Assembly (NCBI GenBank): GCA_016342645.1
Contig: JAEINX010000017.1
Location: 1-47,647, forward strand
Reading direction: 5' to 3'
Origin: Bacteroidales bacterium
Lineage (GTDB): Bacteria > Bacteroidota > Bacteroidia > Bacteroidales > JAEINX01
DNA length: 47,647 nt
Part shown: positions 1-47,647 of the stretch, in pieces
Position numbering within the stretch: the first letter of the stretch is position 1
How the letters are laid out: every line of letters starts with the position of its first letter
Made by a program: the position numbers and the translations under genes
Notes under the pieces: generated by a model
The model's database searches: none
What the model saw: the letters and a program-made list of their open reading frames with translations, nothing else
What the model was told of the DNA's origin: nothing

Positions 1-1619
1 CAATTCCCCATAAATTCTGCATTTTCAATATCAACATTTTGTAAATATGCAGCATTTGTCATAATTATAGATGCATTATTAACTTCAACAGTTCCATTGA
101 GCAATATTCCACCGGTCAATTTCAGGGTATTTCCCTCCTGTATGATAAGATTCTTATCATTCAAAATTATTTGAGTTCCAACAAATTCAACGTCTGTATT
201 AAAATAAATATTTGTATTATTGTTAGAATTGAAATAAGTTCCGGAAAATGAATTACCGGCTCCACATGATATATATTGTTCTGAAGAACCAATTAAATCC
301 GTTGTATTATTATTCCACACCCCGGCTTGAGTAATATCTCCTTTTGCATGCACATATAAATAATAATTAGAAGCATCTGTAATTGTTCCCTCATTATTTA
401 TATAAGTATTTACAGTTATAGTAGCAGGATAATTAGTATTTTTTAATGATCCATTTGGAGTTACTATTAAACTATTACAGGTGTTTCCACTTGTATGAAC
501 CGGCCCTTGCAAGACTACATTGTCATATACATCGGGTACAACGCCAGCCACCCAAGTCCATGTGCTATCCCATGGGCCTCCGGCTGAAGTTGAATATATT
601 TGTAATATTTCTTCAGTAGAAAAACTCCAAACAATACCAACGGTTGAATTACTGTGGTCATCGTTAGCAACAATTTTCCAGAAATATTCAGTATTATTTT
701 CTAATGTTCCCGGATTATAAGTTGTTTGAGTTTGTCCTGAAATAACAAGTGTTGGATTTGTTCCAGTTCCAAAATAAACATCATAAGTTAAGGGGTCTCC
801 TTCGGGATCAGAACAAATCCACGAAAGATTTACTTCTACGGATTGATTTCCTGCTCCATCCTCAGGATTAGGAGAAGATGGAGGATTAGGGGGTTGGTTT
901 ATGGGTGTAGTTTCATCCTTTAAGCAACGAATAGCATAGGCAAAATCTTTATTGTCCTTTTCACGTCTCGTGTTATCAAGAGTATAATATGAACCCCTTG
1001 CCCAAGCTAATTCATTGTCATAATTTTTAGAAGTCCAAAAGACGAAGTATTTTTCCAAATTTTCAAATACCGCATAGTGACTCCTGTAACCATTAGGAAG
1101 AGCATAGAAACCGTAAAGATTTGTTCCATTGTTTCCGGAGAACCAACCACTTGTCGATTTTAAATTTTTACCGGCATCAAAACCTCTGTATCCACTTGTG
1201 CTCCATATCGGGTCTCCAATTGAATATTGGCTGTCGGCAAAACCTTCTAAAATTTTCCATTCATCATCGGTAGGAATATACCAACCCGAGGGGCAAATAC
1301 CCTGAACACCTGAAGTAGTTGTATATTGCATTAATTCATCCCATTGGTATAAACCTCCGTATTGAGTGCAATTTGAGGGGTCATTATTATAACAATATTT
1401 TTCAATGATGCCGTTATCAGTCATTTCATCGACATTTTGTATCATTGATCCGATATTCAGATTTTCGGACATCCAGCATTGTTCGCCAATTAGTACCGAG
1501 TTGTAAGTTTTTCCATCACGAGGATCGGTAAAAGAATCGCCGCAATTAAAATCTTTTTGTGCAAAAATATTTGCAACAAAAAACATTGTAATTAGTAAAG
1601 TAGTAGTAAACTTTCTCAT
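1..1619 (-). CDS. FISUMP/Fn3-domain secreted protein (C-terminus beyond the left edge)
   Basis: The reading frame is open from an ATG at 1619 to the window edge, giving 539 codons with no stop. Residues 1-20 form a signal peptide (MRKFTTTLLITMFFVANIFA). About residues 30-235 match the Fibrobacter succinogenes major paralogous (FISUMP) domain: DGKTYNSVLIGEQCWMSENL near 35-54, then CPSGWYIPTDDEW near 109-121 and a terminal AIRCLKD. A linker NQPPNPPSSPNP leads into a fibronectin-III-like domain (about 248-336, ending WSFST). The rest, rich in N, T and G, looks like beta-helix or stacked-strand repeat. The protein is probably exported and surface bound; a T9SS tail would be expected beyond the edge but cannot be seen. 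No enzymatic residues are recognised. The domain call is firm, the function unknown. Confidence 0.85.
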   Translation of the reverse strand, partial: MRKFTTTLLITMFFVANIFAQKDFNCGDSFTDPRDGKTYNSVLIGEQCWMSENLNIGSMIQNVDEMTDNGIIEKYCYNNDPSNCTQYGGLYQWDELMQYTTTSGVQGICPSGWYIPTDDEWKILEGFADSQYSIGDPIWSTSGYRGFDAGKNLKSTSGWFSGNNGTNLYGFYALPNGYRSHYAVFENLEKYFVFWTSKNYDNELAWARGSYYTLDNTRREKDNKDFAYAIRCLKDETTPINQPPNPPSSPNPEDGAGNQSVEVNLSWICSDPEGDPLTYDVYFGTGTNPTLVISGQTQTTYNPGTLENNTEYFWKIVANDDHSNSTVGIVWSFSTEEILQIYSTSAGGPWDSTWTWVAGVVPDVYDNVVLQGPVHTSGNTCNSLIVTPNGSLKNTNYPATITVNTYINNEGTITDASNYYLYVHAKGDITQAGVWNNNTTDLIGSSEQYISCGAGNSFSGTYFNSNNNTNIYFNTDVEFVGTQIILNDKNLIIQEGNTLKLTGGILLNGTVEVNNASIIMTNAAYLQNVDIENAEFMGN

Positions 1620-1777
1620 AATCTTAAGTTTATAAATTTATAGTATTTAAGTACATTTAATAAAAAATAATTAATTAATCTCAGTAAAAGTACTGGTTAT
1701 CTTTCAGTTAATGATAGGGAAATGTAAAAGCGGTAAGAGAAGATTTAGATTCGGTATGAATTTTTTTAAATTCGGTT

Positions 1778-2524
1778 TTAAATCATGTCCAAAAGTTTAA
1801 GAAAACTTTCTTTCTTTCGTCTTGAAACCGGTAAGGATGAGTTGTCTTTCATTACAACAGTACCACCTTCGGTTTTGCTGTAATGATCAATATATTTTAA
1901 GTTAATTAAATTCGATTGATGGATTCTATAAAATCCAAACCCGTCAAGCATATCTTCGTATTCTTTAAGGTTTCTTGATACAAGAATTTTCTTTCCATTC
2001 AAAAGATAAAAATTAGTATAACCTGCATCAGATTCACATCTTATTATATCATTTGTATTTACGATGAAAATACTTTCGGCGGTTTTGAGAATAAGTTTTT
2101 TGTTTTCAGATGCCGAGTTTTCAAGATTTGCAAATAATGCATTAAGTTTTAAATTTATATTTTCCTGCTCGACTAGTTTATATGCTTTATTGATTGCATC
2201 GAATAATTTTTGTGGATCGACAGGTTTGAGAATATAATCAATGGCAGAAAATTCAAATGCCCTTACTGCATATTCTTCATAAGCTGTAATAAAAATTATC
2301 TTAAAATTCAGCTTGTCAAGTTTTTTCAGAAGATCAAAACCCGATCCATCGGGCATATTTATATCAAGAAGTACAATGTCGGGATTATATTTTGAAATAG
2401 CTTTTATACCTGTATCTACATTTTCGGCTTCAGCAACAAGGCTTATGTTTTGTGGACAGAATTTAAGTATGTCGGCAATACTTTTTCTTGTCCTGGCTTC
2501 ATCATCTATGATAATTATTTTCAT
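1778..2524 (-). CDS. LytTR-family response regulator
   Basis: A 248-residue LytR/AlgR-type regulator. The receiver domain (1-120) has the acidic pair DD at 7-8, the phosphoacceptor D54 (VLLDINMPDGSGF), T80 and K100 followed by P. The LytTR DNA-binding domain covers about 140-245 (ILKTAESIFIV, then FYRIHQSNLINL and LPVSRRKKESF). It is most likely the partner of the propeller sensor kinase at 3152-6979: both are on the minus strand and LytS-type kinases act on LytTR regulators. A toxin-antitoxin pair lies between them, which is unusual for a cognate pair. It ends 158 bp before the FISUMP gene start, so control of that gene is possible but not shown. Confidence 0.93.
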   Translation of the reverse strand: MKIIIIDDEARTRKSIADILKFCPQNISLVAEAENVDTGIKAISKYNPDIVLLDINMPDGSGFDLLKKLDKLNFKIIFITAYEEYAVRAFEFSAIDYILKPVDPQKLFDAINKAYKLVEQENINLKLNALFANLENSASENKKLILKTAESIFIVNTNDIIRCESDAGYTNFYLLNGKKILVSRNLKEYEDMLDGFGFYRIHQSNLINLKYIDHYSKTEGGTVVMKDNSSLPVSRRKKESFLKLLDMI

Positions 2525-2544
2525 ATTGCAAAAAAAATTTTGTT

Positions 2545-2826
2545 TTAAACATTTTTCAAATATGTTTTTAAATCTCTGTGATAGTTTTGGTGAAATCCGA
2601 TCATAATTAATTCGAGAAGGTTTTTTGAGTAACGGTAAGCCAAAAGATATTGTGAATTCCCAAGTTTAAATTTATGAACGAGAACATCTTTTAAATCTCC
2701 CTTTTTTTGTTCACCAATATCCGGGTTTTTAATAATCTCTCTGACTACTTCATCCAAAATAGCTTTATGTGCTTTTGTGAATTTTTTCACTTTCTTTTGG
2801 AATGATCGCGATTGTATTACTTTCAT
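2545..2826 (-). CDS. RelE/ParE-family toxin
   Basis: A 93-residue basic protein with the RelE/YafQ-like fold signature: an N-terminal helix-rich part (FQKKVKKFTKAHKAIL), a central GDLKDVLVHKFKLGN, then YLLAYRYSKNLLELIMIGFH and a terminal HQNYHRDLKTYLKN like the conserved HENFYRDLK ending of this family. By family it would be a ribosome-dependent mRNA endonuclease or a gyrase poison; which one cannot be told from sequence. It begins 6 bp after the ParD-like antitoxin stop, in the usual antitoxin-first order. It stops 20 bp before the response-regulator start, so read-through from the TA promoter could also transcribe the regulator. Confidence 0.85.
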   Translation of the reverse strand: MKVIQSRSFQKKVKKFTKAHKAILDEVVREIIKNPDIGEQKKGDLKDVLVHKFKLGNSQYLLAYRYSKNLLELIMIGFHQNYHRDLKTYLKNV

Positions 2827-2832
2827 TTATCC

Positions 2833-3051
2833 TTAATCAAATGTGTATTCGGAAAACTCATTTTGTTCAAGTTCTTCTATTCCCAAAAGAATGTCCTTTA
2901 TCAGGCTGTAAGTCAAATCCGGATTTTCTTCTGCACATTTTCCAATTTTCGCCCAATGTTCAATTTGTCCGGTAAGTGAGCGTTTGTCAACCCTACTGAA
3001 AAGTCTGGCTTCTTTTACTAATTTACTTGATATTCTAACTGCTGTTGCCAT
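2833..3051 (-). CDS. ParD-like antitoxin
   Basis: A 72-residue protein of the ParD-like antitoxin type. It opens with MATAVRISSKLVKEARLFSR, a ribbon-helix-helix-like N-terminus, followed by SLTGQIEHWAKIGKCAEENP and an acidic C-terminus (IEELEQNEFSEYTFD) that would wrap the toxin. It precedes the RelE-like toxin by 6 bp. Its own promoter and an inverted repeat lie directly upstream (3077-3108), the usual autoregulated arrangement. The chosen start is the ATG at 3051, which follows the promoter by about 20-25 nt. Residues 1-20 also resemble the MetJ/Arc beta-strand used for DNA contact. Confidence 0.85.
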   Translation of the reverse strand: MATAVRISSKLVKEARLFSRVDKRSLTGQIEHWAKIGKCAEENPDLTYSLIKDILLGIEELEQNEFSEYTFD

Positions 3052-3071
3052 AAAAATAACTCTTAAGTTTT

Positions 3072-3108
3072 AATTGCAAATATAAATAAAAAATTGCATT
3101 TTGCAATT
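3072..3108 (-). promoter_or_regulatory. Promoter and operator of the ParD/RelE module
   Basis: Read on the minus strand there is a perfect Bacteroidota -7 box TATATTTG (3077-3084), with ATTG (3104-3107) 19 nt upstream as the -33 element. Overlapping the -33 element is an inverted repeat AATTGCA-ttt-TGCAATT (3092-3108). A third half-site AATTGCA is at 3072-3078, beside the -7 box. This is what an autorepressing antitoxin operator would look like. The leader to the ATG at 3051 is about 20 nt. Confidence 0.6.
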
Positions 3109-3151
3109 GTAGATAATAATTAAAAACTTTGTTTTATTGAAAGGCTTATAC

Positions 3152-6100
3152 TTAAAGTTTCCGAAATGGAATAATAAATTTCACTTTTGTTCCATTTACT
3201 TTCCCATCATCATCTTTAATATCATTAATTTCCATAATAAACTGTTTTTTCTTCAATCCTTTATTGAAAATATCTAACCTTTCGTTGGCAATTATTGTTG
3301 CAAGTGATGTATGATTTTTAGATTTCTCGTTTTCCAACTTCCTTGAGGCTTTTATGCCAATTCCATTGTCTTGAATGATTAGCAAAATTGAATTTTTTTC
3401 GGGCATCAACGTACAACTTATTGAAATAAATCCTTTGCCTTTCAAATGTTTAATTCCATGTTCAATTGAATTTTCAATAAAGGGCTGTGCAAGCATAGGT
3501 GGGATTTGAATCAAATCGGTTTGAATTAACGGATCAATATTAAGCTTGTAATCAAATTTATTATCATACCTGAGTTGTTGTAAATCAAGATAATTTTGCA
3601 GAGTTTTAATTTCTTTTTCAATAGTGATGAATTCCTCCCTCGAATTATATAGAATTGACCTAATCAATTCGGCAAAACGCGAAAGATAAGACCCGGCTTC
3701 AAGAGGATTATTCTCGAAAATAAAACTTTGAATTGAGCTTAGAGAATTGAAAATAAAGTGAGGATTCATCTGCGATCGCAATAATTTTTGCTCAAGCAAT
3801 TGAAACTGATTTTTTTCAATTATTTTCTTTTCTCTATATTTAACTATGATTATGATGATAATGAATAGAAAAAGTACTTCGAGAATTATGAACCATATCG
3901 TTTTCCAAAATGGAGGTTTTATGATAAGATCGATAAATGTAGTGCTCTCACTCCATGTTCCATCTCCGTTTGAACCCCTAAGTTTAAACCTGTAATTGCC
4001 TGGGTCTATATTAGTATATTTTGCGGTACGATTTACCGCATCTGTAAAAATCCAATCTTTGTCTGCATTTTCAAGTTTATAGGCATATTGAATGTGTTCG
4101 GGATTTGAGAAATCAAGAGCAGTGTATTCGAAAGAAAAATAATTTTCATTATATTTAAGTTCAATTGGTTTGGAATGTGTTGTATCAATATCTTTTTCCT
4201 CGTCAAACACGCTGAACGCGGTAATTGCTAATTTAGGTGGCTTGTTATTTATGAAAAGTTTTGACGGATCACATACATTTATACCGTTCTTACCACCAAA
4301 CAGAAGCTCCCCAGATTTTAATTTACAGTTTGCATTTGTAAACTCATTATCCTGAAGCCCGTCTTTTTCATAATAGTTTTGAAAAGTTTTATTTACAGGA
4401 TCAAACACACTTAATCCGTTTAAGGTTGCAATCCAAAGCATTCCATCCTCATCTTCCTGAATACTCATTACTCCGTTATCGGCCAAACCATCGGTTTCGG
4501 TAAAATGAATAAATGAATCGGAATCCTGATTGTATTTATTTAATCCATGGCCGCCAATCCATACTGTTCCAATTTTATCAATATAAATGCAATTAACAAG
4601 ATCGCCCCAAAATGAATTATCATTATTTAAATCACTATTAAATTGCTTAACTTTCTGAGTTAGGGGATCAATTTGATTTAAACCCTTATCAGTTGTTCCT
4701 ACCCAGATTTTCCCATTCTCATCTTCTGCAATACACTTAATTAAGTGTGAAGATAAATACTGCCTTGGGTCAAAAACAAAAGCATCAAATTTCTCAGTTC
4801 CGATATTTAATTCACAAAAGCCTTTTTCAGTTCCTAACCATAATTGATTGGGAGGAACAAATGCCATTGACCAAATTGTATCACTGATTAATCCCTGATG
4901 TGATTTTACGGAATAGGAATGAATTACTTTGTTATCCCGAATTCTGAACAAGCCTTTAAATGTTCCTATCCAGATATCACCTTCTTGGTCAATAACTTTA
5001 CTTATAACGGTATCTATTTTATAATTTGATTTTTGAAAAGGTATTTCGAGATTAGAACTCAGGAAAGATAATTCAGGAAAATTATTTACAGGGATAATGG
5101 AAATATAAGGATTGTTTTGTTTATGAAAAACCCCCTTGTTGGTTTGGAACCACACATCTCCATTATGGGCGTTATAAATTTTAAGAATTCGATTAAAATC
5201 ATAAGATGAATAATTGTTTTTTAAATAGTTTGCGATCTTTTTAGTCTTAGGATTTAGAGCAATAAAAATAGATTGATTTTGTAATCCAATCCAAACATAG
5301 TCCCCATCAAATGCTAAATTTTTTATTGGGCCCGATGGAAAAATATTTTTTATCAGATAGGTTTGGTCCTTAAAAGTCCCCCTTTTTTTATCAAATTGGT
5401 ATAAACCTTGTGCTCCCCATATTCCAAGCCAGAAATTCCCCTTACTGTCCTCAAAAATATCATTATACCAATCGGCTTTAAATGAGTTTTTTAAAAAGGA
5501 ATATGATTTAACAGCATGAGTAACTGGATTTATAATATTAAATCCTCTCCCCGACCATTGTCCTGCCCAGACATCTCCATCAGTATCTTGAGCTAATACT
5601 GAAATTCTGTTTGAATTTATTTTATTTTTACCTTGTTTTGAATAATTATAACAATCGTTTTTAATGAAATCATCATTCATGCAATCAATCCCTGAATTAT
5701 CGGTTCCAATCCAAATCTCATCGGTTTTAAGCTGCAATAATGCTGTAGTATTTGAAGAAATCGGTGTACGTTCATCACCGGTAATGTGGTAAATATGCCT
5801 GAATTTATTTTTTGAGGGTTTGTAAATACTAATCCCCTCAATTGTCCCTATCCAAACATTTTGTGCATTATCAATGTATATTTTGTTTATATGATCATGG
5901 ATCAGAGAGTTGGGATTATTGTCATTTTTATTCATAAAAGTAAAAGAATAATTCAATAAATCATAAACATATATACCGGCTCCTGTACCAAACCATAGTT
6001 TTTTATTTTTGTCTTCAACTATACTAAAAGTTGAAGTTGGAAATATTTTAGTAAAGATTTCTGTTTTTGTATTTAAAGTATAGAGTCCATCAATACCTGC

Positions 6101-6979
6101 CAGCCACATTTTATCATGGGAATCAAGAAAATATTTTGCAACATCATTTTCTCGTTTTTTGGTGGAATCGTTTTCGTCTGACATATAGATATAAAATTGA
6201 TCGGTTTTAGGATCAAAACTGTAAATTCCCATAAATCGGCCACCAAGCCATAAAATACCGTTTTTATCTTTATATAAGTCATGGTAGAAATATGTATCCG
6301 CCATTGTAGGTACTTGGTGATGATATATTGTTGATGTTTTCAGCAGACAATTATATTTAATCAGTTCACCCTTAACAGTTTCTATCCATAAAATATTATT
6401 TTCATCAGGTAAGATGGCTCTGATGTAATTGTTTATCTCAACCAAATCGCCATCATCATTTTTGCGAGCAACATTTTCAAACGAATCATTATTTCGGTTA
6501 TATAAATTGAGGCCCTTGCGGGTTCCTATCCATAATCCCCCACCTGAATCTTCTTTCAAGCAAGTAACAAGATTATCTGCGATTGAAGCAGAATCTTCGG
6601 CAAAGTGTTTATATTGTTTTATTTTGTAGCCATCGTAACGATTTAGGCCATCAATAGTTGCAATCCATAAGAAGCCATAATTGTCTTGTAGAATATCAAG
6701 AATATAATTACTGCTTAGTCCATTTTTTTTGGTCAGACGATCGAATTTTATATATGGATCCTCCGTTATTAAGGTTTTATTGTTTGTAAGCTTCTCTTCT
6801 TGATTTATTTTATTTTCAGTGATTTTTATTGATTGTTCAGCTTCCATAGAAAGTAAACTTAGAATAGCTTTGTTTGAATTTTCATATGCTCCAAGAGTCA
6901 AAAAATTAAAAACCAGTAGAAAGACAAAGGCAACTCTTATAAATTTATATTCGCAAACAATAACTTTGAAATCTACCAT
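3152..6979 (-). CDS. Two-component propeller sensor histidine kinase (LytS-type)
   Basis: 1275 residues. A signal peptide or anchor at the N-terminus (VAFVFLLVFNFLTLG, about 16-31) is followed by some 14 or more reg_prop propeller strands, each with a W-I/L/V-G/A-T core (for example GFLWIATIDGLNRYDG, GGLWIGTRKGLNLY, GKIWVGTTDKGLNQI). These would form two seven-bladed propellers. A Y_Y_Y domain (near 925-1010) leads to one membrane helix at about 1025-1047, then a His_kinase domain with the phosphoacceptor H1074 in MNPHFIFNSL. The ATPase domain has FIENSIEHG and IQDNGIGI. Unlike Bacteroides hybrid sensors there is no receiver or AraC part at the C-terminus, so a separate regulator is needed; the LytTR gene at 1778 fits. 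The ligand is probably extracytoplasmic. Upstream is the long hairpin at 7060, which should insulate it from the surface-protein operon. Confidence 0.93.
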   Translation of the reverse strand: MVDFKVIVCEYKFIRVAFVFLLVFNFLTLGAYENSNKAILSLLSMEAEQSIKITENKINQEEKLTNNKTLITEDPYIKFDRLTKKNGLSSNYILDILQDNYGFLWIATIDGLNRYDGYKIKQYKHFAEDSASIADNLVTCLKEDSGGGLWIGTRKGLNLYNRNNDSFENVARKNDDGDLVEINNYIRAILPDENNILWIETVKGELIKYNCLLKTSTIYHHQVPTMADTYFYHDLYKDKNGILWLGGRFMGIYSFDPKTDQFYIYMSDENDSTKKRENDVAKYFLDSHDKMWLAGIDGLYTLNTKTEIFTKIFPTSTFSIVEDKNKKLWFGTGAGIYVYDLLNYSFTFMNKNDNNPNSLIHDHINKIYIDNAQNVWIGTIEGISIYKPSKNKFRHIYHITGDERTPISSNTTALLQLKTDEIWIGTDNSGIDCMNDDFIKNDCYNYSKQGKNKINSNRISVLAQDTDGDVWAGQWSGRGFNIINPVTHAVKSYSFLKNSFKADWYNDIFEDSKGNFWLGIWGAQGLYQFDKKRGTFKDQTYLIKNIFPSGPIKNLAFDGDYVWIGLQNQSIFIALNPKTKKIANYLKNNYSSYDFNRILKIYNAHNGDVWFQTNKGVFHKQNNPYISIIPVNNFPELSFLSSNLEIPFQKSNYKIDTVISKVIDQEGDIWIGTFKGLFRIRDNKVIHSYSVKSHQGLISDTIWSMAFVPPNQLWLGTEKGFCELNIGTEKFDAFVFDPRQYLSSHLIKCIAEDENGKIWVGTTDKGLNQIDPLTQKVKQFNSDLNNDNSFWGDLVNCIYIDKIGTVWIGGHGLNKYNQDSDSFIHFTETDGLADNGVMSIQEDEDGMLWIATLNGLSVFDPVNKTFQNYYEKDGLQDNEFTNANCKLKSGELLFGGKNGINVCDPSKLFINNKPPKLAITAFSVFDEEKDIDTTHSKPIELKYNENYFSFEYTALDFSNPEHIQYAYKLENADKDWIFTDAVNRTAKYTNIDPGNYRFKLRGSNGDGTWSESTTFIDLIIKPPFWKTIWFIILEVLFLFIIIIIIVKYREKKIIEKNQFQLLEQKLLRSQMNPHFIFNSLSSIQSFIFENNPLEAGSYLSRFAELIRSILYNSREEFITIEKEIKTLQNYLDLQQLRYDNKFDYKLNIDPLIQTDLIQIPPMLAQPFIENSIEHGIKHLKGKGFISISCTLMPEKNSILLIIQDNGIGIKASRKLENEKSKNHTSLATIIANERLDIFNKGLKKKQFIMEINDIKDDDGKVNGTKVKFIIPFRKL

Positions 6980-7020
6980 CGAAAATAAGCATAAATATTT
7001 ATACTTAAAAACGAATAAAT

Positions 7021-7121
7021 CAAAAAAATGTTTTTTAAAGAAAAATGAAATAAATAGCCGCTAAACTTGTCCGAATGGATACACTAAATAATATTAGCAT
7101 ATCCATTCGGACAAGTTTAGC
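7021..7121 (-). terminator. Long hairpin with U-rich flank, operon end
   Basis: A perfect 21-bp inverted repeat (7060-7080 with 7101-7121) can extend one more pair, followed after a 2-nt mismatch by 4 further pairs, leaving a 6-nt loop. It starts 11 bp after the stop of the T9SS protein at 7132. On the minus strand it is followed by U-rich sequence (7021-7059). It probably ends transcription of the surface-protein operon. A perfect stem this long is more than termination needs, so it may be a repeated palindrome or a mobile hairpin element. Confidence 0.6.
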
Positions 7122-7131
7122 AGCCTAAAAA

Positions 7132-9747
7132 CTAATTAATCACAATCTTCTCAACCTTAGATAAACTCCTTCCTGTAAAGCTTATAAAATAAACTCCTGC
7201 TGGCAAATCTTGTAAGTTAATTTGTTTTGTTGTAAATCCTGTAATTCCTGTGAATTCTACATTGCGATATTCATTTCCGGTTAAATCGAATACTTTGCAT
7301 TGTAAATCTCCTCTTACTTTTTCTAATGAAATATTAAATATTCCATCGGAAGGGTTTGGATAAATTGTTAATGATGAATAATTGATATCATTATCCGATA
7401 TTCCTGTAATAGAAAAGTTTAACATGCTGTATTCTCCATCAATTTCGGGGAAGGTTTCTTCCATATATGCACTTCCGTAAGGATTTATATAAATATAATC
7501 TGCTAAGAGAACTTCTTCTTGTCCATTTTTACTCCAAATTTTAAAAATAGGATAATTACCGTTTTCATATAAATTACTGAAAACCGGAATAGAGTTTTCA
7601 AAAATATTCTCCGAAATTACAATTCCTGCTCCTACAAGTGTTTCTTCATCAAAAACTCCAATTTCATCACCTATATTTAAAGCTCCCTGTTCAAAATAAA
7701 TTGTCCAGACCGGATCATAAGGATTGCCATCAATAACTTTAAAATGTTCAGGTATTGAGGTTTTTAATGCCATAAAATTATCTGATGCTTCAGGATAAAT
7801 AAGCAAATCATCTGCACTCATTTTTACAAGATAACCTTCACCGGGCTGCATATCTCCAATTCCATTTACCCAAATTGGCCCGATTTTTCGGAACATTAAA
7901 CCTGTTGTGTTTCTTACAAAATCCAGGTTATCTAAAACATCTGCAAATGCATCATTTGTGTTTACAGGAAATTCGGGGAGAAAACTGATCATCTGATAAC
8001 CGTTGATCAGGTCAATCGGTGTTTGCGGGTCAATTGCTTCACCGCTGATTGTTAGTTCATCATCGGAATTCATTTTGAATAAATATCCTTCGGTTGTTAC
8101 CCAATTTCCAATTCCATTAACCCACATTGGTCCGATTTTCCTTAACATCAATCCGGCTGTATTTCGAACAAAATCAAGGCTTTCAAGATTTTCAGATAAA
8201 ACACTCATCATATTTTGATTTTCGGGAATAAGCCTCGTTGAAATAAATTGATATCCTTCTTGCAGAAAATAATCCTGAGTTTGGGTTGAAGAAACGTTAA
8301 AATGAACAATAAACCTATCAGGATCATCCTCGGGATTTGCCGTAAAATTATAAATTGGAGTTTCATTTAAATTGATTGTTGTTCCAAGTAAAACATCTTC
8401 CAAAATGATATTTGCTTCTATGAAACTTTCCATTTCGCTTGCTGTTATTGTGTAATTTCCTGATTCAACAATATTGTAAGACAATGGAACTGAAATTCCG
8501 TTATCTAAAAGGATGTTTGGTAAAGTGTTAATTGCCAATCCAAATTCTTCGGAGGTTTTGGAAAAAAGTTGATTAACATTGTTATTCAAAATGAATTTAT
8601 AAGCATCAAATTCGCTATCGAATGATTGAGTTGCATTTTCGTTAAAACAAATTATTGTTTCATCACTGAATACTCCGCCTTCAGCAGATAATCTTAGAAA
8701 GTTAATTTCAGGGTAATTATAACCAGGTTCGGCATGATGAAGCCTTGCTGAATTATCCAAAGAAAATGTTCCTATATTTCCTGGTGAGTCAACTTTTAGG
8801 AAAAAACCTTGTCCACCACGAATATACTGAGTTGCTCCATTTATGTTTGATCCTCCTTTTAAATAAATCGAAAAATCACCAAGGCCACCGTTCAAAGTAT
8901 TATCCCAAAAATAAAAAGCATTGCCGAGATTCGTTAAAGTAACGCCCGGGCTTTCTATGTCAATTAATGAAGGAAATGGATTTCCAACGAGATTAAAGCC
9001 ATCATAATTGGGCGACGAGTTTTCGGTGTATGTTAATCCGGTGATAGTTTTAGTTCCGCTAAAAAGATTTCCTGTATAGTTTATCGTTGTATTTTCCATT
9101 AACGAGGCTGCATATCCTTGCAAGCCGCTTAAAGGTTCATAAGGATCAACAATTGGCTCAAAATTACTAATTGTTTCATTATATTTCCAAAGCATTCCTC
9201 CTGCAAATATTTCTGAAAGAACTCCTTCTGCCTGTGGAGAAACATAATGCCAAACATCTTCTCCACCTGTAAGATATTGCTCGACTGTAAATATTCCGTA
9301 CCCGCTGATTATTCCATTATCAAGCAATGAGCCTGTTCCATTTTCATCTGATTTAATTATGAAGTTTCCATAATTTGTAAACTCATTGTTTAATGTTAAT
9401 TCTATTTCGGGATTAACATTAAAAGTTCCATATAATATTTCAAGGCTTCCGTTACAATTCAGGTTGCCGTTTAATTCAAGTTCGTTTGAATACTTTTCTA
9501 CAAGCATATTATTAAAAGTGTTAGTACCTTCAATGCTTTGGTTATCTGCACCGGAAAATTTAATTGTTCCTTCGCCGAGATCAAGTTCCGAATTATTATT
9601 TTTCCAATCTCCATGAACATTTATATATGATCCTGTACTTACTTTAATAGTTGTATTATCTTTTGTTACCCATTGGGCTTTTGCTTCTTGTAAATTCCAG
9701 CTCAACATCAATAAGAAGATTAGCTGGAGGCTTATTTTCATTTTCAT
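7132..9747 (-). CDS. T9SS-exported surface protein with paired WVNGIG modules
   Basis: 871 residues. A signal peptide (about 1-24, ending AKA-QW) is followed by a stacked-strand region rich in N, G and L (25-150) and a beta-rich middle. Two modules of about 80 residues then follow (roughly 498-580 and 585-660), each with VRNTxGLMxRKIGPxWVNGIG and an EGYLxKM ending. Next is a domain with WTIYFEQGALNIGDEIGVFD (about 685-790), and finally a type A T9SS sorting tail (IYPNPSDGIFNIS to GVYFISFTG, last 75 residues). The same module order recurs in the proteins at 40967 and 45282. It is the last gene of the operon, 4 bp after the S74 fibre gene (TAA-agtt-ATG region). ATG-AAA-ATG offers two starts; the first is used. 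Its function is not known; adhesion or matrix binding is a guess from context. Confidence 0.88.
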   Translation of the reverse strand: MKMKISLQLIFLLMLSWNLQEAKAQWVTKDNTTIKVSTGSYINVHGDWKNNNSELDLGEGTIKFSGADNQSIEGTNTFNNMLVEKYSNELELNGNLNCNGSLEILYGTFNVNPEIELTLNNEFTNYGNFIIKSDENGTGSLLDNGIISGYGIFTVEQYLTGGEDVWHYVSPQAEGVLSEIFAGGMLWKYNETISNFEPIVDPYEPLSGLQGYAASLMENTTINYTGNLFSGTKTITGLTYTENSSPNYDGFNLVGNPFPSLIDIESPGVTLTNLGNAFYFWDNTLNGGLGDFSIYLKGGSNINGATQYIRGGQGFFLKVDSPGNIGTFSLDNSARLHHAEPGYNYPEINFLRLSAEGGVFSDETIICFNENATQSFDSEFDAYKFILNNNVNQLFSKTSEEFGLAINTLPNILLDNGISVPLSYNIVESGNYTITASEMESFIEANIILEDVLLGTTINLNETPIYNFTANPEDDPDRFIVHFNVSSTQTQDYFLQEGYQFISTRLIPENQNMMSVLSENLESLDFVRNTAGLMLRKIGPMWVNGIGNWVTTEGYLFKMNSDDELTISGEAIDPQTPIDLINGYQMISFLPEFPVNTNDAFADVLDNLDFVRNTTGLMFRKIGPIWVNGIGDMQPGEGYLVKMSADDLLIYPEASDNFMALKTSIPEHFKVIDGNPYDPVWTIYFEQGALNIGDEIGVFDEETLVGAGIVISENIFENSIPVFSNLYENGNYPIFKIWSKNGQEEVLLADYIYINPYGSAYMEETFPEIDGEYSMLNFSITGISDNDINYSSLTIYPNPSDGIFNISLEKVRGDLQCKVFDLTGNEYRNVEFTGITGFTTKQINLQDLPAGVYFISFTGRSLSKVEKIVIN

Positions 9748-9751
9748 AACT

Positions 9752-11011
9752 TTATTTTTTATTTGTTTCTAATTGTTCAATACGTGCTTTTAATTCTTCA
9801 ATTATTTTCTGCTGCTCCTGAATTGCTTTTACCAGGGGAACTGTAAATTGTGCATAACGCAAACCATAGTAATCGGATTCATTTTGCGGTACATCGATTC
9901 CACTAAACTCAAATCCAAGGTTTTTAGCAGCTTGCTCAACTTCTTGTGCAATAAATCCGCTTTCAATTATTTGAGCTTTTTCATTAGTCTTTTCGTTCTC
10001 ATCTCTATCTAGAAATTCATCAATTGAATTTTTATCAAGTTTGTAAGTTACAGGTCGAAGATTGAGGATAAAATCAAGGCCTGCAACATTTTCTTGAATA
10101 TCTGTTTTAAATCTTCCGTCTGATAAAGTTGTCCAATCCACTTGCCCGCCAATGCTTGACACATTTGAATTTCCAATACGAACCTGATTTGAAGCAGTTA
10201 CAATAGATCCGTTTCCAATTGCGGTTGAGTTTTCAAGGGCTTCGGTTGCTACATCAGCATTATATCCTAAAGCAGTATTATAGCTTCCGGAAACATTTGT
10301 AAGCATTGTATGTTTACCAATTGCGGTATTTCTATTTCCTTCGGTACTATTAACAAGTGAACTCTCACCAAATGCAGAATTACCCTCACCTGTATTTAAA
10401 TAGAGAGAATTCATACCGACTGCAACATTAAAACTTCCACTCGAATTAAAGGGCATAACACCTTGTCCAATAGCGACATTACCATCGCCTACAGTATTAC
10501 CATGTCCTGCAAAAGAACCGATAAATACATTTCTATTAATTGGTAAGTTAGTATTTACTCCGGCACCTTCGCCAATAAATACCGAGTAACCATTGTCCAG
10601 AGCTTCGAGTGTGTTGCCTGAGAATCTCCATTTTTCTATTCCATTAATATATATTCTTATAGTATCTTCATCGTAATTTTGCTCGGTAGTGATATAAGTA
10701 TCATTGTCAGCATCAGAAATTGAATTATTGTTTGCATCATTAATAATCTCCACCCAGTCTGCCAGCATATTATTATAATACCAGAAACTTTCTGTTTCAA
10801 TATCGTAAACCAGTAAACCGCCTTGTGTTGTTCCAATTGCATTACGCTCGGAAGTTGAAACCCTTGGTACCAAAAATCCTTTATCGAAACTCGAAAGGTC
10901 GAGAATAGCTGAGGGATCAGGATCAGCACCTGTTTCATTTATTGCAACCTGTGAGAAGGTTACGCTTGTTAAAACTGCAAGCAAAACTGTTAGTAAAATT
11001 GTTTTTTTCAT
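9752..11011 (-). CDS. Fibre-like surface protein with C-terminal S74 auto-cleavage chaperone domain
   Basis: 419 residues. Signal peptide (1-20), then the N-module shared with two neighbours (QVAINETGADPDPSAILDLS, GFLVPRVS, FWYYNNMLADWVE), short YadA-head-like repeats (about 155-270: NVAVGMNSLYLNT, NTAIGKHTMLTN, NTALGYNADV), and a Peptidase_S74 / intramolecular chaperone domain from about 293. The motif LSDGRFK carries S297 and K302, the dyad used for self-cleavage in endosialidase and tail-fibre chaperones. A coiled coil ends the protein (IQEQQKIIEELKARIEQLE). In known members this domain trimerises a beta-fibre and is then cut off. The gene sits 11 bp after the 915-residue paralogue and 4 bp before the T9SS gene. 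The first 95 bp, including leader bases, are identical to that paralogue. How it crosses the outer membrane is unclear, as no T9SS tail is seen. Confidence 0.9.
   Translation of the reverse strand: MKKTILLTVLLAVLTSVTFSQVAINETGADPDPSAILDLSSFDKGFLVPRVSTSERNAIGTTQGGLLVYDIETESFWYYNNMLADWVEIINDANNNSISDADNDTYITTEQNYDEDTIRIYINGIEKWRFSGNTLEALDNGYSVFIGEGAGVNTNLPINRNVFIGSFAGHGNTVGDGNVAIGQGVMPFNSSGSFNVAVGMNSLYLNTGEGNSAFGESSLVNSTEGNRNTAIGKHTMLTNVSGSYNTALGYNADVATEALENSTAIGNGSIVTASNQVRIGNSNVSSIGGQVDWTTLSDGRFKTDIQENVAGLDFILNLRPVTYKLDKNSIDEFLDRDENEKTNEKAQIIESGFIAQEVEQAAKNLGFEFSGIDVPQNESDYYGLRYAQFTVPLVKAIQEQQKIIEELKARIEQLETNKK
10200..10560 (-). repeat. YadA-head-like repeats in the S74 fibre
   Basis: About six imperfect units of 16-18 codons with the pattern N-x-A-x-G-x-x-x-L-x-x-N-x-x-G. 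This is the shortest of the three repeat tracts in the operon. Confidence 0.6.
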
Positions 11012-11022
11012 TTTTGTAAGTT

Positions 11023-13770
11023 TTAATGTGTAACTTTATCAATTGTATATTCAATCTCAGCTCCATGTAATTGCCCGAAATCCAATTGGTCATGACCAAG
11101 AAATTTAGCTGTAATGTAGTAAAACCTTCCGTTGTTATCAATTGTTGCATAGCTTATGCTTGTGTCATCAAACTTTGAAATGTTAAAATAATTATATAGA
11201 ACATCATAACTTGCCATTATATCAGCAGATATTGACATCTCATCTTTTTTCCATAGCTTAACTTCAATCCACTCACCATCACATCTATAATAAATGCTGA
11301 ACCTGGTGACAATAGCTCCATCAGGCAGGCTGACAGGTGCTTTAATAGTTGATGTACCATTACCATCATCAGAGTCCATAAACCAGTAACCATTATCATT
11401 ATGAACCATTTTATCACCATCCTGGTTTGTAAACAGGCTAAAAGCTGCAGCAGGGATTTTTAAAATACAGGTTTTAGTTGATCCATATTTAAATTCGTCA
11501 GCTGTAATATCATCAGTTGCTACAATGTCATCACCAACTTCAAGATCATCGCTTATAACTGCTTTTCCTATTACTTCAAGTTTTTCACTTGGGGATTGTG
11601 TACCAATTCCAAGTTTTCCATTCACAGCTACAATATTAGATGAAAAATCTCCATAAATCAAAGGTGAAGCTGTGTTAGAATTGTCAATATATAGTTTATC
11701 GCTACCCTCTTCATTATACCCGGCATTACGACCCACAAAAACATTTCCACTACCTAATGCTTTATAACCTGCATAGCTACCAATAGCTGTATTATTATGG
11801 CCTTCAACATTTTTATATAATGCTCTATAACCATGTGCGGTATTTTCTCCACCTGTTTTGTTTAGAAACAGGGAAGACCTACCAAAAGCACTATTATTTA
11901 TACCTGTAGAATCAGAATATAATGCTAAAGTTCCAAAGGCAGAATTAGAAGCTCCATCTGTGATATGATATGCTGATTTAAATCCAAAAGCTGTGTTATC
12001 CATACCTGATGTGTTCATCGTTAAAGCAAAAGCACCCATTGCCGTATTATTATCAGCGTCCACGTTATGTTGCAAAGCATATGCTCCTACCGCGGTATTA
12101 TCCTTGCCTTCAGTATTCTCTATTAAGGACCCTATACCAATAGCTGTGTTTTGATTACCAAGAGTATTTGCATATAATGCTTTTGAGCCAACGGCAGTAT
12201 TTTCAGATCCATGTGTCGATAATGTGCCGCCAAATCCATTACTCATCAAAGCCGAATCACCAATTGCAACAATGTTATGCTGGTATGTACTTCTGAAAAG
12301 AGCTTTTGTACCGAGAGAAGTGTTTGAATATCCTGTTGTATTGTAGTATGATGCTCTATAACCAACAGCCACATTATTAGCTCCCATGGTATTGGCGCTA
12401 AGAGAATTGACACCAAAAGCTGTATTTTTATTACCATTGATATTTCCAGCAAGGGCTTTGTAACCTGTTGCAGTATTACATGTTCCTTCTGTATTTTCTT
12501 TAAGTGATTCTATTCCCAAAGCAGTATTAAAGTTATTTCCATTATCATTTATTCCTGCATCCATGCCAAGAAATATGTTAGAAGCATTAGTTTTTGCATC
12601 CGATAAATCATTGATTGATTCAACTCCCGGAGATACAGTTTCCCATGCTGCCAAACCTTCTTCATCGGAAGTAAGTACTTTTCCAACACCGGGATTGCCA
12701 CCGCTAATTTTAATTGTACCATTGATATCAACCTGGTCAGTTGAGAAATCACCACCAATAAGGGGTGTTGGAGTATCAGTAACATCAATAAAGAGTTTAT
12801 TGTTACTTGTATTTTGCGAACCGGCTGAGACTCCTATAAAAATACAATCGGAAACACTTGGTCCACCAAAAGAACCACGGCCTGCAAAAGCACCAATTGC
12901 AGTATTTCTTATGCCCGTCTCATTATTTTCATTTGCAGATTTCCCAATTGAGGTATTTGCAAAACCTGAGGTAATTGCACGGCCTGACTGATGGCCAATT
13001 CCTGTATTATTATTACCTGTTGTAAATGTGCCGGCCTCGTCACCTAAATAAACAGTGCTGCTAAAGGCTATTCCGTCACTCAGACCGTTAATATCAGAAG
13101 CATAAATCGTTGGGATTTCCCAGCTTGCAATACCCATAGCATCAGAAACCAATACTTTGCCAGATCCCTGATTTCCATCTGTCATCCTGATTGAACCATT
13201 TACATCAAGTTTAGCTGCCGGGCTACTTGTACCGATACCTATTTCTCCAGTTTCATGTTCTATAACAATGTCATCACGGTTGGTTGTTGAACCACTAATG
13301 GAAGCCCAATTTGCTCCGTTACTAAATATTAATGCATTACCGTAATAATTATCATCATGGATCTTTACAATGTTTTCCCAATAACTTCCAACAACCTCAA
13401 AAGGTACGTCAGGCGAACTTGTTCCAATACCCACATTTCCTGAAACGGAACTATACATATTATCACCTACAACAATCCAGTCGCTGTCAGCACCGCCACC
13501 TGACATTTCAACCCAATTGGCCAGCATATTATTATAATACCAGAAACTTTCGGTATCAATGTCATAAACTAATAAACCGCTTTGAGTTGTGGCTATTGCA
13601 TTACGCTCGGCGCTTGAAACCCTTGGTACCAAAAATCCTTTATCGGTACTTGATAGGTCGAGAATGGCTGATGGATCGGGATCAGCACCTGTTTCATTTA
13701 TTGCAACCTGTGAGAAGGTTACGCTTGTTAAAACTGCAAGCAAAACTGTTAGTAAAATTGTTTTTTTCAT
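11023..13770 (-). CDS. Long fibre-like surface protein with about 15 YadA-head-like repeats
   Basis: 915 residues. Signal peptide and N-module (1-88) are nearly identical to the genes at 9752 and 16372. Residues 89-200 are shared with the 738-residue paralogue (DNMYSSVSGNVGIGTSS, YWENIVKIHD, IEHETGEIGIG). A tract of about 15 units of 17 residues follows (about 410-690; NTAxGxxALxxNTxGxx), interrupted by one longer unit (AIGDSALMSNG...THGSE) also present in the paralogue. The C-terminus (about 760-915; ILKIPAAAFSLF, GYWFMDSDDGNG, YYRCDGEWIEVKLWKKD) is a separate beta-rich domain that I do not recognise; it has no S74 or T9SS signature. A trimeric beta-helical stalk with a binding tip is a reasonable model. 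It starts 50 bp after the propeller gene and is in the same transcription unit. Confidence 0.88.
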   Translation of the reverse strand: MKKTILLTVLLAVLTSVTFSQVAINETGADPDPSAILDLSSTDKGFLVPRVSSAERNAIATTQSGLLVYDIDTESFWYYNNMLANWVEMSGGGADSDWIVVGDNMYSSVSGNVGIGTSSPDVPFEVVGSYWENIVKIHDDNYYGNALIFSNGANWASISGSTTNRDDIVIEHETGEIGIGTSSPAAKLDVNGSIRMTDGNQGSGKVLVSDAMGIASWEIPTIYASDINGLSDGIAFSSTVYLGDEAGTFTTGNNNTGIGHQSGRAITSGFANTSIGKSANENNETGIRNTAIGAFAGRGSFGGPSVSDCIFIGVSAGSQNTSNNKLFIDVTDTPTPLIGGDFSTDQVDINGTIKISGGNPGVGKVLTSDEEGLAAWETVSPGVESINDLSDAKTNASNIFLGMDAGINDNGNNFNTALGIESLKENTEGTCNTATGYKALAGNINGNKNTAFGVNSLSANTMGANNVAVGYRASYYNTTGYSNTSLGTKALFRSTYQHNIVAIGDSALMSNGFGGTLSTHGSENTAVGSKALYANTLGNQNTAIGIGSLIENTEGKDNTAVGAYALQHNVDADNNTAMGAFALTMNTSGMDNTAFGFKSAYHITDGASNSAFGTLALYSDSTGINNSAFGRSSLFLNKTGGENTAHGYRALYKNVEGHNNTAIGSYAGYKALGSGNVFVGRNAGYNEEGSDKLYIDNSNTASPLIYGDFSSNIVAVNGKLGIGTQSPSEKLEVIGKAVISDDLEVGDDIVATDDITADEFKYGSTKTCILKIPAAAFSLFTNQDGDKMVHNDNGYWFMDSDDGNGTSTIKAPVSLPDGAIVTRFSIYYRCDGEWIEVKLWKKDEMSISADIMASYDVLYNYFNISKFDDTSISYATIDNNGRFYYITAKFLGHDQLDFGQLHGAEIEYTIDKVTH
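11730..12535 (-). repeat. 51-bp-period tandem repeat coding a YadA-head-like stalk
   Basis: About 15 units of 17 codons with consensus N-T-A-x-G-x-x-A-L-x-x-N-T-x-G-x-x. The units have diverged in DNA sequence but keep length, except for one longer unit near the middle. Tracts like this can gain or lose units by recombination with each other or with the tract at 16805-17410. Confidence 0.8.
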
Positions 13771-13820
13771 TTTAGTAGTTTTTAATTAACATTAATAAAA
13801 ATATAATTATTATTTGCTGT

Positions 13821-16370
13821 CTATCTATCTATTCCACATTCACCTATTTGAACATTTAACTTATTTCCCTGTTCTGCAACAAATCCGGGCCTCAGGTCGA
13901 TAAATTCTCCTGCCTGATAATATACATCGGTTCCTGCTCCCCCAACAATATGCCGTGTAGAAATTATGGAGTCTTGAGCTGTATAAACCTGAATTCCCGT
14001 AAACCCTGGAATACTCGGATCAGTTTGGTTTGTCAGATGATAACTTACAGGACAATCGGAACCAAAAGTAGAAACCCAAAGGCCTCTGCCATAAGTTGCA
14101 GCATAAATCAAGTTATCTTTAGAATTTATTTCCAATTCATGAACCATTACAGCCGGAAGCCCTGTGCTAAAATAGCTCCAATATTCTTCTCCGTTTTCCC
14201 TATTGAAAACGCCTATGTCGGTACCAATAAACATTGAGTTAGGAACTTCAGGATCAAGGGCAATGCAACTAACGGGTATATTTTCCAGGTTATAGCTTAC
14301 GTTTACCCAGTTATCGCCACTGTTCCAGCTTTCAAAAACTTTATTACCATCATCATAACCTCCAAGAGTTACAACAAAATGCGTTTCATTGGTTGGATCA
14401 ATCACTACATCTGTTATTGAATAAATATCTAATGGCAACCCACCTCCAATGTTTGTCCATGTATTTTGCCCTGTGAATAATGTAGTTGTAATCCATAAAT
14501 CATCAACCGAAAATGGTTCTATGTTTCCCCGGCTTGCAGCAAGCATAAGATTTTCATTTGTGGGAGAAATATCCATGGCTTTAACAAACTGGAGATCGTT
14601 CATAGGGATGACTTTATTAAAATCAAAACTTCCATCTAAGTAAAAAATAAGGATTTCACCTGCTTTGGCTGAAATAAGGCGGTCATTTGATACAGGCCTA
14701 AGGAGCAAAGGATTATTAAATAATTTATTGTGTGTATTGGTAATAATAGCATCAAAAGTAACTCCTCCGTCATTTGAAACCTCAATTATTCCATTTTGTC
14801 TCGAAGTAAATATATGATCAGGATTATCCGGCATGATAATACATTCGAGCCCGTCAGCTCCTCTAACATGTTCTACATTGGTACTTCCCGAATATTTGTT
14901 AACTCCATTATCCTGAGTTCCCATATAAACAAGATTAGTATTTGAGGTAGTAATCCCTATTTTATGGGGTTGCATAATTCCTAATCCAAAAGAAATATCT
15001 GACCAGCTTGTCCCCATATCGGTTGATTTAAACAAACCACCATCGCATCCGGAATATAAATCGTTTCCATTAAATATTAATTCATGAATATCGGCATGTA
15101 CATAGGCGAGTGTATCCCAATCGTCTCGCCACTGAGTTATTGCTGACCATTGATGTCCACGATAATCAGATTTCCAGATGTTGATTCCTCCAACGAAAAC
15201 CACATTCTCATCAGTTGGTGACACCTCAATTGCAAGATCATAACTTGCCTGAGTAGAATTACCAAATCCAAAAACATTAGAGGATAAAATATTAGGATGA
15301 AACGGCTGATAATAGCTTAACCAGTTTTGACCTCCGTTTTCGCTAAAAAAAACACCCCTGAAGTTATCTTTATCTCCCAATACTGCATACACAATGTGTG
15401 AATTAACAGGAGTTACAGCAAGTTCTATTCTGGTTCTTTCTGTCATATTTCCGGAGAAATTCCTTAATGACACCCAAGTATATCCTCCATCTGATGACCT
15501 GAATATTGAATTTTCAGTTGAAGCAAAAACAGTATCATTATCAACAGGATTAAATTCCACATCGTAAAATTCACCGCTTTCTACTTTTGGCCAAGTAACA
15601 CCGGCATTATTTGTATAATAAATTCCATCACTGCTTGTAGCAATGATATTATTACTATTTGCAGGATCCATTTTCAATTCAGTACCAAAAACAACATCAT
15701 CCCTATCGAAAGTTAAACCTGTTTGATTCCATGTAATTCCACCGTCAGTAGATTTCAAAACACCGATGCTTACCAAATCATCAGAATCACCATCGCCGGT
15801 TAAAATATAAACTGTATTAGGATCACTATGACTAACAACAATACCGGATATTGCCAAATTAATCAGATCATCAGTCATACAGGACCAGGTAATTCCCCCG
15901 TCAGTGGTTTTCCATAAACCTCCTCCGGCAGATCCTGCATAAATAATATCAGGATTCGTTGGATGAAAGGCTACCTCATTTATTCTGCCATTTCCGGGAT
16001 TCCACCCGCCCTGATCGGTTTCAGGATAAGGGTCAGGGTTATTTGTCCATGTATCAGGGCCTAATTCTGCCCATGATCCTGAATCAGTTTGTCCGCTTAT
16101 TACCCCTCCTTTTCTTTTCAAATTTTCATAGGCAATAAATGACATAGCACTGTTATTTAATCTTTTGCCATCCTTATCGAGCCTGTATTCAACAAAATTT
16201 TCCCATCTTTTAAATTGCTTATATCCCGTTCCTTTTCCTTTGTCTTTGTTCTTGTAGCGTTTCTCAGTTTCTCGTACAATTTTACCAAAATCTTTATTGT
16301 CAATAGATTGCTGGGCATTACTAAACAAAAACAAGAAAGTTATTATTATAATTAAACTAAGTTGTTTCAT
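13821..16370 (-). CDS. Exported BNR/VPS10-like beta-propeller protein
   Basis: 849 residues. Signal peptide (1-19, ending SNA-QQ), then many Asp-box/BNR blades of the form S-T/x-D-G-G-x-T-W (GGLWKTTDGGITW, VLKSTDGGITW, IFRSSDGGYTW, LFKSTDMGTSW), as in sortilin/VPS10 and sialidase-like propellers. The catalytic Arg triad of sialidases is not evident, so a binding or scaffold role is more likely than glycosidase. The C-terminus (about 775-849) has the DVYYQAGEFIDLRPGFVAEQ pattern of the short three-strand stack found at the C-termini of Bacteroidota exported proteins. It starts 1 bp after the stop of the 738-residue fibre gene (TAA-A-ATG), so the two are almost certainly translated together. 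The function is inferred only from the fold. Confidence 0.85.
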   Translation of the reverse strand: MKQLSLIIIITFLFLFSNAQQSIDNKDFGKIVRETEKRYKNKDKGKGTGYKQFKRWENFVEYRLDKDGKRLNNSAMSFIAYENLKRKGGVISGQTDSGSWAELGPDTWTNNPDPYPETDQGGWNPGNGRINEVAFHPTNPDIIYAGSAGGGLWKTTDGGITWSCMTDDLINLAISGIVVSHSDPNTVYILTGDGDSDDLVSIGVLKSTDGGITWNQTGLTFDRDDVVFGTELKMDPANSNNIIATSSDGIYYTNNAGVTWPKVESGEFYDVEFNPVDNDTVFASTENSIFRSSDGGYTWVSLRNFSGNMTERTRIELAVTPVNSHIVYAVLGDKDNFRGVFFSENGGQNWLSYYQPFHPNILSSNVFGFGNSTQASYDLAIEVSPTDENVVFVGGINIWKSDYRGHQWSAITQWRDDWDTLAYVHADIHELIFNGNDLYSGCDGGLFKSTDMGTSWSDISFGLGIMQPHKIGITTSNTNLVYMGTQDNGVNKYSGSTNVEHVRGADGLECIIMPDNPDHIFTSRQNGIIEVSNDGGVTFDAIITNTHNKLFNNPLLLRPVSNDRLISAKAGEILIFYLDGSFDFNKVIPMNDLQFVKAMDISPTNENLMLAASRGNIEPFSVDDLWITTTLFTGQNTWTNIGGGLPLDIYSITDVVIDPTNETHFVVTLGGYDDGNKVFESWNSGDNWVNVSYNLENIPVSCIALDPEVPNSMFIGTDIGVFNRENGEEYWSYFSTGLPAVMVHELEINSKDNLIYAATYGRGLWVSTFGSDCPVSYHLTNQTDPSIPGFTGIQVYTAQDSIISTRHIVGGAGTDVYYQAGEFIDLRPGFVAEQGNKLNVQIGECGIDR

Positions 16371-16371
16371 T

Positions 16372-18588
16372 TTACTTTGTCTTTTCGATTAATTGATCAA
16401 TTAGCTTTTGTTGTTCAATGATGTACAATGTTAATTCTTCGATTTTTTCCATCAAAAGCCTTTGTGTTTCTCCTATTTCCAAACCTGAATTGCTCATTTC
16501 TGAAGCTGACGGAATATTTGGTAAATGACCATTCTCATTAATAAATTCTTCCACTTCATCTAAAGGCATAAGTTTATAATCCTTTTTAAAAACATAATCG
16601 GGCCAATCTTCTTGCATGTCAACTCTAAGTTCCTCGCAAATTATTTTACCATCAACCGATAGTTTGTATCCGCTGGCAAAAGTGGTTCCAATTGCCACAT
16701 CTCCATTAATACTCAGGATATTTGAACTAAAATCTCCATAAATTAAGGGTGTGTCGGTTGAGGAATTAGAAATATAAAGTTTATTACTTCCTTCTTCATA
16801 CAAACCAGCCTCATGTCCAACAAAAATATTCCCTGAGCCTAAAGTATTAAAACCTGCGTGTCGTCCGATTGCTAAGTTATTACTACCTGTTTCATTGGAA
16901 TACAGACTCATTGAACCAAGGGCTATGTTATTGTCTCCGGAAATATTTGAAAATGCAGAAATATACCCGAGAGCTGTGTTATTATCACCCTCAGTATTAT
17001 CGTTTAAGGAGGAGCAACCAACGGCAGTATTTAAACTTCCTTCAATATTAGATTTCATTGATTCATATCCTAAGGCAATATTGCTTCGTCCAATTGTATT
17101 TGAATACATAGCTTTTGAACCCAGGGCAGTATTTCTTGTACCGTGGCTTTGCATGCTGGCGTTAAGTCCATTGTTAAAAAGGGCTGAATCACCGATTGCT
17201 ACCAAATTTGACCTGTCGGTATTTTTGTAAAGACTCCGAATACCAAGAGCCACATTTGAATTTCCTGTTTCGTTTGAATATAAGGCGGCATAACCAATTG
17301 CTGTATTTGCGTTTCCGCTTTCATTTTCAAACAATGAATAAGTTCCAAAAACTGCATTTCTTATACCGGAAATATTATGATTAAAGCTAAATTGCCCTGC
17401 ACTTGTATTATAATTACCACCATCATCATTAACTCCTGAACTGCTTCCAAGAAAAAGGCTGTAACCATCAGTTTTAGCGTCGTTTAAATCATCAATTTCC
17501 TGAACTCCAAGCGGAATATTTTCCCAGGAACCCAATCCATTTATATCAGATGTCATAACTTTTCCTGTTCCAGGATTTCCACCGGTAATTTTAATTTGTC
17601 CGGCAACTTCAAGTTTAGCTTCGGGAGTGATGGTTCCTATACCAACATTTCCGGAGTATGCATTTACTAATAGTTGAGGTGTGCCGGCAGTACTTCCAAC
17701 AGAAAAGCCTTTTGCATTTTCCGACCAAATATAGGCCGGTGTCATATCTTCCTCCTCATCACTAAGAAGCTTAATGTATGCATCTTCATATTGTGAAATA
17801 AGAGAAAGGTTTCCGTTACGCACATGTAGTTTTGAACTTGGATTAGATGTTCCAATCCCTACATTGCCTGAAACAGAACTGTAAATATTGTCACCTGAGA
17901 TTGTCCAGTCATTATCCGGCGTTGTACTTAAATCAGCCCATGAGGCAACTCCAAGGGCATTCGACATCATTACTCTTCCTGCGGCTTCATTACCATCAGT
18001 CATTCTGATTGAGCCATTAACATCAAGTTTGGCAGAAGGATTATGCCTGCCTATACCGATTTCTCCTGACAAATGCTCAATAACGATATCGAGGCGGCTA
18101 CCTGTTGATCCGCAAATTGAAGCCCAATTTGGCCCACTACTAAAAAACAAGGCATTACCATTATAACTATTATCGTGGATCTTTACAATGTTTTCCCAAT
18201 AACTTCCAACAACCTCAAAAGGCGTATTAGGAGAATTCGTTCCGATACCCACATTTCCCGAAACCGTACTATACATATTGTCACCTAAAACAACCCAATC
18301 GTTGTCTGCTCCTCCACCGGACATTTCAACCCAAGCGGCAATCATATTATTGTAATACCAGAAACTCTCTGTATCTATATCATAAACCAATAAACCACTT
18401 TGGGTCGTTCCAATTGCATTCCTTTCGGCGGTTGAAACCCGCGGTACAAGAAATCCTTTATCGGTACTTGAAAGGTCGAGAATTGCTGAAGGATCAGGAT
18501 CAGCACCTGTTTCATTTATTGCAACCTGCGAGAATGCTACACTTGCAAACATTATTATTAAAAATGCAAGTAAAATTGTTTTTTTCAT
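16372..18588 (-). CDS. Fibre-like surface protein with HLPNIPSA-type C-terminal tail
   Basis: 738 residues. Signal peptide, then the shared N-module (QVAINETGADPDPSAILDLS), a second shared region (SYWENIVKIHD), repeated GNVGIGTxxP segments, and about ten 17-residue YadA-head-like units (about 390-600). The C-terminus differs from both paralogues: DWPDYVFKKDYKLMPLDEVE, then ENGHLPNIPSASEM and a coiled coil (LLMEKIEELTLYIIEQQKLI). This tail is widespread at the ends of fibre-like proteins in Bacteroidota and probably trimerises or anchors. It follows the 79-codon small ORF by 10 bp and precedes the propeller gene by 1 bp. No T9SS tail is visible. Confidence 0.88.
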   Translation of the reverse strand: MKKTILLAFLIIMFASVAFSQVAINETGADPDPSAILDLSSTDKGFLVPRVSTAERNAIGTTQSGLLVYDIDTESFWYYNNMIAAWVEMSGGGADNDWVVLGDNMYSTVSGNVGIGTNSPNTPFEVVGSYWENIVKIHDNSYNGNALFFSSGPNWASICGSTGSRLDIVIEHLSGEIGIGRHNPSAKLDVNGSIRMTDGNEAAGRVMMSNALGVASWADLSTTPDNDWTISGDNIYSSVSGNVGIGTSNPSSKLHVRNGNLSLISQYEDAYIKLLSDEEEDMTPAYIWSENAKGFSVGSTAGTPQLLVNAYSGNVGIGTITPEAKLEVAGQIKITGGNPGTGKVMTSDINGLGSWENIPLGVQEIDDLNDAKTDGYSLFLGSSSGVNDDGGNYNTSAGQFSFNHNISGIRNAVFGTYSLFENESGNANTAIGYAALYSNETGNSNVALGIRSLYKNTDRSNLVAIGDSALFNNGLNASMQSHGTRNTALGSKAMYSNTIGRSNIALGYESMKSNIEGSLNTAVGCSSLNDNTEGDNNTALGYISAFSNISGDNNIALGSMSLYSNETGSNNLAIGRHAGFNTLGSGNIFVGHEAGLYEEGSNKLYISNSSTDTPLIYGDFSSNILSINGDVAIGTTFASGYKLSVDGKIICEELRVDMQEDWPDYVFKKDYKLMPLDEVEEFINENGHLPNIPSASEMSNSGLEIGETQRLLMEKIEELTLYIIEQQKLIDQLIEKTK
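16805..17410 (-). repeat. 51-bp-period tandem repeat in the first fibre gene
   Basis: About ten units of 17 codons of the N-x-A-x-G-x-x-x-L-x-x-N-x-x-G type (NTAIGYAALYSNETG, NTALGSKAMYSNTIG, NTAVGCSSLNDNTEG). One longer unit (AIGDSALFNNG...) occupies the same place as in the 915-residue paralogue. Confidence 0.75.
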
Positions 18589-18598
18589 TTTCGTTATT

Positions 18599-18838
18599 TT
18601 AATTAATATTTATAAATTTTGTTATCTGTTGATTATCTATTTTTATATCCAACTTGTATTTTCCTCTTTTAGCTTTTGTATTAAAACTAGTGGAATTTGT
18701 ATTTTTGATTTCTTTTTTAACTATACTATTAATGCTTCCATTCATGCTACAAACCTCAATTTGTCCGGTTTTCACTATTTGAGTAAAAACTATGAAAACT
18801 GTTTTTTCAATTACATTTACAATACACTGATTCATCAT
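18599..18838 (-). CDS. Small beta-sandwich ORF at the head of the surface operon
   Basis: 79 codons (ATG-ATG start; the first is used). The sequence IEVCSMNGSI, then KRGKYKLDIKIDNQQITKFI, has the strand pattern of a T9SS type A tail or a DUF3244-like sandwich, but a signal peptide, the YPNP motif and the body of a cargo protein are missing. Two readings are possible: the remnant of a lost T9SS cargo gene, or a small stand-alone protein. A promoter box TATGTTTG (18854-18861) lies about 10-15 nt upstream of the ATG, and the stop is 10 bp before the next gene, which favours a translated leader cistron. Confidence is moderate to low because it is short and has no clear family match. Confidence 0.45.
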   Translation of the reverse strand: MMNQCIVNVIEKTVFIVFTQIVKTGQIEVCSMNGSINSIVKKEIKNTNSTSFNTKAKRGKYKLDIKIDNQQITKFININ

Positions 18839-18853
18839 TTATTATTTTTTTGG

Positions 18854-18884
18854 CAAACATATAGTGAGATTATTGGCTAACAAT
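18854..18884 (-). promoter_or_regulatory. Candidate promoter of the surface-protein operon
   Basis: On the minus strand, TATGTTTG (18854-18861) fits the Bacteroidota -7 consensus TAnnTTTG. ATTG (18881-18884) lies 19 nt upstream as a -33 element. The leader to the small ORF at 18838 would be about 10-15 nt. No other good box was found between the genes of the operon. Confidence 0.5.
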
Positions 18885-18899
18885 AAAAAACAGGTAGGT

Positions 18900-18950
18900 A
18901 AATGGTATGCATACCTCAAAATTTAAGTATGCAAATGGTAGGCATTTGCA
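18900..18950. promoter_or_regulatory. Direct repeat and palindromes in the divergent control region
   Basis: AAATGGTATGCAT (18900-18912) recurs as AAATGGTAGGCAT (18933-18945), 12 of 13 bases the same and exactly 33 bp apart, about three helical turns. The first copy overlaps a perfect 12-bp palindrome GGTATGCATACC (18904-18915). The second lies within the inverted repeat TGCAAATG-gtagg-CATTTGCA (18930-18950). The block sits just upstream of the minus-strand promoter and 38 bp before the plus-strand -7 box, so a regulator bound here could act on both. Confidence 0.55.
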
Positions 18951-18987
18951 GTTTTTTTTCTATTAATTATCAGATTATCAATTTTGT

Positions 18988-19009
18988 TATATTTGCAATT
19001 TTAAAATTG
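18988..19009 (+). promoter_or_regulatory. Promoter of the first TPR-HTH gene with a palindrome at its start point
   Basis: TATATTTG (18988-18995) matches the TAnnTTTG box; no clear -33 TTTG was seen. It is followed at once by the perfect 14-bp palindrome CAATTTTAAAATTG (18996-19009), which covers the expected transcription start and could be an operator. The leader to the ATG at 19020 is about 15-18 nt. Confidence 0.5.
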
Positions 19010-19019
19010 ATATTTTGTT

Positions 19020-20711
19020 ATGCTCAGATCAATATTTTTTACTATAAACATACTTTTATTTGTTACATTAAGCTTTTCAGAAGAAATAGAAGAAAATCAG
19101 GTTGACTCATTATTAAGAGGTAAAGCTTTCATGGAGCAGGAAAAAACTCTGGATTCCCTGATTAGCAGATATAATTTTTCGAATCCAAGTATTGGTTTAA
19201 AACTATCCAGGCGATATAATGATCTAATAAAGAGCTCAGAAAAAATGTATTATCATGGGAAAAGTAAATATAATCTTGGTTTGGCTTATGAAATGATGGG
19301 AGAATTTAAAAAAGCACTGGAATATCTTTTTGAAGCAAAAAAAATATTTACAGGCACAAAATACACCAAAAACCTGGCTCTTGTTTACAATGAAATTGGT
19401 ATGGTATATTTAAATCAACCTAATAAGAAATTACTTGAAAAATCTCTTGATTACTTCTTTATGTTTCTGAAATTTTCACAAAAAATGGATGATCCTATGG
19501 AAATTGCAGGAGCTTATTCCAATATCGGATTAACCTATAATAGAATGAATATGTTGGATTCCGCATTGTTTTATCATGAAAAATCATTAGAGATCAGGCT
19601 CGAATTAAATGACAAAAGGTGTATTGGAATATCATATGCAAACTTAGGTGAAATTAATCAACAAAACGGAAATTACAATAAAGCCCTGTCTTATCTGCAA
19701 AAAACGCAATCAAATTACGAAACAATTAACTATCGCTGGGGAATGTATGAAGCCTATATCGATATTGCCAACATCTTTCTCAAACTAAATCAATTTGATT
19801 CTTCTAAACTATATAGTTTTAAAGCATTGGATGTTAGCAGAGAACTGAATAGCAAATTTGCTATACAAACTACTTGTTCCTTATTGGGAGAGTATTACAA
19901 AGCCGTTCATGATTTTGAAAATGCTGTAAAATATATTGGATTATCAAATCTTTATACTGATTCAATCAATTCGGAAAGCACAAGAAACAAAATGGTTCAA
20001 ATGCAAACCATTTATGAAGTAGATAAAAAAAATCAGGAAATTGAGTTACTAGAAGAGAAAAATAATTCGAAACAACGGTGGGTGGTTACTATCATAATTT
20101 CAGGCTTTTGTATTATACTCATTTTTGTTTATGCACTAATAATTAACAGATCCAAACGAAAAAAGGAAATTTTGCTTTTTAAAACAGAAAAGAAACTTAG
20201 CAAAAAAAATGAAGATTTGATCAAAAGCAAGCTTGAACAAAGTGAACTCAAAGAACAAGAACTCAATAACGAAATTAAATATAAATCAAAACAATTAAGT
20301 ACTCATGCCCTCCACATGATACAGAAAAACACAATTCTTCAGGAAATTCAAAATGAAGTCAAAGACCTTTCAAAGAAAGCAAATGCTAACGAAAAACCAC
20401 GATACAAAAGAATTAGCCACCAAATTAATCAAAGTTTAAGAGCTGATAATGACTGGGATGTTTTCAGACTATATTTTGAAGATGTCAACAAGAATTTCTT
20501 TAGCTATTTAAAAAGTATCAATTCTGATCTCACAACTAATGACTTAAGATTATGTGCATTAGTAAAATTAAATATGAATAGTAAAGAAATGGCTTCGGTC
20601 TTGAATATTGCTCCCAACAGTATTAAAAGTGCAAGATACCGTCTAAAGAAAAAACTTGATCTGGACATTGAAGCTGATCTTGAAGAATTTATTAGAAAAA
20701 TTGAAAAATAA
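19020..20711 (+). CDS. TPR - membrane - helix-turn-helix regulator (first copy)
   Basis: 563 residues. Signal peptide or anchor (about 1-20), then TPR repeats (about 60-310; ALEYLFEAKKIF, GAYSNIGLTYNRMNMLDSAL, GISYANLGEINQQNGNYNKA). One membrane helix follows (VTIIISGFCIILIFVYALII, about 353-372), then a charged coiled coil (375-430), a conserved stretch (STHALHMIQKNTILQEI), and a C-terminal LuxR-like helix-turn-helix (about 500-563; MNSKEMASVLNIAPNSIKSA). The layout suggests sensing outside the membrane and DNA binding inside, as in many Bacteroidota TPR/HTH proteins. It is divergent from the surface operon and close to its repeat-bearing control region, so it is a natural candidate regulator. 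The effector is unknown. The ATG at 19020 fits the promoter. Confidence 0.9.
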   Translation: MLRSIFFTINILLFVTLSFSEEIEENQVDSLLRGKAFMEQEKTLDSLISRYNFSNPSIGLKLSRRYNDLIKSSEKMYYHGKSKYNLGLAYEMMGEFKKALEYLFEAKKIFTGTKYTKNLALVYNEIGMVYLNQPNKKLLEKSLDYFFMFLKFSQKMDDPMEIAGAYSNIGLTYNRMNMLDSALFYHEKSLEIRLELNDKRCIGISYANLGEINQQNGNYNKALSYLQKTQSNYETINYRWGMYEAYIDIANIFLKLNQFDSSKLYSFKALDVSRELNSKFAIQTTCSLLGEYYKAVHDFENAVKYIGLSNLYTDSINSESTRNKMVQMQTIYEVDKKNQEIELLEEKNNSKQRWVVTIIISGFCIILIFVYALIINRSKRKKEILLFKTEKKLSKKNEDLIKSKLEQSELKEQELNNEIKYKSKQLSTHALHMIQKNTILQEIQNEVKDLSKKANANEKPRYKRISHQINQSLRADNDWDVFRLYFEDVNKNFFSYLKSINSDLTTNDLRLCALVKLNMNSKEMASVLNIAPNSIKSARYRLKKKLDLDIEADLEEFIRKIEK

Positions 20712-20843
20712 GATAAATGAATACGCCAGTGATTCAGCTTATTTCAATGTTAAGAAATTCATTTCAGTTAATATTTATACATTACAAAATAATTTATTAA
20801 TGCAATAAAGAATATTTTTTCAATTAAAATAATAATGGTTTTG

Positions 20844-20851
20844 TATATTTG
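20844..20851 (+). promoter_or_regulatory. -7 box of the second TPR-HTH gene
   Basis: TATATTTG fits TAnnTTTG perfectly. It overlaps an upstream in-frame TTG (20849), which therefore cannot be the start of translation. The ATG at 20870 lies about 12 nt after the likely transcription start. Confidence 0.5.
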
Positions 20852-20869
20852 ACAAAATTAATATGCCTT

Positions 20870-22849
20870 ATGAACCGAATTTTCGTACATTTATCTCAGA
20901 AAGTTTTTTTAATTCTTTTTGTTTTACTTGCAATAACATTATTTTCCTATTCAAATAAATCAGATAGCCTTAAATTAGTTTTGGAAAATCAGCAAGGAGA
21001 TGAAAGAATTTCAACTTTGATGCAATTAAGCAGGGAATTAAAAGCTCAGCCGGAAGAAAGCCTGAAGTTTGCTAAAGAAGCATATTCTCTTTCAGACAAG
21101 AACAATTATGAAGAAATTGCAGATATTAGTTACGTAATTGCCGACAAATATACTAAAATCAATATATTAGATTCAGCAGATAAGTATTATGGCGTTTCTT
21201 TATCAGCATATAAAATCCTTAAGGACACCTTAAATATAATGAGGCTTTCAACAATAAAAGGTTATTACCTTCAAAGAATGGGACTTAATAAAGAATCGGG
21301 CATACTCTTTAAAAACGGCATTGATTTATTTGGGCCATATTGGGAAACGCATGAAGGGGAAGCTCAAATAAGTAAAAAACATCTTGCCACAATGATGACA
21401 AATTATGGAATTTCATTATTCAATATTGGAAAATTTGATTCTTCCGTTTATTATCATACTGAGTCTTATAAAATTAAAGTTGAAATAGAGACATCACCAA
21501 AAAATATTGCAAAGGAAATGGTAAACATTGGCAATGTATATTCGGCAATGGATAAAAACATTGAAGCTATTAAATATTTTAACGAAGCTAATGAAAGTTT
21601 TATAGCTTTAGATGACAATTACAACATTGGCAAGTGCTATAATAATATTGGATTAGCGTATAAAAGAATGGGTGATACAATAAAAGCAATTTCTAATTAC
21701 GAAGAATCACTTAATATTAGAAGAAAAACAAAAAACAAGAATGGAATAGCAACAAATTTAGCAAACCTTAGTAGCTTGTATTTCGGGATTGGTGAAACGA
21801 AAAAAGCCGAAAATGCATTGTTAGAATCATTGGAGTTAAGCAAAGAAATCAATAATAAACAACTTATTTCCTTAAGCATACATAATCTTGCAAACATTTA
21901 TTTTAAAACTAAACTTTATAAAAAAGCCCTTGAGTATGCCCATGAAGCAAACGAAATAATTCTTGAGACTAATGAAATGACTTTATTGGAAAAAAACTAT
22001 AGTTTACAATCAAAGATTTATGAAGCACTAGGTAATTATAAACTATCGTTAGAATTCCTTAAACTAAATACTGAAGTGCACGATAGCTTATTTAACGCCG
22101 ACAATACTCAGCGATTCAATGAATTGCAAACTGAATTTGAGACTGCACAAAAGGAAAAAGAAATTGAATTATTGAAAAAAGAACAAGAAAATCAAAAACT
22201 CGAATATAAAATACTTAAAAACAGACAGCACACCTATTTTATTGTGATAGTACTTATTATAATTTTATTTGCTATTATTATTTTCGCTATTATTCTAAAA
22301 AGGAAAAAAGACCGACAAATACTGAAACAAAAGGAATTGTTCCATAAGAAAGAAAAAGAGCTTGCCGAAGCAGAACTTGAAAAGAGTAAACTAAAAGAAA
22401 AAGAACTGGAACAATCTGTACAGTATAAATCAAAACAACTAAGCACGCATGCCTTGCATATGATGCAAAAAAACACTATCCTTCAGGAGATTCAAGGCGA
22501 AATTTCGGATTTAAGAAAAAAAGCAGACATAAACGAAAAACCGCGTTACAAACAAATAAATCAACAAATAAACCAAAGTTTACGATCTGATAATGACTGG
22601 GATGTTTTCAAGCTTTATTTTGAAGAAATAAATAAAAATTTCTATGAAAAACTGAAAGAAATAAATCCCGAACTCACAACCAACGACCATAGGCTTTGTG
22701 CACTTATAAAACTTAATATGAACAGCAAAGAAATGGCTTCGGTATTGAACATTTCCCCTAATAGTATTAAAAGCGCCCGCTATCGTCTAAAGAAAAAACT
22801 TGGACTTGAAATGGAAGCTGATCTTGAGGAATTTATCAGGCAAATATAA
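20870..22849 (+). CDS. TPR - membrane - helix-turn-helix regulator (second copy)
   Basis: 659 residues from the ATG at 20870 (MNRIFVHLSQKVFLILFVLL). An in-frame TTG 21 bp earlier is rejected because it lies in the promoter. Signal sequence, TPR array (about 60-420; GKCYNNIGLAYKRMGDTIKA, GIATNLANLSSLYFGIGETK), membrane helix (FIVIVLIIILFAIIIFAIIL, about 457-476), coiled coil, then the same conserved C-terminus as the gene at 19020. From STHALHM onwards the two proteins differ at few positions, and the recognition region (MASVLNI-A/S-PNSIKSARY) has one change. The sensing halves have diverged much more. The two may read the same DNA site with different inputs. It has its own promoter and ends 65 bp before the convergent gdhA. 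Confidence 0.9.
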   Translation: MNRIFVHLSQKVFLILFVLLAITLFSYSNKSDSLKLVLENQQGDERISTLMQLSRELKAQPEESLKFAKEAYSLSDKNNYEEIADISYVIADKYTKINILDSADKYYGVSLSAYKILKDTLNIMRLSTIKGYYLQRMGLNKESGILFKNGIDLFGPYWETHEGEAQISKKHLATMMTNYGISLFNIGKFDSSVYYHTESYKIKVEIETSPKNIAKEMVNIGNVYSAMDKNIEAIKYFNEANESFIALDDNYNIGKCYNNIGLAYKRMGDTIKAISNYEESLNIRRKTKNKNGIATNLANLSSLYFGIGETKKAENALLESLELSKEINNKQLISLSIHNLANIYFKTKLYKKALEYAHEANEIILETNEMTLLEKNYSLQSKIYEALGNYKLSLEFLKLNTEVHDSLFNADNTQRFNELQTEFETAQKEKEIELLKKEQENQKLEYKILKNRQHTYFIVIVLIIILFAIIIFAIILKRKKDRQILKQKELFHKKEKELAEAELEKSKLKEKELEQSVQYKSKQLSTHALHMMQKNTILQEIQGEISDLRKKADINEKPRYKQINQQINQSLRSDNDWDVFKLYFEEINKNFYEKLKEINPELTTNDHRLCALIKLNMNSKEMASVLNISPNSIKSARYRLKKKLGLEMEADLEEFIRQI

Positions 22850-22862
22850 TATTTATAAAATA

Positions 22863-22892
22863 AAAAAGCCCTGCAAGCATAACTTACAGGGC
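22863..22892 (-). terminator. Terminator of gdhA
   Basis: Hairpin GCCCTG...CAGGGC (22868-22873 with 22887-22892, plus AAG/CTT inside) between convergent genes. On the minus strand it is followed by a run of T (complement of aaaaaa at 22862-22867), so it should end gdhA transcription. On the plus strand the downstream sequence is only A/T-rich. Confidence 0.7.
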
Positions 22893-22914
22893 ATAAATTA
22901 ATTATTTAATTAAT

Positions 22915-24270
22915 TTAAACTATCCCTTGAGCAAGCATTGCATCTGCAATTTTGACAAAACCGCCAATATTTGCTCCTTTAACATAGTCGATATATTTAT
23001 CATCAACAGTACCATATTTCACACAAGTTCCATGTATATCTTTCATAATGTTTTGTAATCTTCCATCAACTTCTTCTCTTGTCCAAGAAAGTCTCAATGA
23101 ATTTTGCGACATTTCAAGACCTGAAACTGCAACACCACCGGCATTTGCAGCTTTACCGGGTCCGTAAAGAATCTTAGCTTTTTGATAAACTTCAACTGCT
23201 TCGGGAGTTGATGGCATATTGGCACCTTCTGAAATACAGAAACATCCATTTGCAACTAACATTTTAGCTTCATCTTCGTTGATTTCGTTTTGTGTTGCAT
23301 TTGGCATAGCAACATCACATTTAACACCCCATGGCCTAATACCTTCGTGGTATTCGCATCTGTATTTTTCGGCATATTCTTTAATTCTGCCTCTTTTTAC
23401 ATTTTTAAGATGCATAATATAAGCTAATTTCTCTTTACTAATTCCTTCAGGATCATAAATGAATCCTGATGAATCAGATAAGGTAACAACTTTTCCCCCT
23501 AATTCGGTAACTTTCTCACAAGCATATTGAGCAACATTTCCCGAACCGGAAATTGCAACAACTTTTCCTTCTAATGAATCACCTCTTGTTTTTAACATTT
23601 CGGCAGCAAAATAAGTAGCTCCATAACCGGTAGCTTCCGGCCTGATGCGGCTTCCACCCCATTCGCGGCCTTTTCCGGTCAAAACACCTGTAAACTCATT
23701 TCTAATTCTTTTATATTGTCCGAATAAAAAACCTATTTCACGTCCGCCAACACCGATATCACCTGCAGGTACATCAGTATTTGGGCCAATATGTTTACAT
23801 AATTCTGTCATAAAACTTTGACAAAATTTCATAACTTCATTGTCTGATTTTCCCTTAGGATCAAAATCAGATCCACCTTTACCTCCACCCATTGGAAGTG
23901 TTGTCAAACTGTTTTTATAAACTTGTTCGTAAGCTAAGAATTTCAGAATTCCAAGATTTACGGTTGGATGAAAACGTAATCCACCTTTGTAAGGCCCTAT
24001 TGCACTGTTCATTTCAATTCTGTAACCTTTGTTAATTTGAATTTCTCCTTTATCGTCAACCCAAGGAACTCGAAATAGAATAACTCTTTCAGGTTCTGCA
24101 ATTCTTTCCAAAATTTTTGCCTCTTTATATTGAGGATTTTCTTCAATAAATGGAACTAAGGTTTCAACAACTTCTCTAACAGCTTGGTGGAATTCTGTCT
24201 CACCTGCATTTTTTGCAATAATTTTAGCCATAAAATCATTGACTAATTGGTCATAAACATTGTTTGTCAT
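22915..24270 (-). CDS. gdhA: Glutamate dehydrogenase, NADP-type
   Basis: 451 residues, the usual length for hexameric bacterial GDH. It interconverts 2-oxoglutarate plus ammonia and glutamate in the cytoplasm. The glutamate/substrate part has GGLRFHPTVNLGILKFLAYE (about 90-110) and the catalytic-lysine loop LPMGGGKGGSDFDPKGKSD (about 124-142). The cofactor domain has VAISGSGNVAQYACEK (about 238-253, GxGNVA) and the conserved SEGANMPST. VPAGDIGVGGREIG is also typical of this family. NADP preference is inferred from family resemblance, not from a diagnostic residue. It is a single-gene unit with its own terminator; nothing around it suggests a nitrogen operon. Confidence 0.96.
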   Translation of the reverse strand: MTNNVYDQLVNDFMAKIIAKNAGETEFHQAVREVVETLVPFIEENPQYKEAKILERIAEPERVILFRVPWVDDKGEIQINKGYRIEMNSAIGPYKGGLRFHPTVNLGILKFLAYEQVYKNSLTTLPMGGGKGGSDFDPKGKSDNEVMKFCQSFMTELCKHIGPNTDVPAGDIGVGGREIGFLFGQYKRIRNEFTGVLTGKGREWGGSRIRPEATGYGATYFAAEMLKTRGDSLEGKVVAISGSGNVAQYACEKVTELGGKVVTLSDSSGFIYDPEGISKEKLAYIMHLKNVKRGRIKEYAEKYRCEYHEGIRPWGVKCDVAMPNATQNEINEDEAKMLVANGCFCISEGANMPSTPEAVEVYQKAKILYGPGKAANAGGVAVSGLEMSQNSLRLSWTREEVDGRLQNIMKDIHGTCVKYGTVDDKYIDYVKGANIGGFVKIADAMLAQGIV

Positions 24271-24400
24271 AATTTTCTTTGCCTTTGTATTTTAGATTAT
24301 TAATAATTTAATTTTTTAGCAATATTAGAAAATATTTTTCAAATACAAGAAAAAATATTTTTTTCGATTAATTGTTTATCCTTTATCACATAATATCGTT

Positions 24401-24408
24401 TAATTTTG
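24401..24408 (+). promoter_or_regulatory. -7 box before the PEP/pyruvate-binding protein
   Basis: TAATTTTG fits TAnnTTTG; a -33 element is not obvious. The leader to the ATG at 24483 would be about 68 nt. Confidence 0.4.
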
Positions 24409-24482
24409 TAAAATAGAAAAATATAATATTTAATTTTTATTGTTTTATATAGTGTTATAAATCAACATACAAATAAGTGGTT

Positions 24483-27400
24483 ATGGAAAAGCTTGAACAA
24501 TTATCGGGAAATATAGAAAAATTTCATAAAGAAAGCTTAGAACGCTTAAAGGAATTATCGGCAATAAACAAAACAACAAGCATTTTAAAACAAGGTAAAC
24601 CTGTTGATGAAATACTTCAACAAATTTGTCATATTTTACCTGACGCTTATCAATATCCTGAATTTACAACGGCAAGAATTAAATTTGACGAGAAAGAATA
24701 TACTTCACCGAAATTTGTTTTATCACCATGGAAACAAGAGCAAACTTTTGATACAATTGATAACAAAGAAGGTGTAATTGAAATTTATTATTTACAGGAT
24801 TTCCCGAATTATGATGAAGGACCTTTTTTAAATGAAGAAAGAGATCTTATAATAAATATTGCTAATTTAATTTCAGGCTTTCTCAATCGAATCACAGGTA
24901 AAGAGGTTTTAAAACAAAGAATTAAAAAAGAAGAAAGAAAACCGGAAACTAAATTGAAAGATAATTTTGTAACAAGTCGAAGGTTGCTACAAAAATTTCT
25001 CAATAAAAGTAATTCCGATCGAGATATTTATCACGATTTAATGCCTTTTAAGGTAAAAGAAATTCTACTTATTGCAAACTTATATGATGCATATAGTATT
25101 GAAAAAGAAGGGCGGTTCTCGGAACATGTTCTCGGTGAATATCAACAATTAAATTTGACTTCCGTACCAAGAATAACCGGTGTTTCATCTGCCGAAGAAG
25201 CTTTTGAGCAATTACATTCAAAACATTTCGACCTTATTATTTTGATGGCGGGTGTTGACAGAAAAACACCTATCATTATAGGGAAAAAAATAAAGGAAGA
25301 ATTTCAATATATTCCGATTTTCTTATTATTAAACTCTAGCGGTGATATAGATTTTTATGAAACCGTATCGAGAAAAGAATCAAGTATCGACAGAACTTTT
25401 GTATGGAACGGCGATTCACGAATTTTCTTTGCTATGATTAAATTGGTTGAAGATGCTATTAACATTGAAAACGATACTAAAATCGGAATGGTTAGGGTTA
25501 TTCTTCTCGTTGAAGATTCGCCTAATTATTATTCGCGTTACCTTCCATTACTTTATAAAATTGTTATGGAACAAACTAAAAGGCTCATAGACGATGTCAG
25601 CACTGATGAGCTTTATAAAGTTCTGCGACTAAGAGCAAGGCCGAAAATAATTCTGGCTTCAAGTTATGAAGGAGCAGTTAAAATACTTGATAGCTATGAA
25701 GAATATATGTTATGTTTGATAACGGATGTAAAATATGAAAAGGCCGGTAAAATTTATAGCAAAGCAGGATTTGAGCTTGTAAACTATATAAGAAAAAACT
25801 TTAAAGAAATACCGACAATAATTCAATCGTCTGAAAATTCCAATGCCGAAATTGCATATAAATTGAATACAACTTTTATTAATAAAAATTCGGAAACTCT
25901 AATACAGGATTTTGAAAGTTTTATTGTTCATTATCTCGGTTTCGGAAATTTCATTTACCGAGATGACTCAGGACGACAAATCGGCATGGCAAAAACATTA
26001 AAAGAATTTGAAAATCAATTAAAAACCATCCCGAACGAATCCTTGTTATACCATGCCCGAAAAAACCATTTTTCGCTTTGGCTAATGGCAAGAGGTGAAA
26101 TTCAGGCTGCAAAAATTCTTAGCCCTCATAAAGTTAGCGACTTTAAGAGCCCACAAAAAATTAGAGAAGTTTTAATTAGCGTTATTCAGAAATTTCGCAA
26201 TGAGCAGAATAAAGGAAAAATTATTCCTTTTGAAGAATCGGCAATCTTGGACGAAACAAACATAGTAAGTCTTTCAGACGGATCGCTGGGAGGAAAAGGG
26301 AGAGGCCTTGCATTTATAAACTCTTTAATTTACAATTATGATTTCTCAAAACATATTTCTAACATCAATATTTGCACACCTAAAACTTCTGTAATAGGCA
26401 CTGATGAGTTTGATTTATTCTTAGATAATAATAAATTACATAGCAAAATTCATAACATCAAAGATTATAATGCAATAAAAAATATTTTTATTGAGGCCAA
26501 ACTTACCGAAACACTTTCAAAACGTATAAAAGCAATACTGAAAAAAATAAAAAACCCTTTAGCTATCAGATCATCGGGGCTTTTTGAAGATTCATTAAAC
26601 CAACCTTTTGCCGGAATTTTTGAAACCTATTTATTACCAAATAATCATCCAAATATTAATGTAAGATTGAAACAAACTCTTGATGCCATAAAACTGGTTT
26701 TTGCCTCCATATATTCAAATGTAGCTCGCGGATACATCGAAGCCGTAAATTTCAATCTCGAAGATGAAAAAATGGCAGTAATTATTCAGGAAGTAGTGGG
26801 AAATAAATTTGAAAATACTTTTTATCCTCATATTAGCGGTGTTGCTCAATCGTATAATTATTATCCGTTTGCACACATGAAACCCGAAGAAGGTTTTGCA
26901 ATTGCTGCCATCGGACTTGGGAAATATGTTGTTGAAGGTGATAAAGCTTATCGTTTCTCACCAAAATATCCGGCAACCGAAATTAATACTCCTAAAGATC
27001 AATATAAAAATTCACAGCTTCAGTTTTTTGCTGTTGATTTGAAAAAAGAAAATGTCAATTTGCTTGAAGGAGACACCGCCGGACTTACTTTGCTCGACAT
27101 AGACGAAGCCGAAATGCACGGCAACTTAAAACATTGTGCATCGGTTTATGATGCCGATAATGATATAATTTATCCGGGAATAAATAAACCCGGCCCGAGA
27201 ATTATAAACTTTGCAAATATTTTAAAATATAATTACATTCCTTTAGCAAAAACCATTGAGGTTGTCCTTGATGTAGTTAAAGAAGCATTAGGCTCGCCGG
27301 TTGAAATTGAATTTGCAGTCGATCTGACAAAAGACAAGGGCAATAAAGCTTCGTTTTATTTATTACAAATTAAACCGCTAATAGGCTCTGCCCAGGATTA

Positions 27401-27938
27401 CGAAATTGATTTAGACGAAATTAAAAAGGAAAGCATAATTCTGTTTACCGAAAAAGGAATGGGAAACGGAATTCTTAAAACAATTCAGGATATTATTTAT
27501 GTTGATAATTCCCTTTTCGATAAATCACAAACCGAAGAAATGGCAAGTGAAATCGAAATATTGAATAATAGAATGGTAAAAGAAAACAGACAATATATTT
27601 TGATTGGCCCTGGAAGATGGGGAACCCGAGATAAGTGGATAGGAATTCCCGTAAATTGGCCTCAAATTTCTAATGCAAAAATTATAATTGAAACAAGCCT
27701 TGATGATTATCCTCTCGATGCTTCATCAGGTTCGCATTTCTTTCATAATGTAACTTCGATGAATGTAGGATATTTTTCTGTTCAAAGTTCAAGTTCTAAA
27801 AGTTATATCTCCTATGATAAACTTGATAATCAAAACTTGATTGAAAAAACCAAGTTTTTTAAGCATGTTCGATTTGAAAAGCCCTTAAAGGTTAGAATGG
27901 ATGGAAAAAAACGAATTTCTGTAATAACGATTGATTAA
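24483..27938 (+). CDS. PEP/pyruvate-binding protein with GAF-like and two receiver-like domains
   Basis: 1151 residues from the ATG at 24483; a GTG 6 bp earlier is also in frame. The N-terminal sensor domain (about 25-140; PDAYQYPEFTTARIKF, GPFLNEERDLI) resembles GAF-like modules seen in histidine kinases. The first receiver-like domain (about 190-300) lacks the phosphoacceptor Asp (FDLIILMAGVDRKTP). The second (about 338-495) keeps VEDS, D415 (LITDVKY), a Ser and the late Lys (FINKNS). A PPDK_N / PEP-synthase-like ATP-grasp domain follows (about 595-990; LGGKGRGLAF, and R696 in LAIRSSGLFEDS). The conserved C-terminus has GPGRWGTRDKWIGIPVNWPQ. The phosphohistidine swivel and the PEP-binding barrel of true PEP synthase are absent, so it is probably not a PEP synthase but a signalling or phosphotransfer protein. 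The family is known in Bacteroidota; the biochemical role is not established. Confidence 0.85.
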   Translation: MEKLEQLSGNIEKFHKESLERLKELSAINKTTSILKQGKPVDEILQQICHILPDAYQYPEFTTARIKFDEKEYTSPKFVLSPWKQEQTFDTIDNKEGVIEIYYLQDFPNYDEGPFLNEERDLIINIANLISGFLNRITGKEVLKQRIKKEERKPETKLKDNFVTSRRLLQKFLNKSNSDRDIYHDLMPFKVKEILLIANLYDAYSIEKEGRFSEHVLGEYQQLNLTSVPRITGVSSAEEAFEQLHSKHFDLIILMAGVDRKTPIIIGKKIKEEFQYIPIFLLLNSSGDIDFYETVSRKESSIDRTFVWNGDSRIFFAMIKLVEDAINIENDTKIGMVRVILLVEDSPNYYSRYLPLLYKIVMEQTKRLIDDVSTDELYKVLRLRARPKIILASSYEGAVKILDSYEEYMLCLITDVKYEKAGKIYSKAGFELVNYIRKNFKEIPTIIQSSENSNAEIAYKLNTTFINKNSETLIQDFESFIVHYLGFGNFIYRDDSGRQIGMAKTLKEFENQLKTIPNESLLYHARKNHFSLWLMARGEIQAAKILSPHKVSDFKSPQKIREVLISVIQKFRNEQNKGKIIPFEESAILDETNIVSLSDGSLGGKGRGLAFINSLIYNYDFSKHISNINICTPKTSVIGTDEFDLFLDNNKLHSKIHNIKDYNAIKNIFIEAKLTETLSKRIKAILKKIKNPLAIRSSGLFEDSLNQPFAGIFETYLLPNNHPNINVRLKQTLDAIKLVFASIYSNVARGYIEAVNFNLEDEKMAVIIQEVVGNKFENTFYPHISGVAQSYNYYPFAHMKPEEGFAIAAIGLGKYVVEGDKAYRFSPKYPATEINTPKDQYKNSQLQFFAVDLKKENVNLLEGDTAGLTLLDIDEAEMHGNLKHCASVYDADNDIIYPGINKPGPRIINFANILKYNYIPLAKTIEVVLDVVKEALGSPVEIEFAVDLTKDKGNKASFYLLQIKPLIGSAQDYEIDLDEIKKESIILFTEKGMGNGILKTIQDIIYVDNSLFDKSQTEEMASEIEILNNRMVKENRQYILIGPGRWGTRDKWIGIPVNWPQISNAKIIIETSLDDYPLDASSGSHFFHNVTSMNVGYFSVQSSSSKSYISYDKLDNQNLIEKTKFFKHVRFEKPLKVRMDGKKRISVITID

Positions 27939-28225
27939 ATAAAATCTGGAATTAGATGTGAATTTTCCAAAATTATTTCTTAGAGATGCTTAAGATTATT
28001 TATCACGAAGAAACACTAAGGTTTTTAAGAAGTTACACAAAGAAAATGATTGTTTTAAGTGTACAATATTATATAAATTGAAATTTTTTTTAATCTTCTT
28101 AAGTATTTTATTTGGTTTTCTAAAATATATTGTTTTAACTTTGCTAAAAACATTTAATGACATGTTTTACAGATCGGTTTTATAGAAGTTGAGAAATATC
28201 AAAAGTTTTCATATTTTCTGACCTC
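27939..28225. other. Intergenic stretch with a worn repeat remnant
   Basis: No gene is seen in these 287 bp. Around 28000-28045 the words cacgaagaaacactaagg and gttacacaaag resemble the degenerate CACAGAGACACAAAG-like strings common between genes in Bacteroidota. The Liv promoter lies at 28111-28143. Confidence 0.4.
28111..28143 (+). promoter_or_regulatory. Promoter of the Liv locus
   Basis: TTTG (28111-28114), a 21-nt spacer and TAACTTTG (28136-28143) match both elements of the Bacteroidota promoter consensus. The leader to livG is about 75 nt. This is the clearest two-element promoter in the window. Confidence 0.65.
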
Positions 28226-28972
28226 ATGCTTGAAATTAAAAATATTTATAAATCATTTGGAGAACAAAAGGTTCTTCAGGGATTGAATATGTCAATTGAT
28301 AAGGGGAAAATATATACTTTGGTTGGTGGGAATGGGACAGGTAAAACTACTCTGTTTAACTTAATTACGGGCTTCCTGAAACCGGATAAGGGAGAGATTT
28401 TATTGAATAATAAACGGCTTGACAAGCATTCTCCGGTTTCAATTAACTCAAAAGGAATTACACGTACATTTCAGGATTTGCGGATTATTAACCAGCTAAC
28501 TGTTAAGGAAAACATTTTATTATCATTTAAAGAAAATCCGGGGGAGAGAATTTTTAATTCAATTCTACCTGCCGGAATTTTCAAGAAACAATATTTTAAT
28601 TTCTTTGAAAAGACAGAACAGATTATTGAAAAAGTGCATTTAGAAAATGTTAAAAATAATCTTGCGGGAGAAATATCTTACGGGCAACAAAAATTATTAA
28701 CGATTGCCTGCCTGCTTGCTAATGATGCCGAAATTTTATTATTAGATGAGCCTGTTGCCGGAATTGACAAAGAGAATTATATCCGAATTTATGATTTAAT
28801 TATTCAACTAAAGAAAGAAGGAAAAACCATCATTCAAATTGAACATAACCACAAATTTGTTGAAAGCCTTAGTGATGGAATCTGGTTTTTAAATGCCGGA
28901 AAAGCTGTGTTATTTGATCAATATAATGAATTTGTAAAGGATAGAATAGTAAAAGAAGTATATTTGAATTAG
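28226..28972 (+). CDS. livG: Branched-chain amino-acid-type ABC transporter ATPase (LivG-like)
   Basis: 248 residues, full length. Walker A GGNGTGKTT (34-42), Q-loop near 86-90 (TRTFQDLRI, the LivG-like form), signature ISYGQQKLL (near 150; SYGQQ in place of LSGGQ, as in this subfamily), Walker B ILLLDEPVAGID (about 171-182) and the switch His in IIQIEHNH (about 208). It would power import of branched-chain or related amino acids with LivF, LivH, LivM and a binding protein. Here only a broken LivF/LivM chimera follows (29756) and no LivH or LivK is in view, so the transporter is probably not functional unless the other parts are encoded elsewhere. The toxin-antitoxin pair starts 22 bp downstream. 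Confidence 0.88.
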   Translation: MLEIKNIYKSFGEQKVLQGLNMSIDKGKIYTLVGGNGTGKTTLFNLITGFLKPDKGEILLNNKRLDKHSPVSINSKGITRTFQDLRIINQLTVKENILLSFKENPGERIFNSILPAGIFKKQYFNFFEKTEQIIEKVHLENVKNNLAGEISYGQQKLLTIACLLANDAEILLLDEPVAGIDKENYIRIYDLIIQLKKEGKTIIQIEHNHKFVESLSDGIWFLNAGKAVLFDQYNEFVKDRIVKEVYLN

Positions 28973-28979
28973 CAATTGC
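28959..28979 (+). promoter_or_regulatory. Promoter and palindrome of the UPF0175/DUF3368 module
   Basis: TATATTTG (28959-28966), the same 8-mer as the ParD/RelE promoter, lies in the last codons of livG; TTTG at 28931-28934 is a weak -33 candidate (24-nt spacer). The palindrome GCAATTGC (28972-28979) covers the expected start point. The leader to the ATG at 28995 is about 20 nt. Confidence 0.45.
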
Positions 28980-28994
28980 GATGAATAACTAAAT

Positions 28995-29258
28995 ATGAAT
29001 GATATGAATTATCAACTAAATATTGCATACCCAGAAAAATTGCCTGATGCACTACATCTGACACATGAGCAATTTAAAGAAAATGCAAAAATGGCTATGG
29101 CTGCAAAGCTCTTTGAAATGGGAAAGCTTTCATCGGGTATAGCAGCTCAACTCGCAGGGGTTGACAGAGTGTTTTTTCTGATAAATTTACATAAATATGG
29201 TGTTAATATGATTGATTTGGATAATGATGAACTTGAATCTGATTTAAAAAATGCCTGA
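28995..29258 (+). CDS. UPF0175-family antitoxin-like protein
   Basis: 87 residues. The UPF0175 signature is clear: NAKMAMAAKLFEMGKLSSGI then AAQLAGVDRVFFLINLHKYG, the latter being a helix-turn-helix-like segment. Proteins of this family are found next to DUF3368 PIN-like proteins and are taken as their antitoxins. It overlaps the DUF3368 gene by 8 bp (29251-29258), so the two are coupled. The start is the ATG at 28995; the in-frame Met at residue 4 (MNDM) is another possibility. Confidence 0.85.
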   Translation: MNDMNYQLNIAYPEKLPDALHLTHEQFKENAKMAMAAKLFEMGKLSSGIAAQLAGVDRVFFLINLHKYGVNMIDLDNDELESDLKNA

Positions 29259-29742
29259 TAGAATTGTAATCAATACCGGACCAATTATTTCAATAGTTGC
29301 TGCAACGGGAAGTTTGGATGTTTTAAACAAACTTTATAAAGATGTTTATGTTCCTAATGAAGTAAACAGAGAAATTTCAGGGAGTTTGATAAAAACATTT
29401 GCATTGAAAGAATTTAACGAAGCAAGCTTTTTGAGAAAAGAAAAAACACCTGTGGATATTTCTACTATTTTAAAAAATACTTTGGATATTGGAGAGGCTT
29501 CGGTTATTCAGTTAGCTTTAAACAAAAAGATTCAAACGGTTTGTATTGATGAAAAAGTAGGCAGGCGCGTTGCCAGACTGAATAATTTATCTTTAATCGG
29601 CTCAACGAGTATTCTTATAAAAGCTAAAAATCTTGGTTATTTAAAATCTATGAAAAATGCTATTTCCGAAATGAAAAATAAGGGTATTTATTTGTCAGAT
29701 AATATCATAAATTTTGCATTGAAGCATACAAACGAAATATAA
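29251..29742 (+). CDS. DUF3368 PIN-like putative toxin
   Basis: 163 residues. The PIN-like core is seen in VINTGPIISIVAATGSLDVL (about 5-24; Asn in place of the first PIN Asp is common in DUF3368), a central LDIGEASVIQLA with the conserved Glu, and VCIDEKVGRRVARLNNLSLI with the third acidic site. By family it would be a ribonuclease toxin, but activity for DUF3368 members is less well proven than for VapC. It overlaps its UPF0175 partner by 8 bp and ends 13 bp before the LivF'-'LivM chimera, so the module splits what was probably a livG-livF pair. Confidence 0.83.
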   Translation: MPDRIVINTGPIISIVAATGSLDVLNKLYKDVYVPNEVNREISGSLIKTFALKEFNEASFLRKEKTPVDISTILKNTLDIGEASVIQLALNKKIQTVCIDEKVGRRVARLNNLSLIGSTSILIKAKNLGYLKSMKNAISEMKNKGIYLSDNIINFALKHTNEI

Positions 29743-29755
29743 TAAAGTATTTGAG

Positions 29756-30847
29756 TTGTTAGAAGTAAAAAATATATCATCAGGTTACGGCAAAAAGCAG
29801 GTACTTTACGATGTTTCTATGCAAATTAAAATGGGTGAGGTTGTTTTACTTACAGGAGGTAACGGTTCCGGAAAATCCACTTTATTAAAGTGTATATATA
29901 ATTTACTTCCATGTTGGACAGGTGAGATATTTTTTGAAGGTAAGAAAATAAACGGATTAAAACCATCTGATTTGATTCAAATGGGTATTGTTTATATTCC
30001 TCAAAAGGATTTTTATTTTGAAAACCTCACGGTTGAAGAAAACGGGACAGGTTTAATTTCTCTGGCTCATGCAGGCTTTTATGGGATTGGAGCTTATACT
30101 TCTGCAATTCTTTCTGTTGATTATGGTTTTCCATTTCTGGCAACCTTGCCGATAGCAATGCTAATAAGTGGAATAATTGCAGTATTTGTTTCGGTAATTG
30201 CCTTGCGAACGGTTGATGACTATTTTATTATTATTACTCTTGGAATTCAGGTTGTAGCTTTTTCAATTATGAATAACTGGATGGATTTAACCAATGGCCC
30301 ACTTGGAATTCCCGGTATTCCGGCTATTTCAATTCTGGGATTTGAGTTTGGCAGCAAAATACCTTTTCTAATTTTAACCTTATTTTTAACGATATTGGTG
30401 TTTTATATTCTAAGAAACATCACCAGATCACCTTTCGGCAGGATACTAATTGCATTAAGCGAAGACGAAATATTTACCAAAAGCCTTGGTAAAAAAGTAT
30501 ATCAGGCTAAAATTGCAAGTTTTACAATAGGTGCAATGTTTGCTGCAATTCCGGGAGTTTTGTATGCTCATTACATTAGCTACATTGATCCTACAAGTTT
30601 TACTATTGACGAATCCATTTTCATTTTATCAATTGTAATTATTGGAGGCATGAGAAATCTTTGGGGATCGGCAATAGCAGCAGCAGTATTGATAATATTA
30701 CCGGAAGCATTAAGATTTGTAGGTATGCCAAGCAACATCGCTGCAAACATGAGACAAATAATTTATGGTCTGGCACTTGTAATTATGATGTTTAAATATA
30801 GTAAGGGATTTATTTCAAAGTGTTATGTTGGGCAGGAAAATAAATAA
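29756..30847 (+). CDS. In-frame LivF'-'LivM chimera (probable deletion product)
   Basis: 363 residues from a TTG at 29756; no closer ATG exists, and MLEVKNISSGYGKKQVLYDV is the normal LivF beginning. Residues 1-96 are LivF: Walker A GGNGSGKST (34-42), GIVYIPQKDFYFENLTVEEN with the Q-loop. From residue 97 (about 30044) the sequence is LivM permease: GLISLAHAGFYGIGAYTS, then several membrane helices, DYFIIITLGIQVVAFS, the EAA-like loop and IIGGMRNLWGSAIAAAVLII. Missing are the LivF signature, Walker B and switch His, and the first one or two helices of LivM. The frame is kept across the join. Such a protein cannot hydrolyse ATP in the normal way. It is either a deletion relic or an assembly join; a working permease half is possible but unlikely. 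Confidence 0.85.
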   Translation: MLEVKNISSGYGKKQVLYDVSMQIKMGEVVLLTGGNGSGKSTLLKCIYNLLPCWTGEIFFEGKKINGLKPSDLIQMGIVYIPQKDFYFENLTVEENGTGLISLAHAGFYGIGAYTSAILSVDYGFPFLATLPIAMLISGIIAVFVSVIALRTVDDYFIIITLGIQVVAFSIMNNWMDLTNGPLGIPGIPAISILGFEFGSKIPFLILTLFLTILVFYILRNITRSPFGRILIALSEDEIFTKSLGKKVYQAKIASFTIGAMFAAIPGVLYAHYISYIDPTSFTIDESIFILSIVIIGGMRNLWGSAIAAAVLIILPEALRFVGMPSNIAANMRQIIYGLALVIMMFKYSKGFISKCYVGQENK

Positions 30848-30893
30848 AACCTCAACAATTACCACTAATTTTCTATAACCAAAACTTTATGAC

Positions 30894-30931
30894 AATCCTT
30901 TCGGATTTAAGGGATTCAATAAATTTTTTTT
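30894..30931 (+). terminator. Possible terminator after the Liv locus
   Basis: An 8-bp stem with one G-T pair (30894-30901 with 30909-30916) is followed by a run of eight T at 30924-30931. The stem is modest, and the site sits directly beside the convergent LytTR gene stop. Confidence 0.45.
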
Positions 30932-30932
30932 A

Positions 30933-31700
30933 TTATTTCTCTAACCACGCCTTAAAACTTTTCACTTTTTCGCGGCTAACGATAATTTCCTCATCATTTT
31001 TCCCTTTTAAAATAATTTTCAAGCGGCTGTTTGAATAGCTGATTATATCGGCAATTGCTTTAAGATTAATAATATATTTTCTGCTTACTCTGAAAAAATC
31101 ATCGGGATTTAAAAGGCCTTCGAGTTGCTCAAGCGAATAATCCAAAACATAGTTGTTATTTTCACTGGTTTGTAGAAAACTTGCTTTTTCTAAGGAATAA
31201 AAACAACTGATGTTTTCTACTTGAATGGATTTAATATGCTCGCCTACTTTTATAACAAAGCGGCTTTTGTATTCTTTGGTCAAAAGATGCAAAACCTTCT
31301 CGAAAGCAATATTTTTTGATGAAATATCTTCTGGATTTTTATCTGAATGAATTTTTTTAAATTTTTCGATTGCCGATGAAAGTTCATCAAAATCAAGAGG
31401 TTTTAAAAGATAATCTATACTATTTACTTTAAATGCTTTTATTGCATATTGATCGTAAGCAGTTGTAAAAATCACAGGACAGCTAATCATGCTTTGCTCG
31501 AAAATTTCAAAACTTAATCCGTCAGCTAATTGAATGTCCATAAAAACAAGGTCGGGAGGTGGATTGGAATTAAACCAGTCAACACTTTTTTCAACTGTAT
31601 TGAATTCCCCGAGTATCTCAATATTAGGGTCGTATTTTAGAATTAGTTCAAGCAAGCGTTTGGCTGCCAGTTGTTCGTCTTCTATTATAATTATCGTCAT
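30933..31700 (-). CDS. LytTR-family response regulator
   Basis: 255 residues. Receiver: ED at 7-8, phosphoacceptor D55 (LVFMDIQLADGLSF), T80, K100-P. LytTR domain about 150-252 (FVIKVGEHIKSIQVENISCF, FFRVSRKYIINLKAI, VSREKVKSFKAWLE). It is downstream of and in line with the LytS-type kinase at 31774, from which it is separated by 73 bp holding a long hairpin. The pair probably controls the nearby TPR/TonB receptor genes, but no target site was identified. Confidence 0.93.
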   Translation of the reverse strand: MTIIIIEDEQLAAKRLLELILKYDPNIEILGEFNTVEKSVDWFNSNPPPDLVFMDIQLADGLSFEIFEQSMISCPVIFTTAYDQYAIKAFKVNSIDYLLKPLDFDELSSAIEKFKKIHSDKNPEDISSKNIAFEKVLHLLTKEYKSRFVIKVGEHIKSIQVENISCFYSLEKASFLQTSENNNYVLDYSLEQLEGLLNPDDFFRVSRKYIINLKAIADIISYSNSRLKIILKGKNDEEIIVSREKVKSFKAWLEK

Positions 31701-31714
31701 TGATCTGTAATTTG

Positions 31715-31768
31715 TTTCCCGCAGATTTCGCTGATTTTTCCGAATTTATCAGCAAAATCTGCGGGAAA
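31715..31768. repeat. Imperfect 21-bp inverted repeat between kinase and regulator
   Basis: 31715-31735 pairs with 31748-31768 at 20 of 21 positions, with a 12-nt loop. The arms carry the CGCAGATTT/TTTGCTGAT words of a common Bacteroidota intergenic repeat. It fills most of the 73-bp gap in a two-gene operon, so it could attenuate or process the message and lower regulator output relative to kinase. Confidence 0.7.
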
Positions 31769-31773
31769 TATTT

Positions 31774-32853
31774 TCATTTTTTTATTAAAGGAATTTTAAC
31801 GATGAATTCTTTTGGCTCGGATTCGATATTTTCTGTTTCCGGATTCTTAATAATAACTTCTTCTTTTGAAAGATACTTATACCTAAGTTTAATGTTTTCA
31901 AGCCCGACATGGCTATTCCTGTTTTTATCGTCCCGATGTTCTTTTATGGTTTTTTTTATCTGCAAATTATTTTTTACTACAATGTATTTTTCATCATTGA
32001 AAACATCAATTGTCAGGGGTTTTTCTTTTGTTATAACGTTGTGTTTTATCGCATTTTCGATTAATAATTGAATCGAAAGCGGAATCACCATAATATTTTT
32101 CGACTTGTTTAGGTTGATATTTATTTTAAGGTTTTCACTAAATCGTATTTTCTGAAGAAAACAATAACTTTCAACAAATTCAATTTCCGTTTCTATCGGG
32201 ACAAGTTCAATGTCTTTGATTTCTAAAACATAGCGATACACTTCTGATAATTGTTTAATAAATTTAACAGCTTTATCCTGATCAACATAAACTAAAGACG
32301 ATAAGGTATTCAAACTATTGAACAAAAAATGCGGGTTCACCTGATTCTTTAATGATTCATATTCGAACGAAAGTTTTTCGCGTTTTAAAATTTCTTCGTT
32401 GGTTACCGATACTCGCCATTGTTTGAAAAACTCAATTGAATAAAGTGCAAAAATAATAATGAGTGTAACCATCATTTGGATTACAAAAATCCAAAATCCG
32501 CCACGTTTGAAAATGAAATTATAAAAATTGTTTCCCTCATAAATTCCAAACCATAAATAATTTACTCCAACTATTGTTATTGAGGAAAATACAAGCATAA
32601 TAATTATATGAACCATTATTCTTTTCTTTGGATTATCTTCCCATTTAACTATTCTATCAATAAAGAGTTCAGGTAAGGTGTTTGCTTCCAAAAGCGAAAA
32701 ACCTATTATAAATGAATAAAGTAAATTATCAGCAAGAGCGTCATAAGTAAGATTTGATAAATTGGAAAAAATTAACGAAAATCCGAAACCAATTAATGTT
32801 ACTATAATTATTATTCGAATATGCTTGAAAACAGTCTTTTTAGAAATTTTCAT
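31774..32853 (-). CDS. LytS-type membrane sensor histidine kinase
   Basis: 359 residues. Four membrane helices (about 13-31, 43-58, 79-102, 119-141) with little extracytoplasmic sequence. The His_kinase domain has H175 in QVNPHFLFNSL, and the ATPase domain has LLIENAIKHN (N-box) and SHVGLENIKLRYKYL. The usual DNG is replaced by VKNNL, which is common in this kinase class. It probably senses a membrane or small-molecule cue and phosphorylates the LytTR regulator at 30933. It lies 130 bp after the TPR gene, on the same strand. Confidence 0.92.
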   Translation of the reverse strand: MKISKKTVFKHIRIIIIVTLIGFGFSLIFSNLSNLTYDALADNLLYSFIIGFSLLEANTLPELFIDRIVKWEDNPKKRIMVHIIIMLVFSSITIVGVNYLWFGIYEGNNFYNFIFKRGGFWIFVIQMMVTLIIIFALYSIEFFKQWRVSVTNEEILKREKLSFEYESLKNQVNPHFLFNSLNTLSSLVYVDQDKAVKFIKQLSEVYRYVLEIKDIELVPIETEIEFVESYCFLQKIRFSENLKININLNKSKNIMVIPLSIQLLIENAIKHNVITKEKPLTIDVFNDEKYIVVKNNLQIKKTIKEHRDDKNRNSHVGLENIKLRYKYLSKEEVIIKNPETENIESEPKEFIVKIPLIKK

Positions 32854-32920
32854 TTTTAATTTTTATTTGGGATAAATATATATAAATTTCGGGATATTGA
32901 ATTTTAATGTCGAATTTTTT

Positions 32921-32967
32921 AGTCGGCAGTCCACAGTCTGCCGACTGCTGACAGAAGACTGCCGACT
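32921..32967. repeat. GTCGGCAGTC-type nested inverted repeat
   Basis: AGTCGGCAGT (32921-32930) pairs with either 32938-32946 or 32958-32967, because the word CTGCCGACT occurs twice 21 bp apart. The two hairpins exclude each other. It lies 16 bp after the stop of the TPR gene and resembles intergenic repeats seen in many Bacteroidota. It may act as a terminator, though no T run follows. Confidence 0.65.
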
Positions 32968-32983
32968 GAAGACTGTTAACTTC

Positions 32984-33619
32984 CTACTTGCTACAATTCT
33001 TAACCAACTCTTCTGTTTCTTTCATCCCCCAGTTTGGTGAAATCTCACTTTCGGGTTTGAATGAATTATATTTTTCAAGAGCAATAGTCAAAATCGGGCA
33101 CGCAACTGTCTTTCCTCCTCCAAATTGCACCGGAGTATGTAAAAGATTCTGCCCCGATAAATAATAAGGCCTGGGATTGTTAGGATTTAGTGCTTTTGCC
33201 TTTTCAAAACAGCCAGTTGCCATTGGTGAATACTTCATCCCTCTTGTTTGAGGATCACGCATTATTCGTCCGAGATATAAATATCCTTGTAAAGTTTCAA
33301 CCTCAGAATTGTTTGGACTTAAACGATTTGCTTCATCTATCATTTTTTGAGCTTCATCAAGATATTGATCGCATTTTTCTTTAGTAAAAAAACTCATATT
33401 AATTGTGCAAAATGCCGAGTAATAATATGGCAACCATTTTTCATTTTCGGCTTTTGCAATTCTTTCAAATTTGTTTGAAAGTTCTTGAAAATCATTTAAT
33501 GATTTTGCCTTTTCCATTGATTTGATGTTTTTTCCCATTTCTTCTTTATACGGTTCTTCACTTGAGAAAACTGTCAGGCTGAATAATGCCATTACGATAA
33601 TTAATACATTCTTTTTCAT
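32984..33619 (-). CDS. Exported TPR-repeat protein
   Basis: 211 residues. Signal peptide (1-20, VLIIVMALFSLTVFS). TPR-like helices across the rest: WLPYYYSAFCTINM, ANRLSPNNSEVETLQGYLYL and CFEKAKALNPNNPRPYYLSG. A single Cys near the C-terminus (KNCSK) and one in CPIL are visible. It is probably periplasmic and, from its place between a TonB receptor (74 bp upstream) and a LytS/LytTR pair, might link receptor state to signalling; that is inference. No catalytic motif is seen. Confidence 0.85.
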   Translation of the reverse strand: MKKNVLIIVMALFSLTVFSSEEPYKEEMGKNIKSMEKAKSLNDFQELSNKFERIAKAENEKWLPYYYSAFCTINMSFFTKEKCDQYLDEAQKMIDEANRLSPNNSEVETLQGYLYLGRIMRDPQTRGMKYSPMATGCFEKAKALNPNNPRPYYLSGQNLLHTPVQFGGGKTVACPILTIALEKYNSFKPESEISPNWGMKETEELVKNCSK

Positions 33620-33693
33620 GTTTTTTGAATTTTAAATTAATAACATTTAATTATTATTTGTTTGATTTTATTTTTACTGTAACTGTTCATGTT

Positions 33694-35835
33694 TTAAATT
33701 GAAATAAAAACTCCAAGAAATACAAATCGCTTTGCTCCCGGTTTTACAGCAAATGATTTATAAATTCCTTGCGGATTTGGTTTTGAATTATAATGATAGC
33801 TATAGATATTATCAACCCCGAAAATATTTCCAAGCGAAAAATATACAATTGTAAATTTCTTAAAAATATTTGTTAAATAGCTTACATTCAGACTTAAATT
33901 ATTGTAAGAACCGGTTTTATTACTCAGAAAATCCATAGTATTAGGGTTGAAATAAGTTCGTCCGCTATTGAAAGAATAAGTAGCCCCAAACTGAGAATGC
34001 AAAATTGGAACATACCATTTTACGACTGTTGACAAATTGTGGGTTGAGACAAATGTTGGCGTTGCCGTTTCGGGATAATCAAGATAATTTCTTTCGGTGT
34101 CGATAAATGAATATGATATCCAATATTCAACATTATTAATTGTTTTATTGTCGCGCCAAAAAATGTCAATTCCTTTTGCATAACCGTTTCCTGTATTGTT
34201 ATACGCATCGGGATTTGAAGAGTGAAGACTGTCGTATTTTACCAGTCCGTGATATTTTTTATAATAGGCTTCGACCCTGAAAACCCTGTCATTTTTTATC
34301 CACTGATAATTCAAAATATAGTGGCTTGCAGATTCAAAATCAAGATCATTATTAAAAACAAGGAAATTGTTTTGCGGATTTTGAAAAAATTTTCCGTAAG
34401 CAAACGAAACCTGGCTTTTCTTTCCTGTTTTATAAGCAAGCGAAATTCGGGGTGCAAGATTCATTTTTGAAATCAATGAAGAATATTCAAAACGACTACC
34501 TGCTCTTGCAGCAAATTTATTCCCGATCGCAATTTCGGTTTCTGCAAAAACTGAAGCGATATTATCATTAAATGAAGTTTTATAAGTTTTGTTTTTATTG
34601 AAATCAAAATATTTTTGCGAATAATCACGATTGACAAAATCGCTTCCAAATTTTATTATAATTTCTTCATTCAAAAGGTGTGTCAAAGTATATTTTGCCT
34701 GAACAGTTTTATTGGTTTCTTTGAAATTATCAAGATCAATATCCGTATTATCATCATTATAGGAAAACGAAATCCCTGCTTTTGAAAGCCATTTTTTAGA
34801 AAGAATATCGCTATAAGTTAAATTTAAATATGAGTTGTCGTTAATCAGCCCGATATTATTTTTCACGCCAATATTATCGAAATCGGGATAAGACAATTCA
34901 GATTTACTGTGTGAAAATGTACCCATGAATTTAATCAGCCCGTTTTTGCCTGTTTTTTTTCTTGCAATTATATTTCCTCCAAATCCTTTTGGTGGAGTTT
35001 TCCAATCAAAGTCCTGGTTTATCAGATTAAAATATGGTGCTAAATTTGTATAATCAGCTTCAAATGAAACCGATGACCGCTTCCACCGTTTTGTGTGCGA
35101 AAAACCGGCACCAACCGACATCAGCGAAATACTTGAAACACTTTTCTGAGGCAAATCATTGGTGTTTAACACTAATGCCGAAGATAATGCCTGTCCGTAT
35201 TCTGCAGAATATCCACCGGTGCTAAACATTGTTCCGCTAAAAAGAAATGGTGAAAAACGGCCTCTCACCGGAACATCAGGCATTTTTGAGGAATATGGGT
35301 TTTCGACAAGCATTCCATCAATAAAAGTTTTTGTTTCGTAGCCATCGCCTCCGCGAACAAAAATACGTCCGTCTTCACCAACTATTTGAGTCCCGGGAAG
35401 CGTATTCAAAGCTCCGTAAATATTGCCGAGACCTCCGGCAGTTGTAACAATATCAAGCGGTTTTAGGACAACGGCTTTTTTTTCATCGCCGGCTTCAAAT
35501 GAACCTGCTGAGATTACTACAGCATCCAATTGATTATTGTTTTCCTTTAAAATTATATTTAAATTAATCTCTTTTCCTTCAAGAATCATTTCGGTGGAAG
35601 AATTCTTATATCCTAAAAAACTTACAATCAGTATCTGTTTTCCTGTAAGATCGGTGCGGAAACTATAACGGCCTAATGTGTCGGAAGAAGTTCCATCGTA
35701 AGAATCAAGAAAATATATATTTGCTCCCGGCAAAGTTTCACCATTGTTATCGCTAACAACTCCTGATATTTTCGTTTGACCAAAGGAATTTATTGAAGTT
35801 ATTAAGATGATAATTGAAATAAATAATTTTTTCAT
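33694..35835 (-). CDS. TonB-dependent outer-membrane receptor
   Basis: 713 residues. Signal peptide (1-19), a carboxypeptidase-regulatory-like domain (about 20-105; ISGVVSDNNGETLPGANIYF), plug domain (about 125-225; GGDGYETKTFIDGMLVENPY), and a 22-strand-type barrel to the end (ATYSFNSGRTYFNPN, FLGVFISI). It takes up a ligand larger than porins allow, powered by TonB. No SusD partner follows, so a glycan role is not supported; the ligand could be a metal chelate, peptide or other compound. The length is on the short side for the family. It heads the minus-strand group of receptor, TPR, kinase and regulator genes. Confidence 0.92.
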   Translation of the reverse strand: MKKLFISIIILITSINSFGQTKISGVVSDNNGETLPGANIYFLDSYDGTSSDTLGRYSFRTDLTGKQILIVSFLGYKNSSTEMILEGKEINLNIILKENNNQLDAVVISAGSFEAGDEKKAVVLKPLDIVTTAGGLGNIYGALNTLPGTQIVGEDGRIFVRGGDGYETKTFIDGMLVENPYSSKMPDVPVRGRFSPFLFSGTMFSTGGYSAEYGQALSSALVLNTNDLPQKSVSSISLMSVGAGFSHTKRWKRSSVSFEADYTNLAPYFNLINQDFDWKTPPKGFGGNIIARKKTGKNGLIKFMGTFSHSKSELSYPDFDNIGVKNNIGLINDNSYLNLTYSDILSKKWLSKAGISFSYNDDNTDIDLDNFKETNKTVQAKYTLTHLLNEEIIIKFGSDFVNRDYSQKYFDFNKNKTYKTSFNDNIASVFAETEIAIGNKFAARAGSRFEYSSLISKMNLAPRISLAYKTGKKSQVSFAYGKFFQNPQNNFLVFNNDLDFESASHYILNYQWIKNDRVFRVEAYYKKYHGLVKYDSLHSSNPDAYNNTGNGYAKGIDIFWRDNKTINNVEYWISYSFIDTERNYLDYPETATPTFVSTHNLSTVVKWYVPILHSQFGATYSFNSGRTYFNPNTMDFLSNKTGSYNNLSLNVSYLTNIFKKFTIVYFSLGNIFGVDNIYSYHYNSKPNPQGIYKSFAVKPGAKRFVFLGVFISI

Positions 35836-36063
35836 TGCTTATTAATTTTTTTGCAAAGATTAGTTCGTGAAAGTTGTTTCTAAAATTTATCTTACCGAAT
35901 TGTCGAATTTTTAGGATGAATTGTAAAAACAATAAAATATTTTATAAAAAGTTCAATTTTTTGTAACATTATATGTTATACAAGAGTCCTTATAAGTTAA
36001 ATAATGGTTATAAAAAACATGGGGTTTATTGCAATGAATTAATAAACTTAAACATTAACATTT
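35836..36063. other. Divergent intergenic region
   Basis: 228 bp between the TonB receptor and the DUF5916 gene. It holds an imperfect minus-strand box TAATCTTTG (35855-35863) near the receptor start and an inverted repeat TAACAT-tat-ATGTTA (35964-35978), which could be an operator. A full promoter for the plus-strand gene was not found. Confidence 0.3.
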
Positions 36064-38697
36064 ATGAAAAAATTTCTGCTTCTTCTTTTAATATCTTTAG
36101 CAATATTTGGATATTCGCAAGAACCTATTGAAAAAAAAACTTATCAGACTCAAAAATTAACCAATGGGCCAATAGTTATCGATGGCATATTAGATGATAA
36201 ATCATGGAATTTGGTTGAATGGGGTGGTGATTTTATTCAACAAAGTCCATATGAAGGCAAGCAACCCTCGCAACCGACATATTTTAAAATTCTTTACGAT
36301 GATAATAATTTATATGTTGGTGTGTTAAATTATGATAGTGTTCCGAGTGAAATTGACAGACGGATGTGTCGCCGTGATGATTTTGAAGGAGATTTTATTG
36401 AGATAAATATTGATAGTTATAATGATCAGATGACAGCTTTTTCATTTACACTTAATGCAGCCGGTGTACGTGGTGATGAAGCAATTACCGATGATGGTGA
36501 TGATTGGGATGATACATGGGACCCGATTTGGTATGGTAAAACTGCAATGGTTGATTCGGGTTGGGTAGCCGAAATAAAAATTCCTTTCACACAATTACGA
36601 TTCGGAAATAAAGCAAATCATAGTTGGGGTATGCAATTTACTCGTAGAATTTATAGAAACGAGGAGCGTTCGCTATGGCAATTTGTTCCGAGAGATGCAA
36701 ACGGCTGGGTTCATCATTTTGGTATTTTAGAGGGAATTAATAATATTAAACCAAAGCGTCAGATTGATCTTTTTCCTTATGTTGTTGCCAAACAAGAATA
36801 TCTCGAAAAAGAAGAAGGGAATCCTTATGCAACCGGAAAAAAGTCAATTTTATCGGCTGGTGTTGATGGAAAAGTTGGCATAACTAATGATCTTACTCTT
36901 GATTTTACCATAAATCCTGATTTTGGGCAGGTTGAAGCAGATCCTTCAGAAGTAAATTTATCAGCCTTCGAATCTTATTTTAGTGAGAAACGCCCGTTTT
37001 TTATTGAAGGTAGTAATATTTTGAATTTCCAAATAAACGGTGGCGGGAATTCCATGGCTCTTGATAATTTATTTTATTCAAGAAGAATAGGCCGTTTGCC
37101 ACATTATTATCCCGATCTTATCGAAGATGAAGAATATGCAGACTTTCCTGAAAATACTACAATTCTTGGTGCCTTCAAACTTACCGGAAAAACAAAAAAC
37201 GGCTGGTCAATAGGAGTGATGGAAAGTATTACGCCGAGGGAAAATGCCGAAATTGACTTGAATGGCGAGAAACGTAAAGAGGAAGTCGAGCCTTTCACAA
37301 ACTATTTTGTCGGACGCGTACAAAAAGATATTAATAAGGGAAATACCGTTATTGGCGGAATGTTTACCTCCACAAACAGAAAAATTACGAATGCCGAGAT
37401 TGATTTTTTACCAAAATCGGCTTATACGGGGGGAATTGATTTCACTCAATATTGGAAAAATAAAGCATATTATATTAGCTTAAGGGCTGTTGTAAGCAGA
37501 GTTAATGCCGACTCAATAGCAATGACAAACATACAACGTTCTTCTGTTCATTATTTTCAAAGGCCGGATGCCGATTATATTCATGTTGATTCCTCACGTA
37601 CTTCATTGACAGGTCAAGGTGGAACGGTTGAATTTGGTAAAGCCGGAGAAGGACACATAAGATATGTAGCATGGGTAACATGGCGTTCGCCAGGCTTAGA
37701 GCTTAATGATATCGGATTTTTGCGTTCAGGGGATGAAATTTTTCAGGTTTTTTGGATGCAATATGGAATTTGGAAACCGTTTTCTATTTTCAGAGAAATG
37801 CAAATTAATTATAATCAATGGACTACATGGGATTTCGGTGGTAGGAAAAATTCTTTTGGGACGAACATAAACATGAATATGGATTTTACAAACCACTGGT
37901 CATTTAGTTTTGGTGTGAATTATAACGGAGACTTTTTGTCGAAAAGTTTTTTACGTGGAGGCCCTTCAATGAAAAAGCCGGCAGACTGGAATGCATGGGG
38001 TTGGCTCGGAACCGATCAAAGAAAAAAGATAAGATTAAGTTTTAATTATTCTGTCACTAAAAATTATCATAATGCAGGCGTTTTTAATTTTTATTCGGCA
38101 GACCTAACCTACAGGCCAAATGACGCATTAAAAATTAGTGCAGGGCCATTTTACAATGATATAACACCAACCTTACAGTATGTTGAAACTGTTGATTATG
38201 AAAATAATGACAAATATATAATGGGACGTATGCATCAATCGACTTTTGGTTTGTCGATGAGGTTGGAATATTATATTACTCCTGATCTGAGTGTACAATA
38301 TTACGGGCAACCTTTTATTTCGGCTGGAAATTATTCCAATTTCAAAAAAGTTACCGATCCGGTTGCCGATGAATTTTACGATAGGTATCATCAATTTACG
38401 GATGATGAAATTTCTTATGATGCCGAAAATAACACTTATAATATTGATGAAAACCATGATAAGAAAAACGATTATAGTTTTGATAATCCAAACTTTAATT
38501 TCATGCAATTCAGATCGAACCTGGTTGTGAGGTGGGAATATTTACCGGGTTCGACTGCATTTTTTGTTTGGTCGCAAGGACGTACGATGTCAAATGATGT
38601 CGGGGAATTTTCTTTTAATAATAATATGGAAGATCTTTTCGATGTGCAACCTCATAATATTTTTCTGATAAAAGTTTCCTATCGTTTACAATTATAG
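36064..38697 (+). CDS. DUF5916 protein with CBM9-like domain
   Basis: 877 residues. Signal peptide (1-18), then a CBM9-like beta-sandwich (about 30-225; GPIVIDGILDDKSWNLVEWG, DDNNLYVGVLNYD, VAEIKIPFTQLRFG) and a DUF5916 body (VDGKVGITNDLTLDFTINPD, EKRPFFIEGSNILNF). The second half has many alternating-residue strands and aromatic ends (LIKVSYRLQL), consistent with an outer-membrane barrel. Proteins of this layout are common in Bacteroidota next to TonB receptors, but their activity is not established; carbohydrate binding is inferred only from the CBM9-like part. It converges on the secreted phosphatase-fold gene. Confidence 0.88.
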   Translation: MKKFLLLLLISLAIFGYSQEPIEKKTYQTQKLTNGPIVIDGILDDKSWNLVEWGGDFIQQSPYEGKQPSQPTYFKILYDDNNLYVGVLNYDSVPSEIDRRMCRRDDFEGDFIEINIDSYNDQMTAFSFTLNAAGVRGDEAITDDGDDWDDTWDPIWYGKTAMVDSGWVAEIKIPFTQLRFGNKANHSWGMQFTRRIYRNEERSLWQFVPRDANGWVHHFGILEGINNIKPKRQIDLFPYVVAKQEYLEKEEGNPYATGKKSILSAGVDGKVGITNDLTLDFTINPDFGQVEADPSEVNLSAFESYFSEKRPFFIEGSNILNFQINGGGNSMALDNLFYSRRIGRLPHYYPDLIEDEEYADFPENTTILGAFKLTGKTKNGWSIGVMESITPRENAEIDLNGEKRKEEVEPFTNYFVGRVQKDINKGNTVIGGMFTSTNRKITNAEIDFLPKSAYTGGIDFTQYWKNKAYYISLRAVVSRVNADSIAMTNIQRSSVHYFQRPDADYIHVDSSRTSLTGQGGTVEFGKAGEGHIRYVAWVTWRSPGLELNDIGFLRSGDEIFQVFWMQYGIWKPFSIFREMQINYNQWTTWDFGGRKNSFGTNINMNMDFTNHWSFSFGVNYNGDFLSKSFLRGGPSMKKPADWNAWGWLGTDQRKKIRLSFNYSVTKNYHNAGVFNFYSADLTYRPNDALKISAGPFYNDITPTLQYVETVDYENNDKYIMGRMHQSTFGLSMRLEYYITPDLSVQYYGQPFISAGNYSNFKKVTDPVADEFYDRYHQFTDDEISYDAENNTYNIDENHDKKNDYSFDNPNFNFMQFRSNLVVRWEYLPGSTAFFVWSQGRTMSNDVGEFSFNNNMEDLFDVQPHNIFLIKVSYRLQL

Positions 38698-38702
38698 TGG
38701 AA

Positions 38703-38737
38703 AGTGCCTAAAATGACTTGAGTTTTGAGTGCCTAAA
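38703..38737. repeat. Two AGTGCCTAAA direct repeats
   Basis: AGTGCCTAAA at 38703-38712 and again at 38728-38737, period 25 bp, in the 56-bp gap between convergent genes. It looks like the remains of a short intergenic tandem repeat. Confidence 0.6.
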
Positions 38738-38753
38738 GTATTTTAAACTGCTA

Positions 38754-40493
38754 TTAGATCACAACTTTTTGTCTGTAAATCTTTTTATTAGTTTCTATTA
38801 CCAAAATATAAACTCCATGCTTAAGCATTGAAACATCAATATTAAAAATGTGCTTCCCATAGCAAAGGTTTTTATTTGAAGAATAAATTCGTTCCGTGCC
38901 TTGAATATCGAATATCCTAAAATTAACATCAGATTTATTCTTCAAATCAAGAAGAATTTCGAAAGTATTATTCTCGGCAAGAGTAGTGATATTTATTATG
39001 TTTTCTGAATTTATTTCATCATTAACACCTTGTTCTGCTTTAATTTTAAAATCAGTTACTCTTGCAAAGTGGTCGGAAGCAATTTCCGAATCATGCTTTT
39101 GTAAACCATATAAATCCAATCTTTCATCTAACATTACCTCGGTTTGAACAACAAATGATTTAACAGCTTCGGCGACACTGTTAGTAAATATTGAAAAATC
39201 AAGCCGTCCGGGCCAATAGGAGGAATAATCTTTTCGCCATGTATAAGCCATTCTGATATCCGATTGAATTGCAACATTGTCTTCGAGTGAAGAATTGTCC
39301 CAATCGGGTGGGCCACCCTGTCCAAAATGAGAAGTATTAATTATTTCGCCTGTTACCAAAGTAGTAAGTTGCTGCGAATTACCGACAAGATTCAAATCAC
39401 CGCTGATTACCATGGGCGTTCCTTCAGGTAAATCCAAAACTCCCGATGAGGTTTTTTCATTTAATATAAAATCAATAATTGCATCCGCTTCATACTGTCT
39501 TTCGTAGTTTGCATCGCAACAGCGAAAATGAGAATTTATTACAACAATATCTTTCGGAAAATAAGAAGGAAGATTTACATGGCTTGCCTGAATTCTTCCA
39601 TTTGAATAAACAACAACGCTTTCGGTTATCGGGAACTTTGAGCATGTAATATTTCCACTGACAAGCTTAACAGTTTGCCATTCTGCCCCACCCTGTAAAG
39701 GCAAAATATTATCTAATAAATCACCGGCTTTCCAACTTTCGGTATCCCAGCATTCATTAAAAGTGATGATATCGGGATTGATTGCTGAAATAATTCTTTT
39801 AAAAGAAGGGATTCTTTCATAATCACTTATTCCATCCGATAAAACATTATAGCTTAATAACCTTACAATTTCCAGATATTCTTTTTCAAAATCAACCGGC
39901 TGATATGGGGTTACCGGATTATTATCGAAAGTATAAGAAAAAGTATCGCCTTCATCAGGCATTAAATCACCGTTTGAGTCATAATCGCGAAAGCAAATTT
40001 TTATTGTATTATTTGTAAACAAATCATAGCCATCGGGTTTTGCATCCCTGCCAATTGCAATTTCGAATTCATTGGAAGTTACGGTCGGTAATGCTCTTAG
40101 GCGAATGTCAGAAAAATAGATTGTTGACGATTGTTTGAATAAATAAAAATATCCTTCTCTTTCGCCAAAACACCACCTTAACTCTGCTCCAATACCGTTT
40201 GTGTAGTATCCGGTATATGGATCATTATCTGTATCTATCTCGAGAAAAAATTCATTATTATCGTTCAATAAAAATTCATTTTCCGAACTAAATCGGATAT
40301 AAAGATAATCTTCATCGTTCGATACACTGAAATTTAATAAATTAATTTGATTGCCACTTCCGCTACCATCGGTATAGTTTGCCTCTGAGTTTTTCCAATC
40401 ATCAAATCGGCCATCAATAACAATAGGCAATGCTTGTCCCGTTATTTTAACCGACAAAAATATAAAGAGAATGCAATAATATATATTTTTCAT
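38754..40493 (-). CDS. Secreted endonuclease/exonuclease/phosphatase-fold protein with T9SS tail
   Basis: 579 residues from the ATG at 40493 (MKNIYYCILFIF). A TTG 18 bp upstream is in frame but lies in the promoter box. After the signal peptide, a CBM9/DOMON-like sandwich (about 25-180; VIDGRFDDWKNSEANYTDGS) precedes the EEP domain (about 205-475). Hallmarks of the fold are present in order: LSYNVLS, FNECWD, INSHFRCCD, ISGDLNLVG and ASDHFARV. The chemistry is metal-dependent phosphodiester or phosphomonoester cleavage, and the substrate (DNA, lipid or sugar phosphate) cannot be told. The last 75 residues have T9SS tail features (VNFRIFDIQGTERI, KHGVYILVIETN). It is therefore probably an exported or surface-attached hydrolase used for scavenging. 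Confidence 0.87.
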   Translation of the reverse strand: MKNIYYCILFIFLSVKITGQALPIVIDGRFDDWKNSEANYTDGSGSGNQINLLNFSVSNDEDYLYIRFSSENEFLLNDNNEFFLEIDTDNDPYTGYYTNGIGAELRWCFGEREGYFYLFKQSSTIYFSDIRLRALPTVTSNEFEIAIGRDAKPDGYDLFTNNTIKICFRDYDSNGDLMPDEGDTFSYTFDNNPVTPYQPVDFEKEYLEIVRLLSYNVLSDGISDYERIPSFKRIISAINPDIITFNECWDTESWKAGDLLDNILPLQGGAEWQTVKLVSGNITCSKFPITESVVVYSNGRIQASHVNLPSYFPKDIVVINSHFRCCDANYERQYEADAIIDFILNEKTSSGVLDLPEGTPMVISGDLNLVGNSQQLTTLVTGEIINTSHFGQGGPPDWDNSSLEDNVAIQSDIRMAYTWRKDYSSYWPGRLDFSIFTNSVAEAVKSFVVQTEVMLDERLDLYGLQKHDSEIASDHFARVTDFKIKAEQGVNDEINSENIINITTLAENNTFEILLDLKNKSDVNFRIFDIQGTERIYSSNKNLCYGKHIFNIDVSMLKHGVYILVIETNKKIYRQKVVI

Positions 40494-40508
40494 TAAAACA
40501 ATTTTCGG

Positions 40509-40516
40509 CAAAGTTA
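40509..40516 (-). promoter_or_regulatory. -7 box of the EEP-fold gene
   Basis: Read on the minus strand this is TAACTTTG, matching TAnnTTTG. The leader to the ATG at 40493 is about 10 nt. A -33 element is not clear. Confidence 0.45.
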
Positions 40517-40966
40517 ATGATTTATTAGACAGAATTGTTAAATTGTTTTATTGTTGGTTTGGAAGCAAAAAGAAACGGAATAATTTTTCACTTTTTAACC
40601 TGTTAATAATTAAATTTTAATATTTTTCTGCTTTGTATATCTGCGGCTTTTAATACCGCATTCACAATTATTATTTAATATTTTGTTAAATCTGACGGTA
40701 AATACATTGAAATAATTTTAAATAAATATATCTATATTCAAAAAATAATTTTAATTTGTGATTTTTTGCAAAGAATATTTTAGCTCACAATATTCCATCA
40801 ATTTATCTGTGAATCTGTGGCTTTACTTTTTTCTTTACCTGCTAAAATATTACAAATAGCCAAATAAATTTGAGAAAAACAGTTGCTTTTGCAATTCATA
40901 TTAAAAAATTTATTAATATTGAACCACAAAATAAGTAACATATTTAAATAATTAAAAAACAAAAAC
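40517..40966. other. Gene-free region of about 450 bp
   Basis: No convincing gene. Two short strings, atctgcggc (near 40640) and atctgtgaatctgtggc (near 40804), resemble worn Bacteroidota intergenic repeats. The last part holds the promoter of the first tandem T9SS gene. A 73-codon minus-strand frame (40798-41019) runs through the promoter and signal peptide of that gene and is not believed. Confidence 0.5.
40888..40921 (+). promoter_or_regulatory. Candidate promoter of the first tandem T9SS gene
   Basis: TTTG (40888-40891), 22 nt, then TAATATTG (40914-40921), one base off TAnnTTTG. The string tttattaatattg around the box is repeated before the paralogue at 45282 (45212-45224), so it is conserved between the two copies. 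Confidence 0.45.
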
Positions 40967-43795
40967 ATGAAAAAAATTTTAATTTTAACATTGTTAGTGA
41001 GCTTTGGATTATTTTCCATGGCTCAAACAAAATTTCAGGTAAAAAACAATCTGAAAGAGGAAAAATCAACAAATGTCAGATCATCTGACCAGGTAATGAA
41101 TGATCCTTCTATCCATCCCTATCTGAAACCTATGAATCATTCCAATAATGGGACTGATGATATTTCAGTAATTGATATTGGAGGAGCCGGAAATGCCTGG
41201 GGTTTATGCAGTGGTGCCCGTACATATATGTGGGTTGAAAATGATATAAATAGTATTGCTTTTTCCCACAGAATGTTAGCCCCTCCCGGTGGACCCGGAA
41301 CAGGATATATCGCCTATGATTTCTCTATTGATGGTGGCGCAACATGGGAAATTAATAACCAGGTTTATGAAGCACCGACTGCTCTTGAAAATGGTCGCTA
41401 TCCCCAATGTGTAATTTATAATCCTGAAGGAAATACAGATCCTGCAAATGCATTTTTCTCGTACTATATACCTGTTCTTGACCAATCAAATGGTGCTACC
41501 TGGGGCGGAGAAGCCTGGGGTGGAAATTTTTTAACAACTATTCCTCCTGTTCCAACACAAACAAATATCTCATCTCGCCCGTCTGAAGGTATTTATATGG
41601 CTGTCCCTGATGCATTGCATATTACACCAAATGGAAATACTTTCGTTGTAGAACCATCTATTGTTGACGGAACATTTACAGGTTATACCGGAGAACTGAT
41701 TTTTTCAAATGGTGTATTTAATGATGAAACTAATGATTATGAATATACCCAGACTTTATTTGAAGCACCAATTACCGATGATCCAATTGATTGTACTGTC
41801 GCCTCTCAAAGAATTGCTTTTTCACCTGACGGACAAATAGGATATGTTGGATTATTAACTAATAACGGTGAAAATACTGAAGAATCTTACGGATGTTACT
41901 ATCCTGTTTTATATAAATCAACTGATGGCGGTGAAAACTGGGACGATGAGCCAATTAATGTTCAATTAGGTGGACCTGACGGTTTGGAAGCTGTTCTTAA
42001 TTTTATGAGTGACGAAACACTTGCTCAAATTTATGAGCCACCTATTCCTCCTCGTGATGAAATTCCATTTACTACTGCATTTAATTTAGACCTTGTTGTA
42101 GATGCTTACGGAAATCCTCATATTATTACGGTAGTGGGAATTGGTAGCCAGGCATGGTCAATATACTCTGCTGCAACAGGCGAACCTTGTAATGGTTGGA
42201 TAGCAATGTTACATATTTATTCTACTGATGATGAAACATGGATGGCTGATACTCTATATACTCCTAATACTTTTAGAGGTGAATTTGCAGGTAATAATGT
42301 TATGACAGAAGACACAAGGCCTCAAATATCAATTACACCTGATGGTAAAAAACTATTCTTCTCATGGATAGACTCAGATCAACCTGAAACAGTTGATAAT
42401 ATTTATCCAGATATTTTCTGTGTTGGTTATGATATTGATCATGACGTTTATACCGAAGAAGATGGCAATTATAAACTATGGAACGTAACAACCTTAACAG
42501 CCGCATGGATGAGTGCATATATGGCAACGCAATCATATTATGTATTCGACAACGGTGATAGCTGGGAAATTCCTTTTGTTTATCAGGAAATGGATATAAA
42601 CAACAATTTAGAACCGGTTCAGTATAAATATATCAAAGGTTTCGTTATTGAGGATGATGATTTCCCTATCATATCAGATGAACAAACTGTTGATGTAGAA
42701 CCCGGTTTCCAATTTGTGTCAAGTTATATTTGCCCTGATAGTCCTGATATGACTGATGTTGTTGCTGAAATCATGAATGACGATCTTCAATATGTAAGAA
42801 ATTCAACAGGTGCAATGTTACGTAAAATCGGGCCTAACTGGGTGAACGGTATTGGCGACTGGGTTGGAACTGAAGGTTACTTAATTAAAACAAGTGCAAT
42901 TGGTGAATTTACCCTTACAGGTTCAATAATTCCGTCAAATACTCCAATTCCACTTTTTGCAGGATTCCAATTCGTAAGCTATTTACCCGAAACAGAAATA
43001 GATGCTCTTGTTGCTTTTGCTACAATCATTGGCGATAATCTTCTATATGTAAGAAATTCTGAAGGAGCCATGTTAAGAAAAATTGGCCCAAACTGGGTTA
43101 ATGGAATAGGAAATTGTATTCCAACCGAAGGCTATTTAATTAAAATGGCTGCTGACGATGAATTGCTTTATACACTTGGCGGAAAATCAAGCAGCTTGGC
43201 TCAAGCAATACCTTCTCATTTAATTTTTGAAGGTGGTAATGCTGCAGAAGCCGTTTATACAATATATGTTGACGGCTTAGAAATTGGTGATGAAGTGGCT
43301 GCATTTAACGGAGATATTGTTCTCGGTTCTATGAAAGTAAATTCTAATAATGTGTTTGATAATGATCTTCCAATATTCAGTCAATTGGATAACGGACAAG
43401 GATATGTTTCAGGTGAACCTATTACATTGAAAGTTTGGTCTGATAACAATGTTATCACAACAGAATTTGAAATGGAATCAGTTTACAACTCTTATGTATC
43501 TAATGTTTATCCTGAAAATGATGGTGAATTTAGTATTGTTAAAATATCAAAAGGTGCGACACTTGCTGAAGAATTGCTTGTTTATCCAAATCCGGCAAAC
43601 GATGTAATAAATATTAGCTCTAACTTTGAAGTTTCGAATGTTAAAGTAATGAACTATCTCGGACAAACCATTGATAATATTAATGTTAGCGGTATGGATG
43701 TTACGATTAATACATTAACTTATGATGCAGGAATTTATTTCATTCAAGTTGAAACTGAAAAAGGAATAACTACTCAAAAAATTATTATTGAATAA
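40967..43795 (+). CDS. T9SS-exported protein, first tandem copy
   Basis: 942 residues. Signal peptide (1-19, ending SMA-QT). A large N-terminal region (about 50-570) has BNR-like elements (YKSTDGGENWDDEP, SFDGQ-type SPDGQIGYVG, TPDGKKLFFSWIDS) and is probably a propeller. Two modules of about 80 residues follow (about 580-740), each with YVRNSxGAMLRKIGPNWVNG and an EGYLIK ending. A domain VYTIYVDGLEIGDEVAAFNG follows (about 745-860), and a T9SS type A tail (LLVYPNPANDVINISSNFEV to TTQKIIIE). The C-terminal half matches the module order of the 871-residue protein at 7132. A strong terminator follows. The role is unknown; surface binding is likely. Confidence 0.88.
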   Translation: MKKILILTLLVSFGLFSMAQTKFQVKNNLKEEKSTNVRSSDQVMNDPSIHPYLKPMNHSNNGTDDISVIDIGGAGNAWGLCSGARTYMWVENDINSIAFSHRMLAPPGGPGTGYIAYDFSIDGGATWEINNQVYEAPTALENGRYPQCVIYNPEGNTDPANAFFSYYIPVLDQSNGATWGGEAWGGNFLTTIPPVPTQTNISSRPSEGIYMAVPDALHITPNGNTFVVEPSIVDGTFTGYTGELIFSNGVFNDETNDYEYTQTLFEAPITDDPIDCTVASQRIAFSPDGQIGYVGLLTNNGENTEESYGCYYPVLYKSTDGGENWDDEPINVQLGGPDGLEAVLNFMSDETLAQIYEPPIPPRDEIPFTTAFNLDLVVDAYGNPHIITVVGIGSQAWSIYSAATGEPCNGWIAMLHIYSTDDETWMADTLYTPNTFRGEFAGNNVMTEDTRPQISITPDGKKLFFSWIDSDQPETVDNIYPDIFCVGYDIDHDVYTEEDGNYKLWNVTTLTAAWMSAYMATQSYYVFDNGDSWEIPFVYQEMDINNNLEPVQYKYIKGFVIEDDDFPIISDEQTVDVEPGFQFVSSYICPDSPDMTDVVAEIMNDDLQYVRNSTGAMLRKIGPNWVNGIGDWVGTEGYLIKTSAIGEFTLTGSIIPSNTPIPLFAGFQFVSYLPETEIDALVAFATIIGDNLLYVRNSEGAMLRKIGPNWVNGIGNCIPTEGYLIKMAADDELLYTLGGKSSSLAQAIPSHLIFEGGNAAEAVYTIYVDGLEIGDEVAAFNGDIVLGSMKVNSNNVFDNDLPIFSQLDNGQGYVSGEPITLKVWSDNNVITTEFEMESVYNSYVSNVYPENDGEFSIVKISKGATLAEELLVYPNPANDVINISSNFEVSNVKVMNYLGQTIDNINVSGMDVTINTLTYDAGIYFIQVETEKGITTQKIIIE

Positions 43796-43830
43796 ATAAA
43801 AATATTTAAAGTCTAATTTTTAATCTGGCA

Positions 43831-43878
43831 AAAACCTGTAAGAATTATTTCAATAATTCTTACAGGTTTTTTATTTTT
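43831..43878 (+). terminator. Strong intrinsic terminator
   Basis: An 18-bp perfect stem (43831-43848 with 43853-43870), loop ttca, then a T-rich tail. It ends the first tandem T9SS gene and separates it from the GNAT-like gene. Confidence 0.9.
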
Positions 43879-43901
43879 TTATAACAAATTGAATTTTAAA
43901 C

Positions 43902-43909
43902 TAAATTTG
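43902..43909 (+). promoter_or_regulatory. -7 box of the GNAT-like gene
   Basis: TAAATTTG fits TAnnTTTG. The leader to the ATG at 43938 is about 22 nt. The preceding terminator supports independent transcription. Confidence 0.5.
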
Positions 43910-43937
43910 CAGAATATTTTAAATTAAATTTTTCTGA

Positions 43938-45122
43938 ATGAAGATAATTGAGGTACATAATAAAAAAACCGCCAAACAATTTCTTGATGTAGCAAGAATT
44001 ATTTATAAAGATAATGATACATGGGTTTGCCCTTTAGACAAAACTATTAACAAAACTTTTGATCCACAAAAAAATGAATTTTTCACTCATGGGAAGGCAA
44101 ATAGATGGATTTTATTTGATGATAATAAAAATTTGATCGGCCGGGTTGCAGCTTTTATTAATGACAAAAAAGCATATAATTTCGCTCAACCAACCGGAGG
44201 AATGGGATTTTTCGAATGCATAAATGATAAAAATGCCGCATTTCTGTTATTTGATACTTGCAAAGAATGGTTGAGTGAAAGAGGGATGGAAGCAATGGAT
44301 GGCCCAATAAATTTTGGCGAAAACGACAACTTTTGGGGTTTATTAGTAGAAGGCTTCAGCCCACCAAGTTATGGAATGCAATATCATCATCCATATTACA
44401 AAGCTCTTTTTGAAGATTATGATTTTTCAACTTTTTTCGTCCAAGTTACGAATAACTTGGATATTACAAAACCATTCCCCGAAAGGTTTTGGAAAATTGC
44501 CGATTGGGTTAGAAAAAAACCCGGATATTCTTTTAAGCATTTTACATTTAAAAATTCTGAGAAATTTGTAAACGATCTTATTGAAATCTATGATAACGCA
44601 TGGCAATTTCATGAAAATTTTACTCCAATGTCAAAAAAGGATCTGCAAAATTCTCTTGCGGAAGCAAAGCCAATTTTAGAGGAAGAATTTTGCTGGTTTG
44701 CCTATCATAATGATACTCCAATAGCTTTTTTAATAATGTTACCTGATGCTAACCAAATATTAAAAAATTTCAAAGGCAAAATGAATCTGATAAATAAAAT
44801 AAGATTTGTTCGGTTTAGAAAACAAAATAAAATTACCAGAGCAAGAATTACTGTTATGGGAGTAATTCCAAAATTTCAAAAATCCGGAATTGAATCGGCA
44901 ATTTTTTGGCATATGAGTAAAGTCATGGATAAAAGACCGCATTATAAGGATGTTGAATTATCGTGGGTAGGTGATTTCAATCCTAAAATGCGAGCTTTAC
45001 ATGAATCGGTAGGAGGTGTTTTTTCTAAAAAACACATCACTTATAGGAAATTATTTAATAAAGATGCCAAATTTCAATCATCAAAAGAAATCCCTATGGA
45101 TACAAAAGAAAGAAATAAATAA
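43938..45122 (+). CDS. GNAT-like (acyl-CoA N-acyltransferase fold) protein
   Basis: 394 residues, cytoplasmic, no signal peptide. The N-terminal half (WVCPLDKTINKTFDPQKNEF, WILFDDNKNLIGRVAAFIND, GGMGFFECINDKNAAFLLFD) and the C-terminal half (ARITVMGVIPKFQKSGIESA, resembling a GNAT acetyl-CoA loop; VELSWVGDFNPKMRALHESV) both resemble GNAT-type folds, so it is probably a double or degenerate acyltransferase of the YghO-like group. The substrate is unknown. It stands between two tandem T9SS paralogues and has its own promoter, so it looks like an unrelated neighbour or the insertion point of the duplication. Confidence 0.75.
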   Translation: MKIIEVHNKKTAKQFLDVARIIYKDNDTWVCPLDKTINKTFDPQKNEFFTHGKANRWILFDDNKNLIGRVAAFINDKKAYNFAQPTGGMGFFECINDKNAAFLLFDTCKEWLSERGMEAMDGPINFGENDNFWGLLVEGFSPPSYGMQYHHPYYKALFEDYDFSTFFVQVTNNLDITKPFPERFWKIADWVRKKPGYSFKHFTFKNSEKFVNDLIEIYDNAWQFHENFTPMSKKDLQNSLAEAKPILEEEFCWFAYHNDTPIAFLIMLPDANQILKNFKGKMNLINKIRFVRFRKQNKITRARITVMGVIPKFQKSGIESAIFWHMSKVMDKRPHYKDVELSWVGDFNPKMRALHESVGGVFSKKHITYRKLFNKDAKFQSSKEIPMDTKERNK

Positions 45123-45211
45123 TCCATTATAGCCTTAAATATAAAGAAGTAAACATAATTATTTACTTGAAAAAGAAAAAAATATTTGATTTTTCTAAGG
45201 TTATTGAATTT

Positions 45212-45224
45212 TTTATTAATATTG
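45212..45224 (+). promoter_or_regulatory. Candidate promoter box of the second tandem T9SS gene
   Basis: tttattaatattg repeats the string before the first copy; TAATATTG (45217-45224) is the -7-like part. The -33 element is unclear. The leader to the ATG at 45282 is about 50 nt. Confidence 0.35.
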
Positions 45225-45281
45225 TAGCTTAAATTAAAAATAAATAATATTTTTTAAATCATTAACAAAAATTTTATAAAC

Positions 45282-47647
45282 ATGAAAAAAATTTTACTTT
45301 TCACTTTACTAATTAGTTTTGGGTTGTTTTCCATGGCTCAAACAAATTTTCAAGTTAAAAACAACTTGAAAGAGACAAAATCTTTAATGTATGTAACCCC
45401 AGATGGGGGACCTGTGAACTCGTCAATTCCGTATTTAAACCCTGTGAAACCTTCAGGTAGTGTAACTGATGTTGATATTATTCCTATTGGTTTATCTGCA
45501 AATGCCTATGGTTTGTATAATGGTGGACATACTTGTGTTTGGGTAGAGAATGACATCAACAGTATTGCCTTTATTCACAGAATGCAAATTCCTCCCAGTG
45601 GACCTGGATCAGGCTATATTGCTTATGATTTCTCAACCGACAATGGTGCTACATGGCTGGTTAATAACCAAGTATATGAAGCACCAACAGCTCTTGACAA
45701 TGCACGTTATCCTCAAGGATTAATTTATAATCCGGAAGGAAATACTGATCCTGCAAATGCCTTTTTAAATTATTTCGTAGCCGTGCTTGACCAAACAAAT
45801 GGTGACAGCTGGGGCGGATACGGATGGGGTGGAAATTTCCTTACAACTATTCCTCCTGTTCCAACACAAACAAATATATCATCTCGACCAACTGAAGGAA
45901 TTTATCAAAATGTTCCTGATGCATTGCATATGACTCCTAACGGAAATACTTTCGTTGTTGAGCCTGCTCTTATTGACGGGCTTTTTGTTAATTACACAGG
46001 AGAAATGCTTTTTACAAATGGTGTATTTAATACAGAAATTAATGATTATGAATATACACAGACATTATTTCCAGCACCTATTATTAATGATCCGATAGAT
46101 TGTACTATTTCCAGTACAAGGATTGCTTTTTCTCCAGACGGACAAACCGGATATTTTGTAATATTATCAAATAATGGAGATAATACCGAAGAATCTTACG
46201 GATGTTACTATCCTATTTTATACAAAACGGACGATGGTGGTGAAAACTGGGATGAAGAACCAATTAATGTACAAATAGGTGGCCCTGATGGTTTGGAAGC
46301 TGTTCTTAATTATATGAGCGACGAAACACTTGCTCAAATTTATGAACCACCTATTCCTCCTCGCGATGAAATTCCTTTTACTACTGCTTTTGATTTGGAT
46401 TTTGCTGTTGACGCTTATGGTAATCCTCACATCCTTACAACAGTTGGTATTGGTAGCCAGGAATGGTCAATTTATACCTCTGCAACAGGTGAACCTTGTA
46501 ATGGTTGGATTGCAATGATTCATATTTACAGTACTGATGATGAAACATGGGAGTGTGATACTCTTTATACTCCTCATACTTTTAGGGGTGAATTCGGTGG
46601 TGCTGACGGTATTAGTGAAGATAACCGACCTCAAATTTCAATTACACCTGATGGTAAAAAACTTTTCTTCTCATGGATAGACACAGATCAACCAGATGCT
46701 ATTGATAATATTTATCCTGATATTTTCTGTGTTGGTTATGATGTTGATCATGACGTTTATACAGAAGAAGATGGTAATTATAAACTTTGGAACGTTACAA
46801 CCTTGACAGCCGCATGGATGAGTGCATATATGGCAACACAATCGTATTATGTATTCGACAACGGTAATAGCTGGGAAATTCCTTTTGTTTATCAGGAAAT
46901 GGATATTAATGATCCTGCTGTTGAAGTGCAATATAATTATGTAAAAGATTTTGTTATTACAAGTGAAGATTTCCCAATAGTATCAGACAATCAAACTATT
47001 CCTGTTGCTCCGGGATTCCAATTTGTATCAACTCATATTTGCCCTGATAGCCCTGATATGACTGATGTTGTTGCTGAAATCATGAATGACGATCTTCAAT
47101 ATGTAAGAAACTCAACAGGTGCTATGTTACGTAAAATCGGCCCCAATTGGGTTAATGGTATTGGTGATTGGATAGGAACAGAAGGATACCTTATCAAAAC
47201 AAGTGCAGATGGTGAATTTACCGTAACAGGTTCAATAATTCCGGCAAATACTCCAATTTCACTTTTTGCAGGATTCCAGTTCGTAAGCTATCTACCGGAA
47301 ACAGAAATAGATGCTCTTGATGCTTTTGCAACTATTATTAGTGATGATCTTCTTTATGTTAGAAACTCAACTGGTGCTATGTTAAGAAAAATCGGTCCTA
47401 ATTGGGTAAATGGTATTGGTAATTGTATCCCAACCGAAGGTTATCTAATTAAAATGGCAGCTGACGCTGAATTGGTTTACCCAAGTGCCGGTGCCCCGGC
47501 AAGTGTTGCTTCTGTTGAAAAAGGTACAGGCCATTTCGTCTTTGAAGGTGGAGACCCATCCGCAAATCTATGGACAATATATATTGGTGGTGCTGACATA
47601 TCTTATGACGCCGAAGCTCTCGATGCAGGTGATGAAATTGCCGTATT
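45282..47647 (+). CDS. T9SS-exported protein, second tandem copy (C-terminus beyond the right edge)
   Basis: The frame is open from the ATG at 45282 to the window end, 788 codons. It is a close paralogue of the 942-residue protein: signal peptide with ISFGLFSMAQT, the same N-terminal region (SMNG-free; YKTDDGGENWDEEP, TPDGKKLFFSWIDT), two WVNGIG modules (YVRNSTGAMLRKIGPNWVNG twice), and the start of the TIYIGG...LDAGDEIAVF domain at the edge. A T9SS tail is expected outside the window. Nucleotide identity to the first copy is high in places (a run of about 59 identical bases around 42744-42802 and 47054-47112). The strongest divergence is in the first 60 residues and around the last domain. 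No stop or frameshift was found. Confidence 0.87.
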   Translation, partial: MKKILLFTLLISFGLFSMAQTNFQVKNNLKETKSLMYVTPDGGPVNSSIPYLNPVKPSGSVTDVDIIPIGLSANAYGLYNGGHTCVWVENDINSIAFIHRMQIPPSGPGSGYIAYDFSTDNGATWLVNNQVYEAPTALDNARYPQGLIYNPEGNTDPANAFLNYFVAVLDQTNGDSWGGYGWGGNFLTTIPPVPTQTNISSRPTEGIYQNVPDALHMTPNGNTFVVEPALIDGLFVNYTGEMLFTNGVFNTEINDYEYTQTLFPAPIINDPIDCTISSTRIAFSPDGQTGYFVILSNNGDNTEESYGCYYPILYKTDDGGENWDEEPINVQIGGPDGLEAVLNYMSDETLAQIYEPPIPPRDEIPFTTAFDLDFAVDAYGNPHILTTVGIGSQEWSIYTSATGEPCNGWIAMIHIYSTDDETWECDTLYTPHTFRGEFGGADGISEDNRPQISITPDGKKLFFSWIDTDQPDAIDNIYPDIFCVGYDVDHDVYTEEDGNYKLWNVTTLTAAWMSAYMATQSYYVFDNGNSWEIPFVYQEMDINDPAVEVQYNYVKDFVITSEDFPIVSDNQTIPVAPGFQFVSTHICPDSPDMTDVVAEIMNDDLQYVRNSTGAMLRKIGPNWVNGIGDWIGTEGYLIKTSADGEFTVTGSIIPANTPISLFAGFQFVSYLPETEIDALDAFATIISDDLLYVRNSTGAMLRKIGPNWVNGIGNCIPTEGYLIKMAADAELVYPSAGAPASVASVEKGTGHFVFEGGDPSANLWTIYIGGADISYDAEALDAGDEIAV

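Follow-up and report, generated by a model that had tools for sequence, protein, structure and literature searches.

How do three fibre proteins that begin alike and end differently come to share one operon, and what might they build together? This question is raised by a locus in a 47,647-nucleotide stretch of a Bacteroidales contig (JAEINX010000017.1), here called the window. A first-pass annotation had described the locus as a multi-component surface fibre whose stalks differ in length and tip, perhaps joined into heterotrimers through a common N-terminal module. Our analysis favours a related reading, to which we give a probability of about 0.6: that the operon encodes a set of mosaic surface fibres resembling the mosaic adhesive trimers (MATs) of Bdellovibrio, with a propeller protein as the partner of fibre A.

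Gene layout and neighbouring regulators

The three fibre genes were found where they had been placed, all on the minus strand, and their starts, read directly, are signal-peptide-like (Table 1). Both a propeller protein and a type IX secretion system (T9SS) protein had been described as interleaved with them. This holds for the propeller gene, which sits between A and B, while the T9SS protein is encoded by the last gene of the run, outside the interval of 9752-18588 given for the operon. The genes are closely packed, with gaps of 1 nt between A and the propeller gene, 50 nt between the propeller gene and B, 11 nt between B and C, and 4 nt between C and the T9SS gene. A second N-module locus in this genome contains a paralogue of the last gene, 82% identical to it. 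The last gene carries the type A sorting domain of T9SS cargo (Por_Secre_tail), whereas neither the fibres nor the window propeller match this profile. Neither an outer-membrane anchor nor a T9SS signal was detected in the three fibres.

Table 1. Features of the fibre locus (positions in the window)
Feature	Position	Strand	Basis or remark
LytTR response regulator	1778..2524	-	downstream
Reg_prop/Y_Y_Y/His_kinase sensor	3152..6979	-	downstream; same architecture beside second N-module locus (L032)
T9SS cargo, 871 aa, C-terminal sorting domain	7132..9747	-	Por_Secre_tail E 2.6e-13; last gene of run
Fibre C, 419 aa	9752..11011	-	same N-module, short stalk, S74 chaperone/autoprotease
Peptidase_S74 match of C (residues 297-366)	9914..10123	-	E 1.5e-11; starts at SDGRFK
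N-module of C (residues 22-88)	10748..10948	-	
Fibre B, 915 aa	11023..13770	-	same N-module, longest stalk, beta-rich C-terminal domain without family match
C-terminal domain of B (residues 757-915)	11026..11502	-	beta-rich in poor single-sequence AF2 model, pLDDT 40.6
N-module of B (residues 22-88)	13507..13707	-	
VPS10/BNR propeller protein, 849 aa, C-terminal GCX_COOH	13821..16370	-	Sortilin-Vps10 E 5.7e-22; GCX_COOH E 8.4e-9
GCX_COOH (3-coathanger stack) domain of propeller	13836..13985	-	profile match
Fibre A, 738 aa	16372..18588	-	signal peptide, N-module, GNVGIGTxxP segments, 17-residue stalk, HLP coiled-coil tail
HLP tail of A (residues 661-736)	16381..16608	-	AF2 model
Stalk of A, 17-residue beta-helix (about residues 377-606)	16771..17460	-	AlphaFold model, repeat positions, structural neighbours
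N-module of A (residues 22-88)	18325..18525	-	
TPR + HTH (LuxR-like) regulator 1	19020..20711	+	divergent from fibre A
TPR + HTH regulator 2	20849..22849	+	paralogue of regulator 1, 74% over C-terminal 170 residues

The regulator genes that flank the run may control it. A TPR-LuxR regulator was present in 11 of 48 fibre loci and in none of 47 loci chosen by their propeller or GCX domain (Fisher p 5e-4, with the contrast defined post hoc). To be counted among the 48, a locus out of 71 had to have a stalk plus an N-module, S74 or HLP match; two loci with such a regulator, L032 and L041, fall outside this definition and were left uncounted. Three TPR-LuxR genes of the window's own genome (L101-L103) have neither an N-module gene nor a stalk gene nearby within the fetched stretch. 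LytTR response regulators were observed in 9 of the 71 loci chosen by N-module or stalk or from G685-7 compared to 0 of the 47 others, which is only suggestive of an association with fibre loci. It is possible that the Reg_prop/Y_Y_Y/His_kinase sensor also regulates the locus.

A shared base, stalks of different length and three unlike ends

The near-identity of the first 88 residues was confirmed, with 76/88 identical residues for A and B, 74/88 for A and C, and 81/88 for B and C. Within this region, the N-module proper comprises 67 residues and is 90-95% identical between any two fibres. Over residues 22-88, dS was 0.57-0.74 and dN 0.05-0.06 (omega 0.07-0.09), so the module is under strong purifying selection, and its likeness exceeds both chance and what recent copying would leave. 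B and C do not differ in their first 92 nt, which look like a recent conversion tract.

Beyond the window, the N-module was present in 23 of 60 genomes of the same order, with up to 57 matches per genome; genome G685 has 30. It is sometimes internal or occurs in two to three copies per chain, and its carriers include FISUMP, collagen-like, FG-GAP, S74 and HLP proteins. The N-module is thus a widespread, generic building block of Bacteroidota. On 117 non-redundant N-module genes, we counted 49 S74, 9 FISUMP, 6 HLP, 6 G2-like, 4 FG-GAP, 4 NYKANY and 1 B-type tails, and 38 others; loci contained in longer ones and genes with an incomplete C-terminus had been dropped, and types besides S74, HLP and B-type were assigned by simple letter patterns. 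Between fibres of four genomes, N-modules are 70-95% identical; for S74 tails, compared among three of the fibres, the range is 52-66%. The S74 tail of C is closest (62%) to that of a fibre which shares only 49% identity with C in the N-module, which indicates that base and tail have different histories. In the PDB, the N-module matched only endo-beta-N-acetylglucosaminidases, at E 0.07 or worse, and these matches were taken as chance.

The 17-residue stalk repeat does differ in count, as had been noted: A has 14 motif positions, B has 21 and C has 7, mostly 17 apart. An AlphaFold (AF2) model of A has a strand pair every 17 residues, with pLDDT of about 80-92 over most of the stalk. In VIA-align, residues 290-659 of this model, mainly stalk, gave solved-structure neighbours with Z up to 16.6 that include many phage tailspikes; 8OND, the MAT structure discussed below, is not among them, which has no bearing on the comparison with MATs. 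Foldseek with the same model returned nothing from the PDB at E 0.001 or better and 20 matches from BFVD.

The three C-terminal ends are indeed unlike. The HLPNIPSA (HLP) tail of A is modelled as helices at residues 676-686, 695-701 and 705-737. A search of the PDB with this tail gave nothing meaningful (DNA polymerase I and GCN4, E 0.46 and above), and it had no match in the INPHARED phages. Compared with S74, it has no Pfam match and an hhalign probability of 90.7, mainly over the coiled coil. For the C-terminal end of B, no match was observed in the family profiles used, the PDB, phages or viral contigs, and one credible relative was found in 295 genomes (in G109, E 4e-9). The other same-order match, in G070, falls within an ORF that resembles PurH and was considered chance. 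Fibre C passes the curated Peptidase_S74 cut-off with 44.9 bits (cut-off 22) and, read directly, carries the SDxxxK motif as S297-DGRF-K302; A and B have no S74 match in Pfam.

Fibre-propeller pairs

Similarity to the propeller or the N-module led to 13 distinct GCX propellers, and each of them has an HLP gene just upstream, with at most one plausible gene between. No HLP gene was observed at 18 loci that had been selected for a propeller lacking GCX, 16 of which showed a match to a T9SS sorting domain. In the window's genome, both HLP genes are upstream of its only three GCX places. Among 198 genomes, 52 of which have GCX, an HLP lies upstream on the same strand and within 10 kb at no fewer than 48 of 114 GCX places, compared to about 0.3 expected if genomes are 4 Mb in size and placement is random; no upstream HLP on the opposite strand was seen among the HLP tails listed. 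The linkage of HLP and GCX therefore holds well beyond the cluster in the window. Among the matches listed, 66 of the 114 places, some of them at contig edges, are without an upstream HLP, and 12 of the 52 genomes are without any HLP. In the other direction, GCX follows 47 of the 150 HLP tails listed, and there are arrays of over 20 HLP proteins, next to RHS-like proteins, that lack GCX, so HLP is not exclusive to GCX. A literature search of titles and abstract starts found no paper with HLP tails or GCX domains as its subject.

A search for the same gene order, suggested by the first-pass annotation, yielded related clusters with a TPR-LuxR regulator in three named Bacteroidota genomes. Homologues are scattered, as that annotation had considered, but not without co-occurrence, since clusters exist. 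Across four genomes there are eight pairs of fibre and propeller, of three matched types: HLP with a GCX-tailed propeller (window and L162), S74 with the lipoprotein propeller PROP2 (L148, L162 and L165), and G2-like with DUF1565-like (twice in L148, once in L162). 'G2-like' is a label only, as these tails are below the Peptidase_G2 cut-off in L162 (16.6 bits, cut-off 25) and without a match in L148. These clusters, the matching of tails with propellers and the HLP-GCX linkage are new here.

We tentatively consider a tail code, in which the fibre's C-terminal module (HLP, S74 or G2-like) would dock or escort a large surface protein of its own type (GCX-tailed, lipoprotein propeller or DUF1565-like-tailed, respectively). 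The S74-PROP2 and G2-DUF1565 pairs, known from three and two genomes, may reflect simple joint inheritance. The propeller could also be an independent enzyme or adhesin that is adjacent to HLP genes only through shared regulation, and GCX proteins without HLP neighbours do exist. We regard this as somewhat unlikely, given the same-strand upstream position of HLP in all 48 linked places and the 13/13 versus 0/18 distribution.

Mosaic fibres and the alternatives

Fibre A matches the MAT Bd2133 (PDB 8OND) over residues 238-360 (123 residues; phmmer E 2.9e-9). Neither B nor C matched a PDB entry by itself. The available text on the MAT superfamily of Bdellovibrio bacteriovorus (PMC10769870) reports 21 MATs and has the PDB chain of Bd2133 start at residue 662. 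It describes, as here, secreted fibres with several paralogues, a conserved N-terminal domain, a beta-helical stalk, and S74 or varied non-S74 tips, as in C versus A and B. The MAT N-domain in that text is beta-rich and about 130 aa long after the signal peptide, compared to 67 aa for the Bacteroidota N-module, and homology of the two is not shown; an HLP tail such as that of A is not among the features it describes. The locus also differs in its host and in the clustering of the genes with a propeller, T9SS partners and regulators. Judged by architecture and homology, the fibres probably work like MATs.

In the MAT-like reading, A, B and C would each be exported by Sec and most likely fold as a homotrimer into a beta-helical stalk. 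The C-terminal module probably starts trimerisation, as a coiled coil in A, a beta domain in B and a self-cutting chaperone in C. The N-module would form the common base that retains or recognises all three fibres at the cell surface; how far a fibre reaches would depend on its stalk length, and its tip on the C-terminal module. The VPS10/BNR propeller would be the dedicated partner of A, as HLP- and GCX-tailed proteins, a conserved gene pair, probably form one surface assembly. The locus, which often includes a TPR-LuxR regulator, may be a site where such fibre-plus-partner cassettes are acquired, lost and brought together.

The multi-component locus of the first-pass annotation is thus borne out by architecture and by related gene order elsewhere, with a presumed surface location, but its heterotrimers are not. 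Mixing of A, B and C through the N-module into composite fibres with different tips would agree with the near-identical, selected modules in one operon. The module, however, is generic, may be internal or repeated within one chain, and can therefore serve as a base without chain mixing. The three chains end in unrelated domains, which favours homotrimers, and S74 chaperones of phage tailspikes work on homotrimers. We consider heterotrimers quite improbable. A recombination reservoir, in which the shared 5' parts mainly let tails recombine onto an expressed start for antigenic or phase variation, would explain the identical 92 nt and the different histories of base and tail. It is improbable, as the synonymous divergence outside this tract argues against frequent exchange and all genes are intact and co-directional.

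The fibres also share traits with phage tailspikes and tail fibres that carry an S74 intramolecular chaperone (endosialidase, T5 pb1), namely the beta-helix stalk and the SDxxxK-type S74 domain of C. Both the stalk and S74 have matches among phage tail families, each of the three fibres is matched by PHROG tail families, and HLP tails occur in viral contigs, some in proteins without a signal-peptide-like start. Unlike phage fibres, A, B and C have signal-peptide-like starts, A and B lack an S74 match, and the remaining operon genes encode a propeller and a T9SS protein, with no virion genes. In phage and viral sequences, the N-module gave three weak partial matches in one search and none in the other. 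Domesticated or resident fibres of a phage or contractile-injection tail are thus very improbable. YadA-type trimeric autotransporters have a similar stalk-and-tip logic and a repetitive N-x-A-x-G stalk; unlike them, A, B and C match no YadA head or membrane anchor at E up to 1.

The MAT-like reading would extend the prey-binding fibre design of Bdellovibrio to Bacteroidota that also carry T9SS cargo. Our data point to the N-module, like the HLP tail, as an unannotated module that is common in the order searched, and bring both to notice. One fibre class would gain a named partner gene, so that the way in which such fibres present or retain large surface proteins could be tested directly. If the tail code is true, HLP and GCX would form a widespread, unnamed two-partner surface assembly that is independent of the N-module and has mosaic fibres as its scaffold. 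The shared base, swappable tips and fixed fibre-propeller pair suggest a modular building of the cell surface.

Gene layout in the window and in related clusters

The five minus-strand genes that run from fibre A to the T9SS protein are separated by gaps of only 1, 50, 11 and 4 nt. Downstream of this run come the genes for a Reg_prop sensor kinase and a LytTR response regulator. The first-pass annotation had described the propeller and the T9SS protein as interleaved with the fibres; this is correct for the propeller, whereas the T9SS protein is the final gene.

Fibre genes and neighbouring genes in the window (HLP, HLPNIPSA coiled-coil tail; GCX, GCX_COOH domain; S74, Peptidase_S74 chaperone)
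Feature	Position	Strand	Remarks
T9SS cargo protein	7132-9747	-	gene 5, closes the run
Fibre C	9752-11011	-	gene 4; S74 end
Fibre B	11023-13770	-	gene 3
VPS10/BNR propeller	13821-16370	-	gene 2; GCX end
Fibre A	16372-18588	-	gene 1 in transcription order; HLP tail
TPR + HTH regulator	19020-20711	transcribed away from A	paralogue of 20849-22849 gene
TPR + HTH regulator	20849-22849	transcribed away from A	paralogue of 19020-20711 gene

Ahead of its sorting domain (residues ~481-801), the T9SS protein carries two similar stretches of ~80 residues and a further domain, a region that recurs widely. Without its tail, the protein has 167 matches in its own genome, mostly to this region and some containing stops.

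It had been suggested to look for the gene order elsewhere, and related clusters do recur. Among the nearest named relatives are L051 (JALVZH010000018.1, Bacteroidales MAG; N-module 85%) and L052 (DINQ01000011.1, Bacteroidales bacterium UBA5536; 72%). In L053 (JABMPH010000283.1, Bacteroidetes MAG) the N-module is 51%, and a closer copy (74%) is found in the same genome. PROP2, present in all three related clusters, is a Ycf48-like propeller protein whose start, read directly, resembles a lipoprotein signal.

Cluster layouts in transcription order (//, boundary to the regulators)
Locus	Layout
Window	regulators // A(HLP)-propeller(GCX)-B-C(S74)-T9SS protein
L148 (genome of L051)	regulator // fibre(S74)-PROP2-fibre(G2-like)-propeller(DUF1565-like)-fibre(G2-like)-propeller(DUF1565-like)
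L162 (genome of L053)	fibre(S74)-PROP2-fibre(HLP)-propeller(GCX)-fibre(G2-like)-propeller(DUF1565-like); 167-aa regulator ORF beyond
L165 (genome of L052)	regulator // PROP2-fibre(S74)-T9SS protein

A second locus of the window's own genome, L032 (G000:C16), carries two N-module genes with G2-like ends, a paralogue of the T9SS protein (82%), a TPR-LuxR regulator of the window's family and a Reg_prop kinase and LytTR regulator pair of the same architecture. Next to the TPR-LuxR regulator at this locus comes an ORF for a propeller protein, which is 2990 aa or longer.

Pairing of fibre tails and propellers

The eight fibre-propeller pairs of these four clusters fall into three types with zero exceptions: HLP-GCX, S74-PROP2 and G2-like-DUF1565-like. 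Among propellers collected irrespective of HLP, 13 distinct ones end in GCX, and each is closely preceded by an HLP gene (13/13). Two of them belong to genomes of the same class outside the order, and in three the genes are separated by an ORF of 161-193 aa. One further case came from a locus picked for its GCX domain, and an HLP gene was found at 0 of 18 loci picked for propellers without GCX. Across 198 genomes, 114 GCX_COOH places were listed in 52 genomes, and the HLP profile matched in 72 genomes at no fewer than 150 places. Among the matches listed, an upstream same-strand HLP lies within 10 kb of 48 of the 114 GCX places (median 2.4 kb; ~0.3 expected), none is on the opposite strand, and two of these places have another HLP downstream too. 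All three GCX places of the window's own genome are preceded by the two HLP genes. The HLP-GCX pairing thus extends far beyond the window's cluster. It is not exclusive, however: among the matches listed, 66 GCX places lack an upstream HLP, just 47 of 150 HLP places are linked to GCX, and HLP arrays without GCX exist.

In such arrays (L195 and L196, G194:C1:3694500-3722000; L197, G064:C18; >20 in G194), HLP-tailed secreted proteins of ~260-390 aa have varied front parts and adjoin large RHS-like proteins, a mirror image of the common N-module. Proteins of ~130-200 aa, often with a lipoprotein-like start, lie between or beside HLP and GCX genes (L128-L147, e.g. L134, L138, L143) and are a possible third partner. 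On viral contigs (L181-L190), HLP tails end large proteins whose start is unlike a signal peptide; these are probably phage fibres.

A conserved N-module on divergent fibres

A, B and C have the signal peptide and N-module in common and diverge beyond. The near-identical start that had been noticed is borne out beyond chance, with 90-95% identity between the N-modules and an omega of 0.07-0.09 at a dS of 0.57-0.74. B and C do not differ at all over their first 92 nt. Low omega at this dS, together with the identical tract, indicates that the module is maintained by selection, with one recent 5′ conversion tract.

Searches of Pfam and NCBIfam gave no family name for the N-module of A, B or C. 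Matches are present in 23 of 60 same-order genomes, with a maximum of 57 in a single genome, and the own genome has it at three more places over two contigs. It occurs alone behind a signal peptide, internally or repeated within a chain, and forms part of collagen-like, FISUMP, FG-GAP, S74 and HLP proteins. Judged by these sequence contexts, it is a generic module. Two subtypes can be distinguished: cluster fibres ending in S74, HLP or the B-type domain (70-95% identical), and G2-like fibres (72-75% among themselves, 30-40% versus the first). One genome, G685 (L150-L161), has 30 matches; many of them belong to groups of two to four tandem genes with S74, FG-GAP, NYKANY or G2-like ends.

Fibre structure and likeness to MAT fibres

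The 17-residue stalk repeat has 14 motif positions in A, 21 in B and 7 in C. AlphaFold predicts for A a small alpha-beta N-module (pLDDT ~76-85 over residues 51-90), a regular beta-helix stalk (~80-92 over most of it) and a helical tail whose last helix has 33 residues; confidence is low over most of residues 92-339. Re-aligned Foldseek PDB hits cover chiefly the stalk, against phage tailspikes and other beta-helix proteins.

PMC10769870 describes mosaic adhesive trimers (MATs) of Bdellovibrio as having a signal peptide, a conserved N-terminal domain, a stalk and S74 or other tips, with surface display demonstrated by immunofluorescence. Because of this architecture and the homology of fibre A to the MAT fibre Bd2133, we file the fibres, by sequence, as MAT-like rather than as proven MATs. 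Gene layout, domains, selection on the N-module, conservation of the cluster and the HLP-GCX linkage are established by the sequence data. In the most likely model built on them, the fibres would be exported by Sec and assemble as homotrimers beginning at the C-terminus, with C cleaving itself. The N-module would form their common base, and the VPS10/BNR propeller would be the partner of fibre A. Mosaic fibres on a common base are already known. The gene order with matched propellers, the pairing of HLP with GCX and the link to regulators were not found in the portion of the open-licence PMC literature searched and, relative to it, are what is new here.

Follow-up and report, generated by a model that had tools for sequence, protein, structure and literature searches.

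One open reading frame (ORF) in the window, that is, the whole stretch of 47,647 nucleotides analyzed here, joins the first half of livF in frame to a livM that lacks its first codons. By comparison with complete loci, it is probably the scar of one deletion within the locus of a Liv/Urt-type ABC importer. The join is present in the assembly, other parts of the importer are absent from that assembly, and relatives carry the complete locus. From these observations we infer a single event, the amount of DNA lost and a loss of function; one deletion and several in succession would be indistinguishable. The scar is probably real, natural and recent, and it probably lies in an accessory Liv-type locus and does not represent a working fusion. 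By itself it is ordinary. The parent locus matters more and deserves its own study.

The liv locus of the window and the parts of its fusion ORF
Feature	Position	Strand	Remarks
LivG-type ATPase, complete, 248 aa	28226..28972	+	Pfam profile 1-137; identity to L045, L030
UPF0175 protein, antitoxin-like, between livG and livF'	28995..29258	+	Pfam PF03683, 2.5e-24
DUF3368 protein, probable PIN-type toxin partner of the UPF0175 gene	29251..29742	+	Pfam PF11848, 1.8e-9; toxin role putative
livF'-'livM fusion ORF	29756-30847	+	TTG start, 363 aa, no internal stop
livF' fragment, codons 1-96	29756..30043	+	Walker A and Q-loop retained; signature and Walker B gone
GGGACA at the join	30044..30049	+	matches neither parent gene
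'livM fragment, about codon 29 to stop	30050..30847	+	86-89% identity to L028, L029, L030

The join between livF and livM

Pfam profiles divide the fusion ORF into two parts. Residues 18-105 match ABC_tran, up to profile position 80 of 137 only (4e-17), and residues 97-345 match BPD_transp_2 at profile positions 25-269 of 269 (7e-36). The last base that clearly belongs to livF is 30043 (after AAC), and DNA similarity to livM starts at 30050 in four loci of relatives (L028, L029, L030 and L031; 76-81% over 750-800 bp). At the position of GGGACA, livM of these four loci has TATTCT or TATTCC, and livF of L045 and L030 continues with CTTCA. Judged from these alignments, a join of two unrelated families within a few bases, with each part highly identical to a complete gene elsewhere, is far beyond chance.

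The original prediction had assigned the first 96 residues to LivF and the following ones to LivM without a change of frame. The Pfam matches and the identity to complete genes bear this out, and the join had been placed correctly to within a few bases. The end of the ABC_tran match likewise agrees with the predicted loss of the LivF signature and Walker B. LivM was said to have lost its "first helix or two"; the loss is real, and its extent is about 27 residues, which corresponds to one predicted helix.

Relatives carry complete livG, livF, a middle segment, livH and livM, in this order and on the same strand (L029, L030, L031 and others). Compared with complete LivF proteins, the livF' product is 88% identical to that of L045, 80% to L030, about 75-76% to L029 and 68% to L031. 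The 'livM product is 89% identical to LivM of L028, 87% to L029, 86% to L030 and 80% to L031, and LivG of the window is 82% identical to that of L045, 77% to L030 and 63% to both L029 and L031. Because all three match the same locus type and order the relatives alike, a join of unrelated operons is unlikely. Alignment to complete Liv operons, which had been proposed as a check, thus traced both fragments to one type of locus, and a deletion running from livF into livM, as originally suggested, is the best reading.

A fusion of two different liv clusters was considered separately. It is ruled out, as both halves give the same order of near and far relatives.

In bacterial operons, deletion-fusion pseudogenes consist of two genes of one operon that are joined with loss of the intervening DNA, and homology is unnecessary for their formation. 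The window ORF is alike, with both parents complete and in the same order in the relatives. It differs in its preserved frame and six filler bases and is otherwise ordinary. In the proposed event, a single deletion would have removed the 3' half of livF, the entire middle (in relatives livK, other genes and livH) and roughly the first 27 codons of livM. Joining of the ends would have needed no extensive homology and would have left six filler bases, with the frame kept by luck (one chance in three). The predicted product is half an ATPase domain followed by a permease without its first helix. Comparison with relatives suggests that about 4-7 kb was lost.

An assembly artefact, in which two contigs from the same locus or from two strains were misjoined at 30043/30050, is unlikely. 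The assembly is fragmented, and no sister genome shares the join, both of which would suit such an error. Against it, there is no run of N at the join, and no repeat longer than 10 bp between the 1-kb flanks could explain the join: their longest common word is 10 bp, AT-rich and away from the join, and at the breakpoints the parent genes have no more than 6 bp in common. For a false join, k-mer assemblers generally require a common word of about 20 bases or longer. Such an assembler would have had no repeat here to mislead it, which argues against a repeat-driven error.

The nine bases GGGACAGGT at 30044-30052 (GGGACA and the next GGT) recur in the P-loop of livG, at 28334-28342, and this is the sole other copy in the window. 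Under a first-order Markov model of the 3 kb upstream, this word, which was chosen post hoc, arose in 8 of 2000 trials. Filler shared with the livG P-loop could have come from a brief template switch while the ends were being joined, which for a word picked post hoc is suggestive only.

Lost transporter parts and the age of the probable deletion

The source genome is a metagenome-assembled genome of 198 contigs that is 93.5% complete, and it is the only one of its genus in the comparison. Of the two ATPases that a Liv/Urt importer has, LivG is complete in it, and LivF' breaks off partway through its profile. Of the two permeases, one BPD_transp_2 gene is present, which begins at profile position 25. 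This gene, the fusion ORF, is the only BPD_transp_2 member in the whole assembly, which therefore contains no other such permease, LivH included. A related LivK query, which retrieves the LivK proteins of relatives at about 30% identity, found no match in the assembly at E 1e-3, and LivK is absent from the window as well. These results agree with the original statement that LivH and the binding protein are absent, and extend it from the window to the rest of the assembly. Their absence could partly reflect sequence missing from the assembly. Since LivH and LivK are missing, only one ATPase is intact and LivM is without its first helix, transport by this locus should be impossible. The fusion ORF is thus a trap for annotation: it would be called LivM or LivF in a cell that probably lacks such a transporter.

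A selected fusion could also account for the open frame: the cell might make the LivF'-LivM protein and use it, for instance, as a partner that holds LivG at the membrane. Low nonsynonymous divergence in both parts would agree with this as well, but a recent event would be expected to leave it low anyway. LivF' stops short of the signature and Walker B, the permease part lacks its first helix, and its LivH and LivK partners are absent from the assembly. Moreover, the ORF starts with TTG, behind an insertion, and no other such fusion occurs among the genomes searched. We therefore regard a retained functional fusion as very improbable.

Changes assigned to the window branch and to its sister speak to the age of the deletion. 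On the window branch, 'livM has 7 nonsynonymous and 33 synonymous changes (sister, 4.5 and 28.5), livF' has 8 and 7 (sister, 7 and 10), and livG has 21.5 and 36.5 (sister, 16.3 and 39.8); the numbers are small and synonymous sites are near saturation, which makes this a coarse test. Nonsynonymous change is not clearly raised on the window branch, which suggests that the fragments evolved as working genes for most of it and that the deletion is recent relative to the divergence. The original prediction had put the deletion after decay of the operon, and on this point it is not supported: livG is intact, the fragments have neither stops nor raised nonsynonymous change, and apart from the genes inserted between livG and livF' there is no further lesion. 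A look for the same join in sister genomes had been proposed as a check. None of the 60 relatives searched has it, with the genus represented by this genome only, and the exact junction sequence has no match in IMG/VR.

Surroundings of the liv locus

In the nearest relatives (L045, L029 and L030), livG and livF adjoin without a gap or even overlap. The UPF0175/DUF3368 pair of the window is thus an insertion. In another locus, L081, an extra patatin-like gene occupies the same spot between livG and livF. The right edge of the inserted pair (28995-29742) is a degenerate repeat of the end of livG (GTATATTTGAATTA on the left, GTATTTGAGTTG on the right), and livF now starts with TTG, where relatives have ATG.

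The liv locus of the window is flanked by a kinase gene upstream (24477-27938) and by a LytTR gene beyond the fusion ORF (30933-31700). The kinase gene is preceded by a glutamate dehydrogenase gene, and several relatives have this pair (22915-27938) conserved. In eight relatives that were inspected, no liv genes follow the kinase gene; the genes found there are dissimilar to the liv genes of the window. No relative in the comparison carries the locus at this site. The liv locus of the window therefore looks like an accessory insertion. A clean empty site was not found, as the genes past the kinase gene differ in all relatives compared.

Farther away, on the minus strand at 9752-18588, the window contains three large genes with near-identical starts (MKKTILL...VAINETGADPDPSAILDLS), which look like a tandem family that encodes secreted proteins.

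A parent locus with conserved ends and a variable middle

The genes of the relatives resemble those of branched-chain amino acid or urea importers (LivFGHMK, Urt), with matches to LivG/UrtD, UrtE/LivF, UrtB/LivH, LivM/UrtC and a LivJ/K-type binding protein. However, all of these parts score below the NCBI curated (equivalog) cut-offs, so that the substrate is only putative. The parent locus also differs from Liv/Urt systems by additional genes between livF and livH, and the window copy differs by the lack of livH, livK and half of livF.

The segment that was lost corresponds in relatives to more than livK and livH; it is long and differs in nearly every genome. The variable middle comprises the 3' end of livF, livK, other genes and the 5' third of livH; livG, livM, most of livF and the remaining two thirds of livH are conserved. 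Loci of this mosaic type, with identity steps inside livF and livH, are L028-L046, L076, L077, L079, L081 and L083. Four genomes of one genus (G486, G684, G719 and G615) illustrate the pattern. Identity among them is 87-93% for livG, 76-83% for livF and 88-93% for livM, as compared with 25-33% for livK. At the DNA level, livF is 81-96% identical over its first 300 bp, falling to 42-66% over its last 120 bp, and livH is mostly 36-61% identical over its first 240 bp, rising to 78-95% beyond. Such sharp steps on either side are what marks an exchanged middle. In addition, three loci (L036, L040 and L043) have four downstream genes in common, at 72-96% identity, and hence occupy the same site, with unrelated middles. 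On these alignments, exchange of the middle between genomes is well supported.

The middles carry radical SAM proteins of SPASM or B12 type, a TIR protein, RelA/SpoT-domain proteins, a protein that matches the Sll1717 P-loop ATPase family and a SEFIR model, metallophosphoesterases, and a GGDEF-domain protein next to a weak SLATT match. They also contain methyltransferases, an aminotransferase, a polyprenyl synthase and numerous proteins that match nothing. LivK and the radical SAM groups recur among the loci, but most of the other carried proteins have no relatives there. PADLOC returned only weak matches for the carried proteins (TIR, SEFIR, RelA and calcineurin-type effectors), and we therefore do not class the parent locus as a known defence system.

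O-antigen and capsule loci have conserved ends and an exchanged middle. The parent locus resembles them in having conserved flanking genes around unrelated middles at one chromosomal site. It differs in that its ends are ABC-importer genes and its middle contains a binding protein, part of a permease, radical SAM enzymes and signalling- or conflict-type proteins. Such a combination of a conserved importer core and a swapped middle with TIR-, SEFIR-, RelA- and radical-SAM-type genes is unexpected for an amino acid importer.

Exchange of this kind suggests another route to the scar, a sub-case of deletion by a different mechanism: recombination that normally swaps the middle might have failed and joined livF to livM. 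The middle has clearly been swapped in relatives, with identity steps within livF and livH, and some genomes have several copies of the locus. The breakpoints of the scar, however, lie outside the step zones (livF codon 96, as compared with about codon 170 onward; livM codon 28, as compared with the 5' third of livH), there is no trace of incoming sequence, and this genome has a single copy of the locus. A failed exchange is accordingly rather unlikely as the source of the deletion.

The locus is patchily distributed: at the thresholds used, it occurs in 5 of 395 genomes from the class, 14 of 396 from the phylum and 4 of 65 from the genus described above. One of the genomes of that genus (G684), which belongs to the same phylum and another class, has a livM that is 81% identical to that of L028. 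Patchiness together with high identity between distant genomes would be expected from repeated horizontal transfer and recombination. Two contigs of this genome, C31 (L031/L070) and C1 (L076), carry copies of the locus from distinct lineages, whose livM genes are 65% identical and whose middles differ; one of the two is the copy whose livM is 81% identical to that of L028, a near relative of the window locus.

A mosaic locus of this kind is not described in the full-text literature searched, a scope without most subscription papers, and it looks undescribed there. Tentatively, the chimera may be a relic of an undescribed modular system of Bacteroidota and their neighbours, in which LivG, LivM, most of LivF and the back of LivH form a constant importer core that is combined with exchangeable segments. 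With each segment might then come a separate ligand receptor (LivK) and the front of LivH, together with an enzyme (radical SAM or other) and proteins of effector or signal type (TIR, SEFIR-like/P-loop ATPase, RelA/SpoT, SLATT-like with GGDEF, patatin and metallophosphoesterase). One could speculate that such a locus is a ligand-sensing or self/non-self system and not one for plain nutrient import. The natural exchanges of the middle offer ready material for learning where in the transporter specificity is determined and what roles the carried genes have.

Several relatives have broken loci as well. A transposase-like gene lies inside livK in one (L035:3459-4505), and another is located directly before a 5'-truncated livM (L044:14-1096); both labels are our reading of the sequence, with no database match. 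In a third (L043:5175-6052), livH is split into two frames.
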